IMG/VR virus record: IMGVR_UViG_3300025687_000008
Span: 1-45,089 of that record
Length of the DNA: 45,089 nucleotides
Strand: one strand, 5' to 3'
Source: a virus
Shown here: in pieces, positions 1 through 45,089 of the stretch
Numbering within the stretch: position 1 is the first letter of the stretch
How the letters are laid out: the number at the start of each line of letters is the position of its first letter
The notes under the pieces: generated by a model
Seen by the model: only the letters and a program-made list of their open reading frames with translations
What the model was told of the DNA's origin: nothing
The model's database searches: none
Translations under genes and position numbers: made by a program

Positions 1-127
1 ATGGAGCACCACGAAGAGGCGCAGATCACCGCCAAGCCACCTGAAAGCCCGTTCACCCAGATGGTGCCAGCTTTGTTGACCGCTGCGGTGGTCGGCTTGG
101 CTGGTCTTTTTATGCAAGTCGCCAAGC
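1..127. repeat. Direct terminal repeat, first copy
   Basis: These 127 bases are identical to the last 127 bases of the window (44963-45089). The most likely meaning is an assembly overlap of a circular or circularly permuted molecule, because 127 is the largest k-mer commonly used by short-read assemblers. A biological terminal repeat of exactly this length is less likely but not excluded. Confidence 0.95.
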
Positions 128-252
128 TGGATCAGTCGGTCAATACGGTGGCGGCTGACATCCAAGAACTGAAGAACGACAGCAAGGAACGCCTTAGTGA
201 TCTTGAAACCAGAGTGCGTCAGATTGAGATGCGCGTCGGTTACAACAAATGA
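1..252 (+). CDS. Small membrane protein with coiled coil (83 aa)
   Basis: I do not recognise a named family. The N-terminus is hydrophilic, residues about 21-39 form one hydrophobic helix (PALLTAAVVGLAGLFMQV), and residues about 42-78 are a charged heptad-like coiled coil. One membrane anchor plus a coiled coil is a common layout for small phage lysis or membrane-associated proteins (spanin-like or XhlA-like), and an endolysin lies 0.7 kb downstream. The next gene overlaps by ATGA, so the two are probably translationally coupled. On the circular map the gene follows the fibre chaperone frame. The AAGG upstream at 44941-44944 suits an ATG at 44953 in another frame better than this start, so the start is not certain. 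Confidence 0.75.
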   Translation: MEHHEEAQITAKPPESPFTQMVPALLTAAVVGLAGLFMQVAKLDQSVNTVAADIQELKNDSKERLSDLETRVRQIEMRVGYNK

Positions 253-434
253 GCGTCGTCCACACCACTTACTACGGCAACGGCTACAGCCTGGACCAGC
301 TGGAGAACGAACGCGGCGAGCTGTACTACCGCGCTTGCAAGGGAAGCGTCTGCCGCTATGCCGAGGACCACTACATCGCGGTGATGTACCTCGAAGGAAT
401 GGCCTGGGACCCTACGCAACAAGGCCCTCAGTAA
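249..434 (+). CDS. Small hypothetical protein (61 aa)
   Basis: The ATG overlaps the stop of the preceding gene (ATGA), which supports coupled translation. The protein is short and rich in Tyr, with two Cys (residues about 30 and 35) and no membrane segment. Family not recognised. Its 3' end overlaps the 3' end of the minus-strand HNH gene by 23 bases. Confidence 0.65.
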   Translation: MSVVHTTYYGNGYSLDQLENERGELYYRACKGSVCRYAEDHYIAVMYLEGMAWDPTQQGPQ

Positions 435-732
435 TCCAGCGGATGATCGCACCCTCTCGGTGCGGCTCCCAAAACGGCTGATCCCTGTACCACTCCAGCC
501 AATCTGCAGCCGATTTCGAGATATTGCACCCAAAGCAGCAAGCTACCAAGTTCTGCTGGTGCGTGTGTCCACCCCTGAATTTGGGGTGAACATGATCGAG
601 GGTTGCAGATCGCCCCAGATCTACCCCGCAATAAGCGCACGAATTATTCCAATGGTTAAGAATTGATTGCCTAAATCTCGCTTTTGCCTCTTTTTTGTTT
701 AAGTATTCGCCATCCTCAATGCGATGGTCCAT
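412..732 (-). CDS. Free-standing HNH endonuclease (106 aa)
   Basis: This is a McrA-type HNH nuclease with the zinc-binding frame intact: C32-x2-C35, the catalytic LDHVHP at 45-50, a GG turn, N61 and a second Cys pair ending CFGCN (66-70). Such small stand-alone HNH proteins are usually phage homing endonucleases, and some act in packaging. Packaging is less likely here because the terminase genes are 17 kb away. It lies against the direction of the flanking lysis-region genes, as expected of an inserted selfish gene. It may start at the given ATG or at a close internal start. Confidence 0.85.
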   Translation of the reverse strand: MDHRIEDGEYLNKKEAKARFRQSILNHWNNSCAYCGVDLGRSATLDHVHPKFRGGHTHQQNLVACCFGCNISKSAADWLEWYRDQPFWEPHREGAIIRWITEGLVA

Positions 733-831
733 ACCCAGCAGTGGCTACCTGGAATGTAGCGATAGAAACTATTACGTGCGCCGGAACTCTTCTCTAGTAC
801 AGCTAAACTTCAGTAAATCTCTTGGATCTGC

Positions 832-975
832 ATGACCGAACAGCATGTGGCCATCATCGCCATCATTGTTGCCGCTGGTTCCGAAATCATCGGCATGAGC
901 AGCTTGCGCTCGAACAGCTGGGTTCAGCTAGTGGTGCGAGCACTGCGCCTAGCTTTCCCTAAAAAGCGCCGCTGA
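832..975 (+). CDS. Holin-like small membrane protein (47 aa)
   Basis: A short frame beginning MTEQHVAIIAIIVAAGSEII, with one hydrophobic helix at residues about 5-21 and a strongly basic tail ending FPKKRR. It ends 17 bases before the endolysin start. One membrane helix, a positively charged cytoplasmic tail and a place just ahead of the lysin are typical of a holin or of a lysin-release partner. I recall similar 45-50 residue proteins next to lysins in cyanophages. The function is inferred from architecture and position only. Confidence 0.6.
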   Translation: MTEQHVAIIAIIVAAGSEIIGMSSLRSNSWVQLVVRALRLAFPKKRR

Positions 976-992
976 CTCCGTGGAGCCTTGTC

Positions 993-2120
993 ATGACGAC
1001 TAACAAAATCCGCCTTAGCGACCTGTTTCGTTTTTACAAGGCTCTGCCCCATCAGATGGCAGCCATCACTGAGCTGGAACTTGCCATCAACAAAGCCAAT
1101 CCCCACATCTTGGGGCGCGACCAAGGCTGGTTCAAAACTTGGAGCGTTGCAGGTAAACAGACCCAGTTCCCCAATAGCTGGGAAGGTGTCTTAGAAGCCG
1201 CCCGCGTTGCTGGCGCCAAGTTTCCAGAGCTTGTAGCAGCGCAGTGGGCACTTGAATCAAGCTACGGCAAGCTGGTATCCGGCAGAAATAATTTTTTCGG
1301 TCTCAAGGGTGAAGGCACCGACAAGAGAACCCAAGAATTTATTAACGGCCAATGGATCACGATCACCGACAGCTTCATTGATTTTCCAGATTTGTTGTCC
1401 TGCGTGATCTACCTTGTTGATCACTGGTACAAGGACTACAAGAACTACAAAGGCTGCAATAACGCCGCTACCCGCGAAGAAGCAGCAAAGTGGTTGCATA
1501 CGGAAGGTTACGCAACCGACCCTAACTATCCAGGCAAGTTGATCCAGCTGATAAAGCAACATGCCGGAGCAAAACCTGTTGTCCCGCCAGGTCAAAAACT
1601 ACTGAAGGTTCCCTACGAGTATCAGCTTGGACCCGATGACGGAGCGACGGGATACCGCCAGTGCTTCAGCTCCAGCTGCGCAATGGTGGCCCGCTACTAC
1701 GGCAAGATCTCCGGCGACTACGAGTACAACAAACTCCGCGCCCGCTTTGGCGACACCACCGACCCCAAAGCACAAATCGCCGCTCTCAAAGCACTGGGAT
1801 TAAACGCCACCTTTGAAATGGACGGCACCGTCGAAGATTTGGTGACAGAAATCGCCAACGGTTATCCAGTTCCTGTCGGCTGGCTTCACAAAGGTCCCGT
1901 GTCTAACCCCAGCGGCACCGGCCACTGGAGTGTCGTGGTGGGATATACCCCAACACACTTCATCCACAACGACCCATTCGGCGAGGCAAATCTGCAAAAC
2001 GGCGGCTATGTCAGCAACAAGGGTGGAGCAGGTATCGCCTACTCCAGAAAGAACTGGCTGCCTCGCTGGCTCATCGAAGGCAACGACACGGGCTGGTTCT
2101 TCCGCATCCGCCGAGGTTAA
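993..2120 (+). CDS. Two-domain endolysin: glucosaminidase plus C39-like peptidase
   Basis: 375 residues, cell-wall lysis. Residues about 65-195 match the FlgJ/LytG-type glucosaminidase fold: the AAQWALESSYG segment carries the expected catalytic Glu at 88, followed by NNFFGLKG. Residues about 205-372 match the Peptidase_C39_2 papain-like family: Cys224 in YRQCFSSSCAMVARYYG, His311 in GHWSVVVGY and Asp327 in IHNDPFG. The first domain should cut glycan strands and the second a peptide or amide bond, though C39-type domains in lysins are poorly characterised. There is no signal peptide, so export must depend on a holin. The next gene starts 2 bases after its stop. Confidence 0.9.
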   Translation: MTTNKIRLSDLFRFYKALPHQMAAITELELAINKANPHILGRDQGWFKTWSVAGKQTQFPNSWEGVLEAARVAGAKFPELVAAQWALESSYGKLVSGRNNFFGLKGEGTDKRTQEFINGQWITITDSFIDFPDLLSCVIYLVDHWYKDYKNYKGCNNAATREEAAKWLHTEGYATDPNYPGKLIQLIKQHAGAKPVVPPGQKLLKVPYEYQLGPDDGATGYRQCFSSSCAMVARYYGKISGDYEYNKLRARFGDTTDPKAQIAALKALGLNATFEMDGTVEDLVTEIANGYPVPVGWLHKGPVSNPSGTGHWSVVVGYTPTHFIHNDPFGEANLQNGGYVSNKGGAGIAYSRKNWLPRWLIEGNDTGWFFRIRRG

Positions 2121-2122
2121 CC

Positions 2123-2344
2123 ATGCGCCCCATCGAACACACCCCCGAGTCCAGCTTCCATAAAACAGCGCAAGATCGCTGGCTCGTTGACCTGTTTAAC
2201 AAACAGGATTATCGCGGTTTACTTGAAGCCGCACTGGTGCTGAACACGCTGCACCAGCTGGAAAAAACAAAAGCGGCCTGGGCTATCCGCGAGGCAGCGG
2301 ATAACCTGGCCGAGCGATTTGGAATGGACCGCGACTCCGCCTAG
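2123..2344 (+). CDS. Small helical protein after the lysin (73 aa)
   Basis: Starts 2 bases after the lysin stop, so probably part of the lysis transcript. It has predicted amphipathic helices, no Cys and no membrane segment. Family not recognised. Its TAG stop and the stop of the convergent gene on the other strand overlap on a CTAG palindrome at 2341-2344, leaving no room for a terminator between the opposing operons. Confidence 0.65.
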   Translation: MRPIEHTPESSFHKTAQDRWLVDLFNKQDYRGLLEAALVLNTLHQLEKTKAAWAIREAADNLAERFGMDRDSA

Positions 2345-2511
2345 TTGGCGGTGTACTTCGAGTACAGGCCGGTATATGTGCCGTGCATGGGGTGGTCTTT
2401 TTTGTCGCGTCCATCCCAGAAGTAGAGCTTATCCATGAGGTCAGCGCGGTTCTGATCCACGATGACCTCACCCCACGACTGGCGTGCCCAATCAGCGATC
2501 TGCTGACTCAT
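2341..2511 (-). CDS. Small hypothetical protein (56 aa)
   Basis: Starts at MSQQIADWARQSWGE; a GGAG sits 7 bases upstream, which supports this internal ATG over the longer open frame. It overlaps the end of the preceding minus-strand gene by 20 bases. Rich in Trp, Tyr, Asp and Lys, with no membrane segment. Last gene of the minus-strand block. Confidence 0.65.
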   Translation of the reverse strand: MSQQIADWARQSWGEVIVDQNRADLMDKLYFWDGRDKKDHPMHGTYTGLYSKYTAN

Positions 2512-2815
2512 TCCTTTTCTCCACGAGTTTGAGACGCCTACGGGCCGTTTCACGCGGCCCATTTTTGGCACGAGCCAGCCTAGGTTTTTTCGCCGCCGTT
2601 GACGGCACCTCCACCTTGCAGTTTGGGTAGCGGTTCTGGGCAAACTCAATCGCCTGCTGGAGCGACTCAGCCCGCACCAAATCCCGCATGGCACCTTGAC
2701 CCGGCAACCAAATTTTCAGCTCGAAGAGCTGAGCCGTTGCTGCACTGGTACGCGAGCGACCTTCACCGAGACGAAGTTCCGGGTCTTGCTGTTCCTGGAA
2801 CGGTACTACTTCCAT
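2492..2815 (-). CDS. Small hypothetical protein with basic tail (107 aa)
   Basis: Residues about 30-70 look like a compact alpha/beta domain (ELKIWLPGQGAMRDLVRAES), and the C-terminal 35 residues are very rich in Lys and Arg, so nucleic-acid contact is possible. The start overlaps the end of the upstream gene by 10 bases. Family not recognised. Confidence 0.6.
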   Translation of the reverse strand: MEVVPFQEQQDPELRLGEGRSRTSAATAQLFELKIWLPGQGAMRDLVRAESLQQAIEFAQNRYPNCKVEVPSTAAKKPRLARAKNGPRETARRRLKLVEKRNESADR

Positions 2816-3021
2816 GACCGGGGATACGCGGGTTCATCAACGCTATGCACAGCAGCGTCACAGTGAAAAGACTGAGCAACAGTTCTCGCCGCAGCGACAG
2901 CTCGCTCATACGTGACCCACGAGGATGCATCCTCCTTGGATCGGGTGAAACCAATTCCTTTACCAGGGCCGTAAACCGCCGTAACCCAGCGATCTTCGAC
3001 CATGACGACATAGCGCGTCAT
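2806..3021 (-). CDS. Small hypothetical protein (71 aa)
   Basis: Begins MTRYVVMVEDRWVTAVYGPG, a beta-rich start followed by a helix. The end overlaps the next gene by 10 bases, as is usual in this block. Upstream (3022-3098) is a 77-base non-coding gap; TTACACAGT there could be a weak -10 but lacks a TG extension. Family not recognised. Confidence 0.6.
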   Translation of the reverse strand: MTRYVVMVEDRWVTAVYGPGKGIGFTRSKEDASSWVTYERAVAAARTVAQSFHCDAAVHSVDEPAYPRSWK

Positions 3022-3098
3022 TGCTCTTCAGTGACTACTGTGTAAGGTTACAGCCCCGACCTAGTGTGCGTCGGTATATCACGAAACACAACTGAGTC

Positions 3099-3374
3099 TT
3101 ATGCGTCAGTTTCTGACACTTTGCCTTCTTGCTTGGAGCGCATCCTTCCCTCAACCCGCCGCTTCACCGACTCTCTCCATGCAGCCTCGTCAGCCGCCTG
3201 AGCCGCTTTGTAGTCCGAAGCAGGCAAAGACTTTTCGAGCGCTGCGTAGACCATCTCCCGCAGCAACGCCGTAACTTTCTTGCCTTCCGCCACCGCAAGG
3301 TTTTCCGCCAACTTGTAGCGGTGCGGATCCAGAAGCAGCTGGCAGTAATACTTGTTTCCGTGGTTCAGCGGCAT
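3099..3374 (-). CDS. Ribbon-helix-helix-like DNA-binding protein (91 aa)
   Basis: Residues about 8-50 fit the RHH/Arc pattern: a short strand (KYYCQLLLD), then helix A (RYKLAENLAVAEG) and helix B starting KVTALLREMVYAAL. The C-terminal 35 residues are charged. Such proteins bind DNA as dimers and usually regulate transcription. It has its own probable promoter just upstream, over an inverted repeat, which would suit autoregulation. That last point is inference. Confidence 0.6.
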   Translation of the reverse strand: MPLNHGNKYYCQLLLDPHRYKLAENLAVAEGKKVTALLREMVYAALEKSLPASDYKAAQAADEAAWRESVKRRVEGRMRSKQEGKVSETDA

Positions 3375-3396
3375 GGGCTGCGGTCTAGTCTGCTAC

Positions 3397-3405
3397 ACAA
3401 TAGCA
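3397..3405 (-). promoter_or_regulatory. Extended -10 promoter with inverted repeat
   Basis: On the minus strand this reads TGC TATTGT, an extended -10 element 22 bases before the start of the RHH-like gene. The 15 bases 3391-3405 form an inverted repeat (TGCTA-CACAA-TAGCA), a possible operator overlapping the promoter. Confidence 0.45.
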
Positions 3406-3423
3406 TAGTGAGTCACAGTAGTC

Positions 3424-3633
3424 TCACCACCGCACGTCGTCATCAACCCGTTTCCGCCACGCATTGGCCTGCGCCACTCGCGCCCCACCCCTCTGCTTGG
3501 CACACCCTTTTCGTACATCCCGCGCCCACTGCAAAAAAGCGGCAGCCCGCTGCAAATCTGCCGTTTTCGCCGCACGAATCTCCCGATTTAGCCATTCGAG
3601 CACCAGTTCACGACCAGTCTTGGGCCGACTCAT
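3424..3633 (-). CDS. Small basic helical protein (69 aa)
   Basis: Starts with ATG inside an ATGA overlap with the previous gene. The protein is helical and basic, with about 16 Arg/Lys in 69 residues. Third gene of the operon begun by the DNA polymerase. Family not recognised. Confidence 0.65.
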   Translation of the reverse strand: MSRPKTGRELVLEWLNREIRAAKTADLQRAAAFLQWARDVRKGCAKQRGGARVAQANAWRKRVDDDVRW

Positions 3634-3809
3634 GCCAGCCCGTCTTTCTTGAGGTCTTCAATCCTCCGAATACCGATCACCTTCTGGTCCGGGCACATCC
3701 GCATCGCATACTCCCGTGCCGTATAGGCATCGGGAGCTTCGAGGTAAAGGTTGTGCGTGGGACCGTGGCGAGGCCACATGGTTACGCGGTATTCGGTCAG
3801 CTCGCTCAC
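3630..3809 (-). CDS. Small hypothetical protein, GTG start (59 aa)
   Basis: Begins with GTG in a GTGA overlap with the DNA polymerase stop and ends in an ATGA overlap with the next gene. The sequence starts MSELTEYRVTMWPRHGPTHN and ends IEDLKKDGLA. Double coupling to its neighbours and a sensible alpha/beta sequence support it as a real gene although short. Family not recognised. Confidence 0.7.
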   Translation of the reverse strand: MSELTEYRVTMWPRHGPTHNLYLEAPDAYTAREYAMRMCPDQKVIGIRRIEDLKKDGLA

Positions 3810-5632
3810 TTGGCCTCTTGCCAGCTATTCCCGACCTTAGCTTCAGCAAGCGGCGGAATCTCACCTAACCAACGAGCTTCAGCTTCCTCCATCACGGTCC
3901 GCAACTGGAGCGCCCAAACATCGGCATGTTCTGCTCTTACGAGCAGGATGATTTCGTCATGCACCACGCCGGCCAAACGCACCACGTCCTCCCCGTCGGC
4001 GTGGAGTAGCGGCCACAATTTGCCGAGCGTAAGTTTGAGAACTGCGGCACCTGCACCTTGGATTGGGGTGTTACAGCGCGTGGTGAGTTTGTTGTGCTCA
4101 CCCGGTAAAAACCGCCGCAAGCCCGAGATGCGTATGCGGATAGATGGATTGTCCTTAGCCGCATCAGCAGCTGCAGCATTTTCGCGCTGCCATTTGGAGA
4201 TGCCTTTATATGCAGCGTGGAACTTTTGCCGCACTTCCGCCGCCTCATCAATATCCATCTGGATTCCGGTCGCTGCTGCGTAATTTCTGAGTCCTTTTGC
4301 GCCACTTCCGTATAACAATCCGAAGTTTGCCGATTTTGCAATTTGCCGTTGCTCCTTTGTAACCTCATCGGCTTCAACCCCGTAAATCTGCGTCGCCGTC
4401 ATCGTATGAAGGTCCTCCCCGAACTGGAACACCGCTGTCATTAAGGGATCCTGTGCTTCTGCCGCCGCAAGCCGCAGCTCCATTTGCCCATAGTCCGCTA
4501 CAACCAGTTTCCAACCAGTTGGAGCCTGCACCGCCATACGGAAACGCGGATCACGCGGAATCTGCTGAAGGTTCGGCGAAATACAACTCATCCTTCCGGT
4601 ATCAGCCCCAAGCTGCAAATAACTGGCGCGGATAAACCCATCCTCCGAATAATTCTTCAGCAAAGTTTCAGCCATTTGCCGCCGCTTCTCAACTTTTTTC
4701 CACCGCAAATAATCCGCCACAACCTTGTGATCACCAACGTATTCCTGGAGCGCAGAACGACTAGCACTGGGCTTGTTGTTCTTCATATCCATCGGCGGCT
4801 CACCCAACAAAGCTGTGAACTTTTTGAGCAGCTGCGCAGGACTATTGAGATTAAAAACATTCGGGTCCGGCTTCTTACCTTTTGGCCCCGGTTTTGTCTG
4901 GTACAACAACTTCCCGTCTAACCCTCGGTGGAGCTTGTGTTCTGGCGGAAGCGCGGCATCGAAGTCTTCAATAAATTTCTCACCGACCTCCACGTTTTCA
5001 ATATCTAAATCTTCAATTAGCTGCTCCAGCATCTTCTTATCAAACGGCAGCCCGGTGCGCCATAGCTGCGCCATTGCCGGAAGCGCCTTGCACTCAAGTT
5101 CCCAGGCTGGCATTAACGCACCAGTCGCCATCCGCTTGGTGATCGGCTCCCACAACTGGGTCAACACCACCACATCCTTGGCCGCATATTCGATCTGCTC
5201 CACGCGCAGATCAGCCGACCAATCGCTCTTCTGCTCTTCCTTGGAAATGTCTTGGCCGAGATAGCGGTGAACAACGTGCTGGAGCCCGTGCTTCAGGTTT
5301 GGCAGCCCGTTCGTCAAGATCCGACTCGCCAACATCGAGCAGTAGATCTTGCCTTCCGGGTAAATCTCGTGCTCTTGCAACCACCCGAGGTCAAACACCG
5401 CGTTGTGCGCCAGCCACTGCCGTGGAACGCTGCAGAACTCTTCGAGCGTGATCCAGTCTTCATCGCTGAAGCTCCAGCAGTCAAGAACCACCGGATCCTT
5501 CCCGAAGGTGGCTAACTGCAGAAGCCGCAGACCACCGAACTTCGGCTGGAGCCCGGTGGTCTCAACGTCAAACGCAACGAAACTTGCATCATCGAGCGTG
5601 GACAGGTGCTCGATGCCTTGGAGGATTTTCAT
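3806..5632 (-). CDS. polA: Family A DNA polymerase with 3'-5' exonuclease
   Basis: 608 residues, the phage replicative polymerase. The N-terminal proofreading domain has Exo I (D22, E24 in FDVETTGL), Exo II (D81 in AHNAVFDL) and Exo III (Y149, D153 in YAAKDVV). The polymerase domain has motif A (D380 in VADYGQMELRLAA), motif B (R429, K433, F437, Y441 in RQIAKSANFGLLYG) and motif C (H558-D559-E560). There is no 5'-3' nuclease domain, as usual in phages. The residue matching E. coli Phe762 is Phe437, the state associated with faster, accurate synthesis and, in virioplankton surveys, with virulent phages. First gene of a coupled operon, with its own promoter and a 5' hairpin. Confidence 0.97.
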   Translation of the reverse strand: MKILQGIEHLSTLDDASFVAFDVETTGLQPKFGGLRLLQLATFGKDPVVLDCWSFSDEDWITLEEFCSVPRQWLAHNAVFDLGWLQEHEIYPEGKIYCSMLASRILTNGLPNLKHGLQHVVHRYLGQDISKEEQKSDWSADLRVEQIEYAAKDVVVLTQLWEPITKRMATGALMPAWELECKALPAMAQLWRTGLPFDKKMLEQLIEDLDIENVEVGEKFIEDFDAALPPEHKLHRGLDGKLLYQTKPGPKGKKPDPNVFNLNSPAQLLKKFTALLGEPPMDMKNNKPSASRSALQEYVGDHKVVADYLRWKKVEKRRQMAETLLKNYSEDGFIRASYLQLGADTGRMSCISPNLQQIPRDPRFRMAVQAPTGWKLVVADYGQMELRLAAAEAQDPLMTAVFQFGEDLHTMTATQIYGVEADEVTKEQRQIAKSANFGLLYGSGAKGLRNYAAATGIQMDIDEAAEVRQKFHAAYKGISKWQRENAAAADAAKDNPSIRIRISGLRRFLPGEHNKLTTRCNTPIQGAGAAVLKLTLGKLWPLLHADGEDVVRLAGVVHDEIILLVRAEHADVWALQLRTVMEEAEARWLGEIPPLAEAKVGNSWQEAK

Positions 5633-5637
5633 GCCTG

Positions 5638-5665
5638 GTAGGGCGTGTACCCTACTACTCTAGCA
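5638..5665 (-). promoter_or_regulatory. Extended -10 promoter and 5' hairpin of DNA polymerase
   Basis: On the minus strand 5665-5657 reads TGC TAGAGT, an extended -10. Transcription would start near 5650, inside a 6-bp inverted repeat, GTAGGG (5638-5643) against CCCTAC (5650-5655), six bases before the ATG. The repeat could be an operator or an mRNA hairpin limiting polymerase translation. The -10 lies partly in the 3' end of the upstream zinc-motif gene. Confidence 0.5.
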
Positions 5666-5930
5666 GGCTGTCAACTTCCCTAGCGGAGCAGAGCACCGCC
5701 GCCGCGAGTGTCCCACCCTCGGGAAACCCGAGCAAGCATCGCGCCTTCCAATGTATGCAGTTCTTGCATGGCCCCCCATCCGGCTGAGGCTTGTAACCCT
5801 GCCGCAACCGATCCAAGCGCAACTCCTCCCGTCCAGCCGGACTGGAGCGATAACACTTCATACACAACACCGGATTGGTCGTTTGCGCACCACAGCCTTG
5901 GCACGCTCTGCTGCTGATTGTGATTGCCAT
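5655..5930 (-). CDS. Small zinc-binding protein (91 aa)
   Basis: The chosen ATG shares one base with the upstream stop (TGATG), preferred over a start 27 bases earlier. Two Cys clusters are visible: CQGCGAQ with LCMKC near the N-terminus, and CKNCIHWKARC followed by FPEGG and a last Cys. The second cluster resembles the C-terminal end of the upstream gene, so the pair share a small zinc-ribbon-like module. Role unknown; protein or nucleic-acid binding is likely. Confidence 0.7.
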   Translation of the reverse strand: MAITISSRACQGCGAQTTNPVLCMKCYRSSPAGREELRLDRLRQGYKPQPDGGPCKNCIHWKARCLLGFPEGGTLAAAVLCSAREVDSLLE

Positions 5931-6415
5931 CAGTTTGTTTGTGTGAAGTAGTTGCACTCCTCCGCGAAACCGGGCATCCCAGCCTCTGGAAGATCAAATG
6001 AGCACGTCCCATTAGACCAGTATTCGCACTTTTTGCAGCCGTTGTCTGCTCTGGTGTGCCCAGCAAGTTGCCTCTCTGTGGGGTAGCGAGGAATATCAGG
6101 CCACAAGTTTGCCTTATACACACCGGCTCGGATGTACCCGATGGTTTGGCGCGTAACTCCTAGATCTACCGCCACATCCGACGTTGACCTGGGATCCAGC
6201 AAAGCAAGTCTGACCTCCAAGTCTGAAAGTCTCCGCCGACTAGGCGGCATTACTTTGTTGGACTGCTGGATCTCTTTTTGTTTGTGTGGATCGTAGTAAA
6301 CCTTCCACTTATGTCCGCAGCTCTTACACCGCAGCCAATAAGTAACACGTTTTTTGGAGTGCCATTTATGTGTTGAAACAATATGCCTGAAAGTGTGAGT
6401 GCAATGGTTAGCCAT
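5930..6415 (-). CDS. Zinc ribbon plus helix-turn-helix protein (161 aa)
   Basis: Three parts are visible. Residues about 1-45 carry Cys/His pairs ending RCKSCGHKWKVYY, a zinc-ribbon look. Residues about 59-98 form a resolvase-like helix-turn-helix (LSDLEVRLALL ... DVAVDLGVTRQTIGYI). Residues 125 to the end carry a Cys cluster with CKKCEYWSNGTCSFDLPEAG. Likely a DNA-binding regulator or a relic of a mobile nuclease that kept its DNA-binding parts. Coupled by TGATG to the next gene. Confidence 0.65.
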   Translation of the reverse strand: MANHCTHTFRHIVSTHKWHSKKRVTYWLRCKSCGHKWKVYYDPHKQKEIQQSNKVMPPSRRRLSDLEVRLALLDPRSTSDVAVDLGVTRQTIGYIRAGVYKANLWPDIPRYPTERQLAGHTRADNGCKKCEYWSNGTCSFDLPEAGMPGFAEECNYFTQTN

Positions 6416-6457
6416 TCCAGTGCCGAATAACTCCTGCGCAAATGAAAATGTTTGTAG

Positions 6458-6793
6458 TCATGTAAGCCAGCAGGATGCAAAAGCGCACCAGTGCAACCTG
6501 ATCAGCGACCCGATTGTGATGGTGCGCCTTCTCACCCAACGCCTTGGCGACAATCCGCCTACGAGCTCGCCATCCTCCAGTTCAGAAGCAATGGTTTCCA
6601 AGCACTTACGCAACAAGGCGCGGCGCTGATACCCCCTAACGGGCTCCCACCACTCGGGTTCTGGCTCTATCGGAAACATACTTGTTGCCAATACCCGCAC
6701 GGCATTTGCTAGACCATCCTCAACGGTTGAAGATCGGTCATAAGCCATGAGCACAGCAGTGGCAACAACTTTAGGGTTAATCTCGACAGTCAT
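6458..6793 (-). CDS. Hypothetical protein (111 aa)
   Basis: The start overlaps the previous gene by 17 bases. A helical first half is followed by a Trp- and Arg-rich middle and a short hydrophobic C-terminus with two Cys. No family recognised. The last 25 residues look atypical, so the end could reflect a frame change, but I see no direct evidence for one. Confidence 0.55.
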   Translation of the reverse strand: MTVEINPKVVATAVLMAYDRSSTVEDGLANAVRVLATSMFPIEPEPEWWEPVRGYQRRALLRKCLETIASELEDGELVGGLSPRRWVRRRTITIGSLIRLHWCAFASCWLT

Positions 6794-7028
6794 TTTTGTA
6801 GGGTTCAGTAGCGAGAGTGTTAATCAAGCGGTTCAGATACCAGCGACATTTCATCGCATCTTCCAGTGGATCCTTCTTCAGCCACATCCGACTGAGGTAT
6901 TTAAGGCACTGCCACTGGAGCGACCCAACGCGAGCATCAGGCGCATGTTGCACCCAATCCTCCAGAACCTCAATTACCTCAATCTTCCCCGCCGTGTAAT
7001 GCGGGGGATGGTCCACTGAATTACTCAT
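6777..7028 (-). CDS. DUF3310-like protein
   Basis: 83 residues starting MSNSVDHPPHYTAGKIEVIE, an ATG in ATGA overlap with the dCTP deaminase stop. DHPPHYT followed by an acidic helix and the QCLKYLSRMWLKKD ... AMKCRWYLNRL segment is the DUF3310 signature. DUF3310 proteins are common in phages, sit near nucleotide-metabolism genes and have been suggested to be nucleotide kinase related, but their function is not established. Position next to dcd fits such a role. Confidence 0.85.
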   Translation of the reverse strand: MSNSVDHPPHYTAGKIEVIEVLEDWVQHAPDARVGSLQWQCLKYLSRMWLKKDPLEDAMKCRWYLNRLINTLATEPYKNDCRD

Positions 7029-7537
7029 CCTTTGGAAGCCTGAACAGCAGTGTCGCCCTGATAGCGACCAGTAACGGAGTAACTTTTGCCGGGCAGCATC
7101 GACATTCTGTGGAACACAATCTGCGCGATGCGCATACCCGGCCACAACGGAACAGCGTGCAAGGACCTAGCGTTTTGTAGTTCCAGTGTTAGCCGCCCTT
7201 TGTAACCGGGATCGATATACCCGGCAAGAAGATGCTCAATCCCCTCCCTGGCACGAGACGACTTGAGCGCCAGCTGCCCAGCGACACAATCCGGGAAATC
7301 AAACTCCTCCACGGTCTCGGCGAGGATAAATTCGTGAGGCTGGAGCATGAAAGGTTTTTCCTTCGTATGCCCAGCAATGGAGTAAGGCACCAAGCTGGTG
7401 GTAGTCGGTAACTCCACCAGCAAGTTCTCGCCGAGTCTCACATCGAGACTCGCTGGATTCACCAGCTCCGACTGGAACGGGAATACCAGATTGCGACGTG
7501 CCAGGTTGTGAATCTCGTGATCAGCTAATACGGCCAT
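7025..7537 (-). CDS. dcd: dCTP deaminase (or deaminase/dUTPase)
   Basis: 170 residues, close to the usual 170-190 for the family. It converts dCTP to dUTP on the route to dTTP. Visible family marks are SLDVRLG (30-36), the LKSSRAREGI motif (Ser and Arg in the active site), YIDPGYKG and LTLELQN with the catalytic Glu119, the LWPGMRIAQI strand, and the C-terminal YQGD (159-162) with QASKG. It starts in TGATG overlap with the upstream HNH gene and is coupled to the DUF3310 gene. I cannot tell the mono- from the bifunctional form. Confidence 0.9.
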   Translation of the reverse strand: MAVLADHEIHNLARRNLVFPFQSELVNPASLDVRLGENLLVELPTTTSLVPYSIAGHTKEKPFMLQPHEFILAETVEEFDFPDCVAGQLALKSSRAREGIEHLLAGYIDPGYKGRLTLELQNARSLHAVPLWPGMRIAQIVFHRMSMLPGKSYSVTGRYQGDTAVQASKG

Positions 7538-7992
7538 CAGACGTGAGCCCAGATTTTCCGTTGAACAATCCGATACACAGTGCTTGGATCTATGCCCAAG
7601 TCAGCGGCGATGTTGTGCGGATGCACAAGACCCTTACGAAACGGAGTGTGTAGGGCACGAATACACAAAACTTGCTCTTCAGTGAGCTTGGCCTTGTTTT
7701 GAGCTTCACCACGTTTGGCTTGCTCTTTATCCGTTTGCCACTCGCAGTTACCCGGCTCGTAATTTCCCACATCTCCAATACGTCCTAGGGACGTACCAAA
7801 AGGGCGGTCACCCATATCCGCTAGAAAATTAGGGAAGCTGAGCCAGCGCTCGCAAACCCGAACTCCAGCGCCGCCGTAGCGATCGAAAGCGTGATGCTTT
7901 GGGTTACAGCACCTCTCCTTCATGCTGGACCATGAACGGTAGGTAGGGGTTATGTACCCACCGGCGCTATGCCCGTGACGAGTGTTTTTCAA
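7537..7992 (-). CDS. HNH-type nuclease with C-terminal HTH module
   Basis: I start it at TTG 7992, in a TTGA overlap with the upstream stop and 10 bases after a strong GGGAGG; an ATG at 8037 would overlap the upstream gene by 49 bases. The first 95 residues match a phage nuclease family with YRSWSSMKERCCNP, YGGAGVRVCERW, the DMGDRPFGTSLGRIG stretch and GNCEWQT. The C-terminal 50 residues (LTEEQVLCIRAL ... NIAADLGIDPSTVYRIV ... WAHV) are a DNA-binding helix-turn-helix repeat also seen in the next gene upstream and at 24559. Probably a homing endonuclease placed between operon genes. Confidence 0.7.
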   Translation of the reverse strand: MKNTRHGHSAGGYITPTYRSWSSMKERCCNPKHHAFDRYGGAGVRVCERWLSFPNFLADMGDRPFGTSLGRIGDVGNYEPGNCEWQTDKEQAKRGEAQNKAKLTEEQVLCIRALHTPFRKGLVHPHNIAADLGIDPSTVYRIVQRKIWAHV

Positions 7993-8375
7993 GCGACAAC
8001 AACCTCCCTTGCCTGCTGGAGAGCAACATGCTTCCAAGTCTTGCCGGACTTAATGCAGTTGATGGTGGTGACATGAACGCCAAAGTCCTTAGCGATCTTG
8101 GCCACCGACTTCCCACCATCAGCCAACTGGCGCTTAATTTCCAGCACCTTGGCTTCCGTCAATACCGCCACCCCACGCCGTCCCTTGCGGCTGGACTTAC
8201 GAGTCTTAACTTGAGACTTGGGTGCCTTGACCGCTTTCTCGGTAACGGGCAGAGCAATGGTCTTCTTTGGATCGGCAATATCCAGCTCGATGTGCTGGCA
8301 CGTATCCAAGGCAAAGCGTGCGTCGTCCAGCGCTTTGATGATCTGATCGAACTGCGCTGCAGAAAGGATGTACAT
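7989..8375 (-). CDS. Helix-turn-helix protein (128 aa)
   Basis: The N-terminal third is helical and acidic, the middle (residues about 48-68) is a Lys/Arg-rich linker, and residues about 72-116 form a helix-turn-helix repeat (EAKVLEIKRQLADG ... IAKDFGVHVTTINCIKSG) ending TWKHV. That ending is shared with two HNH genes in this genome. It could be a regulator, or a remnant of a homing endonuclease reduced to its DNA-binding module. Confidence 0.65.
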   Translation of the reverse strand: MYILSAAQFDQIIKALDDARFALDTCQHIELDIADPKKTIALPVTEKAVKAPKSQVKTRKSSRKGRRGVAVLTEAKVLEIKRQLADGGKSVAKIAKDFGVHVTTINCIKSGKTWKHVALQQAREVVVA

Positions 8376-8397
8376 GTTCGTAGGTAAGAACGGGTGC

Positions 8398-8403
8398 AGT
8401 GTA
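8398..8403 (-). promoter_or_regulatory. Possible -10 element
   Basis: The minus strand reads CTAC TACACT 22 bases before the start of the 128-residue HTH gene. TACACT is the -10 form seen at the clearer promoter at 18687, but the TG extension is missing here. Confidence 0.3.
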
Positions 8404-8414
8404 GTAGGGGATGG

Positions 8415-8672
8415 TCAGTTCTGGAGTTCCAGTTTGATAGCGGCCTGGAAATAACCAGCCACCTTCAAACGGCGATAGACAGAACCAGCCTCTTCGGACT
8501 GCTTGTTTTCGAGGGCGTCGTAGTCGCGGCGAGCTTCCTCCAGTGCCGCCATCGTTTCAATGTTGAGGAGGTTCAGCTCGCTGTCGGGCAACTCCGCCAG
8601 CTTGTCGAGGTAAATAGTTTTACCGCCCAAAAGGTAAGAGCGGTAAAACGGCACCATTGAAGTTTCGGTCAT
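8415..8672 (-). CDS. Small hypothetical protein (85 aa)
   Basis: ATG 8672 is chosen; a TTG at 8687 would add five residues and bring it within 2 bases of the upstream stop. The sequence has a Leu/Glu-rich helical hairpin (residues about 25-65) and no Cys. Family not recognised. Confidence 0.6.
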   Translation of the reverse strand: MTETSMVPFYRSYLLGGKTIYLDKLAELPDSELNLLNIETMAALEEARRDYDALENKQSEEAGSVYRRLKVAGYFQAAIKLELQN

Positions 8673-8689
8673 TCGGGATTGGATCAAGT

Positions 8690-8875
8690 TCAGCCGAAGT
8701 AGAGGCGACGGCGCTCTTCGACCCAGGCATCGTACTCAGCTGGATCAGCAAACCTGTGCTTGAACACCTCCGGCACCTCTGTCGATGGCTTGCGTTGAAG
8801 ACTGCGCAGTTCGCGCATGTCGTTGTCGTTGTACCCCCGCGATTGGCGGTAGTAATCGGCGTACCAGTCAGTCAT
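8690..8875 (-). CDS. Small hypothetical protein (61 aa)
   Basis: Starts in ATGA overlap with the preceding gene. Rich in Tyr, Arg, Asp and Glu, with an aromatic N-terminus (MTDWYADYYRQSRGYND). Family not recognised. Confidence 0.65.
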   Translation of the reverse strand: MTDWYADYYRQSRGYNDNDMRELRSLQRKPSTEVPEVFKHRFADPAEYDAWVEERRRLYFG

Positions 8876-9162
8876 GCGAAATAGTTGGGATCTTGCTGGC
8901 GTATCCGGGTGAGATCCGTGAGTCTCAACTTGAGAATCTCGTGGATAGCCAGCTGTGCAAGTCGGGTGGAGCTGATGGTGTCGCTGGTGGCGAACACATA
9001 GATGAGGTGGCGGTAAAGCTGGGTCAAGGTGCGAACCCTGACCCAGTGCGTATCCCCCGGTATTGGCTCTAGACCTACTTCCCAGTCGTCGTAGTCGTAC
9101 TGGTTACGTAGGTCACGAGCTTCAGACGTAGGAATCAGACGTGTCGAGTGGTGCCCAGTCAT
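8872..9162 (-). CDS. Small hypothetical protein (96 aa)
   Basis: Start MTGHHSTRLIPTSEARDL at 9162 is my choice; an ATG at 9198 would lengthen the overlap with the previous gene from 41 to 77 bases. Contains WVRVRTLTQLYRHLIYVF, a mixed hydrophobic helix, then an amphipathic helix with TRLAQLAIHEILKLRL. Coupled by ATGA to the next gene. Family not recognised. Confidence 0.6.
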   Translation of the reverse strand: MTGHHSTRLIPTSEARDLRNQYDYDDWEVGLEPIPGDTHWVRVRTLTQLYRHLIYVFATSDTISSTRLAQLAIHEILKLRLTDLTRIRQQDPNYFA

Positions 9163-9379
9163 CGACCCGATCTGTGAGCATGGCCCGGAGTTCAGCATCG
9201 GTAGCTGGAATCAAATCCTCATCTGAAAAGTAGAGGGTGCCTCGGCACAAGGCAGGCCCCCATTCCGCTGGTTCAAGGGCGGTTTGCGGATAGCGCACCA
9301 CCATGTCGTCAACAACGGCATCGACAACAAGATGGTCTCCTTCAAAACGGAGTTCTTCAATGCTCTGTACCTGACTCAC
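9122..9379 (-). CDS. Small acidic hypothetical protein (85 aa), GTG start
   Basis: GTG at 9379 is in GTGA overlap with the previous stop and has AAGGAGG four bases upstream, one of the best ribosome sites in the block. An upstream start would overlap the neighbour heavily. The protein is beta-rich and acidic, with many Asp/Glu and few Lys. Family not recognised. Confidence 0.65.
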   Translation of the reverse strand: MSQVQSIEELRFEGDHLVVDAVVDDMVVRYPQTALEPAEWGPALCRGTLYFSDEDLIPATDAELRAMLTDRVDDWAPLDTSDSYV

Positions 9380-9618
9380 TTGACCTCCTTTGCAGTTTCG
9401 CTGGGAAGCAGGGAATCCATCCACTGATCCCACGACATTTTCAAGAATTGCTCCAGCTCGATCAAGCGCTCCAGCTGTTTTTCTTCGTAGCTGGTGTTCA
9501 GACCGAGCCCGTTGTAACGGGTGATCTGCAGCTGGAGCGTGTGCTTAGCCCAGCCAACGGCGTAATACCAGGGGCTGAGGTCGCTGTTGTCAACTTTGGC
9601 TTGGAATGGCTCGTACAT
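9376..9618 (-). CDS. Small hypothetical protein (80 aa)
   Basis: First gene after a gap with a hairpin at 9675-9702. Aromatic N-terminal half (DLSPWYYAVGWAKHTLQLQ) and an acidic helical second half. Its last codons hold the ribosome site of the next gene. Family not recognised. Confidence 0.65.
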   Translation of the reverse strand: MYEPFQAKVDNSDLSPWYYAVGWAKHTLQLQITRYNGLGLNTSYEEKQLERLIELEQFLKMSWDQWMDSLLPSETAKEVK

Positions 9619-9674
9619 TGTTAATCAGTAATGGAGGGCTCGCCTTGGCGGGCTTGCCCTTAGTGTTGCACAGA

Positions 9675-9702
9675 AACAGCCCGACCGCAAGGCCGAGCTG
9701 TT
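9675..9702 (-). terminator. Probable hairpin terminator inside the minus-strand block
   Basis: A 12-bp stem (AACAGCTCGGCC against GGTCGGGCTGTT, two wobble pairs) closed by a TTGC tetraloop lies in the gap 9619-9743. On the minus strand TCTGT follows, a weak T tract. It would separate the primase operon (9744-13300) from the genes below 9618. Confidence 0.45.
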
Positions 9703-9743
9703 GCGTTTCTTCACAATCGCCGGCACTAGGTCAGGCGCGGCGC

Positions 9744-9983
9744 TCAGTCATCGAGCTGCTCCCTTAAATTTGGCGGCTTGGGACGGCGATAGATACGCAG
9801 CGCTTCCGCGTCATCGCTAATCCATTGACAGCACGCCCCCAACTCTTGGTCAGCACCCCATTGGGCAGCGCACCTAGCGACATACATCTCCTCGGGGCTC
9901 ACTTCGCCAAGGTCGCCGCCGTAATACTCCAGCAGCCACTGCCGTACCAGCTCCGGCGGTGGGGTGATGGTGCGGTCAGTCAT
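9744..9983 (-). CDS. ITPPPELV-family small protein, copy 2 (79 aa)
   Basis: Starts MTDRTITPPPELVRQW in an 8-base overlap with the previous gene. It shares two blocks with its neighbour: ITPPPELVxQW at the start and AAQWGADQELGACCQW in the middle. I recall this pair of blocks from many marine cyanophage and picocyanobacterial small proteins of unknown function, which often occur in tandem. The conserved CC pair might bind metal. Confidence 0.75.
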   Translation of the reverse strand: MTDRTITPPPELVRQWLLEYYGGDLGEVSPEEMYVARCAAQWGADQELGACCQWISDDAEALRIYRRPKPPNLREQLDD

Positions 9984-10320
9984 CGAGCTGCTCCACTGCG
10001 CGGCGCAGCAGCTCAAAGTCGGCCGTCATCTCGTTGGCCGTTGTGTGAGCATTGGAGGAGAACCTACCAATCGCCTGGAGTGCCTGCTGCTTCAAGCTGA
10101 GCGAATGGATGCGGCGCTCAGCGAGGAGTGCCATCCCAGCGTCGTAACCGTCGTTGTCCCTAACCAGCTCGCAGCACGCCTCCAGCTCCTGGTCGGCGCC
10201 CCATCGGGCGGCGAGGGTGGCGAACTGCATCTTGACTTCAAACATGCCGGAAGCGGCCAACGCTATATCAGACCACTGCTGTACCAGCTCTGGTGGCGGG
10301 GTGATTGGATGTTGTGTCAT
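9976..10320 (-). CDS. ITPPPELV-family small protein, copy 1 (114 aa)
   Basis: Starts MTQHPITPPPELVQQW and contains AARWGADQELEACCELV. It extends the shared core with a helical C-terminus that ends RRAVEQLDD. Tandem paralog of the following gene. The function of the family is not known to me. Confidence 0.75.
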   Translation of the reverse strand: MTQHPITPPPELVQQWSDIALAASGMFEVKMQFATLAARWGADQELEACCELVRDNDGYDAGMALLAERRIHSLSLKQQALQAIGRFSSNAHTTANEMTADFELLRRAVEQLDD

Positions 10321-10541
10321 TACATAAAAGTTTTTAAGTTAGGTACAAAAGCTAGTCGTACCAGTGGATTTGGGGTGAGGGGCGTACAAAGGTTTATGGG
10401 CGAGTCGCGTTTAATGCAGCCCCGACCGAGCTGCACCCCTCGGGTCGTGCCGGAATCGAACCGACTGTCTGAAGCGTTGTCCGCCTGTCCTTACCAATGG
10501 ACTACCGACCCAGCCCTATGCTAAGCAGAGCGGGAACCCTT
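10321..10541. other. Non-coding gap with a tRNA-like element
   Basis: 221 bases without a gene. It holds the tRNA-like sequence at 10441-10511 and, just downstream on the minus strand, a perfect 6-bp hairpin (TGCAGC/GCTGCA, 10415-10435) without a T tract. Bases 10321-10380 are AT-rich and may hold the promoter of the ITPPPELV pair. Confidence 0.6.
10441..10511 (-). ncRNA. tRNA-like element with aberrant anticodon arm
   Basis: On the minus strand: acceptor GGGTCG pairs with CGACCC (6 bp, seventh pair G-A mismatched); T8 A9; a D arm of GTCC/GGAC around ATTGGTAA; a T arm of GTCGG/CCGGC around TTCGATT, fully canonical; no encoded CCA. Between D and T arms are only 21 bases (usual 22-23). The best pairing there is AGGC/GCTT with a loop GGACAAC lacking U33, or a 5-bp stem with a 5-base loop. 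A normal anticodon is therefore not evident. It may be a tRNA pseudogene, a tRNA mimic or an odd functional tRNA. Confidence 0.55.
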
Positions 10542-10883
10542 CTACTCTTGCACACCTAAGGCTTCTGGCTCGTATTGCGTGAGGACGCAAACGTCAGCGC
10601 CTTGGCGGAGGGCAGTGCCAACGATGTAGGCGAACTGGTTTGGGGCGTCGTCGGACTCCTCGATCTGGTACTCCTCCACCTCGTAGGTCATGCCCTTGCG
10701 ATACCAGGAGACCCGGATCACGGCGAGCAGCTCGTAGGGGATGTCACCGACGTTGTACCCCAGGACAGGCTTCCTGGGGCGTTTCGGCTGGGGCGGTTCC
10801 GGCTTCACTGGATCTCTCCAAAACACCCACGCGGCAACCCGCATGAGCCCTAAGAAAAAGTTAGGCGGGGTGAACTGGCCCAT
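10542..10883 (-). CDS. Hypothetical protein with hydrophobic N-terminus (113 aa)
   Basis: ATG shares one base with the primase-helicase stop (TGATG). Residues about 8-25 (NFFLGLMRVAAWVFW) are hydrophobic and could be a membrane or membrane-surface helix, followed by a Pro/Lys-rich linker (PEPPQPKRPRKP) and a folded acidic C-terminal domain. Family not recognised. Confidence 0.65.
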   Translation of the reverse strand: MGQFTPPNFFLGLMRVAAWVFWRDPVKPEPPQPKRPRKPVLGYNVGDIPYELLAVIRVSWYRKGMTYEVEEYQIEESDDAPNQFAYIVGTALRQGADVCVLTQYEPEALGVQE

Positions 10884-13300
10884 CAGTCCCACATCCGTGC
10901 GGCTTCCTGCATCAGCTGGTCCAACTCGGCCTGAGACCTTTCCTCACGCGCGTGGGGATATGTCCCAGAGGTGTCCCATTGACCAGATCCCTTGGTATCA
11001 CGGGGTTTCAAAGTGGGACAGGCCTGTTTTTCAGGGTCAGGTTGTCCCACATTCGATTTAAGTGGGACAACTTCCTGAATTTCGGGCTGCTGTCCCACTT
11101 TGGATTCGTTGGTATCACAGGGTTTTTCCTTAGTGGGACAGGTATTTCCTACCTCTCCCCGCGAGGGAGAGAGAACAGCTTGATAGACCTTGCTGGCACT
11201 ACCGCGCTTTCCATCGGCTTTGCGCTCCTCCATCACGTGGATCAGCCCACGTTTTTCCAAGCGTTGGAGCGCCTTCCTGATTCCGGCGACACTTCCTCCG
11301 CAAATCGGATCAGAGTTGAGTTCATCACGGGTTTTGCCGGCTGGGTAGACGACACGAAGGCGCTGGAGCACCCGATCAATGACGCCTGACGGGGTTGTCT
11401 CGGTCGGATCGACCTCGGGTGTCCAATCCGCCAACGTGAAGCTCAGATCGGCTTCTTGGCGCAGCATCAAGCTGGTGCCACCACGACCAGAGCGCGATTT
11501 TTCAATGGTGATGATTCGGGCATTAGCTCCTGTCTGCTCCAACTGCTTGTCACTTGGACGCCGAAGGCTCCAGGTTTCGTCAACAGCATCCCGAATCGCA
11601 CTGGTGCCCCTAAAACCGCCGGTTTTGTTGGCGTGGTGAATGATCAGGATCGTGGTGGCCGGGAATAGCACCCCGTTATTACGGGTCAGCCAGTAGAGAG
11701 GGGTAGCGAAATCGGACTTGTTCTCGTCGAACGCCCGACCGCCAGAGCAGCCGATCAGCGAGTCGATCACCACCAGCTTGGGGCGCACCCGGTCCATGAG
11801 CTTTTGGAAGCGTGCATAGGACTGGAGCGTCCAATCGGTACGCAACGTCACCGGAGCGTCCGCCGGCATTTCAATCTCCAGCAGCTGTTCCTGCATTTGC
11901 ACCAACGGTTGGTCGCCGTTTAGTAACAGCACCGGCCCCTGCTGCACTGGAACGTGCTGGCCGCGAATCACAAAGGGCGCACCCGTCGCAATGTGCTTCG
12001 CAAGAGTCCAAGCCGCCATGGACTTGCCATCACCACCAGCGCCGTAGATCAGGACGACTGCGGGGTTGGGAAGGAGATCAGGAATCAAGTAGCTGCGCTC
12101 AAAGTCCTGCTGGAGCAGCTCCTTCACCGTCATCGTCTCAGATTGAGACTCATATTGGACCTGATCGACATACATCTTCTCCAACTCAAAGGCGTCGCGC
12201 ATCTTTGCCTTGTACGCGATCTTGTGCAGCTCGTATTTCTGCTCTGCCGGATTTTCAAGCTGGAGCGCCTCACGTGTCGCCAGGATGATTTCGGAGAAGC
12301 GGGGAAGATGCTCTTGACCGGCATCGGCCTCCAGCTGCATAACGACCTTCCGCAGGTCTTCTGCGAGCCACATGCGACCAGGCATCTGCTGGTCCGCCAT
12401 CCAGAAGAGCGTCCCGAGACTGACTGGCCCTTTGCGAAAGGACTTCCAGACCTCATCACAGGGATTGCCTTCAGACCATTCCTGTGAAAATTCGGGATCT
12501 TCTGCAGACCATGCGGACCACAGCGTTAGTCCTAGGTCAGTCGGCAACTCCGAGTGGATCGCCATCCCCACCTTGACCCAATGGTCCCGGCTGCCAGCGC
12601 CCTGCCCAGGGATGACCTTCAGCGCCGACTGGATGATTTCGGCAACTTCAGCTGGGTCTCGATCCGAGAAATCCAGCGCCTTGCGGTTCTTGATGAAACC
12701 ACCGTCCTGGATCTCCTTACCGGCGTGATCACGCATCTCCGCCAGCAACCACTCAGGGGCGTCAGGAATCGCCTCCAAGTCGCCTTCAAAGCCGTAGTGA
12801 CCTTCTGGTGCCTTCCCATCACTGGAACCCGGATAAGCGCCGTAGATGACGCCTTGACGGCCCCACAGCACCTCGTAACCAGCGCCGGTATCCGACAACC
12901 CAAAACCTTTTACCGAGCCCCACAACGCCTCAGGAACGCGGAAGAGGTACTTCGCCGCATTGGCCTTGGTCGAAGTAATGACTGGAGCACCCTCCAGCGA
13001 CTCACCCCACTTTTTCTTGAGACGACTGAGATTCCGATCCACGTCGAGAATCACGAGTCCCATGCTGCGACCGCCGGTGAACACACCGACCGCCTGGAAC
13101 ACATTCGGCTTGCGCTCGATCTGAAGTGCCACATCAGACGGCGCCATCACCTGATGGTGGCTGCGCTCTAGCGGGGTCTTGCCCTTCGAGATTTTCCCGG
13201 ACTGGATCGCCTGATCCTTGGCGTAGATCGGTGCATACGCCATCCCCACAGGCAGCTGGCGCACAAAAGCCAGCAGATCCTGCGTCTTACTTTGCGACAT
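10883..13300 (-). CDS. Primase-helicase (prim-pol, PriCT, RepA-like ATPase)
   Basis: 805 residues. Residues about 15-190 fit the bifunctional primase/polymerase fold with the metal-binding LDVD (85-88). Residues about 220-305 fit a PriCT domain (HWVKVGMAIHSEL ... LWSAWSAEDPEF). Residues about 395-620 are a RecA/RepA-like ATPase with Walker A GAGGDGKS (420-427), Walker B LVVIDS (509-514) and a HH pair at 555-556. Residues about 635-710 look like a winged helix. A low-complexity tail with repeated CPT-KP-DT and VGQ motifs follows. It should unwind and prime DNA for the polymerase. The tail coding region carries iteron-like repeats. Confidence 0.9.
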   Translation of the reverse strand: MSQSKTQDLLAFVRQLPVGMAYAPIYAKDQAIQSGKISKGKTPLERSHHQVMAPSDVALQIERKPNVFQAVGVFTGGRSMGLVILDVDRNLSRLKKKWGESLEGAPVITSTKANAAKYLFRVPEALWGSVKGFGLSDTGAGYEVLWGRQGVIYGAYPGSSDGKAPEGHYGFEGDLEAIPDAPEWLLAEMRDHAGKEIQDGGFIKNRKALDFSDRDPAEVAEIIQSALKVIPGQGAGSRDHWVKVGMAIHSELPTDLGLTLWSAWSAEDPEFSQEWSEGNPCDEVWKSFRKGPVSLGTLFWMADQQMPGRMWLAEDLRKVVMQLEADAGQEHLPRFSEIILATREALQLENPAEQKYELHKIAYKAKMRDAFELEKMYVDQVQYESQSETMTVKELLQQDFERSYLIPDLLPNPAVVLIYGAGGDGKSMAAWTLAKHIATGAPFVIRGQHVPVQQGPVLLLNGDQPLVQMQEQLLEIEMPADAPVTLRTDWTLQSYARFQKLMDRVRPKLVVIDSLIGCSGGRAFDENKSDFATPLYWLTRNNGVLFPATTILIIHHANKTGGFRGTSAIRDAVDETWSLRRPSDKQLEQTGANARIITIEKSRSGRGGTSLMLRQEADLSFTLADWTPEVDPTETTPSGVIDRVLQRLRVVYPAGKTRDELNSDPICGGSVAGIRKALQRLEKRGLIHVMEERKADGKRGSASKVYQAVLSPSRGEVGNTCPTKEKPCDTNESKVGQQPEIQEVVPLKSNVGQPDPEKQACPTLKPRDTKGSGQWDTSGTYPHAREERSQAELDQLMQEAARMWD
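10961..11140. repeat. Iteron-like cluster of TGTCCCA / TGGGACA, candidate origin
   Basis: Seven copies of a heptamer in both orientations: TGTCCCA at 10961, 10972, 11043 and 11091; TGGGACA at 11014, 11063 and 11134. Two lie in a perfect 10-bp inverted repeat (GTTGTCCCAC 11041-11050, GTGGGACAAC 11062-11071) with an 11-base AT-rich spacer. A longer unit starting TTGGTATCAC occurs at 10992 and 11109, each time before a TGGGACAGG. The cluster sits in the coding region for the low-complexity tail of the primase-helicase, reminiscent of lambda, where ori iterons lie within gene O. The origin role is inference. Confidence 0.55.
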
Positions 13301-13328
13301 GTTAGAGTCTCACACGAGAATGTTCACC

Positions 13329-13361
13329 ACGCCCCCGCAGCTCAGCTGTAGGGGCGTTTTT
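13329..13361 (+). terminator. Intrinsic terminator in the divergent region
   Basis: ACGCCCC (13329-13335) pairs with GGGGCGT (13351-13357) and is followed by TTTTTG; an inner CAGCT/AGCTG hairpin extends the structure. It reads on the + strand between the divergently transcribed primase-helicase and SSB genes, so it would stop antisense transcripts coming through 10883-13300, or attenuate a leader. Confidence 0.65.
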
Positions 13362-13387
13362 GTAGGCTAGCGCCCTCGGTCAACCCG

Positions 13388-13396
13388 TGTTACTGT
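13388..13396 (+). promoter_or_regulatory. Extended -10 promoter (TGT TACTGT)
   Basis: An extended -10 element about 45 bases before the ATG of the putative SSB gene and after the terminator. It matches the TGnTACnnT pattern at 16481, 18439 and 18687. Confidence 0.5.
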
Positions 13397-13440
13397 GTAA
13401 GGCGTTGGCACTCCTGCCGACCACACCAAACACCTAGACC

Positions 13441-14022
13441 ATGGCATTTCTCAGCAAAACCGCCTCAGCAGCAGTCACCTCCAACAGCACCGGCGGCGGC
13501 TACCTCAGCCTTTCAAAACTCCCCGATGGTGGCTCCGTCCGCTTCGCCCTACTCACTGACGAACCTCTGGAAGGATGGGAATGCTGGGGCCAAGCAAACG
13601 GCACCAACAAGCCTTTCCGCTGGGACTTCGAGCCCACCTACGAAGACGTGGTTGCCGAAATGGGCGACTTCGAACCCCGTGAAGGCCGTGGAGGCCCCGG
13701 CACCGCAGATCTGAAGTTCTTTGTGGCGTTGCCCGTCTACGTCTATGACGCCGGCAAAGTCCAAGTCCTGCAGATCACCCAAAAGTCGATCCTGAAAGAG
13801 ATCGACGCCATCAGCCAGCTTGAGGATTATTCAAATCTGCTGGAGTGGGACTTCACCATCAGCAAGAAAGGCTCTGGTCTTACCACCGAGTACGCCGTCC
13901 GTCCTGTACCCCGCAAGCGTGGTTCGCAGGAACATATTGATTCCGCCTGGATTGAAGCCAAAGCTGAGGGCTTCGACATCTCGCGCTTGCTCACAGGTGC
14001 GAACCCGTTCAAGCCTGCCTGA
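13441..14022 (+). CDS. Putative single-stranded DNA-binding protein
   Basis: 193 residues. Central beta-rich region with KVQVLQITQKSILKEI, then LLEWDFTISKKGSGLTTEY and VRPVPRK. This resembles the gp32-like SSB proteins of several siphophages, in which a VxVxxITQ strand and a DxxIxxxGxGLxTxY strand recur. Its place ahead of a RecB-like exonuclease fits a replication or recombination role. The C-terminus is not acidic, unlike most SSBs, so the call is tentative. Confidence 0.55.
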   Translation: MAFLSKTASAAVTSNSTGGGYLSLSKLPDGGSVRFALLTDEPLEGWECWGQANGTNKPFRWDFEPTYEDVVAEMGDFEPREGRGGPGTADLKFFVALPVYVYDAGKVQVLQITQKSILKEIDAISQLEDYSNLLEWDFTISKKGSGLTTEYAVRPVPRKRGSQEHIDSAWIEAKAEGFDISRLLTGANPFKPA

Positions 14023-14088
14023 TAGGTAAAATGGTGGGGCAGCGGTGCTTCCAACACCCTGCCCCCGACCACCTACCTGCAATAGGCG

Positions 14089-14571
14089 ATGGCACGAGCA
14101 TACAGGCCCCTTCCCTCCACGGCGGAGTTATGGGAGCTGTTTTCCTTTAACCCTCTCACTGGAGAGCTTTTCTGGCGCGTTCGCCGTAGCTCTCAAACAC
14201 GCTTGGATGTACCTGCTGGTTTTGTAGACGCTTACGGCTACAGGTCTATCAAGCTCGGTAATTTTCAGTTGAGAGCCCATCGCCTTGTGTGGGCATGGGT
14301 CACAGGTGCCGATCCAGGTGCTGTGCAGATCGACCATAAAGACCAAAACAAGGCAAACAACCGTATCTGGAACCTCAGGTTATGTAGTGATACACAAAAC
14401 CGCGCCAATATTCTTGGGATGAAAGGCTGGTGCAAGGCAAATGGGCGCTTCAAGGCTCGCCTTATAACCCAAGGGAAAGCTGTTTACCTTGGAACGTATG
14501 ACACGGCTGAAGAAGCTCATGCCGCATACCTAGAAGCCAGGAGGCGCTTGCACGGCGATTTCGCAGCTTGA
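14089..14571 (+). CDS. HNH endonuclease with AP2 DNA-binding domain
   Basis: 160 residues, a classical homing endonuclease layout. Residues about 60-107 hold the HNH core (RAHRLVWAW, then IDHKDQNKANNRIWNLR with the DH pair at 82-83 and N91, N95). Residues about 112-158 are an AP2 domain (GRFKARLITQGKAVYLGTYD then TAEEAHAAYLEARRRLHG). It sits between the putative SSB gene and the exonuclease gene. The upstream gap (14023-14088) holds a GGGGCAG/CTGCCCC hairpin without a T tract. Confidence 0.9.
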   Translation: MARAYRPLPSTAELWELFSFNPLTGELFWRVRRSSQTRLDVPAGFVDAYGYRSIKLGNFQLRAHRLVWAWVTGADPGAVQIDHKDQNKANNRIWNLRLCSDTQNRANILGMKGWCKANGRFKARLITQGKAVYLGTYDTAEEAHAAYLEARRRLHGDFAA

Positions 14572-14609
14572 CACCTGTATTAGAATCCAGAAGGGAAATA
14601 GTACCTTCA

Positions 14610-15440
14610 ATGCCTAATACACAAGACACACTTGCTGGATTAAGGCGTTGGAAGCTGGAACGTGATGACGAAAGCGACCCCGGCGGCCGGATCTACAGAG
14701 ACCAAACCGGGAACGTGTATCACAGTGTCACAAGAATCTTAAAAGAGACCAGTGACACTACCGGACTGGAACGCTGGACAGCACGCCTCGGGGAAGCTGA
14801 AGCTACATGTCAGCGTAATGTTGCAGCAAACAGAGGCAATATGACGCACAATCAAGCAGAGTATTTATTAAAAACTTCAATGCAATTAGCCCGTTCTACA
14901 GCAAACAAAAGAAACTCCATTCGCTGGGACGAACAAGGACTGGCGCGTATTCCTGTCCCGATCACACAATGGGCACTCAAAAGGGTACGCCCCAATGTTC
15001 CTCCAGTAGGATTCAGTGCAAAAGGTTACGCTCGATCACTATCTGACTGGATCGCTGAAAACGTAACCGAAGTATTTGCAAGTGAATTTTCCATTCATCA
15101 CCCAGCAAGATTTGCTGGAACAGCAGACGCCCTGCTCACCATAAAAGGTAAACAAGGCATCTATGTTTGCGACTGGAAAACTAGCGTGGGACGTAAAACC
15201 GACCGCGACGACAGGCTTCCCAGCGGACATACTTACATTGACCAGTGCGGAGCCTATTCACTGGGACTTAAGTATTTAACCGGCTTAAAACCAGCTGGAG
15301 CGGCAATCGTACTAGCCCGCCGCTGCGGTACACCTAACGTCCACTACATGGATGCAGCAGAGCTGGAACAAGCTGAGCAGTCATTCATGGAACGATGCCA
15401 CAGATATTTCGATGTCATTCAAGAGGCCATTCAAGCCTAA
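14610..15440 (+). CDS. PD-(D/E)XK exonuclease (RecB/Cas4-like)
   Basis: 276 residues from ATG 14610 (a TTG at 14568 would add 14). It shows RGNMTH near residue 75 (the RG-H motif of this family), E159, D173 in GTADALL and D188-x-K190 in VCDWKTS, followed by a Gln/Tyr segment (YIDQCGAYSLGL). This is the nuclease core of phage exonucleases that process double-strand ends for recombination and replication. A 5-bp hairpin (GAAGG 14590-14594 with CCTTC 14604-14608) overlaps the ribosome site and could limit translation. Base composition is more AT-rich than the neighbouring genes. Confidence 0.85.
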   Translation: MPNTQDTLAGLRRWKLERDDESDPGGRIYRDQTGNVYHSVTRILKETSDTTGLERWTARLGEAEATCQRNVAANRGNMTHNQAEYLLKTSMQLARSTANKRNSIRWDEQGLARIPVPITQWALKRVRPNVPPVGFSAKGYARSLSDWIAENVTEVFASEFSIHHPARFAGTADALLTIKGKQGIYVCDWKTSVGRKTDRDDRLPSGHTYIDQCGAYSLGLKYLTGLKPAGAAIVLARRCGTPNVHYMDAAELEQAEQSFMERCHRYFDVIQEAIQA

Positions 15441-15546
15441 AAATTCATTCATGTTTAACATTCGCCATTCATAAACACGCTGAATAAACGCCATTCATTA
15501 ACCAGACTGAGCACAAGGCCATTCACTAGCTGGATCGGCCATTCAT
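15425..15546. repeat. Five GCCATTCA direct repeats
   Basis: GCCATTCA occurs at 15426, 15464, 15490, 15518 and 15538, all in the same direction within 120 bases, with spacings of 38, 26, 28 and 20. ATTCATTCAT at 15443 is a partial sixth. The first copy lies in the 3' end of the exonuclease gene and the last ends over the start of the next small frame. They could be protein-binding sites, origin iterons or a recombination substrate. Confidence 0.7.
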
Positions 15547-15718
15547 GCTGTCTCAGCTGGGTCCAATGAGTCTCATCGCTACGGCACTGGTATTGGTTGG
15601 GGTTGGCCTGGCACTGCGGGCGCTGGTGCTGCTGGTGCCCGATAGGGAGCCGGGGGGTGAGACTCTACCCTCTCGGCTTCGGGTGATTAACGGTGGCAGA
15701 AAAGGCCCCCACCGCTAG
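15545..15718 (+). CDS. Possible small membrane protein (57 aa)
   Basis: Begins MLSQLGPMSLIATALVLVGV, with a hydrophobic helix at residues about 8-31 and a Pro/Arg-rich basic tail. There is no good ribosome site. Its start overlaps the last GCCATTCA repeat. The long hydrophobic run followed by basic residues argues that it is coding, but it remains tentative. Confidence 0.4.
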   Translation: MLSQLGPMSLIATALVLVGVGLALRALVLLVPDREPGGETLPSRLRVINGGRKGPHR

Positions 15719-15735
15719 GCAGGAGCCGAGGTTAA

Positions 15736-16182
15736 TCAGCTGGAACGCTTCCGGGAGGGTCGGGCCTTGCCGGCATCCTTACGCCTGGAACGCTTGGCAG
15801 GTTGTGCGGCGTTTTCCGTTTTCCCCAGCTGATCTTGTGGAATCTGTGGAAAACCTCCAGCCGCTAGCACTTCCTCAACGGTGAGCGTTTGAGTGCTGAC
15901 CTTGGCACGATCAAGCACTTCCTGGAACGCTGCAGCCTGTCGCAGCTGTTGCTGGCGCTGGTGGAGGTCCGGCAACGTTTCAAGGTGCCACCGGCTCGAA
16001 CCTATTTTTGAGGCTTCCGCACGGTTCTCGCTAAGCCAGGCCAGCACCTCATCCCCGCAGGGGTGGTGCTGAGCTAGCCATAGCTTGTCTGCCCACTCGA
16101 TTTGCAGCCGGCGCTTAGCCTCTCGTGCCTCATCCCTGGAACGCTTGCGTTCGCGCTGCGTTGCCCATTGTCCGCCTGTCAT
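15736..16182 (-). CDS. Basic hypothetical protein (148 aa)
   Basis: Starts in ATGA overlap with the previous minus-strand gene. The N-terminal 30 residues and the last 25 are very rich in Arg and Lys, with a helical middle. It could bind nucleic acid. Family not recognised. Confidence 0.6.
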   Translation of the reverse strand: MTGGQWATQRERKRSRDEAREAKRRLQIEWADKLWLAQHHPCGDEVLAWLSENRAEASKIGSSRWHLETLPDLHQRQQQLRQAAAFQEVLDRAKVSTQTLTVEEVLAAGGFPQIPQDQLGKTENAAQPAKRSRRKDAGKARPSRKRSS

Positions 16183-16451
16183 TCTTGCGGCTCCGCGTAG
16201 GCGGACTCGATGCGACGGCTGCAGCAGTCACACAAAAGCTCAGGATCCTCCCAATTCGCGTCGATCGCCACCAATCCCCAGCCGTCGCGGCCGGTAGTGG
16301 TTCCGATCGATTCGCGCTCAGTCTTGGCACAAGCTGCGCAGCAGGCGCCGCCATCGTGAAACACGCCGAATAGCGGATAGCCGCCAGGCCACGCGTAAGG
16401 GTTGGCGCTCAGCTGATCAGCGAGCCGGAGGCTGCGTGATTGTGTGGTCAT
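16179..16451 (-). CDS. Cys-rich conserved accessory protein (90 aa)
   Basis: Contains NPYAWPGGYPLFGVFHDGG, then CCAAC, then ESIGTTTGRDGWG, a WEDPELLCDCC segment and RIESAY. I recall proteins with the same blocks from plasmids, integrative elements and actinophages, always without known function. The four to five Cys are placed as a zinc knuckle. Has its own extended -10 promoter upstream and forms an operon with the basic 148-residue protein. Confidence 0.7.
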   Translation of the reverse strand: MTTQSRSLRLADQLSANPYAWPGGYPLFGVFHDGGACCAACAKTERESIGTTTGRDGWGLVAIDANWEDPELLCDCCSRRIESAYAEPQE

Positions 16452-16480
16452 GGTTCCCTATGGGTTGGGGATACCCTGCG

Positions 16481-16489
16481 ACAGTAGCA
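16481..16489 (-). promoter_or_regulatory. Extended -10 promoter (TGC TACTGT)
   Basis: Minus strand, 30 bases before the ATG of the Cys-rich gene. Same TGCTACnnT pattern as the + strand promoters at 18439 and 18687. Confidence 0.5.
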
Positions 16490-16555
16490 CGGGCCGCTAG
16501 TCTTGCCAGCTGGCTCTGATGTAGTATTGTGGTGAAGTTCAGTCGAAGCCCACCC

Positions 16556-17287
16556 ATGGCCGACCTCTACACACCCGAGAATCTGGAGCGCTGGAGCTCA
16601 GCGGATCCCGCGTTTGGCAGCACCGGCAACTACTGCGGTGCTGATCTGAGCGCCTTCTACATCGCACCTATCAGCAACGGCCGCGACACTAGCGACGCTC
16701 TCACCCTCTCCAACTGGCGCGTGATTAGTGCCGAGCTGGAGCGACTAGCGCAGCACGATGAGAGCGGCGCCCATAGCTTCGGCCATTGGGCCTGCGGTTG
16801 GTATGAACTATGGTTAATTCACGAGAGCGACGCCGCGGCGCTGCGGTGTGCTGATGAGTGGGCCGCCAGCTTGGCAGACTACTGCGTCGCTGATGAGTCG
16901 GATTGGAGCGAACTCGAATCCGAGCACGAAGCCGAAGCATGGGAGAATTGGGCCATGGCTGAATGGCGCGGCGTGGTTGAAAAGGCGCTGCAGGAGTTCG
17001 CGCCGGATGACGCCGACCGCTACTGGGCCGATGAGCAGCTGGAGCGAGTAAGCGATGATGCCATAGGAGAGCTCTGGCACACCGTCGCGGATCGCTTGCC
17101 CTGGTGCTGCCAGCACGAGAGCGACGGCCCGAGTTTCAACTTCCGCGACGCCGCTGAAGCGCTGACACGCTCAGACCTTGCGGACCTTACCGGATTGGCA
17201 CTGCTGCCAGCGGATCAGGAATGGCGCCGCGAATCTTACCCGTGGCCTGATGGTTCCGGCGATGCCCTGGCGCCGGCACTTGCCTAG
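16556..17287 (+). CDS. Very acidic conserved accessory protein (243 aa)
   Basis: Start MADLYTPENLERW at 16556, in the CCATGG context shared with nearby genes. I count about 50 Asp/Glu against 1 Lys and 13 Arg, a net charge near -36. FGHWACGWYELWLIH followed by an AADEW-ALADY segment resembles a family I recall from plasmids and actinobacterial elements, of unknown function. Such charge suggests a DNA mimic, for example an anti-restriction protein, but I see no ArdA or Ocr signature. TATTGT at 16525-16530 may be its -10. Confidence 0.7.
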   Translation: MADLYTPENLERWSSADPAFGSTGNYCGADLSAFYIAPISNGRDTSDALTLSNWRVISAELERLAQHDESGAHSFGHWACGWYELWLIHESDAAALRCADEWAASLADYCVADESDWSELESEHEAEAWENWAMAEWRGVVEKALQEFAPDDADRYWADEQLERVSDDAIGELWHTVADRLPWCCQHESDGPSFNFRDAAEALTRSDLADLTGLALLPADQEWRRESYPWPDGSGDALAPALA

Positions 17288-17340
17288 TGGCGCGTGCTGC
17301 TGTATTGTATTTCACGAGACCCCACCCTAAGGCTCAAACC

Positions 17341-17610
17341 ATGGCTCACACTTTCCATTGGACCGGAACCCACGTAGACGGCTCTCGGGCTTGTGCGGTG
17401 GTTCGCTACTCAGGCCCGACCGCTGGCGGCCGTGGCTCTCGCTGGTTTGCCAGCATCAAGCGAGACTCTGACACTACCTGGCGTGGTTCTGCCACTTTCC
17501 AGGAGGGACCCATAACTGCCGCACTTCGGGCTGCCACTAAGGCCGACCTGGAATGGCAGGCTCTCACCTGTCACAGCATTGATTCCGATACCTACGTTGT
17601 GGGGTTCTGA
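17341..17610 (+). CDS. Small hypothetical protein (89 aa)
   Basis: Starts MAHTFHWTGTHVDGSRACAV at an ACCATGG context. Beta-rich, with two Cys. TATTGT at 17303-17308 is a possible -10, 32 bases upstream. Family not recognised. Confidence 0.65.
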   Translation: MAHTFHWTGTHVDGSRACAVVRYSGPTAGGRGSRWFASIKRDSDTTWRGSATFQEGPITAALRAATKADLEWQALTCHSIDSDTYVVGF

Positions 17611-17613
17611 GCG

Positions 17614-17862
17614 ATGCTTAAGACTCTCACCGTTTGGGATGTAGAGCTGACCGATACCTTCGGCGGCGAAGCCAATTACAGCTGGGTGCGGCGTGATCAG
17701 CTGGCACTGCCACAGGATGCCAGCCGCCGCCAGATCGTAACGGCTGCCAAGGCTGCGTTAGGTCTGACCGGCTGCCGGTGCCGGACGTTTGAGCACGGCG
17801 AAGGGTTTGAGCTTCGCCCGGTCGGATCGTGCACCGTTGCTTTTGTCTTGCCGTCTTACTGA
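17614..17862 (+). CDS. Small conserved accessory protein (82 aa)
   Basis: Contains VELTDTFGGEANYSWVRRDQ, a block I recall from mobile-element proteins of unknown function (TFGGEANYxWV). Three bases after the previous stop, so the two are probably co-transcribed. Followed by two hairpins, one a strong terminator. Confidence 0.7.
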   Translation: MLKTLTVWDVELTDTFGGEANYSWVRRDQLALPQDASRRQIVTAAKAALGLTGCRCRTFEHGEGFELRPVGSCTVAFVLPSY

Positions 17863-17909
17863 GCGGCCTTCGCTTCGCTCAGTCCGCACCGCTTCGGCGG
17901 TGCTTTTTT
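17858..17909 (+). terminator. Double-hairpin intrinsic terminator
   Basis: The first hairpin is ACTGAGCG (17858-17865) against CGCTCAGT (17876-17883). The second is GCACCGC-TTCG-GCGGTGC (17886-17903), followed directly by six T. The second is a textbook intrinsic terminator with a stable UUCG loop. It closes the acidic-protein operon. Confidence 0.9.
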
Positions 17910-17930
17910 ATTGTGCCGCAGTGGTGGCGC

Positions 17931-17940
17931 TAGTATTGAA
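17931..17940 (+). promoter_or_regulatory. Possible -10 of the terminase operon
   Basis: GCGC followed by TAGTATTGAA, 24-33 bases before the small terminase ATG and just after a terminator, so a promoter is needed here. TAGTAT or TATTGA could serve as the -10; no clear -35. Confidence 0.35.
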
Positions 17941-17963
17941 TCAAACGGCCGCAGAATCTAACA

Positions 17964-18422
17964 ATGTCGGACAATCCGGAAGCTAACAACGAAGCACCGG
18001 AGATTGCGCCGGAAGCTGTAACAAATAAGCCCCGACCCTACGGCAAGCGGAACCCTAATGCCGTGATTGAAGAGCGCCGGAAGCGACTTTATAAGCGGCA
18101 GTTGACTGGTTTGCCGGTGCGTCAGCTTGTGCTGGATCATGCTGATCGTGAAGGTATCGGCGAAGTTACAGCTTGGAGAGATTGGGATGAGGTCAAAAGG
18201 TGGAATGAGGAGGATTGGAGCAAGGATCGCGAGAGTATAGTTTCACGTTTGCAGGCTATGCGCATGCGCGCAATCGACGCCGCGATCCGGAAGGGCCAGA
18301 TCGGCAGCGCTCAGCTGCTGATGCGAGACCTCGGTGCAGTGGTTGGCGAAGTCGCACCGGAAGCCCAGGCTGCAGCAGCGCCGACCCTACAGATCACCGT
18401 GGAGGATCGGCGCCAGGTCTAG
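17964..18422 (+). CDS. terS: Terminase small subunit
   Basis: 152 residues. N-terminal disordered Glu/Pro/Asn-rich 30 residues; a helix-turn-helix region (KRQLTGLPVRQLVLDHADRE ... GEVTAWRDWDEVKR); then a long oligomerisation helix (SIVSRLQAMRMRAIDAAIRK). Length, layout and place two small genes before the large terminase support the call. It should recognise the packaging site and load the large subunit. Confidence 0.7.
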   Translation: MSDNPEANNEAPEIAPEAVTNKPRPYGKRNPNAVIEERRKRLYKRQLTGLPVRQLVLDHADREGIGEVTAWRDWDEVKRWNEEDWSKDRESIVSRLQAMRMRAIDAAIRKGQIGSAQLLMRDLGAVVGEVAPEAQAAAAPTLQITVEDRRQV

Positions 18423-18438
18423 GCAGCCGGCGATCCTG

Positions 18439-18471
18439 TGCTACAATACGGGGAAGCTCACCACGCTTCCC
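18439..18471 (+). promoter_or_regulatory. Extended -10 promoter and start-site hairpin
   Basis: TGC TACAAT (18439-18447) is the best extended -10 in the window. It is followed at once by a perfect 7-bp inverted repeat, GGGAAGC (18451-18457) and GCTTCCC (18465-18471), over the likely start site and ending 3 bases before the ATG at 18475. This could be an operator or a translation-limiting hairpin. Confidence 0.6.
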
Positions 18472-18474
18472 ACC

Positions 18475-18633
18475 ATGCTCGCCTTCCTACTTCGCCCCCC
18501 TGTGTTCCTGGCTTTTGTAGCCGCCACGCTTGCGTGGGGATTCTCAACACCGAGAACTGACACGCTGCTAGATCGATGTGAGTCTGCCGGCCGATCGGCT
18601 GCCGAATGCCGGCTGGTTGTACTCGGCAGATAA
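18475..18633 (+). CDS. Small membrane or exported protein (52 aa)
   Basis: Begins MLAFLLRPPVFLAFVAATLA, a hydrophobic N-terminal helix (residues about 2-23), then a short polar domain with two Cys (35 and 45). It could be a type II membrane protein or carry a signal peptide. Own promoter. Family not recognised. Confidence 0.6.
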   Translation: MLAFLLRPPVFLAFVAATLAWGFSTPRTDTLLDRCESAGRSAAECRLVVLGR

Positions 18634-18664
18634 GCTCTGCTGATGTTACAGAGTATTACAGTAT

Positions 18665-18681
18665 GGCCCGCCTAGCGGGCC
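18665..18681 (+). terminator. Hairpin, possible weak terminator
   Basis: GGCCCGC-CTA-GCGGGCC, a perfect 7-bp stem with a 3-base loop, but followed by TGCTGTGC rather than a T tract. It lies between the 52-residue gene and the next promoter. Confidence 0.4.
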
Positions 18682-18686
18682 TGCTG

Positions 18687-18695
18687 TGCTACACT
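18687..18695 (+). promoter_or_regulatory. Extended -10 promoter (TGC TACACT)
   Basis: Sits 23 bases before the ATG at 18719 and nearly repeats the promoter at 18439 (TGTGCTACAAT against TGTGCTACACT). Confidence 0.55.
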
Positions 18696-18718
18696 ACGAG
18701 AGTACAACACGCCACACC

Positions 18719-18910
18719 ATGGCCACCATCACCACCGCCGCCGCAATCCTGCTGGCGCTGATCCTTCTACCGCTGCTAGTCCTGCTGTGGGCTAGCGAGT
18801 CACGGCAACAACGCGCGCGCCGTTGGCGTCGCAACGGCATGACACAGCAGGCGATCGCCGATCGCCTCGGCTGCTCGCGCACCACGGTCCGACGGCTGCT
18901 CGCGAGCTAG
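18719..18910 (+). CDS. Membrane-anchored helix-turn-helix protein (63 aa)
   Basis: Residues about 4-25 form a strongly hydrophobic helix (ITTAAAILLALILLPLLVLL). A basic linker (SRQQRARRWRRNG) leads into a resolvase/Hin-type helix-turn-helix (MTQQAIADRLGCSRTTVRRL) that ends the protein. A DNA-binding domain joined directly to a membrane helix in so short a protein is rare. It could tether phage or host DNA to the membrane or act as a membrane-bound regulator. ATG in an ACCATGG context, own promoter. Confidence 0.65.
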   Translation: MATITTAAAILLALILLPLLVLLWASESRQQRARRWRRNGMTQQAIADRLGCSRTTVRRLLAS

Positions 18911-19063
18911 TACAACTGCACTAGGGGGTAGGGTTCGGCGCTGCCCAACGCGGGACGCCACCCAGGGAACCTACTGACATACCCTCAATTTCTTCTTCTG
19001 TACTACACCGGGGCAGGGGTTCGATTCCTGTAATACCCTAGAAAGTACCCACCTACATCAAAA
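18911..19063. other. Leader region of the large terminase, with a tRNA 3'-end-like patch
   Basis: 153 bases without a gene. GGGGTTCGATTCC followed by TGTAATACCCTA (19016-19040) looks like a tRNA T loop and 3' acceptor strand, and TAGGGT at about 18929-18934 could pair with ACCCTA. The distance (about 110 bases) and missing D and anticodon arms argue against a tRNA gene. It could be a relic or a packaging or attachment-like site. Confidence 0.35.
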
Positions 19064-20314
19064 ATGCCCGACGCTGCTGGAGCACTCACCCTTCGCTACG
19101 CGCAAGGCGAAGTTTTCTCCAGCCGAAAACGCTTCAGAGTATTGGTAGCCGGCCGCCGATTCGGCAAAAGTTACCTGTCATGTATCGAGTTATTGCGTGG
19201 GGCGATCGAAAGGCCGGGCGAAACTTTTTTCTATGCCGCCCCCACCTACCGGATGGCGAAAGATATCGCCTGGAAGGTAATGAAACGCCTTGTCCCAAAG
19301 GCTTGGATCAAGGCAAAAAACGAAACCGACCTCAAGATCGAGCTAGTAAACGGCTCGACGATCGAGTTAAAGGGCACTGAAAACGCAATGGCGTTGCGCG
19401 GCCGCAGTTTGGCTGGCGTGGTGCTGGACGAAGCCGCATTTATGGACGTGGAGGTCTGGTTCGAGGTGATCCGCCCCGCCCTCGCCGACAAACAAGGCTG
19501 GGCATTATTCATCTCCACCCCGGATGGCACCGCCAGCTGGTTCTACGACCTCTGGTGCTATTGCGAGGAAGGTGACAAGGACTGGCAACGGTGGCAATTC
19601 ACCACAATCGACGGCGATAACGTCCCACCGGAAGAAATTGAGGCTGCCCGCGCCCAACTCGACCCCCGCACCTTCCGCCAAGAATTCGAAGCCAGCTTCG
19701 AAAACCTCAGCGGCCTCGTCGCCATCAGCTTCTCGGACGAAAACATCGACAAAACGGTCCAAGACCTTGCCGTACTACCCCTGCTGATTGGGGTGGACTT
19801 CAACGTGGACCCAATGAGCGCGGTCTGCGCAGTCAAAAAAGGCGACGTGCTCTGGGTCTTCGACGAAATCATCATGACCGGCGGCGCCACCACCTGGGAT
19901 TTATGCGAAGAAATCCAGTCCCGCTACGGCGTGGAGCGCCGGATTATTGCTTGCCCGGACCCAACAGGTGGTGCCCGCAAAACCAGCGGCGTCGGCGCCA
20001 CCGACCACAACATCCTCCGCAAAAGCGGCTTCACAGTTTCCAGCCCCCGAAATCCGTGGAAAATCCGCGACAAGATCACCTGCGTCAACACAGCACTGCT
20101 CGACGCATCTGGAACCCGCCGTCTCTTTATCAACCCAAAATGCAAGGAGTTGATCAAATCCTTACGCACTCTTACCTATGCCCCAGGAACCGGCCTCCCC
20201 AATAAGAATCTCGGCGTCGATCATGCTTTCGATGCTCTTGGCTACCTGTGCCTACAAACTTTCAACCTTGCCAAGCCCGAGAGCCTCGGTAAAACGTCCT
20301 ATCGTGTGTGGTAA
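19064..20314 (+). CDS. terL: Terminase large subunit
   Basis: 416 residues. The ATPase half has Walker A GRRFGKS (30-36), Walker B VVLDEAA (119-125) with catalytic Glu123, and the coupling motif ISTPDG (150-155). The RNase H-like nuclease half has D245 (GVDFNVDP), D299 (ACPDPTG) and D386/D390 (GVDHAFDALGYL). It powers DNA packaging and cuts the concatemer. All catalytic residues are present. No clear ribosome site precedes the ATG. Confidence 0.96.
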   Translation: MPDAAGALTLRYAQGEVFSSRKRFRVLVAGRRFGKSYLSCIELLRGAIERPGETFFYAAPTYRMAKDIAWKVMKRLVPKAWIKAKNETDLKIELVNGSTIELKGTENAMALRGRSLAGVVLDEAAFMDVEVWFEVIRPALADKQGWALFISTPDGTASWFYDLWCYCEEGDKDWQRWQFTTIDGDNVPPEEIEAARAQLDPRTFRQEFEASFENLSGLVAISFSDENIDKTVQDLAVLPLLIGVDFNVDPMSAVCAVKKGDVLWVFDEIIMTGGATTWDLCEEIQSRYGVERRIIACPDPTGGARKTSGVGATDHNILRKSGFTVSSPRNPWKIRDKITCVNTALLDASGTRRLFINPKCKELIKSLRTLTYAPGTGLPNKNLGVDHAFDALGYLCLQTFNLAKPESLGKTSYRVW

Positions 20315-20328
20315 GCAGCTGGAATCCT

Positions 20329-20454
20329 ATGCCCGGACACTACAGCGACAAGGACAAACCTAAAAAAGGCAAGAAAAAGGTAGAAAAAGTAATGTCCGAA
20401 TATAAATCTGGCGCACTTAAGTCCAGCTCGGGCAAGAAAAAGAGGAAAAAATAA
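20329..20454 (+). CDS. Tiny Lys-rich protein (41 aa)
   Basis: Starts MPGHYSDKDKPKKGKKKVEK and ends SGKKKRKK; about 16 of 41 residues are Lys. It follows terL by 14 bases and overlaps the next gene by one base (TAATG). I recall tiny Lys-rich proteins with HYSD and SG-L-SSSGKK blocks near head genes of marine phages. Possibly binds DNA in the head; function unknown. Confidence 0.65.
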   Translation: MPGHYSDKDKPKKGKKKVEKVMSEYKSGALKSSSGKKKRKK

Positions 20455-20609
20455 TGGCAAAACGCGGCCTGTACAGCAACATCCAGGCAAAACGCAAGCG
20501 CATTGCCGCCGGAAGTGGCGAAAAAATGCGCAAACCCGGCACTAAGGGTGCCCCAACCGCCGCTGCCTTCAAAGCAGCCGCCAAAACCGTCAAAAAACGG
20601 AGGAAATAA
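20454..20609 (+). CDS. Tiny basic conserved cyanophage protein (51 aa)
   Basis: Begins MAKRGLYSNIQAKRKRIAAG and continues SGEKMRKPGTKGAPTAAAF. I recall near-identical proteins from marine cyanophages and pelagiphages, usually among structural genes. Basic, no membrane segment. TAATG overlaps at both ends tie it to its neighbours. Function not known. Confidence 0.75.
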   Translation: MAKRGLYSNIQAKRKRIAAGSGEKMRKPGTKGAPTAAAFKAAAKTVKKRRK

Positions 20610-20950
20610 TGGCCTTAACTATCGCCCACGGCACCAACTTAGTGGAGTACCACGAGTCCACTCCACTCACAGCTGTAGACGACTCGATGGAAGTCCACGC
20701 CGACAGCAGCGAATTCACTTTCGCCGCAACAGTTACCGGCGGCGCCAACTTCACCCTGGCCTTCGAGACCAACTTCAACGGCGGTAATACCTGGTACGAA
20801 CTCGATACCAGCAAAACTATTAACTCAAACGGTTCCTACATTTACTTCTATACCGGAAAACCCTCTAACCGCATCCGTATGCGTGTCGCTTCCATCAGCT
20901 CTGGCACACCTAGCATTGTTCCACACATCGGGGTTGCTTATCACGGCTAA
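20609..20950 (+). CDS. Probable virion-associated protein (113 aa)
   Basis: Beta-rich sequence with Ser/Thr/Asn-rich strands (TFAATVTGGANFTLAFETNF) and an NRIRMRVASIS strand, compatible with a jelly-roll or Ig-like decoration domain. Lies between terminase and portal, with one-base overlaps on both sides. No family recognised. Confidence 0.6.
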   Translation: MALTIAHGTNLVEYHESTPLTAVDDSMEVHADSSEFTFAATVTGGANFTLAFETNFNGGNTWYELDTSKTINSNGSYIYFYTGKPSNRIRMRVASISSGTPSIVPHIGVAYHG

Positions 20951-21147
20951 TGGCAATCCAAACGGTCAACGGAGGCTGTGTTCACATCGAAATTGACGCT
21001 GAAGACGGCCTTACCCACGCCACTTTTGTTTTCAAATCACCCCAAAACCCGGCGATTCTGGGTGGGTTTGTTGCAATGCTTGCTCAAGGCATTGAAGTTT
21101 TAGTTCCCATCGCAGATCCCGACGACGAGGAAGAAGACGATGATTAA
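20950..21147 (+). CDS. Small acidic-tailed protein (65 aa)
   Basis: Coupled to the previous gene by TAATG. A short alpha/beta domain ends in an acidic tail (DPDDEEEDDD). Family not recognised; head assembly role possible from position. Confidence 0.6.
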   Translation: MAIQTVNGGCVHIEIDAEDGLTHATFVFKSPQNPAILGGFVAMLAQGIEVLVPIADPDDEEEDDD

Positions 21148-21180
21148 GTGCCAAAATAGGTACAAAGTAGGAGCCTAGCC

Positions 21181-22626
21181 GTGGTCTACAGCGCCAATAT
21201 CCCACCGACTGGAGCTGTAGTCAGCGAATCCCCGTTCGTTCGCAGCCTAGATGTCATCGCAATGATGGCCGACTGGAGCGTGATGGCTGCAGTCACCAGA
21301 GGCACGAACTATATCCGCGATCTGAGCGAGACATACCTACCGCAAGAACCCCGCGAAGATGACGACGCCTATCAAACCCGCGTAGACCGCAGCGTCCTCA
21401 GCCCGTACACCAGCCGCCTAATCGAGACTGCCGCCGGCGCCATCCTCCGCAAACCCATCCATATCGAGGGCGACCCCTACTGGCTGGAACTTGCGCAAGA
21501 TATTGACGGACTCGGCTCCAACATCAACGAATATGCCCGCCGCGCTCTTGTCAGCAGCCTCACCTTTGGCCACAGCGCCATTTTGGTGGACTACCCCGCA
21601 GCAATGGGAGCGCGAAATCTTGCTGAGGAACGCGCCCAAGGTCGCCGCCCCTACTTCGTGCATATCGACGCCCCCCAAATCTGGGGCTGGCGCCAAGAGA
21701 GCACAATGCCTGGCTCTCCTCTCACTCAAATTCGCATCCACGAGTACACCACCCGCCCGTTGAACGAGTTTGGCGAAGAACAGATCGAGCAAATGCGGGT
21801 GATCTACCCCGGCCGCTACGACCTTTACACCCTCGGTCAGGACGTAGTTGAGTTCAGCGAAACCGGCGACTACAGCCTCGCCGAGATCCCGGTAGTGCCG
21901 ATCTACAGCAACCGCCGAGGGATGTTGCGCTCCCAGCCCCCGCTGCTGGATATCGCCAATCTGAACATCACGCATTACCAACGCCAAGCGGATCTCATCC
22001 ACGCGCTCCACATCGCGGCCATGCCCACCCTCGTTTTAGAGGGCTGGGACGACACGACTGGTTCCGCAACGATGGGCGTGAACTACGCCATCGCCATGCA
22101 ACCGGGCAACAAGGCGTATTACGTGCAGGCAGACGCCACCAGCTTCGACGCGCAAATGCAAGAACTCCAGTCACTGGAGGGTCAGATGTCCACACTTGGC
22201 GTCACCAAGTTGTTCGGACAGAAATTTGTCGCTGAGTCTGCCGAGGCCAAGCGTATCGACCAAGCCCAAAGCAACAGCGTTCTTTCCATCATCAGCCAAG
22301 AACTGGAAAGCGCCCTCAACCAAGCCTTCGGTTTTGCCGCCCAATACGTGGGCATGGAACCCCCAGAAATCACAATCGACCGCGACTTCGACTACTACCG
22401 CCTGATCGGCCAAGACGTGTCCGTATTGGCTCAGCTCAACCAAATGGGCAAAATCAGCGATCAGATGCTGCTGGAGATCCTGCGTCGCGGTGAAATCCTG
22501 CCCGACAACATCAACATCGAAGACGAGCTGGAGGCATCAACTGAAAACGCCTTGGCATTGCCGGAGAGCGCAGAAAACACCGGCGACGAGGACATGGAGC
22601 GCCGCGAAGAAGAACTCAACTCTTAA
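21181..22626 (+). CDS. Portal protein (DUF4055-like)
   Basis: 481 residues, GTG start after GGAGCCTA. The N-terminal half contains YLPQEPREDDDAYQTRV and SPYTSRLIETAAGAILRKP, features of the DUF4055 portal family. Then come the crown and stem regions with FVAESAEAKRIDQAQSNSVL, the Ala/Gln-rich helix typical of portals. It forms the dodecameric ring through which DNA enters and leaves the head. Position after terL and before the scaffold supports it. Confidence 0.85.
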   Translation: MVYSANIPPTGAVVSESPFVRSLDVIAMMADWSVMAAVTRGTNYIRDLSETYLPQEPREDDDAYQTRVDRSVLSPYTSRLIETAAGAILRKPIHIEGDPYWLELAQDIDGLGSNINEYARRALVSSLTFGHSAILVDYPAAMGARNLAEERAQGRRPYFVHIDAPQIWGWRQESTMPGSPLTQIRIHEYTTRPLNEFGEEQIEQMRVIYPGRYDLYTLGQDVVEFSETGDYSLAEIPVVPIYSNRRGMLRSQPPLLDIANLNITHYQRQADLIHALHIAAMPTLVLEGWDDTTGSATMGVNYAIAMQPGNKAYYVQADATSFDAQMQELQSLEGQMSTLGVTKLFGQKFVAESAEAKRIDQAQSNSVLSIISQELESALNQAFGFAAQYVGMEPPEITIDRDFDYYRLIGQDVSVLAQLNQMGKISDQMLLEILRRGEILPDNINIEDELEASTENALALPESAENTGDEDMERREEELNS

Positions 22627-22661
22627 CTGCTAACCTAGAAACGTCCAAGTAACACATAACT

Positions 22662-23372
22662 GTGCCCGAAGAACAGCAAGCAGCGGTTACTCCTGTGGAG
22701 CCCACTGCCCCTCAGCCTGTGGCTGAAAGCTCCGATCTGGCCTCCCAACTTGAAGCGTTACGTGCGAAAAACCAAGAGTTGATCGCTGAACGTCGCAAGG
22801 ACCGCGAAAACCGCGAAAACCTACAGAAACAGATCGAAGAACTACGCATTGCACAAGAATCCGCCCAAACCGCCAAATTGGCCGAGTCAGGCGAATTCAA
22901 AACTCTATGGGAACAAGCCCAAGAAACTGTTGCTGAACTCAAGCAACAACTTGCTGCAAAAGAATCCGAGATTGAGCAAGTTCGCCAAGGATTTACACAA
23001 GAGCAAGTAAAATCCGCCGCGATTGCACAACTCTCGCAGGCTGGTGCATTGGCACCAGATCAGCTGTATCGTTTACTTCAGGAGAACCTACGCGCCAAAG
23101 ATGGTCAGCCTGTGGCTGTTGTCGGCGGCGTCGAAGTTCCAGTTGGTGAATACATCACCAACTTGAAAAACCCCGGCAGCGGTTACGAGCATCATTTTGC
23201 AGCTACGAACCGTTCCGGCATGGGTGTCACGGGTAGTGCCCGCGCCACCGCCCTTCCCGGCCAAACCAACCCCTGGTCTAAGGACAGCTGGAACATCACT
23301 CAGCAAATGATGATGTTGGCGAGCGATCCCGACAAAGCCAGGTTGTTAAAGGCAGAAGCCGGTCTCAACTAG
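22662..23372 (+). CDS. Scaffolding protein
   Basis: 236 residues, GTG start. Residues about 25-120 are a long Glu/Lys/Gln-rich coiled coil. A hydrophobic middle and a Gly/Asn-rich C-terminal region with SWNITQQMMMLASDPDKARL probably bind the coat protein. Layout and place just before the major capsid protein are typical of phage scaffolds. Confidence 0.8.
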   Translation: MPEEQQAAVTPVEPTAPQPVAESSDLASQLEALRAKNQELIAERRKDRENRENLQKQIEELRIAQESAQTAKLAESGEFKTLWEQAQETVAELKQQLAAKESEIEQVRQGFTQEQVKSAAIAQLSQAGALAPDQLYRLLQENLRAKDGQPVAVVGGVEVPVGEYITNLKNPGSGYEHHFAATNRSGMGVTGSARATALPGQTNPWSKDSWNITQQMMMLASDPDKARLLKAEAGLN

Positions 23373-23414
23373 CCCCTGTGGGGCGACCTCCGCAAACCCA
23401 CCTAGGAGCCCACA

Positions 23415-24509
23415 ATGGCTGCCATCTCCGAAAACTATTCCGGCGGTACTTTTTTGAGCGATCTTGTCGCTCGCCCGGAATTCCTGCAATACACCTCTGA
23501 AGGCATCTTCGAGCAATCGAAGTGGATTCAGAGCGGCATTGTGCAGCGCAACGCTGCTCTTGACGCACGTGCCGGCGGCACCCGCGTCCGCGTGCCTTTC
23601 TTCGACCCCATCAACCCCACCGAAGAGCAAATCCTCTCCTCGGCTGCTTGGGGCACCTCTGGCGCTGGTTATCTGACTCCTCAAAAGTCCACCGCAGACG
23701 AGCAAATCATGACGATCCTGCACCGTGGCTTTGCCTACGCTGCAGACGATCTCAGCAAGCTCGGCTCCGGCGCCGATCCCCTTGCTCACGTCCGCAACCA
23801 GCTGACCGCCGCCATCAACAAGCTGAAGACCACCACCCTGAAGAACCAGCTGCTGGGTCTTTTCGGCGGTATCTCCGGCGCTGGCGTGCTTGGCCCCAAC
23901 CAAGTTGACGTGACTGGCACCACTAGCGCAACCGAGGCAAACTACATCTCGGCTGCCAACGTGATCAAGGCCAAGAACGAGCTTGGCGAGCGCGGCGAGG
24001 AACTCGACACCATCGCCATGCACTCGGCTGTTGCTTATTACCTGCAACAGATCGGGATGCTGACCTTCAGCACCTCCGCACTGGCCGCCGCTGGCGCCGT
24101 GACTTGGGGTGGTGGCGGCGTGGGCGTCGGCCAACCTGAAGTGGCGACCTTTGCTGGTCTCCGCGTGGTGATCGACGACCAACTGAGCTACCTGACCGGC
24201 GGTACCGCCACCCATCTGGTGAAGTACCCCGTCTACCTGTTCAAGTCTGGCGTCGTTTCCGAAGGCATCCAACAGGATCTGCGCCTTGCTGCCGACCGCA
24301 ACATCCTTTCCATGCAGGATGTGATCGCCGTGGATTACCACTACGGCTATCACGTGACTGGCACCAAGTACGCCAACGCCACCGACAACCCGACCAACGC
24401 TGGTCTGGCCACCACCGGCAACTGGAATCTGGTGTACAGCACCACCAAGATGGTGCCCATCACCCGCCTGCTCGTTAATACACCCTTCGACCAAACGGTG
24501 TACTCATAA
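23415..24509 (+). CDS. Major capsid protein
   Basis: 364 residues, ATG after AGGAG. The N-terminal arm has FDPINPTEEQILSSAAWGTS, the middle has a helical spine (NVIKAKNELGERGEELDTIA), followed by MHSAVAYYLQQIG and a Gly-rich loop (VTWGGGGVGVGQ). This fits the HK97-fold coat family with the ELGERxxEIxxIAMHS pattern. Codon use is strongly biased to C-ending codons, as expected for the most highly made protein. Followed by the strongest terminator in the window. Confidence 0.85.
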   Translation: MAAISENYSGGTFLSDLVARPEFLQYTSEGIFEQSKWIQSGIVQRNAALDARAGGTRVRVPFFDPINPTEEQILSSAAWGTSGAGYLTPQKSTADEQIMTILHRGFAYAADDLSKLGSGADPLAHVRNQLTAAINKLKTTTLKNQLLGLFGGISGAGVLGPNQVDVTGTTSATEANYISAANVIKAKNELGERGEELDTIAMHSAVAYYLQQIGMLTFSTSALAAAGAVTWGGGGVGVGQPEVATFAGLRVVIDDQLSYLTGGTATHLVKYPVYLFKSGVVSEGIQQDLRLAADRNILSMQDVIAVDYHYGYHVTGTKYANATDNPTNAGLATTGNWNLVYSTTKMVPITRLLVNTPFDQTVYS

Positions 24510-24531
24510 ACCGCTTTGTTCGCGGTATGAT

Positions 24532-24557
24532 AAGGGCCTCTACGGAGGCCCTTTTTT
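24532..24557 (+). terminator. Strong terminator after the capsid gene
   Basis: A 9-bp stem (AAGGGCCTC 24532-24540, GAGGCCCTT 24545-24553) closed by TACG, with a T run at 24552-24557. It should stop much transcription after the capsid gene and so set capsid excess. Its 3' arm contains GGAGG (24544-24548), the ribosome site of the next gene. Confidence 0.92.
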
Positions 24558-24558
24558 C

Positions 24559-25068
24559 ATGAATATGCGCCGCATACCTTCCGTTATTGGCTACAGCGCC
24601 ACACAAGACGGACAGATTTACAGCCACCATCGCTTTGAGCCTTTTCCCCTAAAGCAAACCAACCACACGCAGGGCTACAGACAGGTCAACGTAAAAACAG
24701 ACAAAGGCTTTCGGACTCGGATGGTCCATTTACTTGTGTTAGAGGCTTGGGTGGGACCGCGCCCAGAGGGCATGGTGACGAACCACAAAAACGGCGACAA
24801 AACCGATAACCGCTTAGAAAATCTTGAATATGTAACACAAACAGAAAATATGAAGCACTCTTACGCCACAGGACTAAGCCCGAAACCGCCTACGCGCTAC
24901 GGAGAGCAGCTCACGCACTTGGCAAAAATGACCACAGAAAAAGTCCTGGCTCTACGGGCTGAAACAGACCGCGAACCAGGATACCTAGAGCGTTTGGGGC
25001 TGAAATACAAAATCAGCGCTTCAACCACATCAAAAATCTTGCTGCGGCAGACGTGGAAACACGTATAG
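24559..25068 (+). CDS. HNH homing endonuclease (169 aa)
   Basis: The N-terminal part (IGYSATQDGQIYSH) resembles NUMOD4. The HNH core is MVHLLVLEAWVG then NHKNGDKTDNRLENLEYV (H76, N84, N88). The C-terminal 45 residues carry a helix-turn-helix repeat ending TWKHV, like the genes at 7537 and 7989. The gene begins 10 bases after a GGAGG that is buried in the terminator stem, so it can be transcribed only by read-through and its ribosome site is then sequestered. Low expression is expected. Confidence 0.9.
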   Translation: MNMRRIPSVIGYSATQDGQIYSHHRFEPFPLKQTNHTQGYRQVNVKTDKGFRTRMVHLLVLEAWVGPRPEGMVTNHKNGDKTDNRLENLEYVTQTENMKHSYATGLSPKPPTRYGEQLTHLAKMTTEKVLALRAETDREPGYLERLGLKYKISASTTSKILLRQTWKHV

Positions 25069-25075
25069 ATCAGGC

Positions 25076-25351
25076 TCAGCCTTGAAGCCGCATCTCCTCC
25101 TGCCGCTGGAACACAGCTTCCGAGTCAATCGCCATCTTGTACGACTGCAGGATGAGCTGGTTCACAAGCACATAGGAAACCTGCAACTTCTCGCATATTT
25201 CAGGCACGTTGGCACCTTTCTCGCGCAGCGCCTTCACCTCCTTGGCTACATCAGCCCACTTCCTCGGTTTGGAAGTGTCGACCTTCTCTTGTGCGACTTG
25301 AGTGACCGGCTCTACGCTGGCCTCAACACTGGAACTTCTACGCGGAGTCAT
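25076..25351 (-). CDS. Lone minus-strand helix-turn-helix protein (91 aa)
   Basis: Disordered first 30 residues, then KWADVAKEVKALREKG and VPEICEKLQVSYVLVNQLIL, a helix-turn-helix. The only minus-strand gene in the structural block besides none other I see from 19 kb onward. Its ATG overlaps the ATG of the divergent gene on the CATG palindrome at 25349-25352, so its promoter must lie within that gene. A local regulator is possible. Confidence 0.65.
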   Translation of the reverse strand: MTPRRSSSVEASVEPVTQVAQEKVDTSKPRKWADVAKEVKALREKGANVPEICEKLQVSYVLVNQLILQSYKMAIDSEAVFQRQEEMRLQG

Positions 25352-25544
25352 GAAACGAGTTCGCCTCTTCGTACTACAGGATAACTGTCGCAGCTTTGTT
25401 GACGTTCCTTACGGCGTTCATGCCGAAGCGCAAGCTGAACTAGAGATGTTTGGCGCCAAGGTTTACCACTCGATGGTTTTAAGCGATCCACCCAAACAGA
25501 GGAAATCTCGCACTGGCGCTAGACTCAAACAAAGGATGTACTAA
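25350..25544 (+). CDS. Small basic protein (64 aa)
   Basis: Starts MKRVRLFVLQDNCRSFVDVP at the CATG shared with the divergent HTH gene. A short beta-alpha fold (AEAQAELEMFGAKVYHSMV) and a basic tail ending KQRMY. Ends 3 bases before the connector gene. An upstream in-frame start (25302) would overlap the minus gene. Family not recognised. Confidence 0.6.
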   Translation: MKRVRLFVLQDNCRSFVDVPYGVHAEAQAELEMFGAKVYHSMVLSDPPKQRKSRTGARLKQRMY

Positions 25545-25547
25545 GCC

Positions 25548-26078
25548 GTGGCCGCTGTCATTGACGCCACTCTGGGTGGGGCTTCGGCCAACTCGTATGT
25601 GACGCTGGCAGACGCTGACGCCTACTTCGAGACAACGCCGGATTCCGCCAGCTGGGACGACAAGACCAACGACCAGAAAAACCGCGCTCTGATTTCCGCC
25701 ACCCGCTGGATCGACGCACTGAGCTTTTACGGCGACCGTTGCAGCGAAACTCAGGCACTGAAGTGGCCACGCGAGGACTACAAGGTCGACGGCATCGAAC
25801 TTGCCTGCACGCTGATTCCAGTCGGCATTGAAGTCGCCACCTACGAACTGGCACGAGCCCTCGCCAACGACACCGACGCCATCACCGGCAACACCGGCAC
25901 GACCGGCATCTACGACGAGGTGGAGCTGGGCGAACTCAAGGTCAAATACAACAAGACCAGTCAAACCAGCGGCGTGATCAACAACGTCTTCGACGTATAC
26001 CCCTGGCTCCAGACCTACCTCGGCCCTTATTGCATGGGCGGCGCCGCCAACTACGCCGTCCGCCTATTCCGAGGGTGA
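25548..26078 (+). CDS. Head-tail connector (DnaT-like adaptor)
   Basis: 176 residues, GTG start. It opens with ANSYVTLADADAYFET and continues with NRALISATRWIDALSFYG and LKWPRED, the marks of the 'DnaT-like' family found as the first connector after the capsid in many siphophages (HK97 gp6-like adaptor). It should bind under the portal. A possible -10 (TAGACT, 25520-25525) lies upstream. Confidence 0.8.
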   Translation: MAAVIDATLGGASANSYVTLADADAYFETTPDSASWDDKTNDQKNRALISATRWIDALSFYGDRCSETQALKWPREDYKVDGIELACTLIPVGIEVATYELARALANDTDAITGNTGTTGIYDEVELGELKVKYNKTSQTSGVINNVFDVYPWLQTYLGPYCMGGAANYAVRLFRG

Positions 26079-26079
26079 T

Positions 26080-26457
26080 ATGGGCTTAATCGACACTACT
26101 TTTGGCCCAATCCCCCAAGCAGTCTTATCTGACTGGGGCCAAAACATTACGTACATCAAAACGTACACACCACGCACTTACGATCCAACTACAGGCGAGG
26201 TCTACGGCTCCGACACCTCTGTGACGGTCAAAGCCGTTATCACGAGGATTAGCCCCCGCGAAGCCGAAGGTCTGTACCAAACAACTGACCTCAAGGTCAT
26301 CATTGGCGCTAGCGAGCTTGGCACGTACTACCCAACCGAGGCAGATCGCATCCAGTACACCCAAGCTGGAGCAACACGCGAGGCCAAGATCATCGCCATC
26401 ACCACCTATCGCGGCGATAACCCGGTTTACCACTCTCTAATCGTGAGGCCCCAGTAA
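26080..26457 (+). CDS. Head closure / head-tail joining protein
   Basis: 125 residues, one base after the adaptor gene. Beta-rich, with TGEVYGSDTSVTVKAVITRI and an IIAITTYRGDNPVYH ending, typical of SPP1 gp16/HK97 gp7-like stopper proteins. The call rests mainly on gene order between the adaptor and the gp10-like gene. Confidence 0.65.
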   Translation: MGLIDTTFGPIPQAVLSDWGQNITYIKTYTPRTYDPTTGEVYGSDTSVTVKAVITRISPREAEGLYQTTDLKVIIGASELGTYYPTEADRIQYTQAGATREAKIIAITTYRGDNPVYHSLIVRPQ

Positions 26458-27005
26458 TGGCACGCAATCGCGGATTCCTAAACGAGCTAGATCGTTTAGC
26501 TGAAAACATTGACCGCATTGCAGTTGCTGCGTTTAGCCGAGGACCTGCACGTGCCGCAGAAGAAATTGTCGTCGATCTGCAGGAAGCTGGTCCTGTGTGG
26601 ACGGGTAAATTTTCTAATTCTTGGCAGATAGAAACAACAGATGGAAGGCGTACGGCTGGAAGTGGTTCGCCCGGTTTGCCTCAACGAGTACCCGCACCGT
26701 TGCTTAGCGGTCGTGGTTTTGCGTTTGATGACATTAAATACACAATCTCTAATTTTTCGCCGTATGCGGATGAAGCACGTGATCTAGTTGAGGGTTATTT
26801 TATAGATCCAGGTACACCTCCCTTAAAAGAATACGATCGAGGTACACGTGTAAGCGGATACCGTGGAGACCTTGTAGGCGACGATGAAGGACCTAACCGC
26901 AGTACCGCTCCGCTTGATTGGTACACAACTTATGTACGAGGCGGCGCTATCGACAGACGAATAAGGATTGAACTTGATGCAGAGCTAGGTAGAGTCCGAC
27001 TATGA
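26457..27005 (+). CDS. Neck/tail completion protein (HK97 gp10-like)
   Basis: 182 residues, coupled by a one-base overlap (TAATG). It has VDLQEAGPVWTGKFSNSW, the PVxTGxLxxSW block common to gp10-like neck proteins. Codons here are clearly more AT-ending than in the two genes before it, which suggests a different recent history for this gene and the next. Confidence 0.65.
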   Translation: MARNRGFLNELDRLAENIDRIAVAAFSRGPARAAEEIVVDLQEAGPVWTGKFSNSWQIETTDGRRTAGSGSPGLPQRVPAPLLSGRGFAFDDIKYTISNFSPYADEARDLVEGYFIDPGTPPLKEYDRGTRVSGYRGDLVGDDEGPNRSTAPLDWYTTYVRGGAIDRRIRIELDAELGRVRL

Positions 27006-27433
27006 ACTACCAAGCTATTCGCGCCGCCGTCGAAAACCCGCTGCTTGCAGCGTTTGGCGCATTAGTGCCGGCGGTGCCTGTGTACTTCGACAACATCACG
27101 GCGGTCCCACCTAACACCACTACTGAATACGTTCGCGTCAATGTTACTTTCGGTATTACCAACGAGGCCACACTTACCGGCAGTGTGGACAACGCCCGTG
27201 GTGCGATTGTTATCCGCGTTTTTACGGAAAAGGGACGTGGCCCAGCCCGCAACCAGACACTTTTGACTGCGGCTGTAAATGTGTTGACTACTCTTAACGA
27301 AACAGCAAAAACAAATACGGGTGTTTATTTTCGTGTAGGTGAAATTAACGGACCATCATTTACGGCAACAGACAGCGCTCCCCATTTTGTGGGCCGGCTT
27401 GATGCTTCTTATGTTGCAACTGTGCTGTCGTAG
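27002..27433 (+). CDS. Tail terminator protein (gpU-like)
   Basis: 143 residues, ATGA overlap. Pattern: N-terminal helix, VPVYFDNITAVPP, then YVRVNVTFG, ARGAIVIRVFTEKGRGPARN and a C-terminal strand with GRLDASYVATVLS. This fits tail terminators, which cap the tail tube at the neck. Position directly before the tube gene agrees. Confidence 0.75.
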   Translation: MNYQAIRAAVENPLLAAFGALVPAVPVYFDNITAVPPNTTTEYVRVNVTFGITNEATLTGSVDNARGAIVIRVFTEKGRGPARNQTLLTAAVNVLTTLNETAKTNTGVYFRVGEINGPSFTATDSAPHFVGRLDASYVATVLS

Positions 27434-27475
27434 GTGATGGTTAGTGATAGGCGCTAACCTGTATTAAGCCGGGCA

Positions 27476-28273
27476 GTGCCCGCCCCACTTGACTTACTTC
27501 CCATGACCGCGACCGTCATCACGGGCACTTCCGGTGCCTTCTACTACAAGCCCGCTGGCACCACCGGCACTTTCGGTGAATCCGGCGTCAATATCGCCAC
27601 TGACACGATCACCGTCGAAACCTTCTACGGCTTCCAAGTCGGCGATCCCGTCAAATTCAGCGTGCAAAACAGCGCTGGCGCATCTCCTAGCGGCACACTT
27701 CCCGCAGGTCTGACTGCAGGAACCACCTACTACGTCATCAGCTACACCGCTGCCACTGGTGCGCTGCAGGTGTCTGCAACCGATGGCGGTTCCGCCGTGG
27801 ACATCACCGACGACGGCACCGCAACCGGCAACAACTACTTCGAGGTTGCTTATGCCGACTACGAGGTTGTCGGCCAGGTGCGTGAGTGGACTTTTGAGAT
27901 TACCCGTACTGAAATCGACGTAACTACGATCGGCCAAGACGCTGCACAGTTTGCGCCTTTCCGCAGCTATGTGGCCGGCTTTGCTGAAGGCACTGGTTCC
28001 ACCACCGTGTACTTCACCACTGACGACGAGAACTTCGCCAACCGGATGATCAACGACATCATCCAGCGCAACCAGACAGGTGCCTACGTCAAGCTGTACG
28101 TGGACCGCGTGTTCAGCGGCGGCAGCGTGAGCGAAACTCTCAGCCGTTCTATTGCAATGCCCATCGTGCTGACTTCGGCCAGCCTGACCATCAACCCTGA
28201 CGATGCCATTGCTGTGGCCATCAACTTCCGTCCCAGCTCTACTCCTACCTTCGACCTGGTTAAGACTGCCTGA
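27476..28273 (+). CDS. Major tail tube protein
   Basis: 265 residues from GTG 27476 (an ATG at 27503 is an alternative). Residues about 25-115 form an extra domain with VGDPVKFS ... LPAGLTAGTTYYVIS and ATDGGSAVDITDDG, a block often inserted in phage tail proteins. The tube core follows: VREWTFEITRTEIDVTTIGQ, FRSYVAGFAEGTGSTTVYF and VLTSASLTINPDDA. Followed by a strong terminator, as suits a highly expressed tube gene. Confidence 0.85.
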   Translation: MPAPLDLLPMTATVITGTSGAFYYKPAGTTGTFGESGVNIATDTITVETFYGFQVGDPVKFSVQNSAGASPSGTLPAGLTAGTTYYVISYTAATGALQVSATDGGSAVDITDDGTATGNNYFEVAYADYEVVGQVREWTFEITRTEIDVTTIGQDAAQFAPFRSYVAGFAEGTGSTTVYFTTDDENFANRMINDIIQRNQTGAYVKLYVDRVFSGGSVSETLSRSIAMPIVLTSASLTINPDDAIAVAINFRPSSTPTFDLVKTA

Positions 28274-28301
28274 TAAGGTTCTGCCGTAGCCAGTTCAGCA
28301 G

Positions 28302-28328
28302 CCCCGGCTTAACCGCCGGGGTTTTTTT
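28302..28328 (+). terminator. Intrinsic terminator after the tail tube gene
   Basis: CCCCGGC (28302-28308), loop TTAACC, GCCGGGG (28315-28321), then seven T. Very stable. Confidence 0.9.
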
Positions 28329-28339
28329 GTGTCTAGTCC

Positions 28340-28347
28340 GCTACAGT
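28340..28347 (+). promoter_or_regulatory. Possible -10 (GC TACAGT)
   Basis: Just after the terminator and 22 bases before the chaperone ATG. Matches the GCTACAnT core of the other promoters but lacks the TG. Confidence 0.4.
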
Positions 28348-28369
28348 AGATCCAAACAAACAGGATTTT

Positions 28370-28717
28370 ATGCCTGCCTCAATTCCAGTCCGCGCCATTG
28401 ATCGCCTGCGTAAAGCAGCGAACCTGGAGCCTGTAAAGAAGGTCGTCGAGTTGTCCGACGGCAGCACATTTGAAATGTGGGTGGCACCGCTGACGATGGC
28501 TGAGCGCGAACGCGCCCAAAAGCAAGCCAAGTCCGACGACGCCAACGCCTTCGCACTCCAACTACTGATCGCCAAAGCACTGGACGAGACTGGTTCCAAG
28601 CTGTTCAGCGTCGGCGAGTTGGATGTACTTAAAAACGAAGTGAAGGACAAGGATCTCCAAGCGTTGATGCTGGCAATCCTGACCGACGACGCCGAGCCGA
28701 TCGACCCAAAATCCTGA
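28370..28717 (+). CDS. Tail assembly chaperone (gpG-like)
   Basis: 115 residues. It lies between tail tube and tape measure, the invariant place of the lambda G/T chaperone pair. The N-terminal part is basic, followed by VVELSDGSTFEMWVAPLTMA, a block seen in this class. The gene ends at a TGA three bases after CCCAAAA (28705-28711), which is in the frame C-CCA-AAA, the ideal X-XXY-YYZ slippery heptamer. A -1 shift there would extend the protein to 177 residues. Confidence 0.85.
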   Translation: MPASIPVRAIDRLRKAANLEPVKKVVELSDGSTFEMWVAPLTMAERERAQKQAKSDDANAFALQLLIAKALDETGSKLFSVGELDVLKNEVKDKDLQALMLAILTDDAEPIDPKS

Positions 28718-28902
28718 GCGCCGAACTGCGCAAGGACAACTGGCTCATGCTCCAATTTGGCGTCGCCAAGGAGTTGGGCCTAACCCTTACCGAGGTTCGC
28801 ACCACAATGACTGCCGAGGAATTACTCGGCTGGAGCGCTTACTTCAGCATCCTCAACGAGGACCAGCAGAAGGAGATGGAAAAAGCCCGCCGCCGCCGCT
28901 AA
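28711..28902 (+). CDS. Frameshift extension of the tail chaperone (gpT-like)
   Basis: 63 codons in the -1 frame, entered by slippage on CCCAAAA, with no suitable start of its own near the junction. The sequence contains DNWLMLQFGVAKELGLTLTE and MTAEELLGWSAYFSILNE, the tape-measure-binding part typical of gpT (the WxAYF pattern). It ends KARRRR, and its last codons overlap the following terminator. The G-GT fusion should bind and protect the tape measure during assembly. Confidence 0.85.
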   Translation: MLSAELRKDNWLMLQFGVAKELGLTLTEVRTTMTAEELLGWSAYFSILNEDQQKEMEKARRRR

Positions 28903-28917
28903 CCCGGCGGCTTTTTT
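28892..28917 (+). terminator. Intrinsic terminator before the tape measure gene
   Basis: GCCGCCG (28892-28898), loop CTAACC, CGGCGGC (28905-28911), then six T. It begins inside the end of the chaperone extension. It should lower transcription into the tape measure gene. Confidence 0.88.
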
Positions 28918-28955
28918 GTCCCTTAAACTGAAGTACCAGAGTGTGACGCAGCGCC

Positions 28956-31900
28956 GTGGCTTACAGAGCCGATATTGAAATCGCAGTACGCGGCGCTCAA
29001 GAACTCAAGCGTCTTCAAAACCAAATTAAAACTACAGGAGATGCAATAGATTCGCTTAACTCAGGTTTTGCGGGTGTCGCTAATTTATTACCTAAAAGTT
29101 TAAACAACTTAAAAAGCGTTGTCGCAGAAGCAGCAACTAACTTCAATAAAGTTGTTTTAGGTACCGAAGAAGCGGTAACGGCCGCTAAAGACTACGTTAA
29201 GGCTACGAGAGAATTAAACGCCGGTCTACAGGAACGCCTGCGGCTTATCCGCAATATCGAAGCCGCCGAAACAGCCGCGCAGCGTCAAATAATTCCAACA
29301 ACTAATGCCGGCTACGGGCAGCAGATGCCTGCTTTACCTCCTGCATTTGTACGCAGTAGAGAAATTCAACAAAGTTGGACAACATTTTTTAATGAGGCAG
29401 CTGACCTTGCTACAGAACTCAATACCTCTACAGCGGCTAAAGCACTAAACCTAAAGCAGAGCTGGAATACTTTTTTTACAGATGCTGCAGAACTTGCTAC
29501 AGAGTTAAAAACTTCTACAGCAGCTAGAGCACTAAACCTAAAGCAGAGCTGGAATACTTTTTTTACAGATGCTGCAGAACTTGCTACAGAGTTAAAAACT
29601 TCTACAGCAGCTAGAGCACTAAACCTAAAGCAGAGCTGGTCCGCAGCACTAAACGAATTAGAAGACATTGCGCTCACTTTACGGGCGCAAGCCGCAAATG
29701 CTGCTAGCCGGGCACGTTTACGTCAAGCAGAAACACTGTCTGCGTATCAGCAGGCTACTCGGCCTCAACCTGAAAATTTGGGCTATGGCGGTACTGCCCT
29801 AGCGTTACGTCCAGCTGGATTTACCGATCAAGACGTACGCATTAAAAACTTATTAGACGATCAAGCCAAAGGCATTCGTATAAACGCAGAGCTAGAAAGA
29901 CGTTTAAGTGTTATTCAAAATAATGCCGATTTGGCAGCCATACAAAAAGAACTTAGTGCTGAATTAGACGCTATTGAGCTTATTGCAGCAAAACGTAAAC
30001 GAGAGGGTGATGCGTGGTGGGCGGAACAAGAGAGGCGTTTAAAGGCGCAACCAGAAATAACCACAGGCACGACTGCTGGCGCAGGACTTAGAGGAAGGGC
30101 TGGCGGTGCAATTAGCAGTGCGCTAATTGGCGGTGGTTTCCCGTTACTTTTTGGACAAGGACCGGCCGCAGCCGCCGGCGGTGCTCTTGGCGGTCTAGCC
30201 GGGGGGTTACTTGGCGGAGGATTTGGTTTTGCACTGTCCATCGCCGGTACAGCGATAGGCGACTTTATCGCACAAACAGACAAACTTAGCGTTAGTTTGT
30301 CGGGGCTTAACGCTACGCTGTTCTCTACAAGTTCTGCTTTTATAACTACAGCTGGTGATATTAGTGAGTTAGCTAAAAATCTGCGGATAACTAAAGATGA
30401 AGCTATAGAGTTAATATCCACTTTTAGTCAATTTAATACAGGTACTGCACGTGAAGCATTAGCAAGAGGTTTTGGCGCTGTTGGTGGTGCACAAACCTTT
30501 GAAGCGATCGCCAAAGCAGGTATCGGAGAAAAAGAAGCTTTAGACGCTATTTTTAGTCTTCGCAAACAAATAGGCAATGAAGCGGCAGAACAACTGGCAC
30601 TTCAGTTACGAGCAGTAGGAGCAACAGAGACACAAGCCGCACTACTGAAAATTGTCAGTGAGCGGAACATTGACATTCTTGTCGCCCAAAGTAAAACAGT
30701 CCAGTTTGCAGATAGGTTACTTAGTACATGGGAAAATATCGTAGCTGCGGTAGCAAGTTCTGTTTCGTTAGCTGCACGTTTTATCCAAAAAATGCAAGAG
30801 GGCAGTTTAATTAAACTACCGTTTTTAGACCGCATCGAAAAGGTTTTGGGCAGGGTAGTCGGACGAACCCCAGAACAAATCGCAGGCCAACGCGGCGCAG
30901 CATTAGAACAGCAGTTACGCAAAGATTTAAACGATATTCGTGCTGCTTTGCGGCAAGAAACAAGCGCCCAAGCTACTCAAGCAGCTATTGGCGAGTCTCT
31001 AAGACCACAGAGAAAAGGCAAGTCTGCCGCCGAACGTGAGGCCGAACGACTTGCAGAAAAGATAGCAAAACAAAAAGACGAAGCCCTTAAAGCTTTGGCC
31101 GTTGAAACAGGTAGGTTGCAAGTGGCCGAAACTGCCGATCCTCTGCAACAAAAAATTACCCAAGCTATAGTAAAACAGTTTGATATACAAAGACAGTACG
31201 CGGCTAAAATTAAAGAATCTCTAAGTGCAGAAGCAACCCTAAACTATCAACTAGCCGAACGCAAAGCCCTACAAGCAAACGCGCTAGCCTTAGAGGCAGA
31301 GCTAAACGCAGAAGTAGATAAAGTTACTGATTCGCTTTCTAGGTTAGTCGCAGAAGCTGCTAACCGACTGGAGCTTGAGAACAGATACCAAGAATTACTG
31401 GATCAAGGGATCAATCCTGAACTAGCAAAAGAATTTGCGCAACTCGAACTTACCGCAGAAAAACAGCGTGAAACGCTTACATTGCGTCTTGCAGAACTTG
31501 AGGCTGCGCGAAGTAAATTATCTGCTGAATCTGAAGTCGCTAAAGCCCTAGAAAGACAAATTTCTAGTATTAAGGAAATACTTGCTTTACAAGGTAAGTC
31601 GGTGGACAAAGCTAAGCAAGATACCGAAGAACAACAAAAGAAAGATAAGGATAGAAAGGATAAAATCCAACAGGCAAAAGACCAAGCAGAACTTGTTGAA
31701 CAGCAGATTGCGGCCATAGGCTCCAGTCTTGGTGATGTATTGACGGGAGCATTAGATAATGTAATTAACAAAACAAAAGATTGGAACCAATTTTTAAGTG
31801 ATGCGCTGATGTCTATAGGTAAAGTTCTTATGATGGCAGGTCTAAATATGCTCGCAGGTACAGACGGAGAAGGTGTGTTGTCATTTCTTGGTTTTGGAAG

Positions 31901-32255
31901 CGGTTTTCGTAAGCGAGCTGCTGGCGGTCCTGTTACCGGGGGTTCCCCGTATTTGGTTGGTGAACGCGGTCCCGAGTTATTTGTACCTGGCACCGGCGGT
32001 AGTGTCGTTCCAGCCAACGACCTTCGTGCTGCAATGGGCGCTGCACCGGGTAGCTCCGGTGGTTCCCCCGTGCTTAACATGAGCTTTGAATCCACCAACA
32101 TTGGCGGTGTGGAGTACGTCAGCCGCGATCAACTGGAGCAGGCAATGGCAGCCACTCGTCGTCAAGCTGCCAATGATGGCGCCAAACGCGGTATGTCCAT
32201 GACCTTGGATCGCCTGCAGCAATCCCCACAAACCCGTAGGAGGGTTGGCATCTAA
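28956..32255 (+). CDS. Tail tape measure protein
   Basis: 1099 residues, GTG start. Largely helical: N-terminal coiled coils, a 29-residue tandem repeat (residues about 137-223), a Gly/Ala-rich hydrophobic segment (residues about 380-435, including FGFALSIAGTAIGDFI), long Lys/Glu/Gln coiled coils (residues about 690-920), and a C-terminal domain with GGPVTGGSPYLVGERGPELF, a signature of many tape measures. It sets tail length and probably aids DNA passage. Codons are AT-rich until about 31910 and then return to the GC-rich style of neighbouring genes, suggesting a mosaic joint. Confidence 0.93.
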   Translation: MAYRADIEIAVRGAQELKRLQNQIKTTGDAIDSLNSGFAGVANLLPKSLNNLKSVVAEAATNFNKVVLGTEEAVTAAKDYVKATRELNAGLQERLRLIRNIEAAETAAQRQIIPTTNAGYGQQMPALPPAFVRSREIQQSWTTFFNEAADLATELNTSTAAKALNLKQSWNTFFTDAAELATELKTSTAARALNLKQSWNTFFTDAAELATELKTSTAARALNLKQSWSAALNELEDIALTLRAQAANAASRARLRQAETLSAYQQATRPQPENLGYGGTALALRPAGFTDQDVRIKNLLDDQAKGIRINAELERRLSVIQNNADLAAIQKELSAELDAIELIAAKRKREGDAWWAEQERRLKAQPEITTGTTAGAGLRGRAGGAISSALIGGGFPLLFGQGPAAAAGGALGGLAGGLLGGGFGFALSIAGTAIGDFIAQTDKLSVSLSGLNATLFSTSSAFITTAGDISELAKNLRITKDEAIELISTFSQFNTGTAREALARGFGAVGGAQTFEAIAKAGIGEKEALDAIFSLRKQIGNEAAEQLALQLRAVGATETQAALLKIVSERNIDILVAQSKTVQFADRLLSTWENIVAAVASSVSLAARFIQKMQEGSLIKLPFLDRIEKVLGRVVGRTPEQIAGQRGAALEQQLRKDLNDIRAALRQETSAQATQAAIGESLRPQRKGKSAAEREAERLAEKIAKQKDEALKALAVETGRLQVAETADPLQQKITQAIVKQFDIQRQYAAKIKESLSAEATLNYQLAERKALQANALALEAELNAEVDKVTDSLSRLVAEAANRLELENRYQELLDQGINPELAKEFAQLELTAEKQRETLTLRLAELEAARSKLSAESEVAKALERQISSIKEILALQGKSVDKAKQDTEEQQKKDKDRKDKIQQAKDQAELVEQQIAAIGSSLGDVLTGALDNVINKTKDWNQFLSDALMSIGKVLMMAGLNMLAGTDGEGVLSFLGFGSGFRKRAAGGPVTGGSPYLVGERGPELFVPGTGGSVVPANDLRAAMGAAPGSSGGSPVLNMSFESTNIGGVEYVSRDQLEQAMAATRRQAANDGAKRGMSMTLDRLQQSPQTRRRVGI
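29451..29624 (+). repeat. 87-bp perfect tandem duplication in the tape measure gene
   Basis: Two adjacent identical 87-base copies (29451-29537 and 29538-29624), each coding 29 residues starting LKQSWNTFFTDAAELATELK. A third, diverged copy precedes them (from about 29364) and a partial one follows. Frame is kept, so each copy only changes tail length. Confidence 0.95.
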
Positions 32256-32638
32256 TGGCTACGTTCCCAGCACTAAAGCCAACCTCCCGCAATTTCAAAC
32301 CCGGCGATTTCCCATCCAAAACGTACCGGGCTCTTTCGGGTGCCATCGTCAAACGCAGCTTCGGCAACCGTGCCACCGGCTACGAACTGGAACTGGAATT
32401 TGCAAATATCAGCAGTAGTGTTCTGGATCAAATCTTGGATCACTACCTAGGACAAAAAGGTACGCTGACAAGTTTCGCGCTACCTACATCACTTTTTTCT
32501 GGATATAGCACTGCAGTAGGCAATGCTATCCGCATACCGTCTGGTATTGAATGGTTTTACGCTGCCGCACCAGATGTACAAAGCGTCATCAAGGGGCTTA
32601 GTACAGTACGCATCCGCTTTATTGGAGAGCTTGCATAA
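32255..32638 (+). CDS. Minor tail protein (distal tail, gpM-like position)
   Basis: 127 residues, TAATG overlap with the tape measure gene. It has FPALKPTSRNFKPGDFPSKT and GYELELEFANISSSVLDQIL, a pattern I recall from cyanophage minor tail proteins placed directly after the tape measure. Beta-rich. Probably the start of the tail tip. Confidence 0.65.
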   Translation: MATFPALKPTSRNFKPGDFPSKTYRALSGAIVKRSFGNRATGYELELEFANISSSVLDQILDHYLGQKGTLTSFALPTSLFSGYSTAVGNAIRIPSGIEWFYAAAPDVQSVIKGLSTVRIRFIGELA

Positions 32639-33105
32639 TGGCTGCTGTAATTCGAGTCGCCCAATTTTTCTTTCTAGTAGACAAAAACGACAACCGTTAC
32701 GCATTTCAAAACTATTTTGTAAACAGCAACAAAAAGATCGGCCGCAGGTCGTACACGTTTGCGCCCTTTCGTGCTGAAGGCACTGTCTCGAACTTAACCG
32801 GAGACAACGCCTTGTTACAGGTGCTTTTTCCGGCGGAAGATTTTTCAATCGCACTAGCCGAACAGGCAGACGGCAACCGGCTTACGCGCTTAACGCTGAC
32901 GACACAGTGGCTAAATGCGAATGAAGAGGTAGTGCGTTCCTACGAAGAGCGCTATGTAGGCATTGGAGCCGGTATCTCAGATACCACGCTGGAACTACGC
33001 TTCCGCTCAGCTATGGATAGCGTTGGCGCCAGATTTCCCGGTCAGACCATGACCCGTCGCAATGTTGGCCCACTGCCGACTAGCTCGCAGATTTCGCTCC
33101 AGTGA
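32638..33105 (+). CDS. Minor tail protein (gpL-like position)
   Basis: 155 residues, TAATG overlap. Beta-rich, with VSNLTGDNALLQVLFPAEDF and LTRLTLTTQWLNANEEVV. No Cys, so the iron-sulphur cluster of lambda gpL is absent. The call is by order between the gpM-like and NlpC-like genes. Confidence 0.6.
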   Translation: MAAVIRVAQFFFLVDKNDNRYAFQNYFVNSNKKIGRRSYTFAPFRAEGTVSNLTGDNALLQVLFPAEDFSIALAEQADGNRLTRLTLTTQWLNANEEVVRSYEERYVGIGAGISDTTLELRFRSAMDSVGARFPGQTMTRRNVGPLPTSSQISLQ

Positions 33106-33491
33106 TTGACACCAACGAGTTCATCGGATTGACCCGAGCCTGGGGCGCATTACCCGGAGACGGAAGCGGTCAGATCGACTGTTGCGCCCTTGCCGCTGAA
33201 ATGCACAAGCGGCTTGGCTACTGGGATTACGGACCAGAACTGCGTCAAATTTTTGCCGAGTATGACGATGACACTCTGCCGCCCAAGTTCATCGCCAAGT
33301 GGCTGCTAAAAAACGGAACACGCCTCCAAGAGCCAGAGCCTCATGCCGTGGTGCTGTTACCTAGTCCGGGGGTTGGCGCACTCGGTACAGTATTGGAAGA
33401 TAACACTGTTCTGTTTATCGGTCCAGGCGGTAAGGTTATCCGCGCCGCACTACCGACAGACGACGGCTGGTACTTCAGGCTGAACAAATGA
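33102..33491 (+). CDS. NlpC/P60-like tail tip protein (gpK-like), possibly inactive
   Basis: 129 residues, GTG in GTGA overlap. GQIDCCALAAEMHKRLG fits the DCxxL nucleophile region of NlpC/P60 peptidases (Cys28 or Cys29). Where the catalytic His would be expected the sequence reads ALGTVLEDNTVLFIGPGGKV, with no His; the only late His is in PEPHAVVLL. It may be a structural relic rather than an active peptidase. Family members help tail tips open the wall. Confidence 0.6.
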   Translation: MIDTNEFIGLTRAWGALPGDGSGQIDCCALAAEMHKRLGYWDYGPELRQIFAEYDDDTLPPKFIAKWLLKNGTRLQEPEPHAVVLLPSPGVGALGTVLEDNTVLFIGPGGKVIRAALPTDDGWYFRLNK

Positions 33492-36400
33492 CCCGCAAGC
33501 TACTGCCGTATGAGCACCAACTGATTGATGCACTGGGCATCACCAAGGAAGAGTATTTAGATTTTGTTGCCAAAACACCTGTTTACGAAGACCCCAAAGA
33601 GGGAACTGGTTTTGATATTCGCAATGACGCGGGAACAGTAGCGATTGTTTTAACCATTGTCGGAATTTTGTTTCAGGTGGCGGCGGCATTGCTCGCTCCA
33701 CGTCCAGAACTTCCTGATACAAAAGGCGCAGCTCGCAGTCGTGATCAGCGATTTGCACCACGCTTCGGTTTTAACGGCGTACAAGAACTTGCAAACTACG
33801 GCGATCCTATCCCGCTGGTTTATACAAACACCGCCGACAATAGCCAAGGTGGCGTGCGCGTTAATACCGCTCTTCTTTGGAGCGCAGTGCTCAGTTTTGG
33901 CGGCAACCAGTTTATGCAGCTCATGCTGGCGATTGGTGCTGGACGCATTGAACAAATCGACATTGAACGCACAGCACTAGGACAACTGCCGCTGCGTGAT
34001 TTTGTAGAAAGCAACATCTGGGCGTATTGGTCGCCTAACGGCAATACACACTACAACCAGCTTGCTAATGGCAACGACTTCAAGGATCCAACCCGCTCTG
34101 GATCTGTCAAGCGTCCAACTGCCCGTCTAAACACACTCGCTGGAACCACTGACGAGTTTGGTTTTAGTCAAGCCTATGCACCAACGACAAGCGTAGCCTG
34201 TGGTGTTACTGCTGTAATTCCAATCAATGTAGACACGCTACGCCTCAACCAAAACGGTAGGAGAAGGCAAAATAGCGTGGATACAAATCTATCTGGAGCC
34301 GGTAATTTTTGGCGTAGTGACGGTTCGCGTCCATTGGTGCCGGTTGGAACTGAATTTACCCTCAAAATTCCACGCGCTCGTGGAGAATCAGACTTGCCTG
34401 GCGACCAAGAAACAGCTAAGGCTCGACGCGGGGAGGCGTCTGCCATCTTTTCGGGAGCACGTTTTAAGATTGGCTCAGTAATTCTTCGAGTCGTAAGTAT
34501 TTCTGGGTCCGAGATAGACGACGCTCCAATGTTTGCGGTATTGCAATGCGAGCGAAAAGGTAAATTTCCTAGTATCCGCTATGACGTGCGCCACTGGTTA
34601 GATGTATCCGCAAGTATAAGCAATCAACAAGCAGAAATAAATAACAACAATGCTGAAATAGTCGCTCTCAACAGCGATAAGAGAATTCTTGAATCTGTCG
34701 CCACGTCAAATGCTTACGTTTTTGGGTATATCTATCAAGGCAATTTTAGTGATGTTATCAATAGGTATGAGCGTTTTCAGCAAGGTAGTACCTTTGGTAA
34801 AGGTGACGCAAAACGCGCAATTAGCTATATTGACGAGCGCGTCGCAACACTTGAAAATCAGAACAGTGCGCTAGCGGATAAAATTAACCGCGTCCAAACA
34901 TTAGGCGTGTACGAGCGTCAGGCTTTTTACTTGAAAGCCATGGCTCATATTGAAGAAGCAAACTATGCGTCTACAACATCGTGCCACGCGCTAGATATAG
35001 CACTAAAAATCAAGGCTTTTCGACGCCTTAGCGGAAGGTCCGAAGTGTATGGAGCGGATCAAATTGAGTACGACTATCGCAGTTCGCAGAATGGCTATCA
35101 ACCCCGAACAGTAATGTTCCGCCTGTACTGGCGTTTTGCTGGTGCTTCAAACTATACCGACACTCCATACATATTTTGCGTGCGCGGAACAAATGAGCAG
35201 GATATTTTTACTTACCTAAAGCTGATCCATGCTAATGCGGCGTTTACTCGCCCGGAGGAAGCACGCTTTTGGGAAATCAAACTTGAACCTGTCCTAGAGC
35301 CCAAATCCGAACCAGGCGTCACTCGTTACTGCTACTTAAACCCCAACGGCACTGTCCGCCGCGTCAATGCAGGCGACAAAGAAGTTTTTATTCAATTCAA
35401 CGGCAACATTTATAATTTTACCGATAAACTGCCCATCAATAAAACAGCTGATGACATCAAAGAGTGGGATCTGTTTAACTACGATGTAACCTCCCAAAGC
35501 CAATTCTCTTTTGAGCAAGGGCCTGAAATAACAATTACAGCAGTGAATGAGCAGTTGCTGCAGAGCTGGACCACCTATGGCCCATCCTTGTATAACGGTA
35601 TTAGCACCTTAGGTCTCCACGTTTTTGCTTCTACAACCACCGAGAGTCTTCGCAGCGTTAGCGCCTGGGTGACTAAAGGCAAAGAAGTTCGGCGGTTGTC
35701 GCTGAACCCAGATTCATACAACAGCACTTCTGAGATCAGTGCTTTAGTTAATAGCCGTCCTGATGGATCCTCCAGTTATGCGTCCGACATTTTCTTAGAT
35801 ACTGTTTTGGATCCCGAAAACGGCATCGGTCAGTACGCCGATATTCATTCTGTAGATGTGCCGCAGTTAGCCACGACAAAACGGTTTTGTCGTAAGAACA
35901 AGCTGTATATGGACGGCGTTATTGCCGACCAACGTAGCTGGCGCGAGTTCTGGGCGCAAACCGCACCGTTCAGTTTGCTGGAGTTTGCCAAGATTGGTGG
36001 CTGTGACACGCTTGTGCCTGGCGTCCCCTATGACAGATCTACTGGCGCTATAGATCCGATGCTTGCAATTAGTGCCTTATTTACATCGGGGAATATCCTT
36101 GAAGACTCATACAAAGAAGAATTTATTGATTACGGCGCCAGTGTTCAAGACACTATCGTTACCGCTGTTTTTCGTGACACAACCAAGAACGATATTTTCC
36201 CGATCAATTCCAGCGTGGAAGTGCGGCTGAAAGACACAGATGCCGATGAAGCCATACTGGAAACCCTTGATGTATCGCAGTTTGTAACACGGCGAGAACA
36301 GGCAATTTTGCTAGCCAAATTTTTGTGTCTCAGTAAAAGGTATATTCGTCGTGCCATTGAATTTAGAACATTCCCCACAGACAGCCCTGTATTCCCTGGC

Positions 36401-36802
36401 GCTTACATTTATGTGGAAATAGGCATGAATCAGTGGAACAATATCTACAGCGGGCGGATCGAAGCTGGCGGAGCCCTTAATGCACCGCTCCCCAAACAGG
36501 TGCCGAATGGTACTTATACAGTCTTTGTGTATCGCGGCGGTCAAGGTACTAAGCAGTTCAGTAACGTCACTGTTTCTGGTGGTGTTGCTCCGGCCTTGAA
36601 AAGCTACGAAGATGCCCTGTTTGTACTGGGGCGGTCGGTCAAAAACAAACGTGTCTTTCGCGTTACTGAAGTCAGCATGGACGAAGAGGGCGAGACCACC
36701 ATCAAGGCTGTGGAACACCCCACTGATTCGGACGGACGCTCCCTGATCGCTAAGCGTTTGATTGGATCTGACGAGTTTTACGTCGATGGACGACTCGGCT
36801 AG
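33488..36802 (+). CDS. Tail tip attachment protein (gpJ-like)
   Basis: 1104 residues, ATGA overlap with the NlpC-like gene. Residues about 52-70 are hydrophobic (VAIVLTIVGILFQVAAALLA), as often seen where an I-like segment is fused to J-like proteins. Then comes a phage tail-hub region with NYGDPIPLVYTNTADNSQGG; the middle (residues about 375-480) holds a coiled coil; the last third contains a baseplate-hub fold and a C-terminal VFRVTEVSMDEEGETTIKAV strand typical of the J central domain. It should form the hub that carries the fibres and contacts the receptor. Confidence 0.85.
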   Translation: MTRKLLPYEHQLIDALGITKEEYLDFVAKTPVYEDPKEGTGFDIRNDAGTVAIVLTIVGILFQVAAALLAPRPELPDTKGAARSRDQRFAPRFGFNGVQELANYGDPIPLVYTNTADNSQGGVRVNTALLWSAVLSFGGNQFMQLMLAIGAGRIEQIDIERTALGQLPLRDFVESNIWAYWSPNGNTHYNQLANGNDFKDPTRSGSVKRPTARLNTLAGTTDEFGFSQAYAPTTSVACGVTAVIPINVDTLRLNQNGRRRQNSVDTNLSGAGNFWRSDGSRPLVPVGTEFTLKIPRARGESDLPGDQETAKARRGEASAIFSGARFKIGSVILRVVSISGSEIDDAPMFAVLQCERKGKFPSIRYDVRHWLDVSASISNQQAEINNNNAEIVALNSDKRILESVATSNAYVFGYIYQGNFSDVINRYERFQQGSTFGKGDAKRAISYIDERVATLENQNSALADKINRVQTLGVYERQAFYLKAMAHIEEANYASTTSCHALDIALKIKAFRRLSGRSEVYGADQIEYDYRSSQNGYQPRTVMFRLYWRFAGASNYTDTPYIFCVRGTNEQDIFTYLKLIHANAAFTRPEEARFWEIKLEPVLEPKSEPGVTRYCYLNPNGTVRRVNAGDKEVFIQFNGNIYNFTDKLPINKTADDIKEWDLFNYDVTSQSQFSFEQGPEITITAVNEQLLQSWTTYGPSLYNGISTLGLHVFASTTTESLRSVSAWVTKGKEVRRLSLNPDSYNSTSEISALVNSRPDGSSSYASDIFLDTVLDPENGIGQYADIHSVDVPQLATTKRFCRKNKLYMDGVIADQRSWREFWAQTAPFSLLEFAKIGGCDTLVPGVPYDRSTGAIDPMLAISALFTSGNILEDSYKEEFIDYGASVQDTIVTAVFRDTTKNDIFPINSSVEVRLKDTDADEAILETLDVSQFVTRREQAILLAKFLCLSKRYIRRAIEFRTFPTDSPVFPGAYIYVEIGMNQWNNIYSGRIEAGGALNAPLPKQVPNGTYTVFVYRGGQGTKQFSNVTVSGGVAPALKSYEDALFVLGRSVKNKRVFRVTEVSMDEEGETTIKAVEHPTDSDGRSLIAKRLIGSDEFYVDGRLG

Positions 36803-36831
36803 ACTTTTGCTAAACGCTTACAGGCTGTGAT

Positions 36832-37329
36832 ATGGGTTTCTACACCGGACGCACAGGCGCTCTTTATTTAAGAAGCTCGGATACCAGTGGCGGCGTAACA
36901 CCACTGGCCCAAGACAAGGCATTGAAGTTGCGCGATTGGTCGCTTGAAACCAACCTTGAGTTGCTGGAAATCACGACCGTTGATACCGCCGTTAAGAGCT
37001 ATACCCCCGGCGCTGTTAGCGCCACCGGCAGCGCCACTGTTTTGTACTACAGACGTGAAGGCACCACTTCAACCGAGCCCGGTGTGCAGTTTGATCAGTT
37101 TTTGAACAAAGTAATGAAAACCAGTACGGCTGGCGTAACGGAAGATGATCGAGTTACGATTGTGCTGCGTGCTGGCACACAACCCGGATCTGGAGTCGAT
37201 ATTAAAGATGATATTGCTTTCAACGCTTACCTTACAAACGCATCAATTTCCGTAAGCACTGGAGAGCTTACATCCGTGTCGCTGCAGTTCACTGTTGATG
37301 GTCCGTTCAGGGAATTGATTGACGCATGA
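36832..37329 (+). CDS. Tail tube-like protein, second copy (165 aa)
   Basis: Starts MGFYTGRTGALYLRSSDTSG. KLRDWSLETNLELLEITTVD, the SYTPG segment, ATVLYY and NASISVSTGELTSVSLQFTV follow the same order as the core of the main tail tube protein (WTFEITRTEID, SYVAG, TVYF, TSASLTI). A tube-like protein after the J-like gene may form part of the tip or a tail extension. Confidence 0.65.
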   Translation: MGFYTGRTGALYLRSSDTSGGVTPLAQDKALKLRDWSLETNLELLEITTVDTAVKSYTPGAVSATGSATVLYYRREGTTSTEPGVQFDQFLNKVMKTSTAGVTEDDRVTIVLRAGTQPGSGVDIKDDIAFNAYLTNASISVSTGELTSVSLQFTVDGPFRELIDA

Positions 37330-38198
37330 CGTATTTTTTAGGGCATTACGGCAAAGTCAAGCTGAAGCGCAAAAGCACACTGGCGTTTCGCACTGAGGTG
37401 TCGCCCGCAGATGTCAATACGACGCTTAATCGTTTTAGTTTTGACGGTTCGATTGAAAACCTGCTAACTGGCGATCAGCTTCGCATCGTCACTGACGACC
37501 CACGGGGACTGGATTTCCTTCCTACGTCCACATGGCCTGATGGGGGTGGTGCAACATTGAATGAAGTAGTTGCCTATTCAAATATCAACGAGATTGGCGG
37601 CATCCGGTTGTTCGAGTATTTTTCAGAAGCTGTTAATAACGACCGCACAAGGGAGTACCCGCTTGAGTCTTTTGCTGGCAACCCAATCCCAGTAGACGTA
37701 AGTGTTTATGGCAGCGTGGAGCGTGTACTGGGTGATGTAGCTGGCTTCACTTTTAACACTGATCGTGAGGCGTTGGACACAACAACGATGTCCGACCGTT
37801 TCAAAAGAATGTACTCTGCCGGACTAATTAGTGGTTCCGGTTCTATTGACTGTCTCTTTAATACCCAAAACAGCGGACTGACAGAAAATTCTCTGCTGAT
37901 GCTGCAGCTAATCAACCGCACCGAAATAGGTAGCGAGTTTAGCTGCTTTCTTCAGTTAGTTGAAAGCGGTAACTATCCCGGCACACAAGATGTGTATTAC
38001 GAGTTTGACGCGATGGTAACTCGCACTGGCGTGGAGGTACAACCGGATCAAGTCATCAACTGCGCGATTGACTTTGTTACCACTGGCGAAATTAGACTGC
38101 TGATCGGTGAACCGTCCGGCTACGTCCTTAAGGAAGACGACGACCGTATACAGTTGAATCAGAGCCTTGACTTCCTGCTAACGGAACTGACGGACTAA
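37326..38198 (+). CDS. Tail protein with a tube-like C-terminal domain (290 aa)
   Basis: ATGA overlap with the previous gene. The N-terminal 130 residues form an extra beta-rich domain (LTGDQLRIVTDDPRGLDFLP). From about residue 135 the sequence again follows the tube pattern: FTFNTDREALDTTTM, SGSGSIDCLFN and VNCAIDFVTTGE-like strands near the end. I read it as a third tube-fold relative. Exact role unknown. Confidence 0.6.
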   Translation: MTYFLGHYGKVKLKRKSTLAFRTEVSPADVNTTLNRFSFDGSIENLLTGDQLRIVTDDPRGLDFLPTSTWPDGGGATLNEVVAYSNINEIGGIRLFEYFSEAVNNDRTREYPLESFAGNPIPVDVSVYGSVERVLGDVAGFTFNTDREALDTTTMSDRFKRMYSAGLISGSGSIDCLFNTQNSGLTENSLLMLQLINRTEIGSEFSCFLQLVESGNYPGTQDVYYEFDAMVTRTGVEVQPDQVINCAIDFVTTGEIRLLIGEPSGYVLKEDDDRIQLNQSLDFLLTELTD

Positions 38199-38233
38199 AC
38201 TGCTAGAAGACTCGCCGTTCCTGGAGCTGACGT

Positions 38234-40123
38234 GTGGCTGACCAGCGGATAACCCAGCTAAACCAGCTTGCCGAGGCCGACGTAGCGGCTATCGACGTTT
38301 TGCCGATTGTAGATATTTCGGCAAGCGAGACCAAGAAGGTCACGGCCAAAGACCTGTTTGAAGCTGGCGCCACACTTGCTGATAACAGCAGCATCGACCT
38401 CGCCAAGCTCAATCAAAGTAGTACAACAAAGATTGGCACTACAGCGTTAGCCGACGATGCCGTAACAGCAGCAAAGCTGGCAGACGACAGCAGCATTGTT
38501 TACGACTCCACTGAACCTGTAGCCGATAATTTTGAAGGCCGTGGCTACGTCAACAGCACCAGCAAAAATCTCCAAGTTTGGGACGGTAGCGCATTTCAGC
38601 AAGTTGTAGCGCCTACCGCTGGTATTGAAGACGGCGCTGTAACGACCAACAAAATCGCTGACAACGCAGTTACCACAGTAAAAGTTGATGCTGCTGGTCT
38701 TGGTACTGCGGCGATAGCAGACGACGCTATTACTTCAACAAAAATTCTTGATGGCACCATTGCGTCTTCTAACTTTGCCCCTGGAGCAGTAGATACTACT
38801 GCTATTGCTGACGATGCTGTTATCACTGCAAAAATTGCAGATGGCAACGTCACAACCGACAGCCTCGCTGACGATGCTGTCACTGGCGCAAAGCTTGCTG
38901 ACGATTCCGCGACTGTCGTTGACACAACTAATCCGTCTGGATCTGGCGATTTTGTTGGTCAGCAGTGGATCAATGCAAACACGGGGCTCACTCAAATCTG
39001 GGATGGTACGGAATGGATTGATTCAAAAGCAGTTCAGACGATAACTTTTACAGACTCCACTCCAATTACATTTGCCGTTGCTTACCCCACTTCTACCAGT
39101 GCGGAAGTAACTACCACGCTTGATACGCAGGCTGCTGCGTCTGTATTTGCCGGTCCCATTTCTGGTGTTGATGCAGAGCCCAGCTTCCGTGCATTAGAGC
39201 CAACTGACCTTCCCATTGCCGAGGTCGGCACAGTTGGCGTTGTACAGCCTGGCACTGGACTTAATATTGACGGTGCTGGCACACTCAATCACCTTAACAG
39301 TGTTACCGCTGGCACCTATACAAAGGTAACTGTTGACGCGCAAGGTCACGTTACAACTGGTGATGTTATTGCTTCCGAGGACATTCCCGATCTTGATGCC
39401 AGCAAGATCACATCAGGAACTTTTGGCAGTGCTTTTCTGGCAGAAAACAGTGTTACCGCCGAACAGCTTGCTGATAATGGCATCGCTCAAGTAAGCCAAA
39501 CAGCTCCTGTACCGCAATTTTCTGGTCAATGGTGGGTAAACCCCAGCGACCGATCTACCTACATCTGGGTGGGTAGTGTTGCCGCCACGCTGGAAGAAAG
39601 TAATGGCTATTGGTTAAATCTCGGCTACGGCAATCTTCAAAACGAAAACCTGCGATTTGCTGGCACCTATAACGGCTCTACAAACCTGGTTGAAACAGTT
39701 ACGCAGTATTCAACACAGGCTGGTTTGGATTCTGGAGACACATTAAATGCACCTGCTGATAACAATAACGGGCTTTATTACATCGTTACTACGGCGGGTA
39801 CGGGAAGCGGTTTTGCCCCTGTAGGCAGTTTGGCTGCCGGAGATTGGATTGTTTCTTTGGGGCAAGGCTCCAACTGGGAACTGCTTGACTTCGCTTCTGT
39901 AGTGGCTGGCGTGTCGGATGCCGACGTTCTCGTTAATGGAGCGGCGCTTTCCCCTTCAGCCTCCTCTATTGCCACGCAAGAGGATTACAACGAGAACGTA
40001 TGGGGAAGAGTTCAGGTAGCAACATCTTCGGCGTACGGGATTGTTAGAGGATCAACTGAAGTAGTTGTAGCAAGTGGCACTGGCATTATGAGCATTGGAA
40101 TTATTGACGATGGCACCTATTGA
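38234..40123 (+). CDS. Repetitive tail fibre protein (629 aa)
   Basis: GTG start. Residues about 40-240 are built from imperfect ADDAVTxAKxAD repeats (also ADDAITSTKI, ADDAVITAKI), which should form a trimeric beta-structured shaft. Segments ending WDGSAFQQVV and WDGTEWIDSK mark repeated small folds. A C-terminal head follows and ends IIDDGTY. Probably a receptor-binding or shaft fibre. Confidence 0.8.
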   Translation: MADQRITQLNQLAEADVAAIDVLPIVDISASETKKVTAKDLFEAGATLADNSSIDLAKLNQSSTTKIGTTALADDAVTAAKLADDSSIVYDSTEPVADNFEGRGYVNSTSKNLQVWDGSAFQQVVAPTAGIEDGAVTTNKIADNAVTTVKVDAAGLGTAAIADDAITSTKILDGTIASSNFAPGAVDTTAIADDAVITAKIADGNVTTDSLADDAVTGAKLADDSATVVDTTNPSGSGDFVGQQWINANTGLTQIWDGTEWIDSKAVQTITFTDSTPITFAVAYPTSTSAEVTTTLDTQAAASVFAGPISGVDAEPSFRALEPTDLPIAEVGTVGVVQPGTGLNIDGAGTLNHLNSVTAGTYTKVTVDAQGHVTTGDVIASEDIPDLDASKITSGTFGSAFLAENSVTAEQLADNGIAQVSQTAPVPQFSGQWWVNPSDRSTYIWVGSVAATLEESNGYWLNLGYGNLQNENLRFAGTYNGSTNLVETVTQYSTQAGLDSGDTLNAPADNNNGLYYIVTTAGTGSGFAPVGSLAAGDWIVSLGQGSNWELLDFASVVAGVSDADVLVNGAALSPSASSIATQEDYNENVWGRVQVATSSAYGIVRGSTEVVVASGTGIMSIGIIDDGTY

Positions 40124-40125
40124 TC

Positions 40126-40293
40126 ATGCAGCGCACGCAAAGCTTAATCTATAGCGGCCCTGAAGTGCCTATTGGTGGAAATCCAGGCGAGGTACTTGTA
40201 AAAATACAAGGCAGTAATTACTACACTGCTTGGCGCGATTTGTCTTTTGTATTAGACCAATATGACGTAACGCTAGACGACGGCGAGTACTAA
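40126..40293 (+). CDS. Short fibre-linker protein (55 aa)
   Basis: Two bases after the fibre stop. It contains PIGGNPGEVLVKIQGSNYY and ends LDDGEY. The GGNPG-xxLxKxxxxNY block recurs in the 74-residue gene at 42351 (PVGGNPGNILLKQTNANYD), so both are related small fibre-associated proteins. Confidence 0.65.
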   Translation: MQRTQSLIYSGPEVPIGGNPGEVLVKIQGSNYYTAWRDLSFVLDQYDVTLDDGEY

Positions 40294-40296
40294 GTC

Positions 40297-40304
40297 GCTA
40301 CACT
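40297..40304 (+). promoter_or_regulatory. Possible -10 (GC TACACT)
   Basis: In the gap before the S74 fibre gene, 35 bases upstream of its ATG; same core as the promoter at 18687 but without TG. The gene itself has an AAGGAG ribosome site. Confidence 0.35.
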
Positions 40305-40339
40305 GAAGCCATAATCCCGTCCTCAAGGAGTTAAGGGAA

Positions 40340-41857
40340 ATGGCTTCCACCCATAAGAGCCTTCGTACTAGCACCGCCAACAAGCGCCCCACCACTGCCA
40401 TTGCTGACGGGCAGATTGCGCTTAACACCAATATCACCAGTCCCGGTCTGTTTTTTAAGGACAGCACTGGCGCGACGATCATCAAAGTTGGTCCGGTTCA
40501 TGTAGGCACAACTGCTCCCAACGCAAGTCCTGCAGGCAGCAGCGGCAATAGCACTGGTGAAGTTTGGCAGGATACGAGCCTGACCCCCAACGGCGTCAAG
40601 ATCTGGAACGGCAGCGCATGGGTGAACGTCACTCCCGCTGGTAGCACCACTGTTCAAGGTTTGCTGGAACTTGCCACCAACGCCGAAACGCAGACTGGCT
40701 CTGATACCGCTCGTGCTGTAACCCCCGCAAGTCTGCAGAGCAAGGTAAGCGATAGCACCAGTACCACCAGCTCAACAACTATTGCATCGAGCACGGCAGT
40801 TAAAAGTGCTTACGATCTCGCCAATGCAGCATTGCCTAAGTCTGGCGGCACGGTTACTGGCAACCTAGAAATTGGAACAACTGGTAGCCTTACTTTTGAG
40901 GGATCCACTGCTGATGGCTTTGAAACCACTCTTGCAGTAACAGATCCTACTGCTGACCGCACGATCACATTCCCCGATCAAACTGGCACTGTTTTATTGG
41001 GATCGGCTACAGCGTATATTGATAGCTCCAGCAGACTATTGCTTGGTACTTCTACAAGCATTTCAAGCTGGTCCGTTGCAGCAGTCGAAATAGTCGGAGA
41101 CACTACAAATAATGGCGCGCTAATCCTTGGAAGAAATGACACGTCAATTACTGATGGAAACGGAATTGGCGTAATTTCTTTTAGAGGTAATGATGCAAAC
41201 GGTACATATGAAGAGTGCGCAAAAATTGAAGCCCAAGCCGATGGTACTCATGGTGACGGAGACAAGCCAACTAGACTAGTTTTTTCTACTACTCCCACGG
41301 GATCTGGCACTCCATCGGAGCGAGTCAGAATTGACGATGCTGGAGATACATATATCGGCACCACTGTTTCGCCTACATCCTCTATTTCCGGCTTTTTATT
41401 TACGCAAACCGGCAGGCAAATTCAGTACAGCTCTACTGCCAGCTCTCTTATCAGGGTGTTTGAAGCAGGCGGCAACGCTGGTTATGCTCGCATCATGGGT
41501 GATGGCGACTTAGAAAATACCAATAATCGTTATACGGGTCTTTCCGACGTTAAATTAAAGCAGAACATCGAAGACGCTAGCTCGCAATGGGATGACATCA
41601 AGAACATCCGAGTCCGCAAATACGAACTAATTGCAAACCCCACCCGCAAGCAAATTGGTGTAATTGCCCAAGAGCTTGAGCAAGTAAGCCCTGGTCTTGT
41701 TATTGAGCGCGTTTACGACGAAGATACCGGAGAAACAGTCAAGTCGGTTGCCTACTCCGTTCTTTACATGAAGGCTGTCAAGGCTTTGCAGGAAGCGATG
41801 GAACGCATTGAAACCCTTGAGGCAAAAGTTGCCGCTCTTGAAGGAGGTGCAAGCTGA
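40340..41857 (+). CDS. Tail fibre with S74 intramolecular chaperone (505 aa)
   Basis: The N-terminal part (STHKSLRTSTANKRPTTAIA then GQIALN) is a common phage fibre start that attaches to the virion. The middle is beta-rich, with an AVTDPTADRTITFPDQTG block. From residue 402 a Peptidase S74 domain begins (SDVKLKQNI), followed by KQIGVIAQELEQVSP and VAYSVLYMKAVKALQEAMER and a final coiled coil. S74 domains trimerise the fibre and then cut themselves off at the Ser of the SD motif. Confidence 0.92.
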   Translation: MASTHKSLRTSTANKRPTTAIADGQIALNTNITSPGLFFKDSTGATIIKVGPVHVGTTAPNASPAGSSGNSTGEVWQDTSLTPNGVKIWNGSAWVNVTPAGSTTVQGLLELATNAETQTGSDTARAVTPASLQSKVSDSTSTTSSTTIASSTAVKSAYDLANAALPKSGGTVTGNLEIGTTGSLTFEGSTADGFETTLAVTDPTADRTITFPDQTGTVLLGSATAYIDSSSRLLLGTSTSISSWSVAAVEIVGDTTNNGALILGRNDTSITDGNGIGVISFRGNDANGTYEECAKIEAQADGTHGDGDKPTRLVFSTTPTGSGTPSERVRIDDAGDTYIGTTVSPTSSISGFLFTQTGRQIQYSSTASSLIRVFEAGGNAGYARIMGDGDLENTNNRYTGLSDVKLKQNIEDASSQWDDIKNIRVRKYELIANPTRKQIGVIAQELEQVSPGLVIERVYDEDTGETVKSVAYSVLYMKAVKALQEAMERIETLEAKVAALEGGAS

Positions 41858-41994
41858 TGGCAGTCAAAAGCAAAACCGCACTGGGGCGTGTTGAGCACAA
41901 AGCCGGACGACCCAAAACCACAAGGCAGGGTTACGGTCAGCACAGTCGCCCAGCACGTCGCGGCAAAAAAGCCCTGCGTGGACAGGGGCGCTAA
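41857..41994 (+). CDS. Tiny basic conserved cyanophage protein (45 aa)
   Basis: ATG overlaps the fibre stop (TGATG), with AAGGAGG 9 bases upstream. The sequence begins MAVKSKTALGRVEHKAGRPK and continues TTRQGYGQHSRPARRGKK. I recall close relatives from many cyanophages, T4-like and others. About 15 Lys/Arg in 45 residues. Function unknown. Confidence 0.8.
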   Translation: MAVKSKTALGRVEHKAGRPKTTRQGYGQHSRPARRGKKALRGQGR

Positions 41995-42015
41995 TCTGTA
42001 CCAAGGAGGTGCGTC

Positions 42016-42354
42016 ATGGCAATTTCACCCGGCACTTACAACATCAGCTTGCAGCGTCGGGCGGATTACGGTGTCACGCTTCAATTCAAAGACAGCAGTG
42101 GTACTGCGATCAATTTGACAGGTTGGACTGTTGAAGCGCAAGCGTGGAACCGAGGGCGGACCACAAAATACGCTGACTTTGCCGTTACCTACACCGACCG
42201 CGCGACTGGTACGGTTGCTATTGCGCTGACGGATGAACAAACTGCGTCATTCCCCAACGAGGCGTATTACGACGTATTGCTTACCAACGGTAGCGGTCTT
42301 AAAGAGTATTACTTAGAAGGCATCATTTACGTCAGCGAGGGCTACACGGCATGA
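42016..42354 (+). CDS. Baseplate/fibre adaptor-like protein (112 aa)
   Basis: Strong AAGGAGG ribosome site. A beta-sandwich pattern (YGVTLQFKDSSGTAINLTGW, then a DVLLTNGSGLKEYYLEG strand) resembles the BppU N-terminal family that links fibres to baseplates. Ends in ATGA overlap with the next gene. Confidence 0.65.
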   Translation: MAISPGTYNISLQRRADYGVTLQFKDSSGTAINLTGWTVEAQAWNRGRTTKYADFAVTYTDRATGTVAIALTDEQTASFPNEAYYDVLLTNGSGLKEYYLEGIIYVSEGYTA

Positions 42355-42575
42355 CAGCAGTCAACGTCAGTGCCGTTAGCAACACGGTTGTCGTCACGGA
42401 AAACGGCAGCAGCACTGTCGTTACGGTCATTACAGAAGGCCCGCAAGGTCCATCAGGTATTGCTGCCGGAGCATTGCCAGTAGGCGGTAATCCAGGCAAC
42501 ATTTTACTAAAGCAGACAAACGCTAACTACGACGCAGACTGGGTAGCTACACTGGATGGAGGAACCTTTAATTAG
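42351..42575 (+). CDS. Short fibre-linker protein with collagen-like patch (74 aa)
   Basis: Contains EGPQGPSG, a short collagen-like stretch, then PVGGNPGNILLKQTNANYD, matching the 55-residue protein at 40126. Ends LDGGTFN. Confidence 0.65.
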   Translation: MTAVNVSAVSNTVVVTENGSSTVVTVITEGPQGPSGIAAGALPVGGNPGNILLKQTNANYDADWVATLDGGTFN

Positions 42576-42577
42576 CT

Positions 42578-43033
42578 ATGGCACGCCTGCAGCTAAAGCG
42601 TGGTCTCAAGGCCAACCTTCCCACAACAGGGATGCTGGCAGGCGAGCCGCACATTACGACGGATCGCGGCACGCTTCACGTCGCTACTGATGCAACCACC
42701 AAGCTGCCGGTGGTGCCTGCGATTGATGATCTCAGCACGATGAGCGCTGTAGACGGCGCTGCTGACCTGCTGATCGTCCATGACGCCAGCGAAAGCTCTG
42801 GCCAAAACGAGAAAAAGATCACCTTTAACGCTTTCAAGTCGGCACTTAATATCCCTTCGGAGAGCACTGACGAAAAGGTGGCTGTCGTGAATGGCGGCAC
42901 TGCCGGCTACATCTACGGCACCGATGGCACTGATGGCGTGATCCGCCTAAACAGCAGCCTGAGCTGGACAAAGGATGCCGGCAATGGCTTCGTCACCATC
43001 GCCGTAGCCACGGTAGACGGCGGCACCTTCTGA
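42578..43033 (+). CDS. Fibre-associated protein (151 aa)
   Basis: Begins MARLQLKRGLKANLPTTGML then AGEPHITTDRGTLHV, the LKRG-xxxLP-xxGE-xxxTD pattern of trimerising phage fibre N-termini. Ends ATVDGGTF, the same C-terminal motif as the genes on either side. Confidence 0.7.
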   Translation: MARLQLKRGLKANLPTTGMLAGEPHITTDRGTLHVATDATTKLPVVPAIDDLSTMSAVDGAADLLIVHDASESSGQNEKKITFNAFKSALNIPSESTDEKVAVVNGGTAGYIYGTDGTDGVIRLNSSLSWTKDAGNGFVTIAVATVDGGTF

Positions 43034-43071
43034 TCACCGTACCCGGCTAAATAGCCGACAGGGTTAGCCAC

Positions 43072-43203
43072 ATGGCACAAACAATCAAACTCAAGCGCAG
43101 CGCCGTTGCAGGCAAAGTGCCTACCACCAGTGATTTGGCGCTGGGTGAGGTGGGCACCGATTATCTTTCTAACACCAGCTCAATAAATGGAGGCAGTTTC
43201 TAA
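43072..43203 (+). CDS. Short fibre N-terminal fragment (43 aa)
   Basis: MAQTIKLKRSAVAGKVPTTS followed by DLALGE is the head of a common cyanophage fibre, where it usually continues for hundreds of residues. Here it ends after 43 residues at INGGSF. TAATG couples it to the next fibre gene. Either a reduced working linker or a recombination remnant. Confidence 0.6.
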   Translation: MAQTIKLKRSAVAGKVPTTSDLALGEVGTDYLSNTSSINGGSF

Positions 43204-44375
43204 TGCCGCGCCAAAACAAGATTGTCATCCGCAACGGCACTACTACGCCGAGTGCGGTCGATTTTGACACGGCTGAACCGGCGTGGGATAAGACGGCAGG
43301 AAAGCTTTATATCAAAGATGGCGGTGGCAATATGGTGGAGGTCGGCGCTGGTGGTGGCGGCGGTGGTTTAACTAACTTCACCGAAAGCCAATCCACATAT
43401 AGCAATTCTGTAAGCAGCATTTTTGAGGCTAGTGGAACCGATACGAATATCAATGCTGTATTAAGCCCAAAAGGCAATGGTGCGCTTATTGCTCATGAAC
43501 CTGATGGAACAACAGCAGGAGGCAACGCTAGAGGTAGTTACGCAGTTGATCTTCAAACGATTCGCACTGCAGCGACTCAAGTTGCAAGTGGCAATTATTC
43601 CATAATTCCTGGTGGTTTGTCGAACATAGCCTCTGCAGCTTATTCAGTTGCGATGGGAGGCCAAAACACATCTTCAGGCGTTTTCGCTCACTCATACGGA
43701 TATTCAAACACTTCATCTGGAAGTTATTCATTTGCGTTCGGGGTTTCTAACTCTGCGACAGACACTTATGCCATAGCAATTGGATTACAGTCAACATCCA
43801 GTTCGCTGTATAGTGTAGCGATTGGAACGAGAGCTAACACGCAAGGTATCAAAGGATTACATGCGATTGCACCAATTGCGACTACTAGCTCAACATACAA
43901 AAATCCACAGTTCTATAAGGTAATCCTTACTGCTGTAACTCCTGCAAATTCAGGCGATTCCGGGCAACGGTATCTAACAACTGATGGGGGGTCTGTGGTT
44001 CAGGGCACCAGAACAGAAAGCAAAAACAATTCAATCTATGTCGGAAGAGAAGATGGCACAAATTCACGGCAAATGTACGTCGAGGGTATTGTCAAAGCAT
44101 CCAAAGTAGGCGGTGGAAGTAACCACGCAGACTACGCAGTTTGGGAAATATCAGGATTCATTAGAGGTGCTTATAACGGATCCATGCAAAACACAAACGT
44201 AACCCAAAAATTTAACCCCGCAAGCTATTCTGCCCCAACCATTAACGCAGATTTCGGAAAGAGCGGGTCTGGAACTTCCACGGAGTACTGGTGGAGGATA
44301 CGGGTTGACGGCTCAGGATCACACTCACTCCTCTGGACTGCTTATCTGACTTGCTATGTGACAGACGAGCCCTAG
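43203..44375 (+). CDS. YadA-like repeat tail fibre (390 aa)
   Basis: The N-terminus (KIVIRNGTTTPSAVDFDTAE then PAWDKTAGKLYIKDG) is an attachment module. Residues about 125-215 carry repeats of about 14 residues with a S-x-A-x-G core (AAYSVAMGGQNTSSG, GSYSFAFGVSNSAT, DTYAIAIGLQSTSS, LYSVAIGTRANT), the left-handed roll of YadA-type adhesin heads. A C-terminal globular domain with several Trp follows. Probable receptor-binding fibre. Composition is more AT-rich than the genes just before it, as in exchanged fibre genes. A 10-T run (44397-44406) follows without a clear hairpin. Confidence 0.8.
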   Translation: MPRQNKIVIRNGTTTPSAVDFDTAEPAWDKTAGKLYIKDGGGNMVEVGAGGGGGGLTNFTESQSTYSNSVSSIFEASGTDTNINAVLSPKGNGALIAHEPDGTTAGGNARGSYAVDLQTIRTAATQVASGNYSIIPGGLSNIASAAYSVAMGGQNTSSGVFAHSYGYSNTSSGSYSFAFGVSNSATDTYAIAIGLQSTSSSLYSVAIGTRANTQGIKGLHAIAPIATTSSTYKNPQFYKVILTAVTPANSGDSGQRYLTTDGGSVVQGTRTESKNNSIYVGREDGTNSRQMYVEGIVKASKVGGGSNHADYAVWEISGFIRGAYNGSMQNTNVTQKFNPASYSAPTINADFGKSGSGTSTEYWWRIRVDGSGSHSLLWTAYLTCYVTDEP

Positions 44376-44426
44376 ACTGACATAACCACTGTCCACTTTT
44401 TTTTTTCTTTTCCACAGAGACACGTC

Positions 44427-44786
44427 ATGGCCTTACAGCTCAGCCTGACCACAACCCCCGTTGGCATTCCGTTGCCTGAATCATACGCACGGATTGAATT
44501 TGTTCGACTGCTTGGATCGGATGCTCTTATTGCTGTTAAGTTTTACGCTAACGCTGAGGCAAGACAGTCTGACTCACAAGAAATTGACCAGCGGTCTTAC
44601 CAAACCTCCGTAGCTTCGTTAAGTGTTGGTGCGTTAAATGCACCGCGTGACACTGGCGAGGTTGATGCTGATGGTAACCCCATCCTTGCCGCACCAGATC
44701 CAGCATTGGTAATTGATAACCCACTGCAAAATGCTTATCTATGGCTGAAGCAACATCATGATTTTGCGGACGCCTTAGACGTTTAA
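44427..44786 (+). CDS. Fibre-associated protein, possible first part of a fibre chaperone gene (119 aa)
   Basis: Begins MALQLSLTTTPVGIPLPESY. Alpha/beta, ending HHDFADALDV at a TAA. The reading frame continues after this TAA without a break into a sequence that looks like a tail fibre assembly chaperone. Either two products are made, or the gene has been split by a nonsense change or a sequence error. Confidence 0.7.
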   Translation: MALQLSLTTTPVGIPLPESYARIEFVRLLGSDALIAVKFYANAEARQSDSQEIDQRSYQTSVASLSVGALNAPRDTGEVDADGNPILAAPDPALVIDNPLQNAYLWLKQHHDFADALDV

Positions 44787-44921
44787 GGATGGACTCAGCT
44801 TGCAGACAGCCCTTTAGACCTAGATGGCAAGCTTGCATGGCAGCTATACCGAGAGACGTTGCGACTGGTGCCGCAACAAGCCGGTTTTCCTTGGAATGTC
44901 CAATGGCCGCCTACACCATAG
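44787..44921 (+). pseudogene. Tail assembly chaperone-like frame after an in-frame stop
   Basis: Forty-four codons in the same frame as the preceding gene, directly after its TAA. The sequence GWTQLADSPLDLDGKLAWQL followed by YRETLRLVPQQAGFPW and a WPPTP ending is the Phage_tail_APC-type chaperone pattern (LxWxxYRxxLRxxPxQxGFP-WPxxP). There is no usable start codon of its own. An ATG at 44789 is in another frame. Made only by stop read-through, or broken. Confidence 0.65.
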
Positions 44922-44962
44922 CAACCACTAACCTGTAGAAAAGGTCGGCTGTATGCCTCGCA

Positions 44963-45089
44963 ATGGAGCACCACGAAGAGGCGCAGATCACCGCCAAGCC
45001 ACCTGAAAGCCCGTTCACCCAGATGGTGCCAGCTTTGTTGACCGCTGCGGTGGTCGGCTTGGCTGGTCTTTTTATGCAAGTCGCCAAGC
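44963..45089 (+). CDS. Second copy of the start of gene 1 (partial)
   Basis: Identical to bases 1-127, so this is the first 42 codons of the 83-residue membrane/coiled-coil protein, cut by the end of the window. It is the assembly overlap and not a second gene. The window end therefore joins to position 128. Confidence 0.95.
   Translation, partial: MEHHEEAQITAKPPESPFTQMVPALLTAAVVGLAGLFMQVAK
44963..45089. repeat. Direct terminal repeat, second copy
   Basis: Exact copy of 1-127, placing the unique genome length at 44,962 bases. Confidence 0.95.

Follow-up and report, generated by a model that had tools for sequence, protein, structure and literature searches.

A candidate replication origin embedded in the 3' end of the primase-helicase gene of an uncultured phage family

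The C-terminal domain of SaPI Rep binds iterons lying directly downstream of rep (PMC7581432), and PICI origins always comprise two iteron sets about an AT-rich region (PMC6092414). In SCCmec, the C-terminal domain of Cch2 binds short iterons (AAGTG) directly behind cch2, which have been proposed as the origin (PMC7581432). The alpha protein of phage P4 joins primase, helicase and winged-helix origin-binding domain in one polypeptide, according to a statement in PMC4234260 citing Yeo et al. 2002. Phage lambda carries its iterons in the middle of gene O, where added iterons lengthen the protein by residues not believed to touch DNA (PMC7466680), and this bears out the precedent for an origin inside a replication gene to which a preliminary description of our locus had appealed.

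Here we describe an iteron array in a 45,089-base viral sequence (IMG/VR record IMGVR_UViG_3300025687_000008, analysed over its whole length and called the window below). The record encodes a terminase, a portal, a family A DNA polymerase and a dCTP deaminase and represents a tailed phage without close cultured relative; identity to named phages was at most 46% for the terminase and about 27% for the polymerase. Searches for tRNA, tmRNA and Rfam families found nothing. In the last third of the window (29000-45089) GC content lies at about 0.44-0.54, down from about 0.51-0.61, suggesting a mosaic genome.

The array lies in a gene whose product is predicted to contain, in order, an AEP-type primase N-terminus, PriCT_2, a RecA-like AAA_25 helicase, a winged helix (wHTH), a disordered linker and a C-terminal helix (Table 1). 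Pfam matched PriCT_2 at residues 223-302 (E = 1e-15) and AAA_25 at residues 388-561 (E = 1.5e-19), while PHROG matched a DNA primase at residues 24-292 and, weakly, an O-like initiator over the wHTH and tail (E=0.0045). A sequence search of the helicase against solved structures gave no match. The full-length structure model was of low confidence (pTM 0.42). In the winged helix, AlphaFold placed helices at residues 640-650, 658-663 and 671-684 and strands at 687-692 and 703-708; the predicted recognition helix is 671-684, with residue 675 as its fifth residue, and the wing spans about 692-703. The top PDB fold matches of the C-terminal piece were winged-helix proteins, with modest E-values. 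The linker that follows (about residues 711-787) is predicted to be disordered (pLDDT <50) and is encoded by the array DNA, in agreement with the earlier remark that the repeats fall in a low-complexity part of the primase-helicase. Among relatives, R788 and W804 are invariant at the C-terminal end of the protein.

Table 1. Features of the array and of the gene that contains it (window coordinates).
Feature	Position	Strand	Description
Iteron array, candidate origin	10961..11140	.	Dyad-symmetric; spacings 45-26-22-27-44 (outer pairs separated by 45 and 44 bp; 26, 22 and 27 bp between inner sites)
Iteron 1	11134..11140	-	TGTCCCACTA on gene strand
Iteron 2	11091..11097	+	TGTCCCACTT
Iteron 3	11063..11069	-	TGTCCCACTT; arm of central inverted repeat
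Iteron 4	11043..11049	+	TGTCCCACAT; opposite arm of central inverted repeat
Iteron 5	11014..11020	-	TGTCCCACTT
Iteron 6	10972..10978	+	TGTCCCATTG
Iteron 7, extra	10961..10967	+	TGTCCCAGAG; not part of symmetric six
Second conserved box, copy in outer pair	11103..11125	-	AAACCCTGTGATACCAACGAATC; direct repeat, position profile
Second conserved box, other outer pair	10986..11008	-	AAACCCCGTGATACCAAGGGATC; direct repeat, position profile
Primase-helicase-wHTH gene, 805 aa	10883..13300	-	ORF and translation, Pfam, PHROG, predicted structure
Winged-helix domain, residues about 637-708	11177..11392	-	Predicted structure, fold matches; candidate iteron reader
Arg675 codon	11276..11278	-	Candidate specificity residue: R goes with TGTCC-CA and K with TGTCC-CC
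C-terminal helix, residues about 790-804	10886..10933	-	High-confidence prediction, conserved, after disordered linker

All seven TGTCCCA/TGGGACA heptamers reported within these 180 bp were confirmed. Only two further copies occur in the whole record, at 5709 and 19291, so that the heptamer is far from equally dense elsewhere, the outcome that had been named as a refutation. Shuffled sequence gave 5.66 heptamers per window, equivalent to about 0.02 expected in 180 bp, and no other 7-mer was packed as densely as TGGGACA into a 180-bp stretch of the window (7 copies; runner-up 5). When the gene was shuffled among synonymous codons with the protein unchanged (20,000 trials), the mean count was 1.03 and the maximum 5; seven was never reached. 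The array is a cluster of short repeats unique in its replicon, as an iteron-type origin should be. It also holds the perfect 10-bp inverted repeat of the preliminary description (11041-11050 / 11062-11071). Cumulative GC skew, proposed as a check of the origin, showed no switch at the array and lends it no support. Literature matches listed for the word TGTCCCA were unrelated papers only.

The heptamers use all three reading frames and both strands, and the encoded peptides vary with the frame (CPT, VGQ, VP, WDT, GT), indicating that the repeat belongs to the DNA and not to the protein. This bears directly on the idea that repetition in the peptide tail gives rise to the heptamers as a side effect. 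The tail is indeed of low complexity, and the heptamer does encode recurrent short peptides such as CPT and VGQ; against this stand the varied frames, strands and peptides, a count above that of any synonymous shuffle, and relatives that alter all copies at the DNA level whatever the frame. Frame use and the codon conservation described below rule this reading out, and we give it practically no credence.

Six of the sites form the symmetric array and the seventh (10961) lies 11 bp outside it. Among relatives, mirror symmetry within 2 bp in both positions and orientations was found in 71 of 126 arrays, with layouts such as 45-16-34-16-45, 45-16-10-26-10-16-45, 45-16-80-15-44 and 46-26-35-27-46. 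The half-arrays are rigid, whereas centre length ranges between about 22 and more than 100 bp, a pattern expected if one complex nucleates on each half. A clade with a deviant layout (L335-L351) has several sites each way, facing, in 10-bp steps. The AT-rich spacer noted earlier within the inverted repeat was confirmed for the 11-bp centre of the window (82% AT) and is not general in the family, in which the centre averages 45% AT vs 42% for the gene end; an AT-rich unwinding element was thus not found at the family centre. A profile over the outer pairs revealed a second conserved box (family consensus CCCAGTGATACCAATGGATCTG), one copy inside each outer pair and in direct orientation. It might be a priming site or a host-factor site, both of which are guesses.

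To place the array in its family, we searched viral contigs with the protein. The search returned 520 relatives, of which the best 80 were used first; three more queries with diverged members brought the set to 130 distinct genes, each complete at its 3' end. In the first 80 relatives the array is found at an unchanged position, as it is in most of the 130 distinct genes. An element directly past the stop codon on the gene strand (CTAACTTTTT, window 10859-10875), inside the next, overlapping ORF, is kept in 47 of the 130 relatives and missing in 83. Because the five-letter core TGTCC served to locate sites, its constancy is partly by construction. The bases after it shift in concert across all copies of one genome, as CA, CC, A- or T-. 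Within-genome agreement at iteron bases 6-10 was 0.61-0.83, compared to 0.35-0.56 with sites redistributed among genomes (base 6, 0.83 vs 0.56; base 7, 0.70 vs 0.40; base 9, 0.77 vs 0.49). Words held throughout a genome by nearly all or most copies, in any frame or strand, were TGTCCCACTG, TGTCCCACCT, TGTCCCATTC, TGTCCCCCCT, TGTCCAGCTG and TGTCCTCTTT, and in two distant genes (L375, L377) TGTCA replaces the core, giving the array words TTTTGACAAA/TTTGTCAAAA. The suggested look at synonymous sites showed tail codons to be much better conserved than those of the gene core: given the same residue, the same codon was used at a rate of 0.88 in iterons and 0.83 in the rest of the tail vs 0.58 in the core (547 pairs). 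Relatives keeping the protein repeat with other codons would have spoken against an origin; instead, the DNA words stay while frames and amino acids differ.

Concerted change of this kind raises the question of which protein reads the sites. We used a coincident-change test, which ignores branch lengths, on a tree built from residues 1-615 (123 genes, 243 branches). Among about 700 residues, residue 675 ranked first for iteron base 6 (p=1.9e-10), first for base 8 and in the top three for base 7, and the remaining leading residues were mostly in the wing (692, 698-704). Since the tree test ignores branch lengths, distance-matched pairs were also compared. Residue 675 differs in 95% of 38 disjoint motif-different pairs vs 7% of 190 distance-matched same-motif pairs, the pairs being disjoint yet not fully independent, while the second-ranked residue gave 82% vs 52%. 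Arginine at this position goes with CA (50:0) and lysine with CC (22:0; Fisher 5.6e-19); glycine occurs with T in 16 genes (and with AC in 3), glutamine with A in 7 and threonine with A in 3. K675 is present in ten separate tree groups. Natural swaps give the same picture. In L077 and L270, whose cores are 97% identical, every iteron changes from CA to CC together with R675K, and in L043 and L046 (cores 99.3% identical) TGTCCC becomes TGTCCA with a V-to-T substitution at the position equivalent to residue 678. Residue 675 is an imperfect predictor: R accompanies TGTCCA in L046 and L048, and the motifs of a few distant members (L335-L353) are weak or of another kind.

The tracking of residue 675 by concerted iteron change makes it very probable, on this comparative evidence, that the gene's own wHTH reads the iterons. 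Of the binders put forward in the preliminary description, the primase-helicase is clearly favoured through this domain, and the small HTH proteins are not. If the wHTH is the reader, the window protein would be expected to favour TGTCCCAC and the K675 protein of L270 TGTCCCCC.

Reader and sites also move together, separately from the primase end. For the iteron classes, the primase tree requires 46 changes, the helicase tree 29 and the wHTH tree 21, against about 58 with shuffled labels. An origin written into the gene beside its reader would secure the linkage of the pair, so that a new specificity, comprising the reader and all its sites, could move between phages as one cassette.

Similar arrays are found in other elements. 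TGTCCCA arrays of 5-12 copies lie at or adjoin the 3' end of further replicative helicase genes, including AAA_25 loci, some with Prim-Pol or Toprim (L087, L120, L141, L452), VapE-like loci (L083, L101, L111, L161, L388), DUF5906 loci (L102, L106, L112, L419) and a DUF927 locus (L404). Four or more copies of TGTCCCA were present at 63 of 120 loci vs 2 of 120 for a scrambled control word. Several of these arrays are mirror-symmetric about an 80-110-bp centre. The idea of one TGTCCCA iteron common to all these unrelated helicases has to be tempered, since the scan selected that word and cultured VapE-type elements use others. In Marinobacter phage PS3 (MF959999; L629 3062-3297), a dyad-symmetric GGTCACCCC array with gaps of 23-33-18-80-18-33-23 stands directly behind a VapE-type primase gene, which makes this phage a cultured laboratory model for such origins. 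The 12.6-kb Escherichia coli plasmid pSCZE1, typed as non-mobilizable, has an array behind a VapE-domain gene (L630 3076-3358) with iteron word TTCCACCC, twelve TCCACCC/GGGTGGA sites and an AT-rich stretch, and looks like a PICI-type origin. By eye, the centre is AT-rich in L111 and pSCZE1. No comparable array was seen at the gene end of the nearest AAA_25 helicases in named phages (S-CBS4, Vibrio phage 1.210.O, Manatee Spring phage) or in the VapE-type Pseudomonas phages Haddon and vB_Pae_U5. The window is one case of a broad plan best known from SaPI/PICI.

A genome-wide array scan of bacterial genomes returned mainly chromosomal repeat families with no helicase nearby and was set aside as evidence. 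Repeat families of TGTCCCAC extend over numerous contigs in Microbacterium and in a Coriobacteriaceae MAG (L398, L402, L428, L437; L403, L408, L421, L462), where no helicase relative was found near them and, as far as seen, there is no link to an origin.

Taken together, the array very probably serves as the origin from which this phage family replicates, lying inside the 3' end of the gene for its initiator, a self-recruiting primase-helicase. It was first noted as a candidate, and origin is now the best-supported reading of the cluster. The evidence is drawn from sequence comparison and covers DNA-level constraint, concerted change, covariation with the recognition helix, dyad layout and cassette behaviour. 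Covariation would be expected equally if the array were an operator through which the helicase wHTH represses or activates transcription, of its own gene or of downstream genes, with the origin elsewhere. Many regulators contain winged helices, and most of the proteins closest to this one in fold are transcription factors. We nevertheless regard an operator as unlikely, as the array occupies the extreme 3' end of its 2.4-kb gene and persists though the sequence behind it, including CTAACTTTTT, is not shared; a mirrored layout of six to eight sites with a variable centre would be unusual for an operator, and similar arrays follow replicative helicase genes in many other elements.

The same covariation is also expected of a centromere-like partition site or of a locus that titrates the initiator and so controls copy number or timing. 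In plasmids and phage P4, initiators are titrated by iteron arrays that lie outside the origin, and the second conserved box could bind another protein. This is the sole such array in the record, with no other cluster of this iteron to act as a separate origin, and no partition genes were present among the proteins scanned (a subset of the ORFs), so that a partition or titration function seems distinctly improbable. Where the array lies, how it is laid out and its association with replicative helicases all speak for an origin rather than autoregulation or partition. A different assignment of the reader, in which a host protein or a small HTH protein of the phage binds the sites and the helicase wHTH has no role, could draw on the occurrence of the same word TGTCCCA beside unrelated helicase classes, which might indicate a shared host factor. 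A host factor would not follow residue 675, however, and the bases switch with this recognition-helix residue between near-identical phages; we consider such a reader very improbable.

For the favoured reading, an origin served by its own primase-helicase, we propose the following sequence of events. The winged helix, encoded just upstream in the same protein, would bind the TGTCCCA(C) iterons, and protein on each half-array would assemble one helicase ring, one per direction. The arrangement of sites in two mirrored half-arrays points to one ring per half and to two forks leaving the centre. Physical binding, melting, helicase loading and bidirectional initiation are thus the steps that we infer for this locus. 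Without an AT-rich centre, one possibility for strand opening would be a helicase pair acting by ATP-driven shear, as proposed for melting of the duplex by SV40 T antigen (PMC9894130). The array-encoded part of the protein, a disordered linker, makes few amino-acid demands and would leave the DNA free to be shaped as an origin.

This reading gives a precise prediction for a large uncultured phage family, naming the start site, the reading domain and the amino acid that sets the letters. Re-lettering every origin site at once is a hard evolutionary step, and the family provides more than 100 natural before-and-after examples, some in backbones 97-99% identical, making the joint change of initiator and origin directly testable. 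To our knowledge, no antagonist of the window's phage family has been described. More tentatively, and with somewhat less than even confidence, we suggest a widespread modular class of phage origins in which recognition helix and iterons form a self-contained one-gene cassette and a residue-to-base code (R675-CA, K675-CC, G675-T, Q/T675-A) re-letters the whole site set. Conflict with satellites or origin-targeting nucleases may drive such re-lettering, as proposed for the RepA/ori modules of PLE, where the ICP1 nuclease Odn, a mimic of the reader, is thought to be the driver (PMC8263062).

Compared with these systems, the window differs from PLE in that PLE keeps ori apart from repA, at another locus, and has a RepA_N domain as its reader, and from SCCmec in that the latter's iterons are intergenic, only three and direct, with a D5-type helicase. 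Like P4 alpha, the window protein joins primase, helicase and a winged helix in one polypeptide. The P4 origin sites are not known to lie inside the alpha gene, and alpha has a helicase of D5/SF3 class and a primase of Toprim class, whereas the window sites are inside the initiator gene and its helicase and primase belong to other classes. With SaPI/PICI (Rep or Pri-Rep), the window shares a helicase initiator, a C-terminal DNA-binding domain, iterons at or behind the 3' end of the initiator's own gene and two iteron sets symmetric about a centre. In contrast to SaPI/PICI, the window array falls within coding sequence, the initiator combines a RecA-like AAA_25 helicase with PriCT_2, the sites of each half point both ways (+45-16+ / -16+45-) and the family centre is not AT-rich; nor is the window a satellite island that takes its capsids from a helper phage, being a tailed phage with packaging and capsid genes of its own, terminase and portal among them. 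As in the lambda ori, the iterons lie within the initiator gene, in lambda as four iterons beside an AT-rich region and in the window family as a mirrored array of 7-8-bp sites. Lambda O is not itself a helicase and must recruit P and host DnaB, whereas the window initiator is the PriCT_2/AAA_25 primase-helicase itself, with no more than the weak O-like PHROG match. By analogy, the window array would work like SaPI/PICI and sit like the lambda ori.
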